Source: Panopea generosa | Lineage: Eukaryota > Mollusca > Bivalvia > Adapedonta > Hiatellidae | Assembly: GCA_029582155.1 (NCBI GenBank) | Contig: CM055895.1 | Coordinates: 7,312,544-7,376,543 of the forward strand | Length of the DNA: 64,000 nt | Direction: 5' to 3' | Shown: positions 1 to 64,000 of the stretch, piece after piece | Layout of the letters: each line of letters begins with the position of its first letter | Position numbering within the stretch: position 1 is the first letter of the stretch | Program-made: the position numbers and the translations under genes | Notes under the pieces: generated by a model | What the model was told of the DNA's origin: nothing | The model's database searches: none | Seen by the model: the letters and a program-made list of their open reading frames with translations, nothing else

Positions 1-811
1 CATACACAGTTGGGTGCTACAAATATTGTTCATCTGTTGCAGGATGGCCAAGACAAACAGTTTTTATTGGCTCGTGTCAACGAAGCACTTTCACGTGATA
101 CATCTTAAATCAGATAATAAATACCAGAATACCGTCATGGATCAGCACTCCTCAGCATAGACGAGCATTAACAAAAAATGACATTGCGAGAAATACACTA
201 CTGAAATAGTACAGCCAATGAAAAGATTGAACAAAAGGGATCTTTATTAACAATTTTGGTGTACTGGTGTATATACAATCATGACAACTGTTTCAGAAAT
301 TAATAATTCAAGATGCATCAACCAGATACATTAGGAACTCATGAAACATTTGAACTGCACTGGATTTGTTTCAGACTCGGAGACTAAAGTGTTGTTGTCT
401 CATGATCACTGACCTGTCATTGGTTGTGGGTTTGAATCAAGCTCAGATTGTAACTTTATGTGATACTTGTACTTCTACTTGGATTCATTATGAGGTTTGT
501 CGGATGTACATATGTCAATAACATAGTTATATTGCCATGCTTAGCCGTCGTTCCAAATACATCCGAACATATCCTCAATCACCTATTTATGTTGTTTGTT
601 GATAACACAGTATAACCTGACAACACAGTATAGCAAGGTGTGGATGCAAACTTCAGTGTTATAAATGTATCTAAATATGGAAGAAAAAGTTTTATTTCTC
701 TAAAAGAAATAGCATTTGTCTGTAGTTTTTATAACAATTGCTGGTTCAGTTTGTTTGAAGAAGTACCACATATAGGGTCATTTTAGAGTAGGAGAGTGAT
801 AATTACTAAAA
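1..811. other. No gene seen; AT-rich intergenic DNA
   Basis: No open frame of note. A stretch near 375-445 holds a B-box-like string (GTTTGAATC) and could be a worn tRNA-derived SINE, but this is weak. Confidence 0.4.
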
Positions 812-1572
812 CTATCTTGTTACATTATAGAGAAAGTGTAGCAGTTCCAGTTCTATCTTGTCACATAGAGAAAGTGTAGCAGTACCAGTTCTATCTTGTC
901 ACATTATAGAGAAAGTGTAGCAGTTCCAGTTCTATCTTGTCACAAAGAGAAAGTGTAGCAGTACCAGTTCTATCTTGTCACATTATAGAGAAAGTGTAGC
1001 AGTTCCAGTTCTATCTTGTCACAAAGAGAAAGCGTAGCAGTACCAGTTCTATCTTGTCACATTATAGAGAAAGTGTAGCAGTTCCAGTTCTATCTTGTCA
1101 CAAAGAGAAAGTGTAGCAGTACCAGTTTTTTCTTGTCACATAGAGAAAGTGTAGCAGTACCAGTTCTACCTTGTCACATTATAGAGAAAGTGTAGCAGTT
1201 GCAGTTCTATCTTGTCACATTATAGAGAAAGTGTAGCAGTACCAGTTCTTTGTTGTCACATAGAGAAAGTGTAGCAGTTCCAGTTCTATCTTGTCACATA
1301 GAGAAAGCGTAGCAGTACCAGTTCTATCTTGTCACATTATAGAGAAAGTGTAACAGTTCCAGTTCTATCTTGTCACATAGAGAAAGTGTAGCAGTACCAG
1401 TTCTATCTTGTCACATTATAGAGAAAGTGTAGCAGTTCCAGTTCTATCTTGTCACATAAAGAAAGTGTAGCAGTACCAGTTCTATCTTGTCACATTATAG
1501 AGAAAGTGTAGCAGTTCCAGTTCTATCTTGTCACATAGAGAAAGCGTAGCAGTACCAGTTCTATCTTGTCAC

Positions 1573-1573
<1 letters not shown>
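812..1573. repeat. Minisatellite, alternating 41/38-bp units (79-bp higher-order unit)
   Basis: Units read GTAGCAGT(A/T)CCAGTTCTATC then TTGTCACA, followed by either TTATAGAGAAAGT (41 bp) or TAGAGAAAGT / AAGAGAAAGT (38 bp). Long and short forms mostly alternate, and the alternation tracks a further base: the TACC and TTCC forms also swap. This gives a 79-bp dimer, about ten times. No coding potential. Confidence 0.9.

Positions 1574-1626
<53 letters not shown>
1574..1626. repeat. (GA)n microsatellite
   Basis: Uninterrupted GA dinucleotides directly abutting the end of the 79-bp array. Confidence 0.95.
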
Positions 1627-1630
<4 letters not shown>

Positions 1631-1649
1631 AGGTATGTGGGTTGTATGT

Positions 1650-2647
1650 TACAAATATATGCTATGTGAATATTATAGGGTAAGGTCCTGTGTAAACTGA
1701 GGGACCTCTGTAAACTGAGGGACTTATAGATATATGGTATGTGAACATTATAGGGTAAGGTCCTGTGTAAACCGAGATACCTCTGTAAACTGAGGGACTG
1801 TTACAGATATATGGTATGTGGACATTATAGAGTAAGGTCCTATGTAAACTGAGGGACTGTTACAGATATATGGTATGTGAAGATTAGAGAGTAAGGTCCT
1901 ATGTAAACTGAGGGACTGTTACAGATATATGGTATGTGAAGATTAGAGAGTAAGGTCCTATGTAAACTGAGGGACTGTTACAGATATATGGTATGTGAAG
2001 ATTAGAGAGTAAGGTCCTATGTAAACTGAGGGACTGTTACAGATATATGGTATGTGAAGATTAGAGAGTAAGGTCCTATGTAAACTGAGGGACTGTTACA
2101 GATATATGGTATGTGAAGATTAGAGAGTAAGGTCCTATGTAAACTGAGGGACTGTTACAGATATATGGTATGTGGACATTATAGAGTAAGGTCCTATGTA
2201 AACTGAGGGACTGTTACAGATATATGGTATGTGAAGATTAGAGAGTAAGGTCCTATGTAAACTGAGGGACTGTTACAGATATATGGTATGTGAAGATTAG
2301 AGAGTAAGGTCCTATGTAAACTGAGGGACTGTTACGGATATTTGGTATGTGAAGATTAGAGAGTAAGGCCCTATGTAAACTGAGGGACTGTTACAGATAT
2401 ATGGTATGTGAAGATTAGAGAGTAAGGTCCTATGTAAACTGAGGGACTGTTACAGATATATGGTATGTGAAGATTAGAGAGTAAGGTCCTATGTAAACTG
2501 AGGGACTGTTACAGATATATGGTATGTGAAGATTAGAGAGTAAGGTCCTATGTAAACTGAGGGACTGTTACAGATATATGGTATATGGACATTATAGAGT
2601 AAGGTCCTATGTAAACTGAGGGACTGTTACAGATATATAGCATGTGA
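1650..2647. repeat. 59-bp minisatellite
   Basis: The unit includes TAAGGTCCTATGTAAACTGA, GGGACTGTTACAGATATATG and GTATGTGAAGATTAGAGAG. Spacing between equal points is 59 bp (for example TACAGATAT at 1861 and 1920). The first copies (1650-1800) are divergent and contain a short internal duplication of the TAAACTGAGGGAC block; the central copies are nearly identical, as expected for recent amplification from the middle. Confidence 0.9.
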
Positions 2648-2884
2648 AAATTATATTTGTCAATTTGGTTAAACCAGTTTAATACCAATATCAGGGAAAA
2701 CTTATATTTTGTGCTATTATATATATTATATATAAAAGTAAAGTAAAGGGTTTGTTTAATACAGTGTCACTCTTATTGAAAGCTTATGACACATCTTTAC
2801 ACAGTTACTTCCCGAAAGCTATCATTGCCAGGCGTCAGACTGTATGACATTCGGTACCCCTCAGTTTAACTAGCTAAAGGGTGA

Positions 2885-2991
2885 GCAACAGGCTGCATAA
2901 AAAAAAATCCAGCCAGGATTCAGACCTTCGACCTCCCACCTTAACCACTAGGCCACAGGAGACGGTCTCTCTCTCTCTCTCTATATATATA
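2885..2991 (-). repeat. tRNA-derived SINE head plus CT/TA microsatellite
   Basis: On the minus strand 2885-2965 reads like the 5' half of a tRNA: TGGCCTAGTGGTTAAGG matches an A box and GGTCTGAATCC a B box. It abuts (CT)n and (TA)n at 2966-2991. A plausible acceptor stem cannot be closed, so this is a SINE head, not a tRNA gene. Confidence 0.55.
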
Positions 2992-3458
2992 TGGGTTTGT
3001 TCTCATGTTTGGTCACCAATTTTAACTGTTTTCATTGATGGCTCTTGCATTGAATTGATGACAACAATTCATTTTAGATGATTTCAAGGAAATTTCATCA
3101 TAACATAACGTCTACCTTTACTTGTTCAAATTGTATGATAAACTCTTCCATACCTATACTAAATACATGTCTTGACAAATGATAAACAGATATTAAAATG
3201 TCATCTCTGGAGCGACTTCATTTTGTTAGTATTGTTTCATAACCAAAAAGAAAAAATGAATTTTAACTAAAATGATTTTTAGCTCACCACACAACATCTC
3301 TGAATCTGCTTGACAGGGTTTCATCAAATTAAGTATAAAATAGTCTTTAATATGTGAAGCTCTCTTAAGTTTGTTAAAATCATGACCCAGGTGTCAAATG
3401 ACCCTGCCACATAGGTATATCAATTTGTTAGCTTTACTGGCCAAAGGTCAGCAGGGCA

Positions 3459-4364
<906 letters not shown>

Positions 4365-5635
4365 TGCGTAGTGCTTCCAATATGCTTCCATATCGATTTA
4401 CACACAAAATTTGAAATAAATGATATCAAAATGAATAAAAATGGTGGATTTTTGCGTAATATTATATTTTATATTCTGTTGAGATCATTGGTACCACAAA
4501 GAGAATAATGCTATCTTAGTAATAGTGGTTATGATTGTCATGAGAGGAATACCGGTACTCATTTTGTTTGCGGGGTCGGGGTCAAAGTTTAAGGAGAAAG
4601 AGGACAAGATCAATTTCACCCAAACTAGAACAATGCATAAATACTGCAATTTGTCACTCACCAATTGTTCTCACTTTTTATCAGATTTTCAACTCTTGAA
4701 AGTGACATAGCCCACTCTAGTTTTATTTTGGCTCTGAAATTATACTTCATTTTATCACCATTGTTACAAAAGCATTGATTTAAAGGTAGGCTCTTGTGTA
4801 AAATACACATGTTTTAATATACATATGCAAATATATTGCATAAAAATAACATACTTTATGTACGGGGTTATATATCTTATTGTGCTCAATACACGCTGTT
4901 GAGAGCAGTTGTAGGGAATAATTTGTTGATAGTTTTCTATTGACAATTACTTGTGGTTTGCTGGATATTAGGTTACATAATATGTCTACCAAATATAATT
5001 ACAGATACTACTTTCAATAGAATTTATTTTAGGTGGAATCTCGCTGATAACATAAGCAAAGTAAATTGCACTATGAGCAGTGTTGTTTGGCTTAAAATAT
5101 TGGTTTTACAAATGGTAAACAACCATAGTTACACTTTATTTAATTCAATTACATGCACTTTTATATCAACCATTAATTTTTTTATTTTATATATGGCTGC
5201 ATAAGGTAATTTTAATAAACTACATATTAGTCTGTAATCTATAACTTTAATGTTATAGACTATGAATAATGGTGGTAAATAGTAAGCACTGAATCCATAG
5301 AAGAATAGTTGTAAATATAATCCTGTTAGTTTGCAAACAACTATGTTTTATATAAACACACCTTATTTATTGAAATCATTTTCATTCATCAATCATCACA
5401 GAAATTGGAATCCACTTTTATGTTTTTAATAGTCGCCTTATCCTACTCGCCAAAATGACTGGTTCAAAGCGCAAAAGTAAATAGAAACTTATACATACAT
5501 CGACAGCAATGTCGAAGAAGATGATTTTGAGGGGTTTAATGAGTTAGACATCAAGGACGTAGATACAACGAGAGGAGTGAGGGTCCTTTTTAAGACCAAA
5601 ATATTTCTCGAAAGATTCACTTAAAAAATTGTCAA
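4365..5635. other. No gene seen; AT-rich DNA
   Basis: Very AT-rich with many stops in all frames. No repeat or RNA that I can name. Confidence 0.4.
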
Positions 5636-5817
5636 AACAGTCAAACCTGTCTTAAGCAGCCAGTCAAGGAAAGGAGCGAAAGTGGCCTTTTAAGACAGGT
5701 TGTTGCTTAATACAGGTTAATTGACTATGAAAGCATAGAAATGGGAATTAGAAAATATGGTTGCTTAAGACAGGTGACTGCTTAATAGAGGTAACCACTT
5801 AAACAGGTTTGACTGTA
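5636..5817 (+). mobile_element. MITE family A (TIR TACAGTCAAACCTGT), copy 1
   Basis: Starts ACAGTCAAACCTGTCTTAAG and ends AAACAGGTTTGACTGTA, giving terminal inverted repeats of about 15 bp with TA at the ends. The inside repeats the same words in both orientations (TTAAGACAGGT, CTTAATA, GAGGT). Other copies lie near 25535, 33821, 46815, 57053 and 60285. About 180 bp with no coding capacity, so a non-autonomous DNA element. Confidence 0.8.
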
Positions 5818-6114
5818 GTTTGTTTTTATTTTCTTACGCAAATACACACTCATTTAATTTTTTTTTACAGAATTATGCAGTACACAAGTCTAGATTTTGT
5901 TACTTCATAATAAATCAATCAAAACTTGTCTTTCACTTTAGTCCGAATTCTGAAATTGTGGCTGTAGTTAACAAGTGATTCATGCTTGCAGATAATACAC
6001 AAATACTAGCTTTTTTCCACCAGTTTATGCTTCAAAATCACATGCGGATTATTCTTGGGTGCGGATTATAATCATATATTTATGGTATAATATTAAATTA
6101 TCAACTGTGTTTCC

Positions 6115-6300
6115 ATGACACTACCCTGGGCCAAATTAGCTCAGTCAGTGGTTTGTCTGACTATCAATCCAAGTGTTGTGAATCCCCACCTGGCCACAGA
6201 CTCCATGATGATTGAAATATCCATTCGGATAATTATTTATTTTTTTAAGATATTAATAGCGTTTTATACTGATACACTCCCTTTAAAGAATGAGGACAAT
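6115..6300 (+). mobile_element. SINE family 1 (tRNA-like head), degenerate copy
   Basis: AAATTAGCTCAGTCAGTGG (A box) and GTCTGACTATCAATCCAAG match the head of the better-kept copy at 18252. The B box is mutated (GTTGTGAATCCCC). The tail CTGATACACTCCCTTTAAAG recurs near 56970. Confidence 0.6.
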
Positions 6301-6539
6301 AGACAGGTATAAATCTAACCTGTGGTAACTACATAAACATGTGAAATTCTATTATTATTATGATATAATATACGCCCATAAAAAGCACTATATTTACATA
6401 AGGTGAAAAAGTGTAAAATTGAAGAGCCAGTTTCCCTTCGCAGGATTTTGTCTGGACTGTCAGCATTTAATATGTGAGACATGCTACAAACACCACTGTT
6501 GACTATTGCCAATGAAAAAACGTACTACTGGATAATTAT

Positions 6540-7203
6540 GTTATGATGTCAACGCAGACAAATCCTAGATGTATCAAGGACACGTGCACCTAGCATGAGG
6601 GCAAATGTATCGAGTATTTTTGTAAAGTACACACTCAGCTTAGATGCAGTATCTGCATGACAATCAGTCACCACTGCTGTGATGATGTTGACTCTATCCC
6701 AGATATTTCTAACGAAATAGAAAACAGCGCAGAATACAAAGATTTCATCATGAAAATAAAGAGAAATTTGATTGTAATAAGAACAGCATTGCTGAGAACA
6801 ATATTTCAAAATATAAAACACGCTACGCTGGAAAAGATAAAAAATATAAAAGGCTGAGAAAAGAAATAAACACTATGTTTGATGAACTTGAAGACAAAAT
6901 TGAGCAGGAAGCCAACAACATCCAGGATGCTGAGAAGATAAGCACTATTTCTAATACATGTGACAAGGCAATACAGGATATTCAGACTCTGATCTCTGAC
7001 CTGGACATGTTAAAAAAATCTAACCAATATGAGCAAATGTTTATCAAGATGAAGAAATTGCACACTGATGTGAATGTATTGGAAGATAGTATAGCCAAGA
7101 TGGCAGATAGGAACAAGTTTGTACCAGATGAACAAATAAACAACATTCTGAAAAACCTGAAAGTATTTGGACAACTGAGAACACGCAAAAGTTTTTGGAG
7201 TGG
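6540..7203 (+). pseudogene. B-box / coiled-coil (TRIM-like) pseudogene fragment
   Basis: From about 6585 the translation reads C-T-stop-H-E-G-K-C-I-E-Y-F-C-K-V-H, followed by LRCSIC and ISHHCCDDVDSIPDI: the zinc-binding C/H pattern of a B-box as in TRIM proteins. It runs into a charged helical stretch (KDFIMKIKRNL, then INTMFDELEDKIEQEANN, TCDKAIQDIQTLISDLDMLK, FIKMKKLHTDVNVLEDSIAK) that looks like the TRIM coiled coil. Two lesions are visible: an in-frame TAG at 6591-6593 inside the B-box, and a frameshift near 6840 between the B-box part and the coiled coil. The coding-like sequence stops at about 7200, where an interspersed repeat begins. No RING domain or C-terminal NHL/B30.2 part is seen. 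Bivalves have many such B-box genes; this is a dead fragment, possibly a retrocopy since no intron is visible. Confidence 0.7.
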
Positions 7204-8275
7204 CATACAGTAATCGCAGTGTCCGTCCGTCTGGTTTTTCGTGTCTGGCCTGTAACTTTGTCATGCAAAAAAGGATTTTGTTAATTCTTGCTACAACTGA
7301 TCAACATAACATGACGACATGTCGCAAGTAAGACCCACACCCATACCTCAAAGGTCAAGGTCACACTTTGAGTTTGTTTGACAACACTTTGAGTCTGTGT
7401 GAGATTTCATGTCCATCCTGTAATTTTGTCATGCATAGATGTATTTTATAAATATTTGCTACAAATGATCAACATGACATGTGGCACTTAAATCCAGACT
7501 CCTGATTCAAGGTCAAGGTCCATTTGAGATTAAGTGTCCAGTCTGTAACTTTATCACCTACGGATACATTTCAAAAACACTTGGCTTAGTTGATCAAAAT
7601 GACATAATTAAGTGTCATATGTAAGACCAAGAACCTTTCCCCAAAGGTCAAGGTCACACTTTCAATTTGTTTGATATTGCATGTCTGTAACTTTGTCTTT
7701 AACTTGGCTCAAGTGATCAAGATAACATGACGACGTGCCACAAGTAAGACTTACATCAGTACCTCAAAGGTCAAGGTCACACTTTGAGTTTGTATGACGA
7801 CACTTTGTGTCTGTTTGAGATTTCATGTCCATCCTGTAACTTTATGATACATTGATGGATTTCAAAAACAGTTGGCTCTATTTATCAATCGATCAACATG
7901 ACATGATGACATGTCACATTAAGACTCTTAACCTTACTTCAAGGTCACACTTTCAGTTTGTTTGATATTTCATGTTTGATCTGTAACTTTGTCTAACATG
8001 GAGGGATTTTAAAATAGCTTGACACAAGTGATCAGCATGCCATGATGATGTGTCACCTGCATTTACCTTTGGAATACCCAAACCACTACATCAGATGTCA
8101 AGGTCAAGGTTACACAAAGGTTAAGGTCATGCTTTAATGTAAAAAAACATGAAATTGCATGTCCAGTCTGAAATGTCAGTCCATTACTCTTGATATACCT
8201 GTTATAACATATATTGTTATTTTCACAGACCATTTGGGGGGCATGCAACACTTACCTGTGACATTTCTTGTTTTT
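7200..8275 (+). mobile_element. Interspersed repeat with internal CAAAGGTCAAGGTCACACTT subrepeats, copy 1
   Basis: Begins GGCATACAGTAATCGCAGTG and ends ACCATTTGGGGGGCAT followed by GTGACATTTCTTGTTTT. The same two ends occur at 44806 and 45978, so both borders belong to one element of about 1.1 kb. Inside, blocks of TCAAGGTCACACTTTGAGT, CTGTAACTTTGTC, GATCAACATGACATGA and GACGTGTC recur every 150-250 bp. No coding capacity. Confidence 0.7.
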
Positions 8276-8404
8276 CATAAATGCATATGTGTGTGTGGGT
8301 TCAAATTTACGGTGCTACTTTTATAAGGTAATGACTGAAATTAAAATAGTGTCAAGGTCTGGGCTTTCCAGAAAAATGTAAAGATGTTTTTAATTACCTG
8401 AAAT

Positions 8405-9487
8405 AAAAAAATTGTGATGTATATTATCTTCAAGATGTACATTGTACAAGTGAATCAGAAAATTTTATTTGTACTCATTGGTGCAGTAAATGTAAATGTG
8501 AAATGTGAAATGTGAATTCAAGTGGGATTGGTATATCTTTTAATAGAAATGTGGATTACAAAGTACATGACTATATTGGGGATAATGATGGTAACTACAT
8601 AATTGCAGACATAACTGTTAATCATAATAAATTTACATTAATCACACTGTATGGCCCAAATAATGACACACCTAAATTTTTTGAAAGCTTGATTGATAAA
8701 TTGCACAAATTTAACATTGATACACAAGTGATATGCGGGGACTTTAACTGTGTGCAAGGCATTGTATTGGATTGCTATAATTATAAAAATATCAACATTA
8801 AAAAAGCACATGACAAAATTACAGATTTGAAGATTTAGTATAATTTAGATGATCCATTTGGAGAATTACATTCAGGATTTTAAAGAGATATACCTGGAGG
8901 AAAAAAATCCTTTAAAGCAAGCTTGTCTTTTTTTTAATTTCAGAAAATATTATTCCTTCTGTAACCAAATGTTCATTAGAATCAAGTACCATTCAGATCA
9001 TTCAATGGTAATATTAGGCTTAAAATTTGATAAATTTATTAAATATATACCACTCCGGAAGCATAACTAATAGTCTTAGTGGTGTTCACTATTTAAACTC
9101 AATTAATAAAAAAAAGATAATGGAAATTAAAACTCAGTATGCACCACTTATTTATAATTTAGATAACATAATCATGAAATCCATTTTGTCATAAATGATC
9201 AGTTGTTTCTAGAAGTTCTCTTGATGGAAATACGTGGCAAATCCATATCTTACTCTTGTTACAAAAAGAAACAGACAGATGACGGGGAGAAAGTACTTAT
9301 TTCACAAATAGATAATATAAAACATAACTTAAACCAAAATAATTATCAAAACCTAAATACTGTACAAGAAAAATTATTACAAATTCTTAAACATAAAATA
9401 AATGGATACTTAATATGTTCAGAGAACAAATTATTAAAGATACAGTATGGTTGCATTATTAAATCATGCTGGTTTAATTTCATGTAG
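8405..9487 (+). pseudogene. L1/Tx1-like LINE ORF2 fragment: endonuclease domain
   Basis: Conceptual translation from about 8411 reads DVYYLQDVHCTSESENF, then NYIIADITV, FTLITLYGPNND, VICGDFNCV (the GDFN motif of apurinic-type endonucleases) and, after a frame change, SDHSMVILGLKFDKFIK (the SDH motif). It continues to YAPLIYNLDN and LEVLLMEIRGKSISYS, the linker before the reverse transcriptase. At least three stops or frameshifts break it (for example a TGA near 8505, a stop at 8836, frame changes near 8930 and 9190). The reverse transcriptase is absent. Known of the family: L1-clade LINEs encode this endonuclease to nick the target site. Here it is inert. Confidence 0.8.
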
Positions 9488-10090
9488 GCTTGTTACTCTT
9501 GCACTAAGAAAAATTGCATCTCACGGTCAAATTTACCATATTACAACTCTTGTGGAGCGGCGTTTTGGACAGTTTTCAAGCGATTGACATGAAACTTGGC
9601 ATATATAATCAACAAGTGTAGAAGTATGCGACATAAATTTTATGATGGAGATATTTGCAGGAAATCCATAGGAAAGACTAAAAAACTTGGCCTGTTTCTT
9701 ATATTCCTGTGATGGGCAGAGCAATTGATGTGATTAAATAGACAATGACTGCCAACTATTTTTCTATAAATTAATTTATGTACTAGTAATAGTATTTTTA
9801 GGTAAATATACCCAATGGACACTATATCAATGATTGCAAGGTGATATCGCTAAACTGAACTTTTCAAACATGAGCGTTATTGAATACATGATTTATTCTC
9901 GATAGTACCTTTGGAGTATTGTTTAGTCACAGCAGCCGCGACCTCAGAAAGATTTATATACCTGATCATTCATTTCTGGTACAGTAAAATGTTCACTTTT
10001 TTATGGTTTTAATGTAAATGTAACAGTATTCAGATATTGGAAACAATGTTGATACGTCACTACATGTCATTAGGAGGTTATTCGTCGGAT
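9488..10090. other. No gene seen; probable interspersed repeat
   Basis: Contains wording typical of molluscan dispersed repeats (GACATGAAACTTGGCATAT, ATGATGGAGATATTTGCAGG) but only one copy is in the window, so borders cannot be set. Confidence 0.3.
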
Positions 10091-10330
10091 TACTGGCCCC
10101 TGGAGCATGGGTAATTTTGTAAAAGAATGGTTTAAACTTATTTATTTTACTTCGATTGTGAAACAAGTTTTTGCAATTTAGACAAATCATGCTCAAAATC
10201 TTCCTGGGTTGAATCAATACAAAGCATATGTGGAAAAGTGTCTTGCTCAAAGACACCACACATAGCCGTGACAGGGGACTGAACCCATGACCCTCCAATC
10301 ATGGGTTTGGTGCTCTACCTCTAGACCATG
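10091..10330 (-). mobile_element. SINE family 2 (tRNA-derived), copy 1
   Basis: On the minus strand the head GGTCTAGAGGTAGAGC (A box) and GGTCATGGGTTCAGTCC (B box) is followed by GTGTCTTTGAGCAAGACACT and the tail TTGTTTCACAATCGAAGTAA then ATAAGTTTAAAC. The same tail ends the copy at 20535-20765, and a third copy is at 54215. Confidence 0.75.
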
Positions 10331-10540
10331 CACTACACAAAAGAACCCTAAATGTTCAATCTGGATTGCCGCATTTTTTCACAAAAAATTAAATGTAGGC
10401 TCAAACATGTGATCATCCTTAACTTAATGTGCAGACATAATGACAAACCTTCTGGCTTCAGTAAATAGCCAAATGTTTTCGGATTTATTTTTGAAAAATT
10501 GGGACGAGTTTCATTAACATTAACTTAGTTGAGTAACAAC

Positions 10541-10721
10541 TTAACCATTTACTTCATATAGACGCCTTTGGACACCTCTAATATAGAAGGCTTTCGAATT
10601 ATTGGGTGAATTATGTTTATATTAACTGACAGAGTGGAAAACAGTGCAGGAAGTGTTCAGATTGCATGTTACGAGCAATCTGAACTCTTCCTGCACTGTT
10701 TTCAAAGACCTTCTGTGATTT
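10541..10721 (-). mobile_element. piggyBac-like MITE (TTAA target), truncated copy
   Basis: Starts TTAACCATTTACTTCATATA and runs through GGACACCTCTAATAT and GTGAATTATGTTTATATTAA into the central hairpin GAAAACAGTGCAGGAAG...CTTCCTGCACTGTTTTC. It stops after TTCTGTGATT, so the other terminal repeat is missing. Full copies are at 17375, 37578 and 42271. Confidence 0.75.
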
Positions 10722-10829
10722 GTATCTATGGAAATGCATGAAAAAAATTAAACTAATTAAGTCCTGACTTTAATTGCTGATTTACACAATTTGCTGTCCC
10801 TATTTTTTCCATTTGCGAAAAAACAAACT

Positions 10830-11035
10830 TAAAGGGAATTTATCAGGATTTTTCAAAATTTTAAAATTGTCTATATTTTCCAATATATATAGTATTATAT
10901 ACTCACTGACCCAGTATTGCTGAAAGGAGATCTGATTAAATATAATATATTGAAAAAGGGATTTCTTAACTTGGTTAAACTAAAATAGATTTCCCGCTAA
11001 ATATTGCAATATATTTTGTGATGTATTTAATGAGT
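10830..11035 (+). repeat. Interspersed repeat family R1 (AAAGGGAATTTATCAGG), copy 1
   Basis: Ordered words AAAGGGAATTTATCAGGATT, TATATACTCACTGACCC, AATATAATATATTGAAAAAG, GGATTTCTTAACTTGG, TAAAATAGATTTCC and ATTTTGTGATGTAT recur in the same order at 22380, 49531 and 57588 and partly at 30870. Non-coding dispersed element; exact ends uncertain. Confidence 0.65.
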
Positions 11036-12900
11036 ATTAAATGACATTTTTAAATTAATTTTTAAATAAAAGCAATTAGTAAAATAAGTATTTTTTTCAT
11101 AAACTTGAATATAAATTAAAAATAAAACACATAAAAACATATGACATTTACTTGCAATTTCCAACAATGTTGCATTTTATGCTATTAGTATCACTAGCAT
11201 GAACACCCCTCACTTTATTATAGTAAAAACAAAAGTTCATCTCCGGTTTCACTTAACATCTCAAGCTGAAATTTTCCTCAACTTAAAAACATTTTCAATT
11301 TCTCTAGAGTGTTATTTGAACTCAATATACATTAAAAAAAATTTAATGACCCCCACATAATTAATGTTGGAACACGCAAAATGATCATTGTCAATGAAGA
11401 TCTCCCATTTCAATTAACTTTATTTTACGACAGTATTATATGCAGGTATTCTGGTCTTGTAACTTATATGAGATACCCCACTTTCGTAGGGTTGAAAAAA
11501 TAAGTCTATAGACTCATTGATTGTTCCACTGCACGGAAATCTTTAGTAAAAGGCGAAAGATTTATGCGTGACTGTAGTGAAACCAGAGTAATGTAGTTCA
11601 AAAATCTTTAGCTATTATTCAAATTTGCCATAACTTTAGAAAGGTGTATTAAAATAAATATACAAAACCAGTACTTCAATCATATTTTATAATTAAATGA
11701 TACAATAAGTTATCATATATTACACAATAATTCAATTCATAAATAAATATTTTCAACGTTTTTAAATAATTTTATTTCATATAATATTTCTTTGACCATA
11801 ATTTGCAATTATATGTTTTCTCTCCTTTTAAAGTCGAACAGGTTTGTTTAATTGTTACTATATATAGAATTAATTGACATATTGGTTTCCGTTCTATTTA
11901 GTTGGTAACCAGCTATCAAGCTAAGAGTGCAGAGTGGTACCCAGCTTCGTGTACAATACTACAGTACAGTGAAAACCAGTATTTAGAAAAACTGTAAAGA
12001 AACTGCACGGATGAATGGTTTTCAATGACTACTTTGGGTTATTTATATACCAGATCATGCTTTACAACTGATGTTATATATTTAAAGAATGTGACATTAT
12101 TTTTTTTTAGTATTTTGACATATAAACAAAAGGACTGTACTGACTACGATATATACATGTTGGCGGGGTTAGTATAGTTTGTTGTGCCAATTGTTTTTGC
12201 AATAAAACCACTGTTGTGATGGTTACTGTTTTTGTATATAGCTCTCTATCTCTCCTATACACCGTTTCACATTTTTTAACACATGTACATCTTGTTTTAC
12301 TGTCAAACACCAATAAAGTCAAACCTTTTTAACTCGATGCTTCAATGTTGACCCAAGGCATACTGTATGTATAATTAGTGACTGTCCAAGCTAAAACTTC
12401 CTAGCTGGTACATACCAATTATCCAAATGCTAACATGTATTTTTAGCTGCCATTACACCAGGTGGTGACTTGAAATTGTTAAAAACCAATGTAACAAAGT
12501 CGTAAAACATGATTTTAACTGCCACATAATCTAACATGATTAAAATGCCACTGACCGAAATCGGGCTAACATCTGACATGGTGATGGACAGCTTTTTTGA
12601 TATTTGTATATTGGACTTGCTGTCTAGCGAGATGTGAAATATTTTGTTTGATGGTGCAATGTTTGTATTGTGACAGGGACTACTTCAGATATTGCTCTAC
12701 ACACGCTTTTTCAATAAACGGGTGCATTTCAGTAGTTTCAAAAACACAAAAATCAATGTTTGAAATTTGCTTTATTAACATTAGAACATGAAATTATGAA
12801 CATTAAATTAAACAAAATTTCAAACCGTGTGAACATCAATTAAATGGTTTTCATGTAACAGCTCACTAAAATATGATCTCTTCAAATATTATTTTCCCTG
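11036..12900. other. No gene seen; AT-rich DNA
   Basis: Stops in all frames and no recurrent words that I can group. Confidence 0.4.
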
Positions 12901-13849
12901 AGGAAATGTTCGTTATCTAGGTAGTGTACTTATATATGTGATTCATAATATGATATAAGTATGTGTATTATGATATTCGTGTTGCTACTTTACTCAAAGA
13001 ATGTAAACAAAGTGTTTGGAATTCAAAATTTTACTTCATCGCTTAATTTCAATATTTGCTAAAATGATTATTAAAGCTCTTACTTGTTTTCAGAAACATG
13101 AAACAGTAACATTTATTTAATCTTATACATTCTTTTTATGATATTATGGGTAACTCTTTTAAGATGTAGATAAAAACATATGAAAATGATAAACAACAGT
13201 TAAACTTTCCAAAATAATGTCTATAACAATAAACTTAACGATTATTTGCAACTGATGTTACTACTTTACCAATAACAGTAAAATGTAACGAACATTTAAA
13301 AAAAAATTGTGAAATTCATTTGTTGAAGTTAAACATATGTGCATAGTATATGTACTAAAATAATGTAAACATTCAGTTATTACCGCATAAAGAGTCACAA
13401 ATACACGTGTTTCTGAACTCAAACTGACAAAATGAACACATTTGATAATGTAAATTATATAATTAATATATAATTTTAGTGAATTTCATTGCTTATCCAA
13501 TGAAACTCGGTCATCCTCATACAACTTGTATTAGATTTAACAACTGAAGTTATGAACAACTAAAAACAATTATTTTAACACATTGAAACAGTCTCTATAA
13601 AACTATTTTGTCTGGATTTAATTCATGGTGAACTTTGAAATGTACGTTATTAAGGAAATAAAAACTTATTGATTAATTTATAGCCTTACTGTACAAATAC
13701 ATGATTATTTTGTTAGCATTGTGTATAGTTACACTCAATATGGTATAAAACAGTAACGTTATGACTTAAATATTATATGGCAGTGGTAACGAATGTTTCA
13801 AAGTGCATGAGAAGCAAATCTTTTAAACAATGAAAGTTTACTCAACTCA

Positions 13850-15483
13850 TCCACCTTCTGTTGACAACTGTCTGATGCAAAAAAATAGAAACTGAACCTT
13901 TTTCAAATTGCAATAAAAGCTCTTGTGATGCAATTCATTTGAATTCGGTTTTTTTTGTAGTATACTACAACTGGGTGGAGGGTCACGCTAGTTTGGTTCC
14001 AATATGCACTTTGGATTTCTTATACAGACTTGCAACTGTAGTTTTCACTGAAGTCCATGTGAATTATACAGTCGTTATCCGGTAATTTTTCTTTTCTTTT
14101 TTTTTATTTCTGTATACTGGTGCTTTATCCTAGACACATGTGCCTCAAACTCTTCAACTTGTGCTGAAACATGTGTGACAAACTCATCTTTCTTCATGTG
14201 AGTGTCAACGATCCTTATTACCATTTTCTTTTGACCTTTTAAATCGATTCGAACTCGTTTCCATTGACTAACAATGATATCGTCAGAGGTAACTTTGTCT
14301 TTAATCTCTTCAAATAGTTTCTCCCTGTTGTCTAACATTTTTTCACCATTAACCGATATTTCTATATCTTGCCTTTTGACTTTTTTAAGTGTGAGCGACA
14401 TATTCTGGTGCTTAGTACACAAGCATGTGTCTGTTGTAATGAACGCTGTAAGAAGTACATGTTTTGGACGAATTCAGCAGAAAGAAGTGAATGACAACTT
14501 TATTCCAGGGTGTTCACTCACAAACTTCTGGTATAAAGTTGACAGGTAATCTGTAAAAATTCTCTTTTGATTTCTCTTTTTAGACCTAATACAATCTGCT
14601 TTTCCAGGCATATTTCTAGAATTATGGTCTCTTTCCATAAATTCGATTACTTTTTGTTTATGCCTAGCTACTTTAAAATCGAAAGCGACTGATTTTACTT
14701 ACATCAACACTTTTGGATGAAATCTTTGATAGCTTATTTCTGCTCATACCTGTGTTTTTAACAAATTTATGCAACAGCCTGTACTTTTTTACTACGTTTC
14801 CTGCTATTATATTTTGTAGAATCTTTTTCTTATGGATAGAGGATTTATGTCCAGACGATTTGATCTCTTGGCAGATAGCATTGGCAAAAACTTATAATTT
14901 TCTTACACTGTTCCTTTGATTACTGGAAAGATTCATGCTTTTCATTTGTTTCTCAGCTTTTGATCTAGGGGTACGAGGATTAGTACCAGCACATATTTTA
15001 CGTCTTTTCATTATCTGCATCGAACGCATGGCAGTGCGGTATTTACGTTTCATTTGGTCATAACTCTCTGCCATAGCTTTCAGATTTTTCTTAGTTTGCT
15101 TTAACTCTTTGCTCACTCGCATTCTCGGACCATTTGCTCGATTTTGAAAATTCATTCGAACCATAAGTCTATTTTGATTATCAAAAAAAGGCGTATGAGC
15201 ACTTTCATAACCACTACTGTTAAGGGATTCATCTTGATTTTTTTCTGCATTAAGATCATTTTGTACAAGGCGTTCTGCCTCTTTATTCTTTTGACGGTAA
15301 TGCTTAAGATAGTCTCGGCTTGTCTTGTTTCTAGCATCTCGGTCTTTGCGAGGAAGCAATTTATTTCGAACATATCTTTTTTCCCTCCTTTCTCTTTCCT
15401 TAGCCAGATATTGTTCATTATTCTTCTCTTTTAGTCTCTTTCGATACTCCCTTTGTATCTCAGCTCTTGATTTTATCATATCT
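13850..15483 (-). pseudogene. Decayed gene of an uncharacterised family with DFSENY...EIQSAYW motifs (transposase-like?)
   Basis: Read on the minus strand from 15479. The N-terminus is very basic (SRAEIQREYRKRLKEKNNEQ, KERERREKRY, then SGYESAHTPFF and a KRKYRTAMRSMQIMKRRK helix). It continues FANAICQEIKSSGHKSSIHK, FKVARHKQKVIEFMERDHNS, RNMPGKADCIRSKK, KRIFTDYLSTLYQKFVSEHP, CLCTKHQNMSLTLKKVK, SQWKRVRIDLKGQKKM, and ends KLPDNDCIIHMDFSENY, then EIQSAYWNQTSVTLHPVVVYY. Lesions: TAA at 14892-14894, a frame change near 14690, TGA at 14474-14476, a frame change in an A-run near 14090, and TAA at 14020-14022. The first codon is preceded by an acceptor-like TTTTGTTACAG, and GATGTAAGT near 14692 resembles a donor, so the parent gene was probably spliced. 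I recall this layout from uncharacterised metazoan proteins. An acidic DFxEN block followed by ExQSAYW would suit an RNase H/DDE fold, but that is inference. Nothing recognisable follows VVVYY. Confidence 0.7.
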
Positions 15484-15913
15484 GTAACAAAATAGAGGGT
15501 TTACAGGTTAGTTATGACTATTAAAGTGTTTGAAATGTTCGTTACCATCTGAATAAAATGTTCGTGACCACAATTGAGAAACAGATATATTCAAGAATTT
15601 AAAAGTCATGTCAAGTCAGGGTATAATTTCTGAGATATTTTATTTATGTAGATAAATGTATAAATACAACTTTGAGATATGATGTTCATTTACGGAAATA
15701 AAAGTCGCAAAAAACAGCTGCACCAGTATTTTTTCCCCATTTTAAAAAGATAACTAACTTAACAGTTTCTATCTATATTCAAACTACAATTTACTTCAAT
15801 TCAAACATTATTTTTCAAATAAACAATACCCATACTACTAGTTTTTCCTATATACTACATACATGTTGTCTGTAAAACATAAATAAAGCAATTTTACAAC
15901 ATAGTTTTAGCTC

Positions 15914-15947
15914 GACATGTTCGTTATTAAACGGTAACGAACATGTC
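15914..15947. promoter_or_regulatory. 34-bp palindrome of two facing motif copies
   Basis: GACATGTTCGTTA, an 8-bp spacer, then TAACGAACATGTC: a perfect 13-bp inverted repeat made of two copies of the cluster motif. It could bind a dimer or form a small hairpin. The inner GAACATGTCT also fits the p53-type half-site pattern RRRCWWGYYY, which may be chance. Confidence 0.6.
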
Positions 15948-17039
15948 TCATATAAATCGTCTCCAAACAAAAAAAGCATAAGCATGACGACATAGAAACA
16001 CATGTAGGATGGACCATGCATGTAATATCTTTCCAGAAAACACAGGATAATATATTTTCAGTTTATATAAAAAGAAAATTTATAAATGTATGTACCACTA
16101 ACCTTTGTCGTTATGAATATTCAAATTTATTTCCGAAAGTCACATTCTTCATGTCAACTCGCGATTTTGAAATATGAAGCAAACAAAACAAATGACCTTC
16201 AAATGACGGCACAGTGTATTAAGTAAAGCCAGCACCTGGAATCGTCAGTTTCGAATTATTAGTAACGTACATGTCAGTAACGAACACTTCAAACTGTAAC
16301 GTTTTTTGTTCTTAGTTATCAAACTGATGCTATTTCATGTGAGATTTATTTCTTATTCCTAATACTTGGATAGTTACAGTATTTAAACAATAATGTACTA
16401 TGAACACATGCATGCATAATTTCTAAAGAGCTGGTAACGAACATGTCATTTTAAAGTATTTTAATCCAGACAATAGTTTATCTTCCGAAATTATACTTCC
16501 TATGTGTCTGGTAAGTACGTCACTTGAGTTTTATCAAGCCTACGATCTAGTTGTTTATGAAAAGTCACTGATTTATGATACTGATTGTACCCCGTTTTTG
16601 TTATTACCAATTATTAAATGAGTAACGGACATGTCAAACTAATTAAGAAAATTGTTTGTTCATCAAAACAGCCGTGATTAGAAAAGATAAACGCTATGAA
16701 TGATTCAAATATCCTTCCTTCTGTCTTTAATGATAATGGTATTATTGATTTTTAAAGAAAATTGATACTTTCGTATTATCTTATCAAAAGAGGAATGCTT
16801 CAATTTTAGTGTTTCTGTCCGGCGACAGTAACGAACATGTCAAAATACCACTTTGAAAGCATATTTTTTCTATAAAATGGGGAATAACAAACATTTTGCC
16901 TTATGTTTTCAATGGATAGTTTGTAGTGGATCATTTGGGGAGAAAAACAAACAACATCAAGTGATTGTAATAGAAATAAATCAACGGCGACAACAATGCA
17001 TCCGTTTATTGAAAAAGCATGTACACTGGAGTATCATAC

Positions 17040-17232
17040 TGCAGACACATGGTATAATACCCCACCCAGTCAGATACTGACACAGGGCCGACCAGACCTG
17101 GAACTATCCTCTAAATGCTGAGCACCAAGCGAGGAAGCTTTTAGTACCATTTTTCAAGTGTTTGGTCTGATGGCTGGGGGTTGAACACGTGACCTTTCAC
17201 ATGTAAGGAGGACACTCTACCACAAGAACATC
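17040..17232 (-). mobile_element. tRNA-derived SINE, another family
   Basis: Minus strand: TTGTGGTAGAGTGTCC (A-box-like) and GGTCACGTGTTCAACCCC (B-box-like) form the head near 17232-17165; the body runs through GTGCTCAGCATTTAGAGGAT to about 17040. Only one copy is in the window, so borders are approximate. Confidence 0.5.
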
Positions 17233-17374
17233 TGTGTTATTGAGACGCAAAACAGAACATTGTCAAAAGATTCCTTAGGAACATGCAATATGTCCCACTA
17301 TGAACCTAATTGAATAAGGCGTTGATGGGCAGCCTGTTTATTATTTAGTTATCTGATTTTCTTTAAAATAATGT

Positions 17375-17604
17375 TTAACCCTTTACTTCATATAGACGCG
17401 TTTTCCCGCACCAATCACAGAAGGCCTTTGAAAACAGTGCAGGAAGAGTTCAGATTGCTCGTAACGAGCAATCTGAACACTTCCTGCACTGTTTTCCACT
17501 CTGTCAGTTAATATAAACATAATTCACCCATTGCTGATACTGGGTGAATTAATGCTTTCGATATTAGAGGTGTCCAAAGGCGTTTTTATGAAGCAAAGGG
17601 TTAA
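17375..17604 (+). mobile_element. piggyBac-like MITE with central hairpin, full copy
   Basis: 230 bp bounded by TTAA on both sides: TTAACCCTTTACTTCATATA at the left, ATGAAGCAAAGGGTTAA at the right. The centre is a long near-perfect inverted repeat, GAAAACAGTGCAGGAAGAGT...ACTTCCTGCACTGTTTTC, folding about CTCGTAACGAG with arms of about 32 bp. TTAA target sites and CCC termini are typical of piggyBac-type elements (known). No transposase is present. Confidence 0.85.
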
Positions 17605-18139
17605 TGGTCCTAAAGAGACATGCAATATGTCACACTAGTCAAGTCTGAATTAAAAGCTAGTTATCCCTATTGCCTCCTTGAGGTCACTGATTGGTAATGA
17701 GTATCATGTATAAACTTCACTGGTGTATGATACTACTCATAAAACAGACTTGCAAAAAAACCTTTAACATATTTTTTAAGTTTAACGGTCCCATAATTCT
17801 GCTTTGATTCCAAACGGAAATATTTTACTTTTTTCATCTATAGAGTTTTTACACAAAGCGAAAATGTGAGTGTCAATGCTGATGTATTACTGGTAGCAAC
17901 TATTAATATGATAATCATGAACTTGCTTTTAAACAAAAAACAATTGAGTGACAATACCATCACAGGTTCAGTAACTCCCCTTCTTTTAATAGGCAAGCAC
18001 AGCAGGTAAAATTACTCCCCTTCTGCTAACAGTAGAGATAAAATGACTTAAAAGTATCAAAATTCCAGCTGAACAATAACATCTCTTCTCAATCTATCTG
18101 GACACTTACGCCTAGTTTTGGTATAGAAACATTGATTTC

Positions 18140-18620
18140 CATTTCATTCCTGTGCTACTGCACCTCGCACTGCTAAGGTCATAGGTTCGAGTCTCGCTCA
18201 CTCCAAACATTTTATGTGAGAAAGTTTGTGGAAGGACGGTGGTTCTTCTCAGAGTTGCCAGGCCCGATTAGCTCAGTCGGTAGAACATCTGACTATCAAT
18301 CCAGGGGTCGTGAGTTCGAATCCCTGCCCGTCAACAGTCTCTATGATAATTGATATAATGACATTGTGTCTCATTATCATTTGTCTTTCACTGCTGATTC
18401 AAGTGGGAAAGTTATCAGATACTTGAGGACATGGGGTATGCAAGAGTACTGGTTTACCTTTCAGGATCCCAGGTAATAGTGGTTAGGTTGACTGATTATC
18501 TGTTAGCCCACGATGGCATAAAACTGACACTAAATATTCATTCAATCTTCTCAGGTTTATTCTGAGGTCTTCCTCCGCCAATAAAACAGGATATATGCCA
18601 TATTTAAGATGAAATGATGG
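18140..18620 (+). mobile_element. SINE family 3 interrupted by SINE family 1
   Basis: 18140-18251 is a family 3 SINE (GCTAAGGTCATAGGTTCGAG, TTTTATGTGAGAAAGTTTG, GGTTCTTCTCAG). It breaks at 18251 and resumes at about 18547 (CTTCTCAGGTTTATTCTGAG, CTTCCTCCGCCAATAAAAC). Between lies the family 1 element. The shared TTCTCAG at both breaks looks like a target-site duplication, so family 1 was inserted later here. Confidence 0.65.
18252..18546 (+). mobile_element. SINE family 1, best copy (tRNA-like head)
   Basis: Head: GGCCCGATTAGCTCAGTCGG (A box), TGACTATCAATCCAGG, GTCGTGAGTTCGAATCCC (B box). Body: TTTCACTGCTGATTCAAGTG, GGGAAAGTTATCAGATACTT, GTACTGGTTTACCTTTCAGG. The acceptor stem does not pair and the anticodon stem has only about three pairs, so it is not a working tRNA. 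Other copies: 6115 (+), 30590 (-) and a body-only copy at 34000 (+). Confidence 0.75.
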
Positions 18621-18808
18621 CATAAAAATAACACTAAGTATTCAGTCATCCACCATGCAGTATAGAATCTGGTATCGATGGGAATCGTTTGATATTTTCA
18701 CAATTGATTATCAGTTGCAATCATTTTGGTTCAACCCATTGATAATCGGATAATTGGCCAATATGGTTGTAAGTGATAAAGGGCCATTATCTTTGCAATT
18801 AAAGATAG

Positions 18809-18809
<1 letters not shown>

Positions 18810-18861
<52 letters not shown>
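18810..18861. repeat. (GA)n microsatellite
   Basis: Pure GA dinucleotide run of about 50 bp. Confidence 0.95.
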
Positions 18862-18863
<2 letters not shown>

Positions 18864-20070
18864 AAATGAAAGACTTGTCTTATGTCTATGAAATATGCGA
18901 TTCAAATAATAATTACGTTTATATTTAATTCATTTACTTCACCTATGTAAAAATATTTGGAAACAACATGATAAAGAGGGAGACAGAGATGGGAATATAT
19001 AAAAAAATCATATAAATATTGAAAATCATTTAGGCTGAAATTACTTGAGTTCCACATGTATACCTGGTTATCTAACACAGATTATCTGAAATTAAGAAAA
19101 TAACTGAAAAAGTCACTGTGTGGTGACAGTCGATTGCTGACAAACACAATCGATTATTGCCAACTTCAACTCAAACATACCAACTATCAATAGTCTGAGA
19201 CGATCTGAACACCACTAGAATTTAGCATGTGTTAAAAAATGTCTTTAAGCCCAATTCATCCCTATTTGTAGCATATTCAATGGAACGTTTAAAGCCAGAT
19301 TTTTATCGTGATTCAGTAAGGCCATATTTGAAAAAGTACATATTGCATGTTGCCTGAGGTCCTCTACTGTTAGCCGGCTAAGAATAGAATCACTGTCGAT
19401 CTCTGCAGAGGGGTAGGAATCCTCCGAATGGGTGACATGTTCATTTTATCATTTTTTGTCATGTTCACTATTGTGGTTAAATTATCAACCCTTGTGTGGT
19501 TTCAGGGAGCCATATGAGTGATGGCAAGAATAGGACCACTGTGGCTGATGCATGTCGTAAGAAGCGACAATTTGAGTAATATGATAGAATTTGCTTAAAC
19601 TCTGCAGTTCTGCAGGTATCAAGGTTCTAGGTTCATTATGCATATTCATTTGTTGGTGTATTTTTTTTAAACTGTATATTAATTTGTTGTTTTTGTACAT
19701 GTAGAGTGAACCTGGAATCTTCCTTCCTGTTGGCGTTGAATAACCTATAATGTGTTGGTACGCTGTAAAACCCTATTCATTCATTCAATCCTCTACTGTC
19801 ATCTAATGACCGCTTACTTCTCACCTCTGAGGTTGTGGATTCCAGCCCAGTTTGGTCTAAAAACATTTTTTTGTGAGAAAGTTTGTCAGACTGCAATTAC
19901 TTGTGAAAGGATTCAACTCCATTCTGAAAAAAAGTTTTGTTACCTGACTGACGCCAAGAATTGTATTTATTTATATGACCGTGTTGTTTTTTTTTGCATT
20001 CTAACATTTGCAGTTGATCTTGCCAATTTTCACTATCCAAAACTTTATATTTGAAATATTATCAACAATT
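18862..20070. other. No gene seen; scattered repeat fragments
   Basis: 19360-19750 carries wording common to molluscan dispersed repeats (GTGATGGCAAGAATAGGACC, GTCGTAAGAAGCGACAA). 19795-19930 holds a worn family 3 SINE (CTCTGAGGTTGTGGATTCCA, TTTGTGAGAAAGTTTGTCAG). No coding region is supported. Confidence 0.4.
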
Positions 20071-20425
20071 TTTATCTCACCTGAGCACAGTTCAAGATTA
20101 GCTCTTATGATCGCCATGACGTCCATGTCTTGTTGTCTGTCCTTCTGTCCCTCTGTAAATTCTTATGCTGTGTGCATTCAAGCAAGCCCATTTTTAATTA
20201 TATAACCATAATAACTCAGAAGTTCTTGACCTTGTGTGCACTCTAGCACATGCGCTCATTTTTCAATTGATCTTCACCAAACTTAGTAGTAATATAACCA
20301 TAATATCTTAGACAAAATTGGACAATAATGCTGGAGTTTTGGTCCCTGAAATTATGAAAAATCCCATTTTTGGCATATTCTCCTATATCACAGGTGAGCA
20401 GTTTAGGATCATTGCTGTCCTCTTG
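20071..20425 (+). mobile_element. Interspersed element with CACCTGAGC / CAGGTGAGC ends
   Basis: Begins TATCTCACCTGAGCACAGTT and ends ATATCACAGGTGAGCAGTTT, an inverted CTCACCTG pair about 330 bp apart. The inside (GATCTTCACCAAACTTAGTA, CCATTTTTGGCATATTC) is typical molluscan repeat wording. Only one copy in the window. Confidence 0.45.
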
Positions 20426-20534
20426 TTATGAAACAAGTGGTTAATGTCAAAATGAGTATGAAAATCTTTAAAAATGCACAGAGGTTAATCAACATTTATT
20501 TCCTATGTGATATAATTACTGAAGGCAGTTCACA

Positions 20535-20765
20535 TGTGGAGCAAGTGGTCCAGTGGTAAAGTTATTGGTCCTGGAGGGTTGTGGGTTTGATCCTCCACCA
20601 CAGCCACAGACACTAGTGACACCTAGATTAAGACACCTCTTCGGCTTTGTGCTTGGTGCTGGTTCTACCCAGGTATACTTCGAGGAGCATGAGTTGTATA
20701 AGTTGTAATAACTTGTTTCACAATTGAAGTAAAGTAAATAAGTTTAAACTTTATCTAGGGAAAAC
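20535..20765 (+). mobile_element. SINE family 2, copy 2
   Basis: Head AGTGGTCCAGTGGTAAAG (A box) and GGTTGTGGGTTTGATCC (B box); tail TTGTTTCACAATTGAAGTAA then ATAAGTTTAAAC, matching the minus-strand copy at 10091. Confidence 0.75.
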
Positions 20766-20924
20766 TGACTGCCCTAAAACAATAATTTTTAAAAAAAAAA
20801 GTAGATCCAAAGTCTTGCTTAAGTGAAATAAGTTCCATTGGAATTATCACTTTTATTTTCTCTTGGAATCTCTATAAGTTGCATGCAAAAATGTAACATA
20901 AAACTAAAGAATCGTTCGTTGGGT

Positions 20925-21170
20925 ATTTTTAGCTTGCCGGGAAGAAGTCCAAGGAGACACCCAAGTTAAACTTTTGCGTTTAAGTTTAAGATATCTATGA
21001 AACCACTCATTGGAATTGAATGAAACTTGGCATGTGTGTTCACCATCATCAATGGAACACACAGAGACAAGAACCTTAACTCTGGATTGCATTTTGGCAC
21101 AGTTATGGCCCTTTTTGGACTTAGACACCCAGAGGCGAGCTGTGTTGTCTTCTGACAACTCTTGTCTTGT
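20925..21170 (+). mobile_element. Interspersed repeat family R2, short copy
   Basis: Words CACCCAAGTTAAACTTTTGC, AAGATATCTATGAAACCACT, CATGTGTGTTCACCATCATC, GGAACACACAGAGACAAGAA and TTGCATTTTGGCACAGTTAT appear once here and several times in tandem at 27400-28430. It ends GTTGTCTTCTGACAACTCTTG. Confidence 0.65.
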
Positions 21171-21303
21171 TTATTTTAGGGATATATAATACCTATAAAA
21201 CTGATGAAGTTTTCACTTGATGTCAGGTGGCAAATGACAGATGTGTTAACAAAATTGAAACGAAAATTTCAAAAGAAGGGTATTTACATTCTGAGGAATT
21301 TTA

Positions 21304-21540
21304 ATTGCGGCCAAGTGCTCCAAGGTGCCAACTCAAAATCATTTACCTCTCACCCCTAAGGTAATGGGTTCAAGTCCCACTCGCTCCATAAATTTTATGT
21401 GAGAAAGTTTGCCAGATACATGAAAAAGGATTTAGGTTCTACTCAGATTCATTCTGAGGTCTTCCTTCACCAATAAAACTGGATATGCCATATGTAGCCT
21501 AAAATGTGTTGAAAACAGCATTAAACGCCATTTAAAAATT
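21304..21540 (+). mobile_element. SINE family 3 (tRNA-derived), copy
   Basis: Head with CCCCTAAGGTAATGGGTTCA and AGTCCCACTCGCTCC; conserved middle TTTTATGTGAGAAAGTTTGC; tail GGTCTTCCTTCACCAATAAA, GATATGCCATATGTAGCC and GCATTAAACGCCATTTAAA. Relatives at 18140, 31150, 36240, 43539 and 61545. Confidence 0.75.
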
Positions 21541-22379
21541 CGGTGTCAAGAGGGTGTTTCCCACCTTCTATTCATGTTTCTGTCAGGTCATTGTTTCACT
21601 ATATAATTTACATTTGAAGTGCATGTCTTATGCTCACTGATCCATGTTGTAAAATTTGATTTATAATGCTAAATAAACTGTTTGATACAACACAACAGGA
21701 TATGGTATATTAGTTCATATAATTTGCATTGTAAATATTTCTTGTCACAGAGTCATTTCATTGTAATATGTAAAGTAGGTAGGGATATATTTGATACTAG
21801 TTCTGTCTATGGAGTACCACACATATTTAAGACGTTATGTTTATGTTTATTAATAGGTATGGGCAGGGCGAGAATATGTTCAATTTTTAAGTTGGCTGAA
21901 ATGACTTTTGGTGATTGTACCAATTGTGAAATAGATACCATGCATGATTGTCTAGCTACATTCATATTGAATTGTACTAACCGGTATTTACTGTATGTAA
22001 TTTGATAAATCAACTCTTTTTGTTTTGGTACTTATTGGAACATTATAATTATTCAGTTTTAATATTTGTGTGTGTGTGTATGGAATTCATACGCGATCGT
22101 ATTCAGTGTTTATATCTCACTTTGTGTGTGTGTATGGAATTAATAGACGATCGTGACGGCGTAAGTGGTTATCTGATATTTTGATTTTGAATTATTTGTT
22201 GCTAAATCACTGTCAGTGACAGCCTAATTAAATTAAAAAGCACTGTAACATGACATGGTTCCCTTCTAATATAATCCTGGGTGTTGATGAAATGGGGAAA
22301 TTTTGACTTGAAGTGTAGTTTTAATAAAAATGTTTTCACAGGTGCACATACATGTAAGTTTGACCATATGCTATGCTTA

Positions 22380-22615
22380 AAGGGAATTTATCAAGATTTT
22401 GCAAACTTTCAAAATTGGCTAAAACTTTTTTTTTTTCAATATATCAAGCCTATATATACTCTCTCACCCCATACTGCCAGAAGGATATCTATCGAAACAT
22501 GCCAAAATAATATATTAAAAGAGGATTTCCTACCTTGAGCTACGCACCTAGGTTAGACTAAAATAGATTTTCGGCTTAAAAGTGCAACACATTTTGTGAC
22601 GTATAAAATGAGTTG
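22380..22615 (+). repeat. Interspersed repeat family R1, copy 2
   Basis: AAAGGGAATTTATCAAGATT, TATATACTCTCTCACCCCAT, AAACATGCCAAAATAATATA, GGATTTCCTACCTTGAGCTA, CCTAGGTTAGACTAAAATAG and TTTTGTGACGTATAAAATGA are in the family order. Confidence 0.65.
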
Positions 22616-22941
22616 TATGGTCCCCACCCCTCTAGGGTCTTGGGGGCGGACCAAAACTGTCAAATTCAAGGTAAACTTTAAAAATGTTCTTCTTAATATA
22701 GGAAGTACTGGGACACAAATGGTGAGCATGATTTTGGACATATAAATATACATATATATCTACGGGTACTTTATAAAAAAAGTGAACTGCATGTCCCTGG
22801 GTCTTCCGGTTTGGCCCTGGGGGTTGGGCCTTGGTAGGGCCTACTTTACTAAATTTATATAAAAGGAATTGACGAAAAACATTATTTCTTATGACTTATG
22901 TGAATGTTTTTTGGATAATCAGGTGACTATTAAGGCACATG

Positions 22942-23377
22942 TGAGATTGTCTTGATGAAATTTTTTATGTACACGCAGAAACTGTAGATATCATGAACTA
23001 ACTTTCATAATGCACATAACTGTTATACATCTGTTTTAGAAGAGACAGGATATATCATGTTTTCACACATTACTATATCGAGTGAGCGGTGTAATTTCTT
23101 TAAAGTACAGTATTTGGATGAAATGTTGTGGATAGGTTCTCAAAGTGTAAAGGAAGTTTGAGATTGCTTTTGAACCAAATTTGGTTAAGTTGGGAATAGA
23201 AAATGATTTTACTTCATTAACATTAGTTTCTATAGTATAACCTAATTTTCTCTCAGGTTTGTTAAAGCTATGGCCCTCGGGTCAAATTGGTTTCGCCCCA
23301 GGGACTTATCAGTTTAACTTTTAACTTCAGTTTTACTTGTGGCATTGGCCGATGGTCCTGTACCAAGATTGTTCTTG
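22942..23377 (+). repeat. 436-bp direct duplication, copy 1
   Basis: Matches 25747-26182 over the same 436-bp length, with no indels and only about eight substitutions that I can see (for example CTGTAGATA/CTGCAGATA, GAGTGAGCGG/GAGTGGGCGG, TTGGATGAAATG/TTAGATGAAATT). Either a young interspersed element or a local duplication. Confidence 0.85.
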
Positions 23378-23613
23378 TAATTCCACCATTGATACAGGCT
23401 CACACGTTGTAAAAATTGTTTTCTATAAGATAGAGTCTGAATGACATCAAGCAGTATTAAGAATGGGGATTTCAGATTCCAAATTAAGTTTACCACTCCA
23501 ATTTAAATATCCATTTTGTTATGATTAGGTAGATTTGACATACCAAGCCATTCGGATTTCATTCATTAATGATAATGAGATGTTTTTTATCCAATTTAAT
23601 AATATTTTTTTTT

Positions 23614-24114
23614 TTAAAGCAACACATCCACGTTTAAACTTTTTTAAAAAAAATTTGAGTTGAGTTGTGAGCACATTTCCCATACATAAATATATGGTCA
23701 GTGAGCTGTATATGTGCTAACAAACACTATCCAGAACGCTTTAGAATTATAAAAAAAGATGTTCAAATTATAAAGCGTGACAAACGCTTTATAAATTATT
23801 TTTTTAATTGCCGAGGATTCCAACTTTGCTTCAAATTGAATTATGCGAGTCGTATTAAAAAACTTCATGTTTTAATGCGTAGTGTACTTTACCTGCCTTG
23901 AAAGTCATTTTGACAATTTTTTTTGACTCGGGGTGAGTTACACGCTTGTTTTATAAAGTGTTAGTCACGCATTATAATTTGGGCATCATTTTGTTTGGGA
24001 TTGTGTTTATATGCTCATATACAGCTAATTGATCATGTGTTTGTATGGGAAATGTGCTCATAACTCAATTATTTTTTTTTTTTTTAAAGTTCAAACGTGG
24101 ATGTGTTGCTTTAA
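23614..24114. mobile_element. 501-bp MITE with long TIRs and TTAA target site
   Basis: TTAA-AGCAACACATCCACG at the left and CGTGGATGTGTTGCT-TTAA at the right. The inverted ends extend about 80 bp (GAGCACATTTCCCATAC at the left pairs with GTATGGGAAATGTGCTC at the right). The inside has further small inverted repeats (AAGCGTGACAAACGCTTTAT). No transposase. Confidence 0.85.
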
Positions 24115-24739
24115 GACATTTATAGCCTTTTGTCCTGATATACTCCTCCCTTTAAGACCTATTTTGTTTTAGGTTTGCCTGTTCTTTGTAAATTACTGCA
24201 TAATAATAATGATGTTTTGGAAAACAAAACCAAACAAGGGTAATACTCGTGTTAAACCCATTCCTCCACAGGTTCGAAATAGGGGCCTGTTTCATAAACA
24301 TTAGTATGTTTACGAATGTCTTGACGTTAAACTTAAAATTATGATAAAAGTCAAGAAATTCATTCAGTGTTTTACTAACATCATCATAAGATTTTTTGAT
24401 AGCCTTGTAAAAAACATTTGTTTTAAAATGTCACAATAGCTTTGTGCAAATGAAACATTTGTTTGTACGAAAATCTTAGACTTACAAAGGTGGGTGAAAC
24501 GGACCCAAGTTGTATATTGGTGAGTCGTTGCTGGTGAGTGGGTTTTCCTGATCTATATTTTATTATAAAACTCTTAGACATCATAATTTATATATACTTA
24601 AGAATATATATAATCTAAATTTTTGTTTATTTACGAAACCTAATTGAAAGGCAAGCTGGATGGATAAAACCATGTGATGCCCCATATTCCCGGTGATATC
24701 TGAGTGATATCTACAGAAAAATACCACCACAACCGTAAT

Positions 24740-24760
24740 TTTATTTTTTTCTTATTTTAG
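24740..24760 (+). promoter_or_regulatory. 3' splice acceptor before TMC exon 1
   Basis: A T-rich tract (TTTATTTTTTTCTTATTTTAG) ends in AG at 24760, 19 bases before the ATG. This suggests a non-coding 5' exon upstream, so the promoter is not at 24780. No convincing donor or promoter was found. Confidence 0.6.
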
Positions 24761-24779
24761 GTGAGATAAAGTGTGTGTT

Positions 24780-25138
24780 ATGGACAGACAGCAGCATAAC
24801 CAGAGAACCAATCATTCCAACCATCATCATCATTCCAATAATCAACATGAAGGTCACAATGGAGGCCACCACAGGGGTCACGATGGAGGTCGTCATGGGG
24901 ATCGAGGGCCTCAGAGAGGTCACAACGGGAGACCTGTAGAGTCTCAACAAGATAATGACAGGAAATCGGCATCTCCAGTGGGAGATAACTCTGCAGGTTC
25001 TCCTAGAAGAGACATCCCAGTGGGGGAAGGCAGGAGAGGTAACTCTGGTGGGGAAAAACATGCACACTTTATCAAACACCATGAAAGTGAGAGACAGCAT
25101 GGAGGAAGATACCACCTACCAGACCAGGTGTATGATAG
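24780..25138 (+). CDS. TMC exon 1 (coding start)
   Basis: ATG at 24780 is in good context (G at -3 and +4); an in-frame TGA at 24762 lies just upstream, so it is the first usable start. Encodes residues 1-119 plus two bases. The peptide is unusually rich in His, Gly and Arg: SNHHHHSNNQHEGHNGGHHR, GHDGGRHGDRGPQRGHNGR. Ends GATAG|GTAAGTG, phase 2, and continues as R-YTNPMDERPQ in exon 2. Confidence 0.85.
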
Positions 25139-28100
25139 GTAAGTGTGAAAAAATTAAAAGAACAAAAAAACAGACAATTGTCTCCCTTTCACTAACACTG
25201 GCTTTATCTGGACCTCACTTTTAAGGCATTAGAGCTGTACATGATGATAGGTAGTATTTATGGTACCCGTGAACATTTTAACATTACTTGTTAAAATTGT
25301 GAGACTTGATGATAGTGTAATGAATAGAGTCTTGGCCGCTCATGCCAGGAGTTGCGTGTTCCATCCCCAGCTCAACCTGACGCCTCTCAAAAAACAACAC
25401 TCAGTATTGATTCTACCCTGGAAGTTGACTCGAGAGCAGTTCATATAAGCTCTGAGCTTTTTTCACATTTAATTAAGCTGCAATAAATTAGTATTAACTC
25501 AATTTGTACAGATGAAGTGACTGCAATTTATATATACATTCAAACCTGTTTTAAGCAGCCAGTCAAGGGATGATGGAACAAAAATGGCCTTTTAAAACAG
25601 GTTGCTGCTTTATACAGGATAATTTACTCTGAAAGTATATAGAAATGAGAAATGGAATTGTGGCTGCTAAAGACAAGTGACTGCTAAATAGAGTTTACCG
25701 TTTACACAGGTTTGACTGCACAACAAAAGGACTAGTATTAGGAAAATGAGATTGTCTTGATGAAATTTTTTATGTACACGCAGAAACTGCAGATATCATG
25801 AACTAACTTTCATAATGCACATAACTGTTATACATCTATTTTAGAAGAGACAGGATATATTATGTTTTCACACATTACTATATCGAGTGGGCGGTGTAAT
25901 TTCTTTAAAGTACAGTATTTAGATGAAATTTTGTGGATAGGTTCTCAAAGTGTAAAGGAAGTTTGAGATTGCTTTTGAACCAAATTTGGTTAAGTTGGGA
26001 ATAGAAAATGATTTTACTTCATTAACATTAGTTTCTATAGTATGACCTAATTTTCTCTCAGGTTTGTTAAAGCTATGGCCCTCGGGTCAAATTGGTTTCG
26101 CCCCAGGGACTTATCAGTTTAACTTTTAACTTCAGTTTTACTTGTGGCATTGGCCGATGGTCCTGTACCAAGATTGTTCTTGCAGGGTCCCTGGGGTCCA
26201 ATAAGGGGCTGCCACAGAGGTCATAGATTAACACAAAGTGTTATGAATCTTCTTCTCAAAAAGGACATGGTATATGGAGCTGAACCATTTTACATGTACC
26301 AGTAGTATTGCCATGTGGCCCTGCAGCTAGTTTGTTCAATTTTTGAGCAAATATTTGGCTTCCACCGACTGTTAATTTTTTATGGGTCTCTTACTTTAAA
26401 ATGAAGGAGTAAATTACTCCATTGACAAAAATCTTATCTAGGGTACTGGTGGCAAGACTGTCACTGTTTGCACAACTTTACTGCCATTTCTATAACTGTG
26501 CTTGACGTGAGATTTTCTGATGTGAAATTTGCTCTATTCATAATAATTTATTTGCATTTGTGTTACACTGGCCCCTTCATACTTCAGGATCTTTGTTATT
26601 CATTCAGACTGAAAAGTTTAGGGTACTTAAAATTTAGTGTGCATTAGAAGGTTGGATCTTAATTCCATTGATACTGTAATGTTTGTTTGGTGAGTTAATG
26701 TCTGCCCTTTAATCTCCAGAAATGCATTATTTTATTCACATTTTTTGTTATGGTCATAAAATAGCATGAGTATTTTTAGAACCTGTAGACGACAGATTGT
26801 TTTTTTATTCCTCAGCTGAAAATAGGACTGTTGTCTGGGTAACTTATAGAACTGATCTAGGATCTGCTTCGTTACTGAATAAAAAACATACACAAGACTT
26901 TTAAATACCGTGCTCCTGTCTGCACTTGTTTATCATGCATGTTATCACGCCAGAAAGCAATTTTTTACTATCAGTAAAGTCTGTGCATTTTCAAAGTAAG
27001 GAAAAAAATAGCATGCTGTGTATCTATTATACAGTACCAGTACTCATAGACCGTATTTGTGATCGTGACATCTGTCATCATTTGTACATGCGTAGCGTTG
27101 ATTGTACATATATTTTTCATTGGTTCGTGGCATCTCTTGCGACCATGTTGTCTAAGACGCTGTCTCAAGTTCACTTACCTCCTATCTGTAAAGTTATGGG
27201 GTCAATGCCCAACTGTAACAAAATATGTGCGGTGAGAATGTTTGCCAGCTATTGCATAAGGAAAATTGTATGTCTTAAGGTTCGTTAGACCATATTAAAT
27301 TAATATCTAGATTATCAACCTCGCCCGCCCCCTCATTTTCATGCCGGCCGACCATTTTTATTTCCTTAAATTTTTTTTACATCCTCCCTTCCCCTTTTTA
27401 GCTCACCATGACGAAGTCCAAGGAGAGCTATTGCTATGACCCCGGCGTCGGTGTCGGCGGTGGTGTCTGTAGACACCCAGGTTAAACTTTAGCATTTAAG
27501 TTTAAGATATCTATGCAACCACTCATTGGATGTGAATGAAACTTTGCATGTGTGTTCACTATCATCAATGGAACACACAGAGACAAGAACCATAGCTCGG
27601 GGTTGCATTTTGGCACAGTTATGGCCCTTTTTCGACATAATTTTTCAGGTTGAAATTTTTTTATCACATAAGATATCTATGCAACCACTTATTGGATATG
27701 AATGAGACTTGCATGTGTGTTTATCATCATCAGTGGAACACATAGAGACAAGAACCATAACTCTGGGTTGCATTTTGGCACAGTTATGGCCATTTTTCGA
27801 CTTAATTTTTGAGGTTAAAATATTTTTTTATCAGGTAAGATGTCTATGCAACCACTCAATGGATATGAATGAAACTTTGCATGTGTGTTAACCATCATCA
27901 ATGGAACACACAGAGATAAGAACCATAACTCTGGATTACATTTTGGCAGAGTTATGGCTCTTTTTTTACCTAATTTTTCAGGTTAAAGTTTTTTATCAGG
28001 TAAGATATCTATGCAACCACTCATTGGATATGAATGAAACTTCACATGTGTGTTAACCATCATCAGTGGAACACACAGAGACAAGAACCATAACTCTGGA

Positions 28101-31100
28101 TTGCATTTTGCCACAGTTATGGCCTTTTTTCGACGTAATTTTTCTGGTTAAAATATTTTTTTATCAGGTAAGATATCTATGCAACCACTCATTGGATATG
28201 AATGAAACTTCACATGTGTGTTAACCATCATTGATGGAACACACAGAGACAAGAACAATAACTCTGGGGTTGCATTTATGACCCTTTTGAACTTAATTTT
28301 TCGTATGTAGACACCCAGGTTAAACTTTTGCTTTTAGTTGCATTTAAGTTTTGGTGTTTGCCTCTAATCTTTGCATGGGTGGTGAGTTTTATCCCATCCG
28401 TGAGTTTTGTTGTCATCTGACAATTTTTGTTAAGAAAATTTGGATGATAATCTAGCAATTAATTTAAAATGGCCTTTTGAGTTCTTTTGTCACTCTCATA
28501 AAGCTTGGTGCCATATATAACCTGTAAATGGAGTTGAATCCAATCCCCCTCTAGACATATATATGGAAGTATTCATATTCTTGTGTGTTTTTTTTGCGAG
28601 ATGATTGAACGCCAGTTCATGCACATGTATCTTGGTATCCTTTATACATATAATTACACACCAAACATAGTTACATAAAATAGAGTGCATTACTTAATAA
28701 CACACAATAATTTCTCCCTTATTTAATCAAATAACCCAGACAAATCTGATAAAATAATAATATATAATTATCTGTCCTTTTATATACATATTAGTAGTTC
28801 TACCATGTTTTCATAGTAGTCCATTTGTGAACTTTTTGTCTTGTGTTGAAACTGGTATTTGCTTGTGTCACGGTGTGTATGTAACCTACTAGGGGAGCCA
28901 CAGCCCCAGCATGGGGCTGCAGTGACTTTTATATTCTGAGAAACATTCATGCGGTTCTCTGGTCTCTAAAGAACTGTGTGTAAGTGGGCCGGCTAGCTCA
29001 ATTGGTAGAGCACGAGGCTCTTTAATCTCGAGGTCATGGGTGGACATGTAACAACATGAGAGAAATATGCAGCCAATCTGGGACTCAAACCTAGGACCTA
29101 TTGCGTACAGGGTGAATGCTCTGCTTAATGAGCTATCATACATTTCTCTCCTAGTAGATTACCCATAAACTGTGACATATTCCCTCACAAATATGGAATT
29201 TGTCCCAAAATTTACATAGAGAATTTTTTGCAATCAAATCAGTTTTTGTATGGGGTGCCTAAAATATCACATAGAAATTGATGAATGAGTACAGACGATC
29301 TAAAATGTATACATACTTGCCAGGATCACAGGTGACATTTTTACTGAAATGGTTTGTGAACATGCACTTATATGGACATTAATTACATGCTCTGGCTACA
29401 GATGTGTATATGAATACATGCTCACATGTGTATATGTACAGGTGATGATGACTACATACTGTAAGACAACTGTAACATACAGGGTCGTGACCTTTTATAT
29501 TTTGTTATATTATCACTGTGATAAAGTATGGAATGTTTCTTTAAAATCTATCGACAGATATTTTCTTTCATGCCTGCAGATGATATTATATAATATAGTG
29601 ATAATCTTCTGATATGAGAGCTGATATCTTTAAGTAAAGTGGATTGGCTATATTTAACGTGGAGATAAATATTTGTATATTACCGTGACATTGACTTGTT
29701 ATATGCCAGTGATCATGTCGTACAGAAAACTTCTACGTTCGCACAGGTATGAACAATTATTACTCATATTTGTTCATGTTGTCTTTCACTATTTATAGAT
29801 CAGTGTGGTAGATGTGTTGTAATGAATCCTACTTTTTACACTGAATAATGACCAATACAACAAACTGTAAGAGTTCCTGTTAAAATCTGTTTGTTCAATT
29901 TTTATACAATAAAAATATACTTAACACGTTTAAAAATGCAACTATGGGTATTGTATCAAATCTAGATGCATGGCATGAATAATAATCTAAGACAAACTTT
30001 TTAACGTTGTTTTTTCATTTTAACTCAAACATTTTCGTCACTTTTAAACACATTGAACAAATTAATTAGTTTAAACAATATTTTATTCACATAAGTACAT
30101 ATATTAAGAATACATTTAACAATGAAGCAATAAAGTCATACATCTAACACACTATGTGGAAAGGATACAGAAAAAAGCCTTTGAAGCTTGTGTGAATCTG
30201 CTTCCGTGACAGTTATTTTACTTTCCATTATAGACTTTATATTGTTCCGTACTAATTTCGGTTTGGCAAAATATGCATAAAATAAGAAAACATAACACAA
30301 TAGTTTATTTAGAATAGTTAACTGTGGTCGACATATATGAACAGATAAAACCGATAGCAGAACTTGGATAAAAATATATTCAGTTTCAAAAACTTATGTT
30401 TTTAAAGGTGTTGAATATATAAGTAATGATGATAACAACATGAAATGTAGTGGTGGATTGCTGATACGTTACATATGCTGACCTTATAGTCTGTAGTTTG
30501 GCAGGCACTCAACTGTGGTATATGCAGTTGTTTAAGTATGAAAGATTGATTGACTCAAAATTTTGTGTAATTCCATGCCATTGAGGGCTACCAGATGATC
30601 AGTTACTTTCATGGGATCCTTGAAGGTTATACAGCAGTATTCTAGCATACCCATCTCCTCAAGTAACTGATAACTTTCCCACTTGTATCAGCAGTGGGAG
30701 ATGAATAATAATTAACGCAATGTCATATATCAGTCATCAAGGAAACTGTGTCCAGGCGGGGATTCAATCTCACAACCATTGTATTGATATTCAGATGTGC
30801 TAGCGACTGAGCTAATTGGGCCCATCTTAAAATTGGCAATAAACACTTCCTCCCACACAATATATCATGACTTTACAAACTCACTGAGCCAGCATTTTCA
30901 AAAGGATATAATATCTACAAGTATTTAAACATGCCAAAATATTATATTGAAAAGGAATTGCAGGAATTTGAGCTACTTGCCAACATTAGATTGAAATAAA
31001 TTTCCCTTCTAAAATTGCAATTTCATTTTTATTTCTCTTTGATCCCCTATATTGGTTACATACTGTTGAATTTGTTTCATCGAAGAAAATGTAAATGGCG

Positions 31101-34100
31101 ATGTCAAAGGTCGTCTATGCATGGCCCAATGCACCGTGTCAAATATATTACCTGTCACCAGTGCGGTTACAGATTTGAACCCAATTCAATCCAAAGATTC
31201 CATATTAGAAAGACTTGGTTCTACTCAGTTTCTTGTTTATGCATCTTAGGTCTGCCTCCACCAATAAAACTGGATGCAATATATAGATTGTAACATGTAA
31301 ATAGCATTGAACCCATTTTTTTTCTAGTTGATCCAATGCCAACAGATACTGCAAATCAAATACCACATCCTCTAATGAAATTGTAGTAACCTTTCCATAT
31401 GTTATAGTTGTTTGTTAGAGAATTGAATACAATCACTGGCTAGTATGTGCTCCTAAAGGTCAATGCCAGGAATAAGGTCAATCAATTTGTTTATGTATGG
31501 GTTTTTTTTTCCTGCCTTTTTTCAACATTATTTCATTTAATGGTGGTCATCACACCTAATAAACATTCCTTAGATCCACTAGGCAGCTTACTGGTACTAG
31601 ACTCGCCTTACAGGGCAAGACATTAAAGGCCCAACATTTTCTGCCAGGGTAGAGAGTGATGTAGGAGTGGCTTATGTACAAATTACCTGTCAGTTATGGT
31701 ACATTGTGCTAAAAATAGACCGTAAAAATCATCTGCATCAAGCTTGCAGAGATGTACTTATGAATTTAGACATGTGTTTTTGAAATCTATTTGTCCTGAG
31801 CTAAGACTGACAAACAGACAAAACCATATGTCAGTTCAAGCCTGCTGCAAACACAACTTCATACCAATCACCGGCCTGCCCTTTTTCCCAGAAAAAAATA
31901 TCTGCTTTATTTGAAATTCCCTAAGTAATTGGTGTGTTTTACGCCATTAGCCATTTCCATTTTTGAACAAACCCCCAGTAAAAAACCACTAGGCCTGCAC
32001 TGTTAAATCCGCCAAGCTACTAGTCCCTGCAAATTACCCATAATAAGCTCAAGAGAAAGCTTAGACAGTTTTTCTTCAATTTTGTTTTAATTGATATACC
32101 CCAACAACTTTTTTTTACAGTAACAACAGTTTATTTGCATACTTATTCATTTATTATTCTATAAACTTCAAACTGTTGTAATATTGTCTAGACTAAAAGT
32201 TATGTTGTGTTTTTAAACCCTTATATTAAAATTGGAGGGAAAGACATTTTTTATGAGAAATGGTATAAAAAGGGTATAGCCTTTATCAATGATCTTGTAA
32301 AAAATACAGGAGAATTTTATACATATGAAGAGTTTGAAAAACATTATAATTTAAAAACAAATTTTATTCAATTTAATGGAGTAATTGCTGCCATTAAAGG
32401 CTTTGCAACAAAATTTAATATTAAAATGCCAACCTTAAAAATAGCATGTCCATTTATTGCCTTTAATATTCATCCATTTATCAAAGACATTCAAGGATCA
32501 AAATGTCTCTATAATATTCTCAATCAAAATAATACAAAACCAACCTCAAAAACAAAATGGGAACTTATTTATACTATTGAAGACGAAACATGGTCTGATA
32601 TATACACATCTCCTTTCAGATGTACAAAAAATACAATGCTACAATGGTTCCAAATATGAATTAATCACAGGATTCTCCCAACAAGAAAATTTTTATATAT
32701 GATAAATATTGTTGATAGTCCTATTTGTAAATATTGTCAAATGGAAGAAACCTTGACACACATGTTGTGGTCATGTCCTGCTACACAAACTTAAACTTTG
32801 GCTATCCATAAAACATTTCAAATTAACACTGATAGAAGAATCATTTATATTCAATACAGGAAATAAATTATCCAACACAGAACTTCATATAATACTTGAA
32901 ACTAAATATTACATATTCTATACTAAACGGAATCAAAGTTCATTAAGCTTAGACAAGAAACAAGAAACGTTTGGAAATATCATATGAGATCCTTAAATGC
33001 ATATTTGTAAAAAATAATAACATAAATTTATTTGAAAATAAATGGTCAGACTTAACAAATATTTTCATGTAATCTCTTTATATTGCCTGCAGCACTATTT
33101 TTGATATCGATTAACCAAGAAACTGACAATGAACTTGCCCAATAAACATATTTGAAATATTTATATTCTTACATAAATAGACTGAACATCAATTAATCAG
33201 GTGGAGTGAACATTTTTTTTTTTTCATTTTTTAAACTTTAACAGATATAATATATTTATTTCAGCTTCTTGAAGAATGATATCTTAGTCATGTAGTTTAT
33301 TAAATTATTAAAAATTGTAATTTTTACATCACATCTACTTGACACATTTACTCCATATTTTCTATGATTATACTTTAACGCTTTGTACGATGTGACAGGG
33401 GGTGGTCCTCCCCGACCCTTGTCTCACCTATGACGCGGAGAATAAATGGGTCACCTTAAGGTGGCTGAAAAAAAACAACAAAAAAACAACAAAAGTTATG
33501 TTGTGCAAAAAATGTTAGAAAATAAACAAAATATTTATGTGAAAAGATTTTATTCAAACATGTTTTTTTCCTTTTGAAAAGCAATTTACATCCATGTTTC
33601 GGTTAAGTTCATAGGAATTTATCAAATCTGTTTCACAAAGCATATTAAATATTTGAAGTGTTTGATTTGACTGAGCTATTAAATTAAGATTGACTGATGT
33701 AAATGCCTAGATTTTTTTTGATTTTTTGAAGAAACAAAACTATTTTTATTAATTTCTGTTATAAGAGAAAATTCATTACATGTTACAAAAGGCCAATTGC
33801 ACCCACAAAATAAATGCAGTTACATTAAAACCTGTCTTAAGTAGCCGAGGGAAAGAGACAGGTTGCTATCATAAGTTAATTTGCTCTGAAAGTATAGAAA
33901 TGGGAAATAGTAAATATGGCTGTTTAAGGCAAGTGGTTGTTTAATAAAGGTGACTGCTTGCACAAGTTTGACTGTAATTCATGTACAGTGGTTTCGCTAT
34001 GACAGCAGGAGTCCCGCCTAGCCACAGTCTCCGCGGTAATCAGTATGTGACATTGCATCTCATTCAGTTTTCACCGCTGATTTAAGTGGCAAAGTTATCA

Positions 34101-37100
34101 AGTACTTATGGAGATGGGTGTGCTCGGGTACTGGTTAACCTTCAAGGATCATATTGATGTAAGCTGTATTTCAGTATGTACGTGTAGTGCAATAAATATG
34201 TATATTGACCCAAGCTGTATTTTGGTATACATATAGTGTAATACATATTGACACTGGCTGTATACATGTACGGCAGTAAATATCGACACGGGCTGTAAAT
34301 ATTAACGCAAGCTGTATTCCAATTTACACATACTGCAGTAAATATTGACACAGGTTGTATTCCAATATACATATATTGTAATAAATATTGACTTAAGCTG
34401 TATTCCAATATACATGTACTGCAATAAATATTGGCACAAGCTGTATTCCAATATGCATGTACTGCAATAAATATTAACACAAGCTGTATTCCAATATACA
34501 TGTATTGTTATAAATATTGACATTAACTGTATTCCAATATGCATGTACTGCAGTAAATATTAACACAAGCTGTATTCCAATATACATGTACTGCAGTAAA
34601 TATTAACACAAGCTGTATTCCAATATACATGTACTGTAGTAAATATTAACACAAGGTGTATTCCAATATACATGTAATGCAACAGATATTGGCACAGGCT
34701 GTATTCCAATATGCATGTACTGCAGTAAATATTAACACAAGCTGTATTCCAATATACATGTATTGTAATAAATATTAACACAATCTGTATTCCAATATGC
34801 ATGTACTGCAGTAAATATTAACACAAGCTGTATTCCAATATACATGTATTGAAATAAATATTAACACAAGCTGTATTCAAATATACATGTACTGCAGTAA
34901 ATATTAACACAAGCTGTATTCCAATATGCATGTACTGCAGTAAATATTAACACAAGCTGTATTCAAATATACATGTATTGTAGTAAATATTAACACAAGC
35001 TGTATTCCAATATACATGTACTGTAGTAAATATTAACACAAGCTGTATTCTAATACGCATGTACAGCAATACATATTGACACAAGCTGTATTCCAATTTA
35101 CATGTACTGCAGTAAATATTAACACCAGCTGTATTCCAATATGCATGTACTGTAATTAATATTGACATAAGCTGTATTTCAATATATATGTATCGCCTTA
35201 ACTATTTACACAAGCTGTATTCTAATATGCATGTACTGCAGTAAATATTTTCACAAGCTATTCCAATATGCATGTACTGCAGTAAATATTAACACAAGCT
35301 GTATTCCAATATACATGTACTGCAGTAAATATTAACACCAGCTGTATTCCAATATGCATGTACTGCAGTAAATATTAACACCAGCTGTATTCAAATATGC
35401 ATGTACTGTAATAAATATTGACATAAGCTGTATTTCAATATATATGTATTGCCTTAAATATTGCAACAGGCTGTATTCTAATGATATTGCAGTAAATATT
35501 GACACAATAGCTTTGTTATGCTTTGAAAGTATTTTTGCAAGATTTTCAGTTAAGGATTAATACACAAATTGTTATCAAATTTTGAATAGGCCAGTTTTAA
35601 TCAGAATTACCGAGTTGTACCCAGATACGGGCCTCTTCCGTATAGATGTGCATTGGTGGATATAGGCTCCGGTTTCAGAAATAGTGACAATACGATATGT
35701 TATTACTGACTTCAGTAGTCGAGATAAAAGGGAGTAAATGTAGAAATGCTTCATAAACGTGCTACCTACTCTTAACTGTGCAGTTGTTTTTATTTAACTT
35801 GCTTCAATAAATATTTATTTCATTATCTTACTATCAAACCGTGGTGATTTTTCCAAGAAAAAGGAATAATATGAAAAGTTGATAATAAAGTTATTATATC
35901 ATAATATCAATGTAATGGATAACAGCCCGAAAATATGGTAATATACATTTTTTTACTGCTGATTATTATATTATATTGTCTACGTGCCAGGTTGTCTTAG
36001 ATTGTAATCTTATATCTTTATTTTTGTTCAGTAAAAAATTATTAGAAATATTTTAGTGGAAACTACTAGTATTAGTTTTAACATTGTACTTTATTGCTTT
36101 CTTTTCACAAATAAGCAGTTAAGAAATTCTTGACTCAGTGGTTGTAAAAATGGAGTTTTCATGAACATGTATAAGAAGAACTAGATTGAGTTATACTGAA
36201 AAATACAAACAATGCATGTAATACTTTGTAGTTAAATGTGAGGGGGTCCTCGTTGGCTAAGTGGTCTAAGACATTTTCCTAAGACCACTTACTCTCATCG
36301 CTAAGGTTGTAGGTTCGCATCCTGCTTGCCCTAAAGAGAGAAAGTTTGCCAGTTACTTATGGTAAAAGGTGGTTCTACTCAGATTCATTTTGAGGGCTTC
36401 CTCCAACAATAAAATTGAATACCGGTATGCTAAATATGATCTAAAATGTGTTGAAAATAGTGTTAAACGACATTAAATAAAAGAAATAAATGTGAATATT
36501 GAAAATGGTAATGACTTCAGCGACACTGTCTTGTTATTAATTATTGATGACTCTCGTAAAACAACACGCAGTAGTGGTTCTTCCCAGGAAGCGGACTTGA
36601 GGACGGTTCATATAAGCTCTGAGTTTTCATCGCAATCCAGCTTAAATAATTTAGTACAAACTAAACTAACTATTGGTATGTGCAGCAACAATATAGGATA
36701 CTGTCTTGGATAGACACATTCGTATGACAAAAAGAGTGTTGAAAAAAGCACCTTAAAATATCACCGGTACAATACAACACCGGTTGTATGCAGGATATTG
36801 AAGAAATAAAGGATGTCAGTTTAATTTGTGACAGTGATAAAGGTATTTGAGAAGGTGGATAGATAGTGGAGTGATATTTGTCATAGTAAAGGGTAAACAT
36901 GACCATGAGTGGTAGTAAATATCCGGTATTTATAGTAACTTGATATAATATTAAATGTAGCCATCCTGAATGACTTGCCTGATTGACGATGATCAGTTGT
37001 TTACTTAAAACTATCATGAATCATTTAAAAGTTCACTTTTCAGAACATTTCAGGGACATTTAATCTGTACTAAATAATTACTTGGACAAATTTCAAAAAT

Positions 37101-40100
37101 ATAGTTTAGTTGATCTATACCAAATGTCGATGCACAAACTTGATGCATTTCTTTATAGTTCAACATTTTATTATTTAAATTGCTCTGCTGGGTGAAGGAT
37201 AGCATCTACATTTCTGTATTATTTAACCATATGGAATACTGTGGTTATGAAGAATGGAAATTCTAATTAGATTCATTCTGAGGTCTTCCTCCATTCAGCC
37301 TGCAATTTGTTAAAATCCCATTCTATTCAATTCACACAGGGAAAGCATGTGATATGTGTGTATTCCATTACCAAAATAATTATAGTGTTTATAAGACAAA
37401 GATGATTTGATTTAAATTTTGATAGAATTGACCCAGTTTAACTCTTCTTGTCTGGGTCCTTCACTTAGTAGTGAGATTTGAACATTTTGTTTGGTCAGTT
37501 GCTTCTGTGAAAGTTTAATTATCAAAGTGCTATGAATTGTTGGACAGACAAAGAATTCCCAGCTTTTCCATTGGGGTTTAAACCTTTACTTCATAGATAC
37601 GCGTTTTCCTGCACCAGTCACAGAAGGCCTTTGAAAACAGTGCAAGAAGAGTTCAGATTGCTCGTATCGAGCAATCTGAACACTTCCTGCACTGTTTTCC
37701 ACTCTGTGAGTTAATATAAACATAATTCACCCAATAATTCTAAAGCCTTCCATTATAAGGTATCCAAAGGCGTCTTTATTAGAGGTGTCCAAAGGCGTCT
37801 TTATGAAGTAAAGGGTTAACAGACCTGATTCTGGAGAATTCGGGGACTGGGTGGGGTGGACTAAAATTTTGACGTGATGAACTTTTATTGAGAAAACATA
37901 ATTCACTTTATCACTTTCAACTACTTGTTATCACCTGTCACACATACTTTGGTTGTTTAAACTTTGTGGACATTTGGGCAAGTAAACAACTTTTATTGAT
38001 TCATTCTATTCACTCTTAAGCCCCAAGTCATTTTAGAATACATTACATGTGTGAGTATGGTAGCTTCCTGGTTCAGAGATCACTTGAAATTCAACCAGCG
38101 GATGGCTTAGCTAATTATTTTATTGGGAAGCACTGTATCAGAGATAAGAAGTGAACAGGCATGAAATCAGTTGTGCTGGGTAACAAGAAAAACACAGAAA
38201 TGCTGATATTTGGTATAAAGAATTGTGGCAGTAAACTGATTTAAACAAAAATAGGAGATGGAAATAGAATTGTGGTATGAATTTTTGAATGGGTTGAAGG
38301 TGTTGTGACAATGGATTTGTTTAAATAGGCAGGAAAATTATAAAGTATGCACATACATTTTTATGTGAGTTAGTGTAATGGATGGTTTATGCCATCTTAT
38401 ATTAGAAAGGATAGGAAAGTGGAGGAGATTTACTTGATATGGATGGTATATGCAACAGACATAGGACGGGGAGGTGAATAAGGATGGATTAATACAACAT
38501 AGATAGGACAGGGAGGTGAATAAAGATGGATTTATATGGATGGTATACAATACAACATAGATAGGATGGGGATGTGAATAAGGATTGATTAATATGGATG
38601 GTGTATACAACATAGATAGGATGGGGATGTGAATAAGGATTGATTAATATGGATGGTGTATAATACAACATAGATAGGATGGGGAGGTGAATATGGGTTG
38701 ATTAATATGGATGGTGTATAATACAACATAGATAGGTCGGGGAGGTGAATAAGGATTGATTAATATGGATGGTGTATAATACAACATAGATAGGATGGGG
38801 ATGTGAATAAGGATTGATTAATATGGATGGTGTATAATACAACATAGATAGGTCGGGGAGGTGAATAAGGATTGATTAATATGGATGGTATATGCAACAT
38901 ATATAGGACGGGGAGGTGAATAAGGATTGATTCATATGGATGGTATATGCAACATAGATAGGACTGGGAGGTGAATAAGGATTGATTAATATGGATGGTA
39001 TATGCAACATAGATAGGACAGGGAGGTGAATAAGGATTGATTAATATTGGTGGTGTATGCAACATAAATAGGATGGGGAGGTGAATAAGGATTGATTAAT
39101 ATGGATGGTATATGCAACATAGATAGGACGGGGAGGTGAATAAGGATTGATTAATATTGGTGGTGTATGCAACATAAATAGGATGGGGAGGTGAATAAGG
39201 ATTGATTAATATGGATGGTATATGCAACATAGATAGGACAGGGAGGTGAATAAGGATTGATTAATATTGGTGGTGTATGCAACATAAATAGGATGGGGAG
39301 GTGAATAAGGATTGATTAATATGGATGGTATATGCAACAAAGATAGGATGGGGAGGTGAATAAGGATTGATTAATATGGATGGTATATGCAACATAGATA
39401 GGACAGGGAGGTGAATAAGGATTGATTAATATTGGTGGTGTATGCAACATAAATAGGATGGGGAGGTGAATAAGGATTGATTAATATGGATGGTATATGC
39501 AACATAGATAGGACGGGGAGGTGAATAAGGATTGATTAATATGATGGTAAATGCAACATAGATAGGATGGGGAGGTGAATAAGGATTGATTAATATGGAT
39601 GGTCAATAATACAACATAGATAGGACGGGGAGGTGAATAAGGATTGCTTAATATGGATGGTATATAATACATCATAGATTGGACGGGGAGGTGAATAAGG
39701 ATTGCTTAATATGGATGGTATATAATACATCATATATAGGATGGGGAGGTGAATATGGGTTGATTAATATTGATGGTGTATGCAACATAGATAGGATGGG
39801 GAGGTGAATAAGGATTGCTTAATATGGATGGTCAATAATACAACATAGATAGGATGGGGAGGTGAATAAGGATTGCTTAATATGGATGGTCAATAATACA
39901 ACATAGATAGGACGGGGAGGTGAATATGGGTTGATTAATATGGATGGTATATACAACATAGATAAGAGAGGTGAATAAGGATTGATTAATATGGATGGTG
40001 TATACAACATAGATAGGATGGGGAGGTGAATAAGGATTTATTATTATGGATGATATATTCAACATATATAGGATGGGGAGGTGAATATGGGTTGATTAAT

Positions 40101-43100
40101 ATTGATGGTGTATGCAACAAAGATAGGATGGGGAGGTGAATAAGGATTGATTAATATGATGGTATATAATACAACATAGATAGGATGGGGTGGTGAATAA
40201 GGATTGATTAATATGGATGGTATATACAACATAGATAGGATGGGGAGGTGAATAAGGATTGATTAATATGGATGGTATATAATACAACATAGATAGGATG
40301 GGGTGGTGAATAAGGATTGATTAATATGGATGGTATATGCAACATAGATAGGATGGGGAGGTGAATAAGGATTGATTAATATGGATGGTATATAATACAA
40401 CATAGATAGGATGGGGAGGTGAATAAGGATTGCTTTATATGGATGGTATATAATACAACATAGATAGGATGGGGAGGTGAATAAGGATTGCTTAATATGG
40501 ATGGTATATAATACAACATAGATAGGATGGGGAGGTGAATAAGGATTGCTTAATATGGATGGTATATAATACAACATAGATAGGATGGGGTGGTGAATAA
40601 GGATTGCTTAATATGGATGGTATATAATACAAAATAGATAGGATGGGGAGGTGGATAAGGATTGCTTAATATGGATGGTATATAATACAACATAGATAGG
40701 ATGGGGAGGTGAATAAGGATTGCTTAATATGGATGGTATATAATACATCATATATAGGATGGGGAGGTGAATAAGGATTGATTAATATGGATGGTATATA
40801 ATACAACATAGATAGGATGGGGTGGTGAATAAGGATTGATTAATATGGATGGTATATAATACAACATAGATAGGATGGGGAGGTGAATAAGGATTGCTTA
40901 ATATGGATGGTATATAATACATCATATATAGGATGGGGAGGTGAATAAGGATTGATTAATATGGATGGTATATAATACAACATAGATAGGATGGGGTGGT
41001 GAATAAGGATTGATTAATATGGATGGTATATAATACAACATAGATAGGATGGGGAGGTGAATAAGGATTGCTTAATATGGATGGTGTATGCAACATAGAT
41101 AGGTCGGGGAGGTGAATAAGGATTGCTTAATATGGATGGTGTATGCAACATAGATAGGATGGGGAGGTGAATAAGGATTGCTTAATATGGATGGTATATG
41201 CAACATAGCTAGGAAGGGGAGGTGAATAAGGATTGCTTAATATGGATGGTGTATGCAACATAGATAGGTCGGGGAGGTGAATAAGGATTGCTTAATATGG
41301 ATGGTATATAATACAACATAGATAGGACGGGGAGGTGAATAAGGATTGATTAATATTGATTGTATATACAACATAGATAGGTCGGGGAGGTGAATAAGGA
41401 TTGCTTAATATGGATGGTATATACAACATAGATAGGTCAGGGAGGTGAATAAGGATTGCTTAGTATGGATGGTATATAAAACAACATAGATAGGACTGGG
41501 AGGTGAATAAGGATTGCTTAATATGGATGGTATATGCAACATAGATAGGATGGGGAGGTGAATAAGGATTGATTAATATGGATGGTATAAAATACAACAA
41601 AGATAGGACGGGGAGGTGAATAGGTATTGATTAATATGGATGGTGTATACTACATAGATAGGACAGGGAGGTGAATAAGGATTGCTTAATATGGATGGTA
41701 TATACAGCATAGATAGAATGGGGAGGTGAATAAGGATTGCTTAATATGGATGGTGTATACTACATAGATAGGACAGGGAGGTGAATAAGGATTGCTTAAT
41801 ATGGATGGTATATGCAACATAGATAGGATGGGGAGGTGAATATGGGTTGATTAATATGGATGGTATATACAACATAGATAGGATGGGGAGGTGAATAAGG
41901 ATTGCTTAATATGGATGGTATAAAAAACAACATAGATAGGATGGGGAGGTGAATAAGGATTGATTAATATGGATGGTATATACAACATAGATAGAATGGG
42001 GAGGTGAATAAGGATTGATTAATATGGATGGTATATAATACAACATATATAGGATGAGAAGGTGAATAGGGATTGATTGATGTGGATGGTGTATACAACA
42101 TAGATAGGATGGGGAGGTGAATGAGGATTGATTAATATGGATGGTGTATACAACATAGATAGAATTGGGAGGTGAATAAGGATTGATTAATAGGGATGGT
42201 AAATACAACGTAGATAGGATGGGGAGGTGAATGAGGATTGATTTTTTTTTTTTTTAATTAATGGATGAACTTAACCCTTTATTCCATAGATACGCGTTTT
42301 CCAGCACCAATCACAGAAGGCCTTTGAAAACAGTGCAGGAAGAGTTCAGATTGCTTGTCACAGAAGGCCTTTGAAAACAGTCTAGGAAGAGTTCAGATTG
42401 CTCATAACAAGCAATCTGAACACTTCCTGCACTGTTTTCCACTCTGTCAGTTAATATGAACATAATTCACCCATTGCTGATACGTGGTGAATTAATGCTT
42501 TCGATTTGGAAGAGTCCAAGAAAATGAGCAAAGGGTTAAGGTATATGCAACATAGATGGGATAGTTAAGAAATACAATGTATTACAATCGTATGATAATA
42601 TTGGGATATATGGTGGATGATGTTTGAAATGGGAAGTATTATATTATGAGATCAATATGATATTATAGATGACAACAGCTGTTACATTGATTTGTAAGCA
42701 GTTTTAGTGGCTCTGTGCTGCTACCTGCATTAGCTAATTAGCATACAATTCGTTTAATTATTGAATTAGGATAGTTGCCCATGTGCATGTGTTTGTGTGA
42801 ATATATGTTTATATAAGTAGGACTAGTTTGTAGTTTCCTTTTATAAGAAAGTAGATTTATATGTGCATAAGGATTGAATTGGTTATTTTTTTTATTGTAA
42901 GTATTATTTTTATATTTTTAGTAATTGTGCATGTTTTTAAGTGGGGGTATAGTAATTACAGTGTTTGTTCGTCTATCTGTCTGCACACACAAATGGATAT
43001 TTAAGTGTCTATAGAGCTCATGGTTGGTAATTTTTTTGACAGTTGAAAAATATTAAGTAGCTAAAAATGCTTTTATGTGGCTCTGTTGCATAGTCACACA

Positions 43101-46100
43101 AATAATCAGCTGGGTGTATAGGAGCAACCTAAATATCCATCTCGTAGAATGTCCACATCCATCCATCCATCTGTCTTAGTTTTTGTGTTCAGCCTTTAAC
43201 TTAATCAATCATTGATTGATTTTAAAAAAATAATTGGAACAAATCATCAATACGACATAACGATGTGTCGCACATGAGACCCAAACCCGTACCTAGGATG
43301 GTCACACTTTGAGTATATTTGACAACACTTTCAGACTGTTTGAGATTTAATGTCTGGTCTGTAATTTTGTCGATGGATTTTACAAACATTTGGCCTATCA
43401 TGCATGAGACCAGACCCAATACCTCAAAGGATGACAGTTTGAGATTTTGTGTCCCGTCTGTCCATGAATGGATTTCAAAAGCATTTGGTTCAGTTAATCA
43501 TCATGACACGATGACGTGTCTTGCTTAAGACCCAGACATGGGTCCTCCAGACGGGTGGTTTAATACACCATTTCAAGATCACTTACCTCTCACTGCTAAG
43601 GTTATAGGTTTGAGTCCCACATGCTCCAAAAACTTTATGTGAGAAAGTTTCCAGTTACTTGCGGAAGGATGATACAGTCTGAGGTCTTCCTGCACCAGTA
43701 AAACTGGATATGCCATATATAACCTGAAATGTGTTGAAAATGGCGTTAAACCCCATTAAAAAAAAATAAATTAAGACCCAGACACGTACCATTTAAACAT
43801 TTGCACAAAGGTCAGGGTCACTTTTTGATTTTTTTTCACAACAATTTGAGTCTTGTTTAAGATTTTGTGTTTTGTCTGTAATTTTGTCATACATGGATGA
43901 ATTTAAAAAGCGTTTGGCTCAATTGGTCAACATGACATGATGATGTGTCGTGCATAAGACCCAGACCGTTACCTCAAAAAGTTCAAGATCACATTTTTAG
44001 TCTGTTTGAGATTTTATGTCAGTGGTCTGTAACTGAGTCACCCATGATTGGATTTAAAAATAACTTGGCTAAATTGATCAACATGACATGACGATCAATC
44101 TTACACGAGAAACAAATCCAAACCTCAGCGGTGAAGGTAACACTTTAAGCTTGTTTGACAGCATATAGTCTCTTTGAGATTTTGTGTCCAGCCTGTTACT
44201 TTGTCATACATGGATGGATTTCAAAAACATGGCTCAATTGATCAACATGACATGACGACGTATCATGCATAAGTCCAAGAACTGTAACTCAAAGATCAAG
44301 GTCAAACTTTCAGTCTGTTTGAGTCTGGTATGTAACTTTGTCTTACATGGTGGGATTTTAAAATAATCTGGCACAATTGATCAACATGACATGACAACGA
44401 AGTCCCAGAACTGTAACTCAAAGATCAAGGTCAAACTTTCGGTCTGTTTGAGTCTGGTATGTAACTTTGTCTTACATGGTGGGATTTTAAAATAATATGG
44501 CACAAGTGATCAAGATGTCATGATGATGTGTCACCTACAGTATCCAAGCCTGTACATCAGATGCCAAGGTCAAGGTCACACTTGACATTGTGTGTCTAGC
44601 AACTGTTGGTAACCTTAGTCCATAACTCTTGTTATTCATTGATATAGTTAAATACTTAATTATAAATAAAATATATTGTTAATTTTGTTTAGACCACTTC
44701 ATTGGCATGTAACAGTGACATTTCTTATTAACTGATAGATTACTTGCTTTAAACCATAGCAACAACTTTTGTGTATTTGTGTGGCTCAATCTTTGTTTTT
44801 TTGGGTGGCATATAGTAATCCCAGAGACTGTCTGTCCGGCCTTCCGCCTGGTATTTCATGTCCAGCCTGTAACTTTGTCATGCATAGATGGATTTTGTTA
44901 ATAACTTGATGACGTGTCACGAGTAAGATCCATACTCATACCTCAAAGGTCAAGGTCACGAGCATGAGATATTCTGTCCTGGTTTGTAACTTTGTCATGC
45001 ATACATCGATTTTATAAATAATTGCTACAACTGATCAACATAACATGACGACGAGTTGCATGTAACACCCTGACTCCCACTTCAAAGGTCTAGGTCACAA
45101 TTTAACTGACAACACTTTCAGTCTGTTTGAGATTTCGTGTCCGGTCTGTAACTTTGTCACCTATGGATAAATTTCTAAAACACTTGGCTCAGTTGATGAT
45201 CATGACATGATGAAGTGTCACATGGAAGACCCAGGGCTTGAAATTTCTGAAAATAGCTACTTGTCCTCCCTTTTCAACATTTTTAATTGAATGCTTAAAA
45301 TCAATGAAATATTAATGTCAGTTTCTTAAATCTTACTCGTTACACTTACAGCCCTGAAGACCAGAACATTTCCTCAAAGGTCAAGGTCACACTTTCAATT
45401 AGTTTGATATTTCATGTCTGGTCTGTAACTTTGTCTTCAACTTGGCTCTGTTGATCAAGATGACATGACGACGTGTTGCACGTAAGACTCAGACCCCTAC
45501 CTCAAAGGTCAAGGTCAAACTTTGAGTTTGTTTTATACAACACTTTGAGTCAGTTTGAGATTTCAAAAACACTTGGCTCAATTGATCAATTGATCAACAT
45601 GACAATGTGTTGCGTTAAGACCCAGAACCTTACCTCAAAGTCACACTTGCAGTTTGTTTGATATTTCATGTCTAGTCTGTGACTTTGTCTTAAAATAACT
45701 TGAAACAAGTGATCACCATGTCATGATAATGTGTCACCTGCATTTTCCTGTAGAAAGACTCAGACCTTTACATCATGTCAAGGTCAAGGTTACACAAAGG
45801 TCAAGGTCACACATTAATGTAAAAAAAAAAAATAACCTATGAAATTGCATGTCTAGTCTGAAACGTCAGTCCATTACTCTTGATATTCATGGATACATCG
45901 CTGCCTATTATAAAATATATCTTTATTTTCACAGACCATTTGGGGGGCATATGACATTTAGCAGTGACATTTCTTGTTTTGTGATAAAAAGAGAAAAGTT
46001 TGAAGAGGGACAATATATATATTTGTATAGTCTCTCGTACTTACTTACTGGTACACGTCAAGATTATAATAAAAAATTATCTCACTAATATGCATGAAGT

Positions 46101-49100
46101 TAACTGGATTATAACCAGAAGGCATTAAGTGTATTTGAAAGGTACTGACTGATATGTTAACAGTTTAAGGTTTACTGGGTATTTATTTGATATGCAGTAA
46201 GTTTACTGGGTACCTACTGGTATGTAATACATGTACATGGTTCTGACTGGTATGCATTAAGTATACAATGTACTGACTGGTATGCATTAAGTACACAATG
46301 TACTGACTGGTATGCATTAAGTATACAATGTACTGACTGGTATGCATTAAGTATACAATGTACTGACTAGTTTGCGTTAAGTATACAATGTACTGACTGG
46401 TATGCATTAAGTATACAATGTACTGACTGGTATGCATTAAGTATACATGGTACTAACTAGTATGCATTAAGTATACAATGTACTGACTGGTATGCATTAA
46501 GTATACATTGTACTGACTGGTTTGCATTAAGTATATAAGGTACTGACAGGTATGTATAAAGTATACCAAGTATTGACTAGTATTCATTAAGTATACAATT
46601 TACTGACTGGTATGCATTAAGTATACAATGTATTGACTGGTATGTATTAAATATACAACTCACTGACTAGTATTCATTAAGTATACAAGTCACTGACCAG
46701 TTTTCATGAAGTATACAATGTACTGACTGGTATGGATTAAGTATACCAGGACCAGATTGTTTGCATATATATATGAGGTGTATACTGGTGTATATTAAAT
46801 ATACCATTTACTTACCATAGTCAAACCTGTGTAAGCGGCCACCTCTATTAAGCAGCCACTTGTCTTAAGCAGTCACATTTGCTATTTCCCATTTCCATGC
46901 TTTCAGAGAAAATTAACCTGCATTAAGCAACAACCTGTCTTAAAAGGCCACATTTTCTCTATTCCTTGATTGGCTGCTCAAGACAGGTTTGACTGTAGTT
47001 TATATTTAATACACTTCATACTTGCTCGTATTGCACTTGTAAACAATATCAGTTATGCTTGAGAGGTATCAGCTAACTACAATTAATCTGTATATGTACC
47101 TACATAGTAAATAAATCTTGCAGGTACACTAATCCCATGGATGAGAGACCTCAAAGGAAACATTCTCATGGAAGGAGTCAGTACCCGGACGATACTCCAG
47201 TTGACATTGAACAAGTCACCACACTTTATATACCCAAAGTGAAACATGATGAAGGCAGTAAGACTCTGATTAGACGCAGACGGACATCTTCGAAGCGTCG
47301 GTCATCATCTCGGAAGAGACATGAACGTGAAAACTTAAACGACCTTCTTAATGATGAGGATAATCATCTTTTACCCAGTTTGAGGTTCCAAAGACGTACA
47401 CGCATGAAATCACTCAAAGGTAACAAGGTGGATTGCCAACAAATTTCTAGCTCATCATTATGAAAAAAAAGGAAGAGTTATTGTCATGACCCTGGCGGCA
47501 TGGTTGTGGTCATCGTATGCCGGTTAACGTTTTATGTTTAGCTCAACTCCTTCTCTGTTTCTGAACAAACTATCTATTGTATAGTGACAAAACTTCATAA
47601 ACACATTCATATTGTTATGGAATCAATGTATATAGCTAACATACCCAAATTTCAATACTCTGGGTTCTAAAACTGAAGGTTCAAGTTTTATGTTTTGCTC
47701 AGGTTTGATGGTTTGTTTCTTAAAATAGAAGTTGTAATTTTGTGCATTGTTTTGGTTTTTGGAAGGCAAGCAAAGCTCTGACTTCCTTAGCTGTCGTGCA
47801 GCACCAGCAATCTGTTATACAAACTACGTATGGCAGAAACCGCCATATTCATCCGACCGATAACGTAATTCACAGCTTTCAACACACATTTACTGTAGCA
47901 GAGGACGTATTATACAACAAAAAAGTCAAAGTTTTTTATTTCTTGCAGATGTTTTTCTTTACAAAAGCACAAAAATATGATACGGGAAGCATACAATTTG
48001 CACGGAAATGCGGAAGAATACACTTATCTTGCTGTGCTCTAAAAAAACAAGGCAATTTTCATTGATAAAGAAATGTTTTACACATTTACTACTATGCATA
48101 GTGACGTCATCTGGTGGTGGGGAGGGGGTGCGTATAATCTCTAACACCATTTGACATGAAATCATTAATGGGGTGAAATATTGACATGTTTTTGATATAA
48201 TAACTCGTAGTTTGAGTAAATAGTGATTGTTAGTGAAATTTCATTCACTATGGATTGTCCTTCTTTAATTTTGATAGTAAAATAACGAAATTAGGTTCGG
48301 GGCTACATTTGTTGTTTATAGAAAAACGCGCCAATCTGTCATCTTATGCAAGCAGTGTATTGATGAACATATTTAACTGTTTATTAGGTCATCCGACCGT
48401 TAAGTTTGTTGTGTTTCTGTGTTGTATTTTTTAGATTGATTAAATCTAGGTCACGCAACACCTTTTATAATGCTATTTATTGATTATTTATATTGTCGAT
48501 TGAAAGCTATATGAGAATCAAACATAACTCAAGTCAATACACGCGTAAATTTATAAGTAGGTCATGTGTTGCATAGTCTCTGACAATTAGGAACATTTTG
48601 TGCTGAATGCGTTTCGTTATCCATAAATCATAACTATTGAACTGGAGATATTAAAATTGACTGGAGTTTTACATCACTACCCAATTCTTTCGATTTTGGA
48701 GAAACATCAGAAGGTTTGTTTGTGAAGCTTTCATATAGGTTGTTCATGTTGATAACTTTTATGTGGAGATGTGGAAAGGAATCCTGGACCACCACATTAC
48801 TAGTTAACAAAATGTCCTGAAATGGATATTTTCACCAGGGTCATCAAATATTCAGTCAGTTTTCACATGGAAGACGGTGTGTACCATGGTGTTTGCATTT
48901 TTTCAAATGCATTAATAAAAACGTTTGATAGCTACTGTTGGAAAAGTATTGATATGGACTCTGTATTGTATGCAGGAGATTATTTATACAGATACATAAA
49001 AGAAATATTAAACACACCACATTCTTTTCTAAATCCCAATGAATTGCCTTTTAACATATCAGAAATCTAACTTAGTTATCCAATTTTCCGAACCTACATT

Positions 49101-52100
49101 TTTGAATTTACCCAAGCAGCGAGCCTTCCCACAGGCTCTTCAGGCCTTTGATTATTTGTTGTGAATCAAAATCAAGAAAGAAGCCAACTTCTACATTAAT
49201 TGTTAACACCATGGGACCTACACTTTTTTTCCAAACCTAACAAAAATTGTCAGTGATGATTATGACCATAAAATTTTATAATGTTTACAGACAGAAAAAA
49301 TGAACTAGAGGAGGAACATAGAATATCATCTGGGGAATATTCCGGGGCAGGTGGTCAATCGTTTGTGAAACGCTATCAAGACCTCAAGGAACAGGACGAT
49401 TTGTCAGCTGGAAACTTTGCTGATCTTCTAAGGAACTCTACCTTGAACAGAATGCAACGTCTGGGAGACTGGAAAAGACCTAAGGTTTGAGTTTAGCTTT
49501 TTTTTTTTTCTTTTTTTTTTTGAATGGGGTTAAAAGGGAACTTATCAGGATTTTCCGAACTTTTAAAATTGGCTAAAATATATATTTTTTAAAAATGTCA
49601 GGGCTATATATACTCATAGACCCCATATTGCCGAAAAAAAATATATTTAAACCTGTCAATATAATATATTTAAAGGGGATTTCCTAACTTGGATTACACG
49701 CCTAGGTTAGACTTAAATAGATTTCCCCCTTAAAACTGCAACATATTTTGCCACATAATAAATGAGTCCTGTGATTTCATTTTGATTTCAAATTTATCCG
49801 TTAGTAGAGGGTGATGCATAGATTTTGTTGTTGTTTTGTTTTGCTGATGCAATTACAAATGTGTTTGCTATGGTAATGGACTTAGTAAAAATGTTCCAGA
49901 AATTGAGGATCCCATGATTAAAACATATCTTTTTTATGAAACTTGGTAGAAATGTAATTGGAAATGAGGTTTTGCATGTCATAATATTTTGATGATGCAG
50001 TCTGTCAGTAAAAAAAATACTTGATATGGTTTAACAAAACTTGGTATTAGAGGGCAATGAGGAGATCTGCATGACATTTTGTTCTGTTGGTACAGTCATT
50101 CAGTAAAAAAAACTAGAGATACATAACTTGACATATAGGTGGAGGGGCAACGAGGTAATTGCATATCACTTGACATGTAGTTAGAGGGGCAACAAGGAGA
50201 TTGCATATCACTTGACATGTAGGTAGAGGGAAAATGAGGAGATTGCATATCACTTGACATGTAGGTAGAGGGCAACGAGGAGATTGCATATCACTTGACA
50301 TGTAGGTAGAGGGGCAACAAGGAGATTGCATATCACTTGACATATAGGTAGAAGGGCAATGAGGAGATTGCATATCACTTGACATGTAGGTAGAAGGGCA
50401 ATGAGGAGATTGCATATCACTTGACATGTAGGTAGAAGGGCAATGAGGAGATTGCATATCACTTAACATGAAGTTAGAGGGGCAATGACGAGATTGCATA
50501 TCACTTGACATGTAGGTAGAGAGGCAATGAGGAGATTGCATATCACTTGACATGTAGGTAGAGGGGCAACGATGAGATTGCATATCACTTTACATGTAGT
50601 TAGATACACAACAAGGAGATTGCATATCACTTGACATGTAATTAGAGGGGCAACGAGGAGATTGCATATCACTTGACATGTTGGTAGAGGGGCATCGAGG
50701 AGACTGCATATCACTTGACATGTAAGTAGAGGGGCAATGAGGAGATTGCATATCACTTGACATGTAGGTAGAGGGGCAACGAGGAGATTGCATATCACTT
50801 GACATGTAAGTAAAGGGGCAACAAGGAGATTGCATATCACTTGACATGTAGGTAGAGGGGCAATGAGGAGATTGCATATCACTTGACATGTAGGTAGAAG
50901 GGCAATGAGGAGATTGCATATCACTTGACATGTAGTTAGAGGGGCAATGAGGAGATTGCATATCACTTGACATGTAAGTAGAGGGGCAATGAGGAGATTG
51001 CATATCACTTGACATGTAGGTAGAAGGGCAATGAGGTGATTACATATCACTTGACATGTAGGTAGAGGGAAAACGAGGAGATTGCATATCACTTGACATG
51101 TAGGTAGAAGGGCAACAAGGAGATTGCATATCACTTGACATGTAGGTAGAGGGGCAACGAGGAGATTGCATATCACTTGACATGTAGTTAGAGGGGCAAC
51201 AAGGAGATTGCATATCACTTGACATGTAGGTAGAGGGGCAACAAGGAGATTGCATATCACTTGACATGTAGGTAGAAGGGCAACAAGGAGATTGCATATC
51301 ACTTGACATGTAGGTAGAGGGCAACGAGGAGATTGCATATCACTTGACATGTAGTTATAGGGGCAACAAGGAGATTGCATATCACTTGACATGTAGGTAG
51401 AAGGGCAACGAGGAGATTGCATATCACTTGACATGTAGGTAGAGGGGCAACAAGGAGATTGCATATCACTTGACATGTAGGTAGAGGGGCAACGAGGAGA
51501 TTGCATATCACTTGACATGTAGGTAGAAGGGCAACAAGGAGATTGCATATCACTTGACATGTAGGTAGAGAGGCAACGAGGAGATTGCATATCACTTGAC
51601 ATGTAGTTAGAGGGGCAACAAGGAGATTGCATATCACTTGACATGTAGGTAGAGGGGCAACAAGGAGATTGCATATCACTTGACATGTAAGTAGAAGGGC
51701 AACAAGGAGATTGCATATCACTTGACATGTAGGTAGAGGGGCAACGAAGAGATTGCATATCACTTGACATGTAGTTAGAGGGGCAACGAGGAGATTGCAT
51801 ATCACTTGACATGTAGGTAGAGGGGCAATGAGGAGATTGCATATCACTTGACATGTAGTTAGAGGGGCAATGAGGAGATTGCATATCACTTGACATGTAA
51901 GTAGAGGGGCAATGAGGAGATTGCATATCACTTGACATGTAGGTAGAGGAAAAACGAGGAGATTGCATATCACTTAACATGTAGGTAAAGGGGCAACAAG
52001 GAGATTGCATATCACTTGACATGTAGGTAGAGGGGCAACGAGGAGATTGCATATCACTTGACATGTAGGTAGAGGGAAAACGAGGAGATTGCATATCACT

Positions 52101-55100
52101 TGACATGTAGGTAGAGGGGCAACGAGGAGATTGCATATCACTTGACATGTAGGTAGAGGGAAAACGAGGAGATTGCATATCACTTGACATGTAGGTAGAG
52201 GGGCAACGAGGAGATTGCATATCACTTGACATGTAGGTAGAGGGGCAATGAGGAGATTGCATATCATTTAACATGTAGGTAGAGGGGCAACAAGGAGATT
52301 GCATATTACTTGACATGAAGGTAGAGGGGCAATGAGGAGATTGCATATCACTTGACATGTAGGTAGAGGGGCAGTGAGGAGATTGCATATCACTTGACAT
52401 GTAGTTAGAGGGGCAACAAGAAGATTGCATATCACTTGACATGTAGTTAGAGGGGCGACGAGGAGATTGCATATCACTTGACATGTAGGTAGAGGGGCAA
52501 CGAGGAGATTGCATATAACTTGACATGTAGGTAGAGGGGCAACGAGGTGATTGCATATCTTTTGACATGTAGGTAGAGAGGCAACGAGGAGATTGCATAT
52601 CACATTTTTTTCTGTACAGACCATCTGTCTAAAAATCTAAGAGATATTTTAACAAAGCTTAAAAATGTATTCATGTCATATTTTGTTGATGGTACATGTA
52701 AAATAAAAAAACAAGATTGCTGTGGAAATGTGCAAATGCGGAATTGTGACTCTATTTAATATGATTATGTTTTTCATTCTTAACTTCAGAAAATTGAGGC
52801 TTTTAGCAGAAGAAGTAGAGAATTTTTTGAACCTTTCAAATTGTGGGTTACGTCATTTAAGATCATAGAAGGTAAGAACAGTTTACTACTAATAGGATCT
52901 TATTGAGTTGTCTTGTATTTACAAGTTTGTACAGAGTTAAATGAAATGTGCGTACGTAGTCCAAAGCTCCCATTATGAGTGTATTATATGTTTTTCATTT
53001 TCTTCTTGTACTTTGGACATCCATAAAAATGTTTTTCACCATGCACCTACACACCCATGCAAACCTTTTTAACCAACTTCAAAGGGGTGAATTTTTTTTG
53101 TATAATTTTTGTCAGATTTTGTTAGAAAGTACTGCATGTAGGAAGTAAAAGCAGGGGCATTTGTGGTTCATCTTGGTAAGTATTTATTTTTGGGTCAGTA
53201 GGTGAAGGTCACAGTGGCTACATTTAAAAAAAATGAGTTACTGAACAATAATTGAATACTGCTATTCAGTTCAGGATGGTTTGTCTTGATAAATAAATGA
53301 CCCCTATTCACTTTGAAGTTGTGATCAAAGGTTACTGTTACTATTTATAGAAAATTGGTTTCATATCAGTACATGTAACAGAATACTGTTATTCAACCCA
53401 CAATCTTCAAAGTTTGCAGGATGGTTTGTCTTGGTAAATAAATGACCCCTATTCACTTTGAAGTCAAGGTCAAAGATCATGGTCCCAAATACTAGAGTCA
53501 AAACTCATTATCTCAAAATGGAGGGAATGCCAAAATAAAATCAAGATATCAGAATATCAACATAGATTTTGTCTCAAGGTCATTATTTGTTTTCATCTGA
53601 TAATTGTCATATGTTGTATGTCAATTGTACTTTTGCTTTTATATTACTGTCTGTGCAGTAGGATTTCACTGTTGTAATAAATGCTCATATCCGGGTCTTT
53701 ATTTGAATTGTTTGGCAGTGTGAGATATAAGTTTAGGCTGAATGATTGATTCAAATGATATTTATACAGATTTCATGTAATCACTCAATTTGATCACATG
53801 ATGTTCACAATATTCTGTCAGTTGTTAAAACAGACATCTTTACTGTAGACCGGTAATAAGTGTTGCGTCTTAAACAAATTGAAAAATTGCATGCGTAGAT
53901 ATTCACACGAAGCAGTAAATAAATAACCCCTATTCATTTTAAAGTCGATAGGTCAAAAAACAAAGGTTAAAGATCAAAGTCACCATAACTATTTATAGAA
54001 ATCAAGTTTCCTTCTGATATCTAGAGAAGAGTTTGGCCTAGATCCTGAAAGATATTTGGTCGAACTCCTGAAGGATCCAGTTTTCTAACACAGTTTAATG
54101 GGGGAAATGCGGGTTTTACAAATATTTCTTGCTGATAACAAGTTTCATCAACTGATTTCTTCTAAAAACAACAATGATAGTTTTATAATTCTTTTAATCA
54201 GTGGAATAAGTTTGTGGTGAGGGCATAGTATAGTGTTGGAGCATCAATCTCAGGATCAGACAGATGTAAGTCCATTCCCCCCGCCACGGCCATATTTTGT
54301 GTCTTTGAGCGACACATTGTAAGTTGTAATAACATGTTGTTTCACAATGAATGTAAAACAGTTTTAAATTAAATTCAATCAGTCATATCATGCAAAATTA
54401 AGTTAATCGCCAGTTTTGTTGACTTTTTCAGGCAAGTTTGGTACGGCTGTGATGAGCTACTTCAGGTTTATACGCTGGCTCATGTTTCTGAACCTGTTCC
54501 TCATGGTTATTATGTTCTGCGTCACCACCGTACCATATTTGGTGTTGCGACCAACACCGTTCGAGCAATCGATCAATACATCAACATCAGTGTTCCATGA
54601 TTTGGCGGTGAATTGCACTAAACAGTACAAAACCTACCAGCAGAATGTTCTAAAAGAAGAGAATACATTTGAGAAAGTTCTTGATATTTTACAAGGAACA
54701 GTAAGTTAGTTCATCTTTAAATGTACAGTTTTCTTCATTGTTCCACTGTACTGTCCTTCCCAACTTGAGAATTCAACTCAGAATGTTAGTGTACTTTTAA
54801 TATAGGGGGAAAATTTACGGAGAATTTTAGTTGACTGTTAATATAGAGGGAAAATTTACTCAGAATTTTAGTTCACTGTTAATATAGAGGGAAAATTTGC
54901 TCAGAATTTTAGTTCACTGTTAATATAAAGGGAAAATTTAATCAGAATTTCAGTTTACTGTTAATATAAAAGGACAATTTACTGTAAATATAGAGGGAAA
55001 AATTACTCAGAATTTTAGTTTATTGTTAGTATAGAGGGAAAACTTACTCAGAATTTTAGTTCAATGTTAATATAGAGGGAAAATTTACTCAGAATTTTAG

Positions 55101-56642
55101 TTCACTGTTAATATAGAGGGAAAATTTGCTCAGAATTTTAGTTCACTTTTAATATAAAGGGAAAATTTAATCAGAATTTCAGTTTACTGTTAATATAGAA
55201 GGACAATTTACTGTAAATATAGAGGAAAAAATTACTCAGAATTTTAGTTTATTGTTAATATAGAGGGAAAACTTACTCAGAATTTTAGTTCAATGTTAAT
55301 GCAGAGGGAAAATTTACTCAGAATTTTAGTTTACTGTTAATATAGAAGAAAACTTTACTGTTTATATAGAGGGAAACACATGAATATAAGGGAACATTTA
55401 TATAGAAATTTAGATTATTGTTAATATAAATGGAAAACTTACTCAAAATTTTAGTTCAATGTTAATATAGAGGAAAACTTGAGTTTCTGCTCATTGCCCT
55501 TTTTGGTAAATTTAATTAGAGGTTAAGGCAACCATTTTAAGTTATTTTGTTGTTTTTTGTCCTTAATACTCAGGTTTAAATGTTCATGGTCAAGGTTACC
55601 TTTAATTATCAAAGTTTGTATGTCACATAATTGTAAAACTGAAATTTACATTAATCTAGAACTCTTAATTTTGGACTTTGAAGGTCAAATGTTTGCAAAT
55701 GAAAAGTCTTATCTGCAATAAGATTACTGAGGGAAATTCTATCAAATTCCATAAAAGTATCAAGGACAATAGTTTTTGAAGGTGTGTCAAATGCAATATC
55801 CAATTTTTCACATCTCTCAGGTCAAGGTCATGTTTGAAGGTCTAATGCTTGAAGGTCAAAAGTTTGAATCATAGGCTGGCACATTTGTGAGAATGCATGT
55901 GTTTTTCAAATGAAGTTCTCCTGTGGCGCATTTTGATATTACAACTTTTACACAATGTATACATTTTACAATTTGATCACTATGGAAACAATGCAATTTT
56001 TCATCATATTATTATAATTTCATTATGATTAAACCCTGAAAATGGTCATCATTTCTGTTAACATAACTCTGAAAGTCACAATTACAAGATCACCAAAATC
56101 AATATTCTGCCATTACTATGGAAACTAGAGAGCAAATTTGTCCTGATTAGAAACAAGACAGCTCAAGGGGATTTATGTTGTCACAATTAATAAAAGCACT
56201 GTTTATGTTTATTCATATATCAGTACATGTATATGTTCATTATCCTATATGATTGTTATTGTCATCTGTAAAAGCTGTTATATATCCCAGCATTCATCAC
56301 TGGCTGTATTGTGTACTTGCAGGGCTGGATGGAGAGGACAATACTGTTTTATGGCAGATACCACAACCGCACCGTGTACAATGATGATAATGAACCCTAC
56401 ACATACAATATGGGTCTGGCATATATCCTCGCTATAGGCGCCTGCTTCCTTGTCAGTTTCTTGCTCATTGTAAAAAAGTAAGAACACGTCTCTAATATTC
56501 CAAGTTTGAAATGTGCAGTATGTTGTAGGCTCAGTACATAATATGCATCCTGTGTTCAATGTATCATATTCAATGTATCATATTCAATGTATCATATAGG
56601 GAAGGCGGTAACTAATGTTGTAAGAACTTGTGACCCGACCCA

Positions 56643-56679
<37 letters not shown>

Positions 56680-59600
56680 AGGGAGATAATTGAAATCACA
56701 ATGGAATTTCCGATTTTTGGGATCTTTTCAAATGCACATTCACAATACACGACACACACAACACGTTTCTTAATTTGTCCTTTATATAGCATGTGAGTTG
56801 TCATAGTATATAAGTCATGGTTGACACCAGATTGGTTTGGCAGATCTATGCCTTGATATTGTGTCTATGGTTTGCATTGTAGCTAGGTGCGCTGGTTGTA
56901 GTCTGGTCTGTACATAATGAGATGCAATTTATCCATTTTAATAATTATTTTATTTTTTAAAACATTTTAAGCATTTTATCCTGATACACTACCTTTAAAA
57001 AATGAAATGCTCGTAAAAAAACATACTTGCTTGTGTTTCAATAATTCTACATACAATAAAACCTGTATAAAGCAGTCACTCAAGGGAGAGACCAAAAATG
57101 ACCCCTTAACACAGGTGGCTGCTTACAACAATACAGGTTGATTAAAATGAAAATTATAAAAAATTGTTAATAAAAAACTTGACTGTTTAAAACAAGTGGT
57201 TGATTAACAGAGGTGATCACTAACGCAGGTTTACTGTAATGACTATTGATTGAAATTTAGTGGTATATCTGTATAATTTAAGGCATTGCTATAAACTAGT
57301 TATTTCTTAAATATCTTTGTCAATGCTAATAGGTTCATTTGTCTCTGTAGTTTTAAATTGTACCTTTCAGCTCGGCCAAAACTGTCAAAGCTACATTTGG
57401 CATGGAGAGTTCAGTTGCCGCCTACAATAATCGTGTGTTTGCCGGATGGGATTATGCAATTTCCAATAAAAAAGCAGCAAAGGTGAAAAAGGCAAATCTA
57501 TATAGAGAATATATGGTAAGAATACAGGCATCTGAAAAAATTGACATTGAATAATTCCAGCATGAGCTTGTTATTTAATTTAACTTATAGGGAATATGCC
57601 AGTGTTTTTCAAAATTTATATAATTGGCTATAAACATTTTTTTATAATAATCATGCCAATTTATACTCACTAACCCTGTATTGTTAACAGGATATCTTTT
57701 TAAACATGCCAAAATAATATATCGGAAAAGGGATTTCTTAACTTGGGCTACATTCCTAGATTAGACTAAAATAGATTTCGGGCTTAAAATTGCAACATTT
57801 TTTTACCTATTAAATGGGTCTAGTGATTTCATTTTGATCTTAATAAGATCCAGTTATTCAAGTTTACATGTAGTAAAAATTGTTTCAGCTTAGAAAGAGT
57901 CTGAATGACGATGTGATGGTCATCAAGCAATATTAAATTGGTGTCTATTTTTAGAATGGGAACATCCGTCTTTATATATAAACATTTCTAGTTATTTATT
58001 ACTGCTTATACAAATATATTTCACTTCTCTTTGTATTTTGTTAAGAGCCTAAGTACCATCCATAAAAAAGTATATGTGTGCCATGCTCAAACTTACCCAT
58101 TCAAAATGTAACTACTCAAAATTTTTTATTCTCTTCAAAAGAGTTGATTTTCTAAAATGATTATTGTCTGTTTTTGTTAAAAGTAACTACTTTTATGACA
58201 AATCAAAGTATGGCACAAAAAAAAACAAAAAAACATAGCTACCGACATACCTACCTCCCCACACTAAAACTTCATGGTCTGGCACGGCAAACAAACAATA
58301 TTTGAAAGATAACCATTCCAAAATATTCCAAAATGCCAGTCATTGTCATTTTGCTTTACAAGCCAACCTGTAAAATAAAGGATGAGATGTTTTGTGTATC
58401 TATTGAGATAATTATATTTAAGAAATACATAGTTAGTACCTAAGAACGTCAGCGGTATTATGGCAAGTGTAACAAAAGTACTAATGGTGAGCATTTATTT
58501 TTTTCATAATGAGCCAAAAATACAGCTACCTTTCTAAGCTACTGACCAAACAATTTATTTGTCATGAAACACTATTAGTTTTCGTTTCTTTTTGTTCTTA
58601 AGGTGAAAATGAATTTATATTTTATCATTGTACTTCCCCTTTAACAAAACACGGCAATCAGCGAATGAATTTTAAGTACAACTTTGCATGCTAAGGAATC
58701 ACCTATGTAAATGAAATAGTTTGATAATGGAACCTGTGGTTTTGAGTTTGCTATGTGTAATTAATCTTCCTAACTTAAAATATATATTCTTACCTAATGG
58801 TTCATTCACAATGTTTCCTTGCAAATACAGCATTAATCCCAAATCTAAATACAGATAAGGGGGGAAAAGTAGTTCCAGCTGCTAGAAAAATACAACTTGG
58901 AAAATATTATGCTTATAGCAGTCAGCTGTTTTATGCTGGTTAAGTTAAAAGTTGCATGATAAATAATTAATCTCATTAACTATAAAAATAAAATGTAGTT
59001 AATCAATAAGACATAATTAATCTATAAGATGTAATTAATCTATAAGATGCAATTAATCTATAAGATGTAGTTAATCTATAAGATGTAATTTATCTATAAG
59101 ATGTAATCAGTCTATAAGATTTAATTACTCTATTAGATGTAATTAATCTATAAGATGTAATTAATCTATAAGATATAATTAATCTATAAGATTTACTTAA
59201 TTAATCTATAAGACATAATTAATCTATAAGATGTAATTTATCTATAAGATTTAATTAATCTATAAGATTTACTTAATCTATTAGATGTAATTAATCTATA
59301 AGATGTAATTAACCTATTAGATGTTATTAATCTATAAGATGTAACAGGTTGTTATTAATCTATAAGATGTAATTAACCTATTAGATGTTATTAATCTATA
59401 AGATGTACTTAATCTAAAAAGAACTTATTAATTTATAACAACTGATTCATCTCAGTAACTACAGTATTACAATATTTACTTGTCATAATTTCAGAATTAT
59501 ATAGCAGAAGAGAGATTGAAGATTAAACGAGAATCTAGATCTGCGAACGACAAGGCCACACTATTCTTTATACGTTTCATCGTAAACATTGTGGTACTTG

Positions 59601-61965
59601 GGCTACTGGTTGGGGCCCTCTTCCTCGTATATTACACAACTGACACACTACTGGAGGTATGTTTCCTATGATATTTATATCAGTGTTCTTGTTAACTGGC
59701 CCAACAATCCCGACCCCGGTACAGATGATCTCTGGGACTGGTTATGGTATGGCAACTGTATTCTGAACTTGTCAGTTTGGGTTATATATAGTGAGCTAAA
59801 AATATATCTGAAAATTCATAGACAAGACTGGTAGTTTATATACAGATATCTCAGTTTACAATTTAAGTGAATGCCACTAGTTCCTCTCGCAGAATTTAAA
59901 ACTTTGGCAGTTGAAGTTAAAGTTAGTTTTTTAAAAATGCATATAACAGATAGATTTGAAAATATTAACATTCAACGTAAGATGCATTGAAAATAGGAAG
60001 TATTGAACATACAATGCATCTATGATAGTAATATATGAAGGAGGTGGCTGTATCTGATGTTGAAAGAACTCGAGGCCACACTTTTTTTATCTATAATCAT
60101 ATATGGTTTATATCATATGCACAATTCATAATGTTATTAGTGTTTATATGACAATAAAATGAGTTTAAACTAAACTTTTGTACTTTAACATGAAATGTCT
60201 TGAAAATCAGAAATATTGAACTTGTGCATTTAAGTACTTCTTGGAAAATGTTTTTTTTGCCAATTAAATGTATTTAAATTAATTTACAGTCAAATCTGTC
60301 TTAAGCAGCCAGTCAAGGGAAGGAGCAAAAGTGGTATTTTAAGATAGGTTGTTGTTTAATACAAGTCAATTAGCTCTGAAAGCATTGACATGACAATTAA
60401 TAAATGTAGCTGCTAAAGACAAGTGGCTGCTTAATAGAGGTGACCACTTATACAGGTTTGACTGTAGTACTTAATAGAGGTGACCGCTTATACAGGTTTG
60501 ACTGTAGTACTTAATAGAGGTGACCGCTTATACAGGTTTGACTGTATTACTTAATAGAGGTGACCGCTTATACAGGTTTGACTGTAGTACTTAATAGAGG
60601 TGACCACTTATACAGGTTTGACTGTAGTACTTAATAGAGGTGACCACTTATACAGGTTTGACTGTAGTACTTAATAGAGGTGACCACTTATACAGGTTTG
60701 ACTGTAGTACTTAATAGAGGTGACCACTTATACAGGTTTGACTGTAGTACTTAATAGAGGTGACCACTTATACAGGTTTGACTGTAGTACTTAATAGAGG
60801 TGACCACTTATACAGGTTTGACTGTAGTACTTAATAGAGGTGACCACTTATACAGGTTTGACTGTAGTACGTAATAGAGGTGACCACTTATACAGGTTTG
60901 ACTGTAGTACTTAATAGAGGTGACCACTTATACAGGTTTGACTGTAGTACTTAATAGAGGTGACCACTTATACAGGTTTGACTGTAGTACTTAATAGAGG
61001 TGACCACTTATACAGGTTTGACTGTAGTACTGTGCCAAATTAAAGAAACAACAATGTAGTGGTGATTGTGAAATTTAAAAAAAGAAGAGTTTATTTAAAT
61101 CATTTGTGGAATTTTCTATAACCAGCTTCAGAGCTGTCTTGTGTGTTTTATGCCACATTTTATAGGGCTATAATTTGTTTATGAGATATTGTTTCCCATT
61201 CTGAGTAGACAAATTGGCTCATTAGTTATGTTGTAAATTTTTCCTCGAGGCGTCTTTGATCATACAAGTGGCTGTAATAAAGGGTGTGAAAATAGAACAA
61301 AGACAGTGATTGGTACAGATTGGTGGTTGTAATACCCGATTAGCAGGGTGCCCGTATTATCGGAGTGCACTTAGAGCGTAAGCGGAGCGCGAACGGAGTG
61401 CAGATTGACCGCTGACGGAGCGGACCTGGACACCAACTATTGAATAAAGAAGGAAAAAAAACGTCCCTTAAATAAATGCCCATTATAGTGGGGTGGTCTT
61501 AATATCGGTGTGGTCATAAGGTGGAGTTTTACTGTACTTGCAAGAACAGAGGTTCTACTCAGATTCATTCTGAGGTCTTCAGCCACATATAAAACTGGAT
61601 ATGCCATATATAACCTGAAATGTATTGAAAATGGTGTAAAAACTCGATTAAAAAAAAATCTTAATCAGTGGATCAAGAGCCCAAACACTTTGATTTTCAG
61701 AAATGAGACTGTTCAAATACTCAAGCGAATATGAAGCAGTAGAGATAGGTATTGTTTTCGCTCTGATATACTGTATGTTAACATTTTGTGTATTTGTATT
61801 TCAGCTACAAAAGCAGACACTGAATGAGATTGTTGCTCTAATTGTGCAGTACCTACCTTACCTGACCATCACAGTACTCAACTTTCTCATTCCAATGATC
61901 TTCCAGAAACTTGTCATCCTCGAAGATTACACCCACAGTAATGCCCTCACTGTAACACTAGCCAG
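24780..61965 (+). CDS. Transmembrane channel-like (TMC) protein, TMC5/7-like; 3' end outside the window
   Basis: Nine exons splice in frame (coordinates in the exon entries) to 607 codons plus 2 nt. Residues 1-220 are hydrophilic: His/Gly/Arg-rich, then basic (RRRRTSSKRRSSSRKR). The TMC hallmarks follow in order: KLWVTSFKIIEGKFGTAVMS then TM1 (about 323-347), a loop ending GWMERTILFYGRYHNRT, TM2 (about 430-450), AAYNNRVFAGWDYAI (compare the family's VF-GWD block), a basic amphipathic stretch, TM3 (about 522-549) and TM4 (about 562-592). TMC proteins are membrane proteins of the anoctamin/OSCA fold; TMC1/2 form hair-cell mechanotransduction channels, while TMC5-8 roles are less clear. TM5-10 and the CWET-type TMC signature lie downstream. 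Subfamily assignment (TMC5/7) rests on the GWMERT...LFYG wording and is tentative. The 22-kb first intron and repeat-laden later introns are notable; the exons show no lesion. Confidence 0.93.
25300..25500 (+). mobile_element. SINE family 4 (tRNA-derived), copy 1
   Basis: Head AGTGTAATGAATAGAGTCTT and GGAGTTGCGTGTTCCATCCC; body AAAACAACACTCAGTATTGA and CAGTTCATATAAGCTCTGAG; tail AAGCTGCAATAAATTAGTA. The body recurs at 36535-36665. Confidence 0.6.
25535..25720 (+). mobile_element. MITE family A, copy 2
   Basis: TACATTCAAACCTGTTTTAA at the left and ACACAGGTTTGACTGCA at the right, with the family's internal AAGCAGCCAGTCAAGGGA and CTGCTAAATAGAG. TIRs slightly mutated. Confidence 0.75.
25747..26182 (+). 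repeat. 436-bp direct duplication, copy 2
   Basis: Partner of 22942-23377. It sits at the start of TMC intron 1, so the two copies flank coding exon 1 at a spacing of 2805 bp. Confidence 0.85.
27400..28430 (+). mobile_element. Interspersed repeat family R2 with about five internal tandem units
   Basis: Begins TTAGCTCACCATGACGAAGT and AGACACCCAGGTTAAACTTT. A unit of roughly 165 bp (AAGATATCTATGCAACCACT, CATGTGTGTTAACCATCATC, GGAACACACAGAGACAAGAA, GGTTGCATTTTGGCACAGTT) then repeats about five times. It closes with a second AGACACCCAGGTTAAAC near 28310 and GTTGTCATCTGACAATTTTTG. Confidence 0.7.
28880..29162. mobile_element. Composite foldback element with two opposed tRNA-like heads
   Basis: GTAACCTACTAGGGGAG at 28880 and CTCTCCTAGTAGATTAC at 29146 are inverted (15 of 17 match). 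Inside, 28988-29040 on the plus strand resembles tRNA-Lys (GGCCGGCTAGCTCAATTGG, AGAGCACGAGGCTCTTTAAT) but has an extra T in the anticodon loop and no T-arm. On the minus strand, 29135-29080 gives TAGCTCATTAAGCAGAGC and CCTAGGTTTGAGTCCC, a second A/B-box pair. Neither is a complete tRNA. Confidence 0.5.
30590..30828 (-). mobile_element. SINE family 1, minus-strand copy
   Basis: Reverse of the 18252 copy: GGGCCCAATTAGCTCAGTCG near 30825, the B-box region near 30775 and the body GGGAAAGTTATCAGTTACTT near 30675. Confidence 0.7.
30870..31025 (+). repeat. Interspersed repeat family R1, partial
   Basis: TTTACAAACTCACTGAGCC, AAACATGCCAAAATATTATA, TTGAAAAGGAATTGCAGG, TAGATTGAAATAAATTTCCC and AAATTGCAATTTCATTT match the middle of the family. 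Confidence 0.55.
31150..31320 (+). mobile_element. SINE family 3, worn copy
   Basis: GTTCTACTCAGTTTCTTG, GGTCTGCCTCCACCAATAAA, ACTGGATGCAATATATAG and AAATAGCATTGAACCCATTT match the 3' body; the head is reduced to GGTTACAGATTTGAACCC. Confidence 0.6.
32190..33475 (+). pseudogene. L1/Tx1-like LINE ORF2 C-terminus with 3' UTR
   Basis: A 150-codon open stretch reads LNPYIKIGGKDIFYEKWYKK, GIAFINDLVKNTGEFYTYEE, FIQFNGVIAAIK and, near its end, WSDIYTSPFRCTKNTMLQWF. An in-frame TGA at 32657 replaces a sense codon, after which the frame continues INHRILPTRKFLYMI, then SPICKYCQMEETLTHMLWSC: the CX2C...H...C knuckle near the C-terminus of L1-clade ORF2. More stops follow. The 3' end may be the CACCTATGACGCGGAGAATA ... 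A-rich tail at 33420-33490. The catalytic reverse transcriptase part is absent, as in a 5'-truncated insertion. Same clade as the endonuclease fragment at 8405; whether the same family cannot be told since they do not overlap. Confidence 0.8.
33821..33976 (+). mobile_element. MITE family A, copy 3
   Basis: TACATTAAAACCTGTCTTAA left, CACAAGTTTGACTGTAA right; shorter than other copies, with an internal deletion after TAGCCGAGGGAAAGAGACA. Confidence 0.7.
34000..34155 (+). mobile_element. SINE family 1, body only
   Basis: CTAGCCACAGTCTCCGC, TTCACCGCTGATTTAAGTGG, CAAAGTTATCAAGTACTTAT, GGTACTGGTTAACCTTCAAG. The tRNA-like head is missing. Its last bases run into the 43-bp array. Confidence 0.6.
34142..35510. 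repeat. 43-bp minisatellite (about 31 copies), TMC intron 1
   Basis: Unit: AATATTAACACAAGCTGTAT, TCCAATATACATGTACTGCA, GTA. Spacing checked at 34561 and 34604 (43 bp). Copies vary at a few sites (ATACATG/ATGCATG, CTGCAGTAA/TTGTAATAA); edge copies are most divergent. Confidence 0.9.
36240..36485 (+). mobile_element. SINE family 3, good copy (tRNA-Leu/Ser-like head)
   Basis: GGGGTCCTCGTTGGCTAAGT and GGTCTAAGAC resemble the 5' part of a class II tRNA; AAGGTTGTAGGTTCGCATCC is the B box. Body: AGAGAAAGTTTGCCAGTTAC, GGTTCTACTCAGATTCATTT. Tail GTGTTAAACGACATTAAATA. Confidence 0.75.
36535..36665 (+). mobile_element. SINE family 4, body only
   Basis: AAAACAACACGCAGTAGTGG, CGGTTCATATAAGCTCTGAG and CAGCTTAAATAATTTAGTAC match the copy at 25300. 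Confidence 0.55.
37578..37819 (+). mobile_element. piggyBac-like MITE with central hairpin, copy 3
   Basis: TTAAACCTTTACTTCATAGA left, ATGAAGTAAAGGGTTAA right; central hairpin GAAAACAGTGCAAGAAGAGT...ACTTCCTGCACTGTTTTC. The right part carries a short duplication of GTCCAAAGGCGTCTTTAT (with TATCCAAAGGCGTCTTTAT before it). Confidence 0.85.
38420..42245. repeat. 55/58-bp minisatellite (about 67 copies), TMC intron 1
   Basis: Unit: GGATGGTATATAATACAACA, TAGATAGGATGGGGAGGTGA, ATAAGGATTGCTTAATAT (58 bp). A 3-bp shorter form replaces ATATAATACAAC with ATATGCAAC or ATATACAAC. Long and short forms cluster: short forms with TATTGG mainly near 39000-39450, long forms mainly near 40380-41040. The long minus-strand open frames here are products of the repeat. 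Confidence 0.92.
42271..42539 (+). mobile_element. piggyBac-like MITE inserted at the end of the 58-bp array
   Basis: TTAACCCTTTATTCCATAGA left, GCAAAGGGTTAA right. The hairpin's left arm (CACAGAAGGCCTTTGAAAAC...GAGTTCAGATTGC) is tandemly duplicated, making this copy longer. A remnant of array sequence (GGTATATGCAACATAGATGG) follows directly at 42540. Confidence 0.85.
43150..44735 (+). mobile_element. Interspersed repeat with GTCAAGGTCAC subrepeats, copy 2
   Basis: Same word set as 7200-8275 (TTTGAGATTTCATGTCC type, GATCAACATGACATGACGA, CTGTAACTTTGTC). Ends near AGACCACTTCATTGGCATGT and GTGACATTTCTTATT. Interrupted by a SINE at 43539-43770. Confidence 0.65.
43539..43770 (+). mobile_element. 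SINE family 3 with 14-bp target-site duplication
   Basis: Flanked by TTAAGACCCAGACA at 43525-43538 and again at 43771-43784, a clean duplication showing LINE-type insertion. Contains AAGGTTATAGGTTTGAGTCC, TTTATGTGAGAAAGTTTCC, GGATATGCCATATATAACC and GGCGTTAAACCCCATTAAAA. Confidence 0.85.
44805..45980 (+). mobile_element. Interspersed repeat with GTCAAGGTCAC subrepeats, copy 3
   Basis: Begins GGCATATAGTAATCCCAGAG and ends ACCATTTGGGGGGCATATGA then GTGACATTTCTTGTTTT: the same ends as copy 1, so this is a full-length element. Confidence 0.7.
46100..46750. repeat. 30-bp minisatellite (about 21 copies), TMC intron 1
   Basis: Unit TACTGACTGGTATGCATTAA plus GTATACAATG. The core 46250-46500 is nearly uniform; both edges drift. 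Confidence 0.9.
46815..46997 (-). mobile_element. MITE family A, copy 4
   Basis: Reverse orientation: CATAGTCAAACCTGTGTAAG and CCACCTCTATTAAGCAGCCA at the left, AGACAGGTTTGACTGTA at the right. It lies about 130 bp upstream of TMC exon 2. Confidence 0.8.
47124..47419 (+). CDS. TMC exon 2
   Basis: CTTGCAG|GTACACT acceptor, CTCAAAG|GTAACA donor. Completes the Arg codon from exon 1 and encodes about residues 120-218: SQYPDDTPVDIEQVTTLYIP, a basic patch (RRRRTSSKRRSSSRKRHERE) and NDLLNDEDNHLLPSLRFQRR. Ends in phase 1. The cytoplasmic N-terminal tail of the channel. Confidence 0.9.
47420..49290 (+). other. TMC intron 2
   Basis: GTAACA...TTTACAG. 47455-47760 holds degenerate interspersed-repeat wording (TAGCTCATCATTATG, GTCATGACCCTGGCGGC). 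The open frame at 48822 is listed apart. The rest is unremarkable AT-rich DNA. Confidence 0.7.
48822..49070 (+). pseudogene. 82-codon ORF fragment, possibly from a mobile-element protein
   Basis: Reads FHMEDGVYHGVCIFSNALIK, FDSYCWKSIDMDSVLYAGDY, LYRYIKEILNTPHSFLNPNE, LPFNISEI then stop. The W...ID-VL--GD-LY--I pattern followed by NELP resembles the substrate-side region of papain-like (OTU/C48-type) protease proteins found in bivalve mobile elements; this comparison is from memory and weak. Beyond the stop the same general style continues (YIFEFTQ) in the next 100 bases, suggesting a broken longer gene. Sits in TMC intron 2 in the same orientation, with no splice sites tying it to TMC. Confidence 0.35.
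49291..49484 (+). CDS. TMC exon 3
   Basis: TTTACAG|ACAGAAA acceptor; CCTAAG|GTTTGAG donor. Encodes about residues 219-283: ELEEEHRISSGEYSGAGGQS, FVKRYQDLKEQDDLSAGN, TLNRMQRLGDWKRPK. Ends in phase 0. The acidic-to-basic stretch before TM1 matches the usual TMC pre-TM1 region. Confidence 0.9.
49531..49790 (+). repeat. Interspersed repeat family R1, copy in intron 3
   Basis: AAAGGGAACTTATCAGGATT, TATATACTCATAGACCCCAT, GGGGATTTCCTAACTTGG, CCTAGGTTAGACTTAAATAG, ACATATTTTGCCACATAATA. Confidence 0.7.
50120..52606. repeat. 42-bp minisatellite (about 59 copies) filling TMC intron 3
   Basis: Unit GATTGCATATCACTTGACAT, GTAGGTAGAGGGGCAACGAG, GA. It fills about 2.5 of the intron's 3.3 kb. Because 42 is a multiple of 3 and the minus strand of the unit lacks stops, long minus-strand frames arise (up to 711 codons, with 14-residue repeats such as DMQSPRCPSTYMSS); these are not genes. 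Confidence 0.95.
52790..52871 (+). CDS. TMC exon 4
   Basis: TTAACTTCAG|AAAATTG acceptor; ATAGAAG|GTAAGA donor; 82 bp, phase 0 in and phase 1 out. Encodes KIEAFSRRSREFFEPFKLWV, TSFKIIE and the first base of Gly. The W..S.K.IEG block just before TM1 is a TMC family signature. Confidence 0.92.
52872..54431 (+). other. TMC intron 4, with interspersed repeat
   Basis: 53090-54060 contains a dispersed element with two near copies of GGATGGTTTGTCTTG(A/G)T then AAATAAATGACCCCTATTCA (53275 and 53422) and a third worn block at 53910. A family 2 SINE follows at 54215. Confidence 0.6.
54215..54375 (+). mobile_element. SINE family 2, copy 3
   Basis: TGTGGTGAGGGCATAGTATA, ATGTAAGTCCATTCCCCC, GTGTCTTTGAGCGACACATT and TTGTTTCACAATGAATGTAA match the family. 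It ends only about 55 bp before exon 5. Confidence 0.6.
54432..54700 (+). CDS. TMC exon 5 (TM1)
   Basis: GACTTTTTCAG|GCAAGTT acceptor; GGAACA|GTAAGTT donor. Encodes about residues 311-400: GKFGTAVMSYFRFIRWLMFL, NLFLMVIMFCVTTVPYLVL (TM1), then an extracellular loop with two N-x-S/T sites (NTST, NCTK) ending FEKVLDILQGT. Confidence 0.95.
54780..55480. repeat. 41-bp minisatellite, TMC intron 5
   Basis: Unit AGTTCACTGTTAATATAGAG, GGAAAATTTACTCAGAATTT, T. About 16 copies, AT-rich and irregular. A larger block seems duplicated: 54840-55060 resembles 55095-55300, including the odd short unit GGACAATTTACTGTAAATAT. Confidence 0.85.
56323..56477 (+). CDS. TMC exon 6 (loop and TM2)
   Basis: TACTTGCAG|GGCTGG acceptor; GTAAAAAA|GTAAGA donor; phase 0 in, phase 2 out. 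Encodes GWMERTILFYGRYHNRTVYN, DDNEPYTYN, then TM2 MGLAYILAIGACFLVSFLLI. The GWME...LFYG wording favours the TMC5/TMC7 branch. Confidence 0.95.
56646..56676. repeat. (TA)n microsatellite
   Basis: Pure TA run in intron 6. Confidence 0.95.
57053..57238 (+). mobile_element. MITE family A, copy 5
   Basis: TACAATAAAACCTGTATAAA left, GCAGGTTTACTGTA right, with CAGTCACTCAAGGGAGAGAC and TGATTAACAGAGGTGATC inside. In TMC intron 6. Confidence 0.7.
57371..57515 (+). CDS. TMC exon 7
   Basis: ACCTTTCAG|CTCGGCC acceptor; TATATG|GTAAGAA donor. Completes an Asn codon, then SAKTVKATFGMESSVAAYNN, RVFAGWDYAISNKKAAKVKK and ANLYREYM, ending in phase 0. The VFAGWDY block is the intracellular TM2-TM3 loop motif of TMC proteins. 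Confidence 0.95.
57588..57960 (+). repeat. Interspersed repeat family R1, long copy in intron 7
   Basis: GGGAATATGCCAGTGTTTTT, TATACTCACTAACCCTGTAT, AACATGCCAAAATAATATAT, GGATTTCTTAACTTGGGCTA, then AGAGTCTGAATGACGATGTG and CATCAAGCAATATTAA. The last words recur at 23425-23465, extending the family's 3' side. Confidence 0.7.
58965..59425. repeat. 18-bp minisatellite (AATCTATAAGATGTAATT), TMC intron 7
   Basis: About 25 copies, AT-rich, with some units AACCTATTAGATGTTATT. Lies about 70 bp before exon 8. Confidence 0.9.
59495..59656 (+). CDS. TMC exon 8 (TM3)
   Basis: ATAATTTCAG|AATTAT acceptor; CTGGAG|GTATGTT donor; 54 full codons, phase 0 both sides. Encodes NYIAEERLKIKRESRSANDK (charged, amphipathic) then TM3 TLFFIRFIVNIVVLGLLVGA, LFLVYYTTDTLLE. 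Confidence 0.95.
60285..60466 (+). mobile_element. MITE family A, copy 6 (source of the 40-bp array)
   Basis: TACAGTCAAATCTGTCTTAA left; ATACAGGTTTGACTGTA right; internal AAGCAGCCAGTCAAGGGAAG. Its right 36 bp are continued by the tandem array. Confidence 0.85.
60431..61026. repeat. 40-bp minisatellite built from a MITE end, TMC intron 8
   Basis: Unit TTAATAGAGGTGACCACTTA, TACAGGTTTGACTGTAGTAC; about 15 copies, almost identical. Early copies have GACCGC, later ones GACCAC. The first unit is the MITE's own right end, and GTAC is the junction. Confidence 0.95.
61545..61660 (+). mobile_element. SINE family 3, 3' part
   Basis: GGTTCTACTCAGATTCATTC, AACTGGATATGCCATATATA, ACCTGAAATGTATTGAAAAT, GGTGTAAAAACTCGATTAAA. 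Head absent. It is preceded at 61260-61540 by a GC-richer stretch (GAGCGTAAGCGGAGCGCGAA) of unknown origin. Confidence 0.65.
61805..61965 (+). CDS. TMC exon 9 (TM4)
   Basis: TGTATTTCAG|CTACAAA acceptor; CTAGCCAG|GTTTGTC donor; phase 0 in, phase 2 out. Encodes LQKQTLNEIVALIVQYLPYL, TITVLNFLIPMIFQKLVILE (TM4), DYTHSNALTVTLA and the first two bases of an Arg codon. The family-typical TL-R ending supports the donor. The last 35 coding bases and the donor are repeated downstream as a minisatellite. Confidence 0.93.
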
Positions 61966-64000
61966 GTTTGTCATTCACTTATCCACAATAATGCCCTCAC
62001 TGTTACGCTAACCAGAATTGTCATTCACTGACCCAGAGTAATGCCCTCACTGTAACACTAGCCAGGTTTGTCATTCACTGACCCACAGTAATGCCCTAAT
62101 TGTAATACTAGCCAGGTTTGTTATTCACTGACACACAGTAATGCCCTCACTGTAACACTAGCCAGGATTGTCATTCACTGACCACAGTAATGCCGTCACT
62201 GTAATACTAGCCAGGTTTGTCATTCACTGACCACAGTAATGCCCACACTGTAATACTAGTCAGGTTTGCCATTCACTGACCCCCAGTAATGCCCTCACTG
62301 TAACACTAGCCAGGATTGTTATTCACTGACCCACAGTAATGCCCTCACTGTAATACTAGCCAGGTTTGTAATTCACTGACCCACAGTAATGCCCTCACTG
62401 TAATACAAGCCAGGTTTGCCATTCACTGACCCACAGTAATGCCCTCACTGTAATACTAGCCAGGTTTGCCATTCACTGACCCACAGAAATGCCCTCACTG
62501 TAATACTAGCCAGGTTTGTCATTCACTGACCCACAGTAATGCCCTCACTGTAATAATAGCCAGGTTTGTCATTCACTGACCCACATTAATGCCCTCACTG
62601 TAACACTAGCCAGGTTTGTCATTCACTGACCCACAGTAATGCCCTCACTGTAACTCTAGCCAGGTTTGTCATTCACTGACCCACAGTAATGCCCTCACTG
62701 TAACACTAGCCAGGTATGTTATTCACTGACCCACAGTAATGCCCTCACTGTTATACTAGCCAGGTGTGTCATTCACTGACCCACAGTAATGCCCTCACTG
62801 TAACACTAGCCAGGTTTGTCATTCACTGACCCACAGTAATGCCCTCACTGTAATACTAGCCATGTTTGTCTTCACTGACCCACAGTAATGCCCTCACTGT
62901 AACACTAGCCAGGATTGTAATTCACTGACCCACAGTAATGCCCTCACTGTAATACTAGTCAGGATTGTCATTCAGTGACCCACAGTAATGCCCTTACTGT
63001 AACACTAGCCAGGTTTGTCATTCACTGACCCACAGTAATGCCCTCACTGTAACACTAGCAAGGATTGTTATTCACTGACCCACAGTAATGCTCTCACTGT
63101 AACACTAGCCAGGATTGTCATTCACTGACCCACAGTAATGCCCTTACTGTAATACTAGCCAGGTTTGTAATTCACTGACCCACATTAATGCCCTCACTGT
63201 AATACTAGCCAGGATTGTCATTCACTGACCCACATTAATGCCCTCACTGTAATATTAGCCAGGATTGTCATTCACTGACCCACAGTAATGCCCTCACTGT
63301 AACACTAGCCAGGATTGTCATTCACTGACCCACAGTAATGCCCTTACTGTAATACTAGCCAGGTTTGTAATTCACTGACCCACAGTAATGCCCTCACTGT
63401 AATACTAGCCAGGATTGTAATTCACTGACCCACAGTAATGCCCTCACTGTAATACTAGCCAAGATTGTCATTCACTGACCCACAGTAATGCCCTTACTGT
63501 AATACTAGCCAGGTTTGTAATTCACTGACCCTCAGTAATGCCCTCACTGTAATACTAGCCATGTTTGTCTTCACTGACCCACAGTAATGCCGTCAATGTA
63601 ATACTAGCCAGGATTGTCATTCACTGACCCACAGTAATGCTCTCACTGTAACACTAGCCAGGTTTGTGTTCACTGACCCACAGTAATGCCCTCACTGTAA
63701 TACTAGCCAGGTTTGTAATTCACTGACCCTCAGTAATGCCCTCACTGTAATAGTAGCCATGTTTGTCTGCACTGACCCACAGTAATGCCCTCACTGTAAT
63801 ACTAGCCAGGATTGTCATTCACTGACCCACAGTAATGCCCTCACTGTAATACTAGCCAGGATTGTCATTCACTGACCCACAGTAATGCCCTCACTGTAAT
63901 ACTAGCTATGTTTGTCTTCACTGACCCACAGTAATGCCCTCTCTGTAACACTAGCCAGGATTGTAATTCACTGACCCACAGTAATGCCCTCACTGTAATA
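61931..64000 (+). repeat. 50-bp minisatellite seeded by the TMC exon 9 / intron 9 junction
   Basis: Unit ACCCACAGTAATGCCCTCAC, TGTAACACTAGCCAGGTTTG, TCATTCACTG; about 41 copies, running off the window. The first unit is exon 9's last 35 bases plus 15 bases of intron. Later copies are 90% or more alike. Two main variants sit at the splice-site position: CCAGGTTTGT (donor kept) and CCAGGATTGT (GT lost). A few copies are 48-49 bp. Confidence 0.96.

What the first reader, a model, noticed from the sequence alone, without database searches (positions are those of the whole stretch)
61931..64000. A minisatellite grown from an exon's 3' end and its 5' splice site
The 50-bp unit starts inside TMC coding sequence: 35 coding bases of exon 9 plus GTTTGTCATTCACTG of intron 9, then repeated about 41 times to the window edge. 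Each unit thus carries a copy of the real exon-intron junction. By eye about half keep AG|GT at the donor and the rest have AG|GA or other changes. Each unit also has CCCACAG just upstream, an acceptor-like AG, so a unit could act as a 27-nt micro-exon or as a decoy donor. The cell must choose the first donor among many look-alikes, or tolerate variable exon ends. Recombination between array and exon could also rewrite the last 11 residues of TM4's tail.
Basis: seen in the sequence. Interest (0 to 1): 0.82.

Follow-up and report, generated by a model that had tools for sequence, protein, structure and literature searches.

The report
Repeat array copied from splice junction
In an animal channel gene, the last 35 coding bases of one exon plus the first 15 bases of the following intron are repeated about 44 times in a row, so the true splice site is followed by dozens of copies of itself; this kind of repeat has been described in lancelets, and this genome shows it in several other genes too.

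Summary
A 50-bp minisatellite starts at 61931 inside exon 9 (61805-61965) of a TMC channel gene and runs past the window to 64108: 43.7 copies. The exon copy is the ancestor: four of four TMC-like paralogue exons found end at the same position and phase, homology to C. elegans TMC-1 runs into the repeated stretch, and a two-unit search finds the array at one place in the 1.47-Gb genome. 22 of 43 complete units, exon copy included, keep AG|GT. 17 of 25 later GT copies pair with U1 at least as well as the true donor. Any of the 25 used as donor adds a stop; a unit used as a 27-nt micro-exon would be in frame.

This kind is known: the lancelet "mirages" (PMC3087553, PMC3902484), reported not to disturb splicing. 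Added here is recurrence: an unrelated 52-bp mirage, at least 53.9 copies, at the same junction of a paralogue; cases at VPS4-like, IQUB-gene and ATM-like exons; and a two-copy founder stage in an ABC transporter. No RNA was available; splicing is untested.

The parts
61805..61965 (+). TMC exon 9 (TM4 region by recall of TMC topology), ends AG| in phase 2
   Evidence: reading frame continuous over exons 5-9; phmmer to C. elegans TMC-1 E=3.5e-14 over the joined exons; acceptor TATTTCAG
61931..61980 (+). unit 1: the exon copy, 35 coding + 15 intronic bases
61966..61974 (+). start of intron 9 at the true 5' splice site, CAG|GTTTGT
   Evidence: frame joins exon 10 (AG|A); position shared by 4 of 4 TMC-like paralogue exons found
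61981..64000 (+). 50-bp mirage array in intron 9 (continues to extended coordinate 64108, 43.7 copies in all)
61931..61938 (+). acceptor-like ACCCACAG inside the exon copy, repeated in the units; marks a 27-nt in-frame micro-exon in units that also keep AG|GT
   Evidence: 33 of 44 units CCCACAG; 21 of 43 complete units have AG plus AG|GT, 21 of 21 open in phase 2
54432..54700 (+). TMC exon 5
56323..56477 (+). TMC exon 6
57371..57515 (+). TMC exon 7
59495..59656 (+). TMC exon 8

Best explanation
It is a 'mirage' minisatellite. A tandem duplication of 50 bp spanning the 3' end of a conserved TMC exon and its 5' splice site occurred in place and grew by slippage or unequal exchange into the intron, away from the exon. 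Selection on the protein and on the first donor kept the exon copy, while the intronic copies drifted (mean pairwise identity 92%; about half have lost AG|GT). Most likely the spliceosome pairs the exon's own acceptor, 161 nt upstream, with the first donor, so the copies downstream are treated as intron. Occasional use of a copy as donor would add a stop codon and give a message likely to be destroyed. Shown: the array, its ancestry in the exon, its single place in the genome at the search's sensitivity, the decay of the copies, and other independent cases in this genome. Inferred: the growth mechanism, the use of the first donor, and near-neutrality.
For: Array and units. Exon frame and PDB homology into the repeated stretch. 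Four of four TMC-like paralogue exons share end position and phase (6 places fetched, 2 of them not TMC-like). Two-unit query found at one place. A founder stage exists elsewhere: an ABC transporter exon whose last 24 bases plus 82 intronic bases are duplicated once. An independent 52-bp mirage sits at the same junction of a paralogue; the two units are no more alike than shuffled sequence. Minisatellites fill 25,597 of 200,000 sampled bases in 21 arrays, so raw material is abundant. Lancelet mirages are reported not to disturb splicing (PMC3087553, PMC3902484; passages).
Against: No RNA. By U1 pairing the copies are not weaker than the true donor: 17 of 25 GT-bearing copies pair as well or better (U1 end recalled). 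Exon-near units keep AG|GT more often (15 of 18) than far ones (7 of 25), the reverse of purging of nearby decoys, though units are clonally related. The array's right end is not the expected complete unit but a junction with a dispersed repeat, so the original intron sequence after the junction is lost. The 15 intronic bases of the unit alone have 6 further exact matches elsewhere in the genome (14 places in all; 3 for the reversed control), as a short pattern would. The window exon has lost a proline that the paralogues keep. No related species could be compared.
Confidence: 0.86

Rival explanations
1. The array takes part in splicing: units are included at times as 27-nt micro-exons, each adding nine residues (mostly SNALTVILA or SNALTVTLA) between TM4 and TM5 of the channel, in frame.
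For: AG and AG|GT both lie at phase 2; 21 of 43 complete units (exon copy included) have both sites and 21 of 21 are open. Pyrimidine content before CCCACAG averages 0.64 over the 38 of 42 intronic units that end in AG, against 0.59-0.71 for six real acceptors of the gene.
Against: The intron between neighbouring units would be only 23 nt, so units would have to be skipped; pyrimidine runs are short (mean 3.3); no RNA evidence. The paralogue's units have no such phase match that I saw (my reading).
Confidence: 0.06
2. Units act as recursive splice sites: a spliceosome joins exon 9 to the ...CAG of a later unit and regenerates the same donor, leaving the mRNA unchanged. This would make mirages harmless by construction.
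For: Each intact unit reproduces the exon end followed by the donor. In the paralogue 30 of 53 complete units read CAG|GTAAGT, close to the recalled consensus of recursive sites.
Against: The tract before that AG is weak (pyrimidines 0.58 over 37 units of the window array, 0.56 over 30 sites of the paralogue); no nascent-RNA data.
Confidence: 0.05
3. The array came first (an ordinary intronic minisatellite) and its unit overwrote the end of exon 9 by gene conversion.
For: The conserved proline is lost within the repeated 12 residues; tail identity to the four paralogues is 3-4 of 12, while paralogues among themselves share 3-6 of 12.
Against: The repeated part encodes the TMC tail ending TLxR at the conserved position and phase; the two-unit query has no other place; the exon carries C at column 26 where 26 of 42 units carry T.
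Confidence: 0.04
4. Assembly artefact.
For: Long arrays are hard to assemble; copy number may be wrong.
Against: Units differ from each other in scattered ways and both array edges are read through; other cases of other unit lengths occur on other contigs or far away on the same one.
Confidence: 0.02

Closest known systems
'Mirage' minisatellites of lancelet genes: Adh3, globins BflGb6 and BflGb9, PGBD5, troponin C (PMC3087553 and PMC3902484, passages read; the original Adh paper, Nucleic Acids Res 2002 30:2871, not held)
   Same: [quoted passage not shown] many but not all copies keep AG/GT; boundary units escape homogenisation; published RNA suggests normal splicing.
   Different: Genome of 1.47 Gb, which by recall is larger than Branchiostoma genomes (phylum not established here); 43.7 and at least 53.9 copies against 3 and 6 in the two haplotypes of globin gene BflGb6 (Adh3 copy number not seen); a phase-matched micro-exon in the window array.
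IFI6 (6-16) minisatellite (Turri et al. 1995, title seen in reference lists only; use of two downstream repeat units as donors stated in PMC4526556, passage)
   Same: A minisatellite following an exon provides many donor sites.
   Different: There later units are used and encode isoforms; here each later donor would lead to a stop.
Tandem repeats at exon-intron boundaries of human genes in segmental duplications (PMC2812944, passages)
   Same: Minisatellite expansion at exon-intron boundaries; authors discuss new introns and cryptic splice sites.
   Different: On average about 4 repeats of 30 bp, in recently duplicated genes; no long array of donor copies described in the passages seen.
Intron gain by tandem duplication of AGGT segments (Rogers model; potato RdRp case PMC4974935, passages)
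   Same: Tandem duplication of sequence with splice signals.
   Different: Here an existing donor is multiplied and no new intron is shown.

Membership tests
mirage minisatellite | tandem repeat whose unit spans an exon-intron boundary | tested here: met
   unit = last 35 bases of exon 9 + 15 intronic bases
mirage minisatellite | genuine splice site is the edge unit and the copies lie in the intron | tested here: met
   by sequence only: frame joins exon 10; shared position in 4 of 4 paralogue exons; no RNA
mirage minisatellite | many but not all copies keep AG/GT | tested here: met
   22 of 43 complete units, exon copy included
mirage minisatellite | does not disturb regular splicing | not testable with these tools
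   no RNA data
mirage minisatellite | length instability between haplotypes or cells | not testable with these tools
   one assembly only
TMC channel family | sequence homology to TMC proteins over the N-terminal half | tested here: met
   C. elegans TMC-1 E=3.5e-14, TMC-2 E=1.3e-11; Pfam gave only two sub-threshold, unrelated families for these exons; the Pfam TMC domain is, by recall, further downstream
IFI6-type donor minisatellite | later units used as donors in mRNA | not testable with these tools
   in silico each of 25 later donors adds a stop

The most novel reading that the evidence does not exclude
In this genome the 3' ends of exons are favoured birthplaces of minisatellites. Thousands of genes may carry mirages, from fresh two-copy duplications to arrays of more than 50 units with dozens of consensus donors, on the downstream side because copies after the first donor are ignored while copies of an acceptor upstream would compete. 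Splicing in this animal would then have to rank identical donors by position alone, and some arrays (as here) would be reservoirs of in-frame micro-exons.
Probability: 0.22. Interest if true: 0.78.

Novelty: new member of a known kind. Interest (0 to 1): 0.57.

Why it matters
Arrays of near-identical donors after one exon are natural experiments on how the spliceosome chooses the first of many equal sites. A genome where they recur, including a two-copy founder stage and an array with 30 consensus donors, would let that rule, the micro-exon idea and intron-gain models be tested with ordinary long-read RNA.

Tried and rejected
Rejected: overwriting of the exon from another locus. Not supported: selection on the copied donors. 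In the window array the donor 8-mer is among the more variable stretches (46 of 50 windows are as low or lower), in the paralogue among the less variable (6 of 52). Rejected: a shared origin of the two TMC arrays (local score 7.0, shuffled mean 7.8, 344 of 500 shuffles as high). Led nowhere: Pfam on the TMC exons; phmmer with exon 9 alone; phmmer with two N-terminal ORFs; Rfam at the array's right edge (one match below its gathering score). The animal's phylum was not established: a motif search meant to test it did not complete. A resemblance of the dispersed repeat to bivalve mollusc repeats is recalled only. Of 12 ABC exon ends fetched, 7 had a donor I could read by eye; too few for a rate. 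Of 49 non-repetitive flank ORFs listed beside arrays only a few went to a family search (10 ORFs, 3 of them with a match over the cut-off), so exon-side arrays may have been missed, on either side of exons.

Full report
OBSERVATION. TRF finds a 50-bp array from 61931 to the window edge, 41.5 copies. The window lies in an unnamed 1.47-Gb genome as C2:7312544-7376543. The next stretch, fetched, shows the array ending at extended coordinate 64108: 43.7 copies, 43 complete units and one of 35 bases. The consensus is ACCCACAGTAATGCCCTCACTGTAATACTAGCCAG|GTTTGTCATTCACTG. Mean pairwise identity of complete units is 91.7%, and unit 2, next to the exon copy, is the most divergent.

GENE. Exons 5-9 (54432-54700, 56323-56477, 57371-57515, 59495-59656, 61805-61965) join in one frame and match C. 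elegans TMC-1 (E=3.5e-14) and TMC-2 (E=1.3e-11); the alignment continues into residues encoded by the repeated 35 bases. Pfam gave only two unrelated sub-threshold matches. Exon 10 starts at extended coordinate 64849 behind TTTCAG and continues (AG|A) R-SILLRLASLGVLIISLY, so by frame exon 9 ends at 61965 in phase 2.

ANCESTRY. A protein search of the same genome gave 8 places: two in this gene and six others. Of those six, fetched, four read as TMC-like (L041, L042, L043, L045) and two do not (L044, L046). In the four, the exon ends with an arginine codon split in phase 2 at the same position. Three of them (L041, L043, L045) show no array in the 180-191 intronic bases seen, apart from a simple CT run in L045; the fourth has its own array (below). 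A two-unit DNA query finds the array only here (one candidate at first look, with the tool's caveat that common words are skipped). The 15 intronic bases alone match 14 places exactly, 6 of them elsewhere, against 3 for the reversed control. The exon is therefore the likely source. One caution: in the 12-residue tail the window exon has histidine where the four paralogues and the aligned C. elegans sequences have proline, and tail identity to paralogues is 3-4 of 12, against 3-6 of 12 among paralogues.

RIGHT EDGE. The last unit stops at CCAG. What follows is a dispersed repeat with 39 other places among the 40 candidates scored (980 at first look). Two of seven other copies aligned show a tRNA-like TAGCCGAGTGG head and others variants of it; the array's TAGCCAG and this head overlap at the junction. 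The original intron sequence after the junction is thus not preserved.

SPLICING CAPACITY. 22 of 43 complete units keep AG|GT (exon copy included), 15 have AG|GA, 4 AT|GT, 2 other. U1 pairing (5' end recalled) gives -7.5 kcal/mol for the true donor; 17 of 25 other GT-bearing units reach that or better. Intact donors are commoner near the exon (15 of 18) than far from it (7 of 25), nominal p=0.0005, but units are not independent. Use of any of the 25 later GT sites puts a stop after residue 68 counted from exon 9's start. A unit spliced in as a micro-exon (AG to AG|GT, 27 nt) is in phase 2 at both ends and open in 21 of 21 units that have both sites, exon copy included. Pyrimidine content before the acceptor-like AG is 0.64 on average (38 of 42 intronic units end in AG) against 0.59-0.71 in six real acceptors, but runs are short.

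RECURRENCE IN THE SAME GENOME. (1) The TMC paralogue L042 (C2:84.93 Mb, minus strand) has at least 53.9 copies of a 52-bp unit made of its own last 17 exon bases plus 35 intronic bases, running to the end of the fetched stretch; 47 of 53 complete units keep AG|GT and 30 read CAG|GTAAGT. The two units are not alike beyond chance. (2) In 20 stretches of 10 kb at round coordinates that I picked without looking, 21 arrays of period 10-200 and 5 or more copies cover 25,597 of 200,000 bases. Among them: an exon with a MIT domain (Pfam 2.6e-16; VPS4 by recall) whose end is repeated as 39 bp x 6.7 (L026:3304-3570), with a next exon that joins in frame behind TTTTCAG; an 18-bp array that starts at the AG|GT of an exon near an IQUB-domain exon (Pfam 1e-25) in L029, where only the AG of the exon is shared and the exon itself had no Pfam match; and an array grown from the coding end and stop of a FATC exon (Pfam 9.1e-15; ATM by recall; L024). 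A second array in L029 and one in the TMC gene (75698-78924, extended) start about 27 nt after a donor without clear exon copy. (3) Of 12 ABC-transporter exon ends fetched, 7 had a donor I could read by eye, and one of these (L060+L057) shows a single tandem duplication of its last 24 exon bases and 82 intronic bases. Six other donors of this TMC gene show no copy within 3 kb downstream better than 17 of 27 bases. The cases I recognised lie on the downstream side of their exon. I found most of them by starting from arrays and by eye, so they give neither a rate nor a fair test of polarity.

KNOWN KIND. [quoted passage not shown] the original paper is not held). In the listings of ten searches of the open-licence library, which omits most subscription papers, I saw no long array of splice-junction copies reported under that name outside lancelets, but related cases exist: short tandem repeats at exon-intron boundaries of human duplicated genes (PMC2812944, passages), the human IFI6 minisatellite whose units are used as donors (PMC4526556, passage), and intron gain by tandem duplication in potato, with fission yeast cases cited there (PMC4974935, passages). 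An abalone gene has a 27-bp minisatellite in an intron; the passages seen do not say whether it touches an exon (PMC6905558).

MECHANISM. Most likely: in-place tandem duplication across the junction, growth into the intron, loss of many donors by drift, and continued use of the first donor by pairing with the exon's own acceptor. The last step is inferred from the published lancelet cases and from the stop codons that later donors would bring; it was not tested.

LIMITS. No RNA, no second individual, no related species, phylum not established, one assembly. Counts of recurrence are small and partly chosen.

Noticed in passing
L042/L047 (C2:84930200-84933200, minus strand): A TMC paralogue has at least 53.9 copies of a 52-bp unit carrying its own exon-9 donor, 30 of 53 complete units reading CAG|GTAAGT.
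   Followed up: yes
L026:3304-3570: 39-bp array grown from the end of a MIT-domain (VPS4-like) exon and its donor (T|GTAAGT); a next exon joins in frame.
   Followed up: partly
L060 and L057 (C2:95707700-95708220): ABC transporter exon end (24 bases) plus 82 intronic bases duplicated once: a founder-stage mirage.
   Followed up: partly
L024:1478-2240 (minus strand): 142-bp array that begins in the last coding bases and stop codon of a FATC (ATM-like) exon.
   Followed up: partly
L029:3456-4173 and 530-1359 (minus strand): Two arrays following exons of what looks like one gene with an IQUB domain; the first starts at AG|GT itself.
   Followed up: partly
64109 onward in extended coordinates (L009:2352 on): Dispersed tRNA-like repeat, 39 other places among 40 scored candidates, abutting the array at a short shared stretch.
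   Followed up: partly
window 50126-52603, 38477-42243, 34295-35482 and others: The window is full of other minisatellites; 21 arrays cover 12.8% of a 200-kb sample of the genome.
   Followed up: partly
window 1-105: Likely late exon of a second TMC gene lying just upstream (exon-9 equivalent at C2:7295621): similar to a downstream ORF in this gene's region (E=1.7e-6).
   Followed up: no
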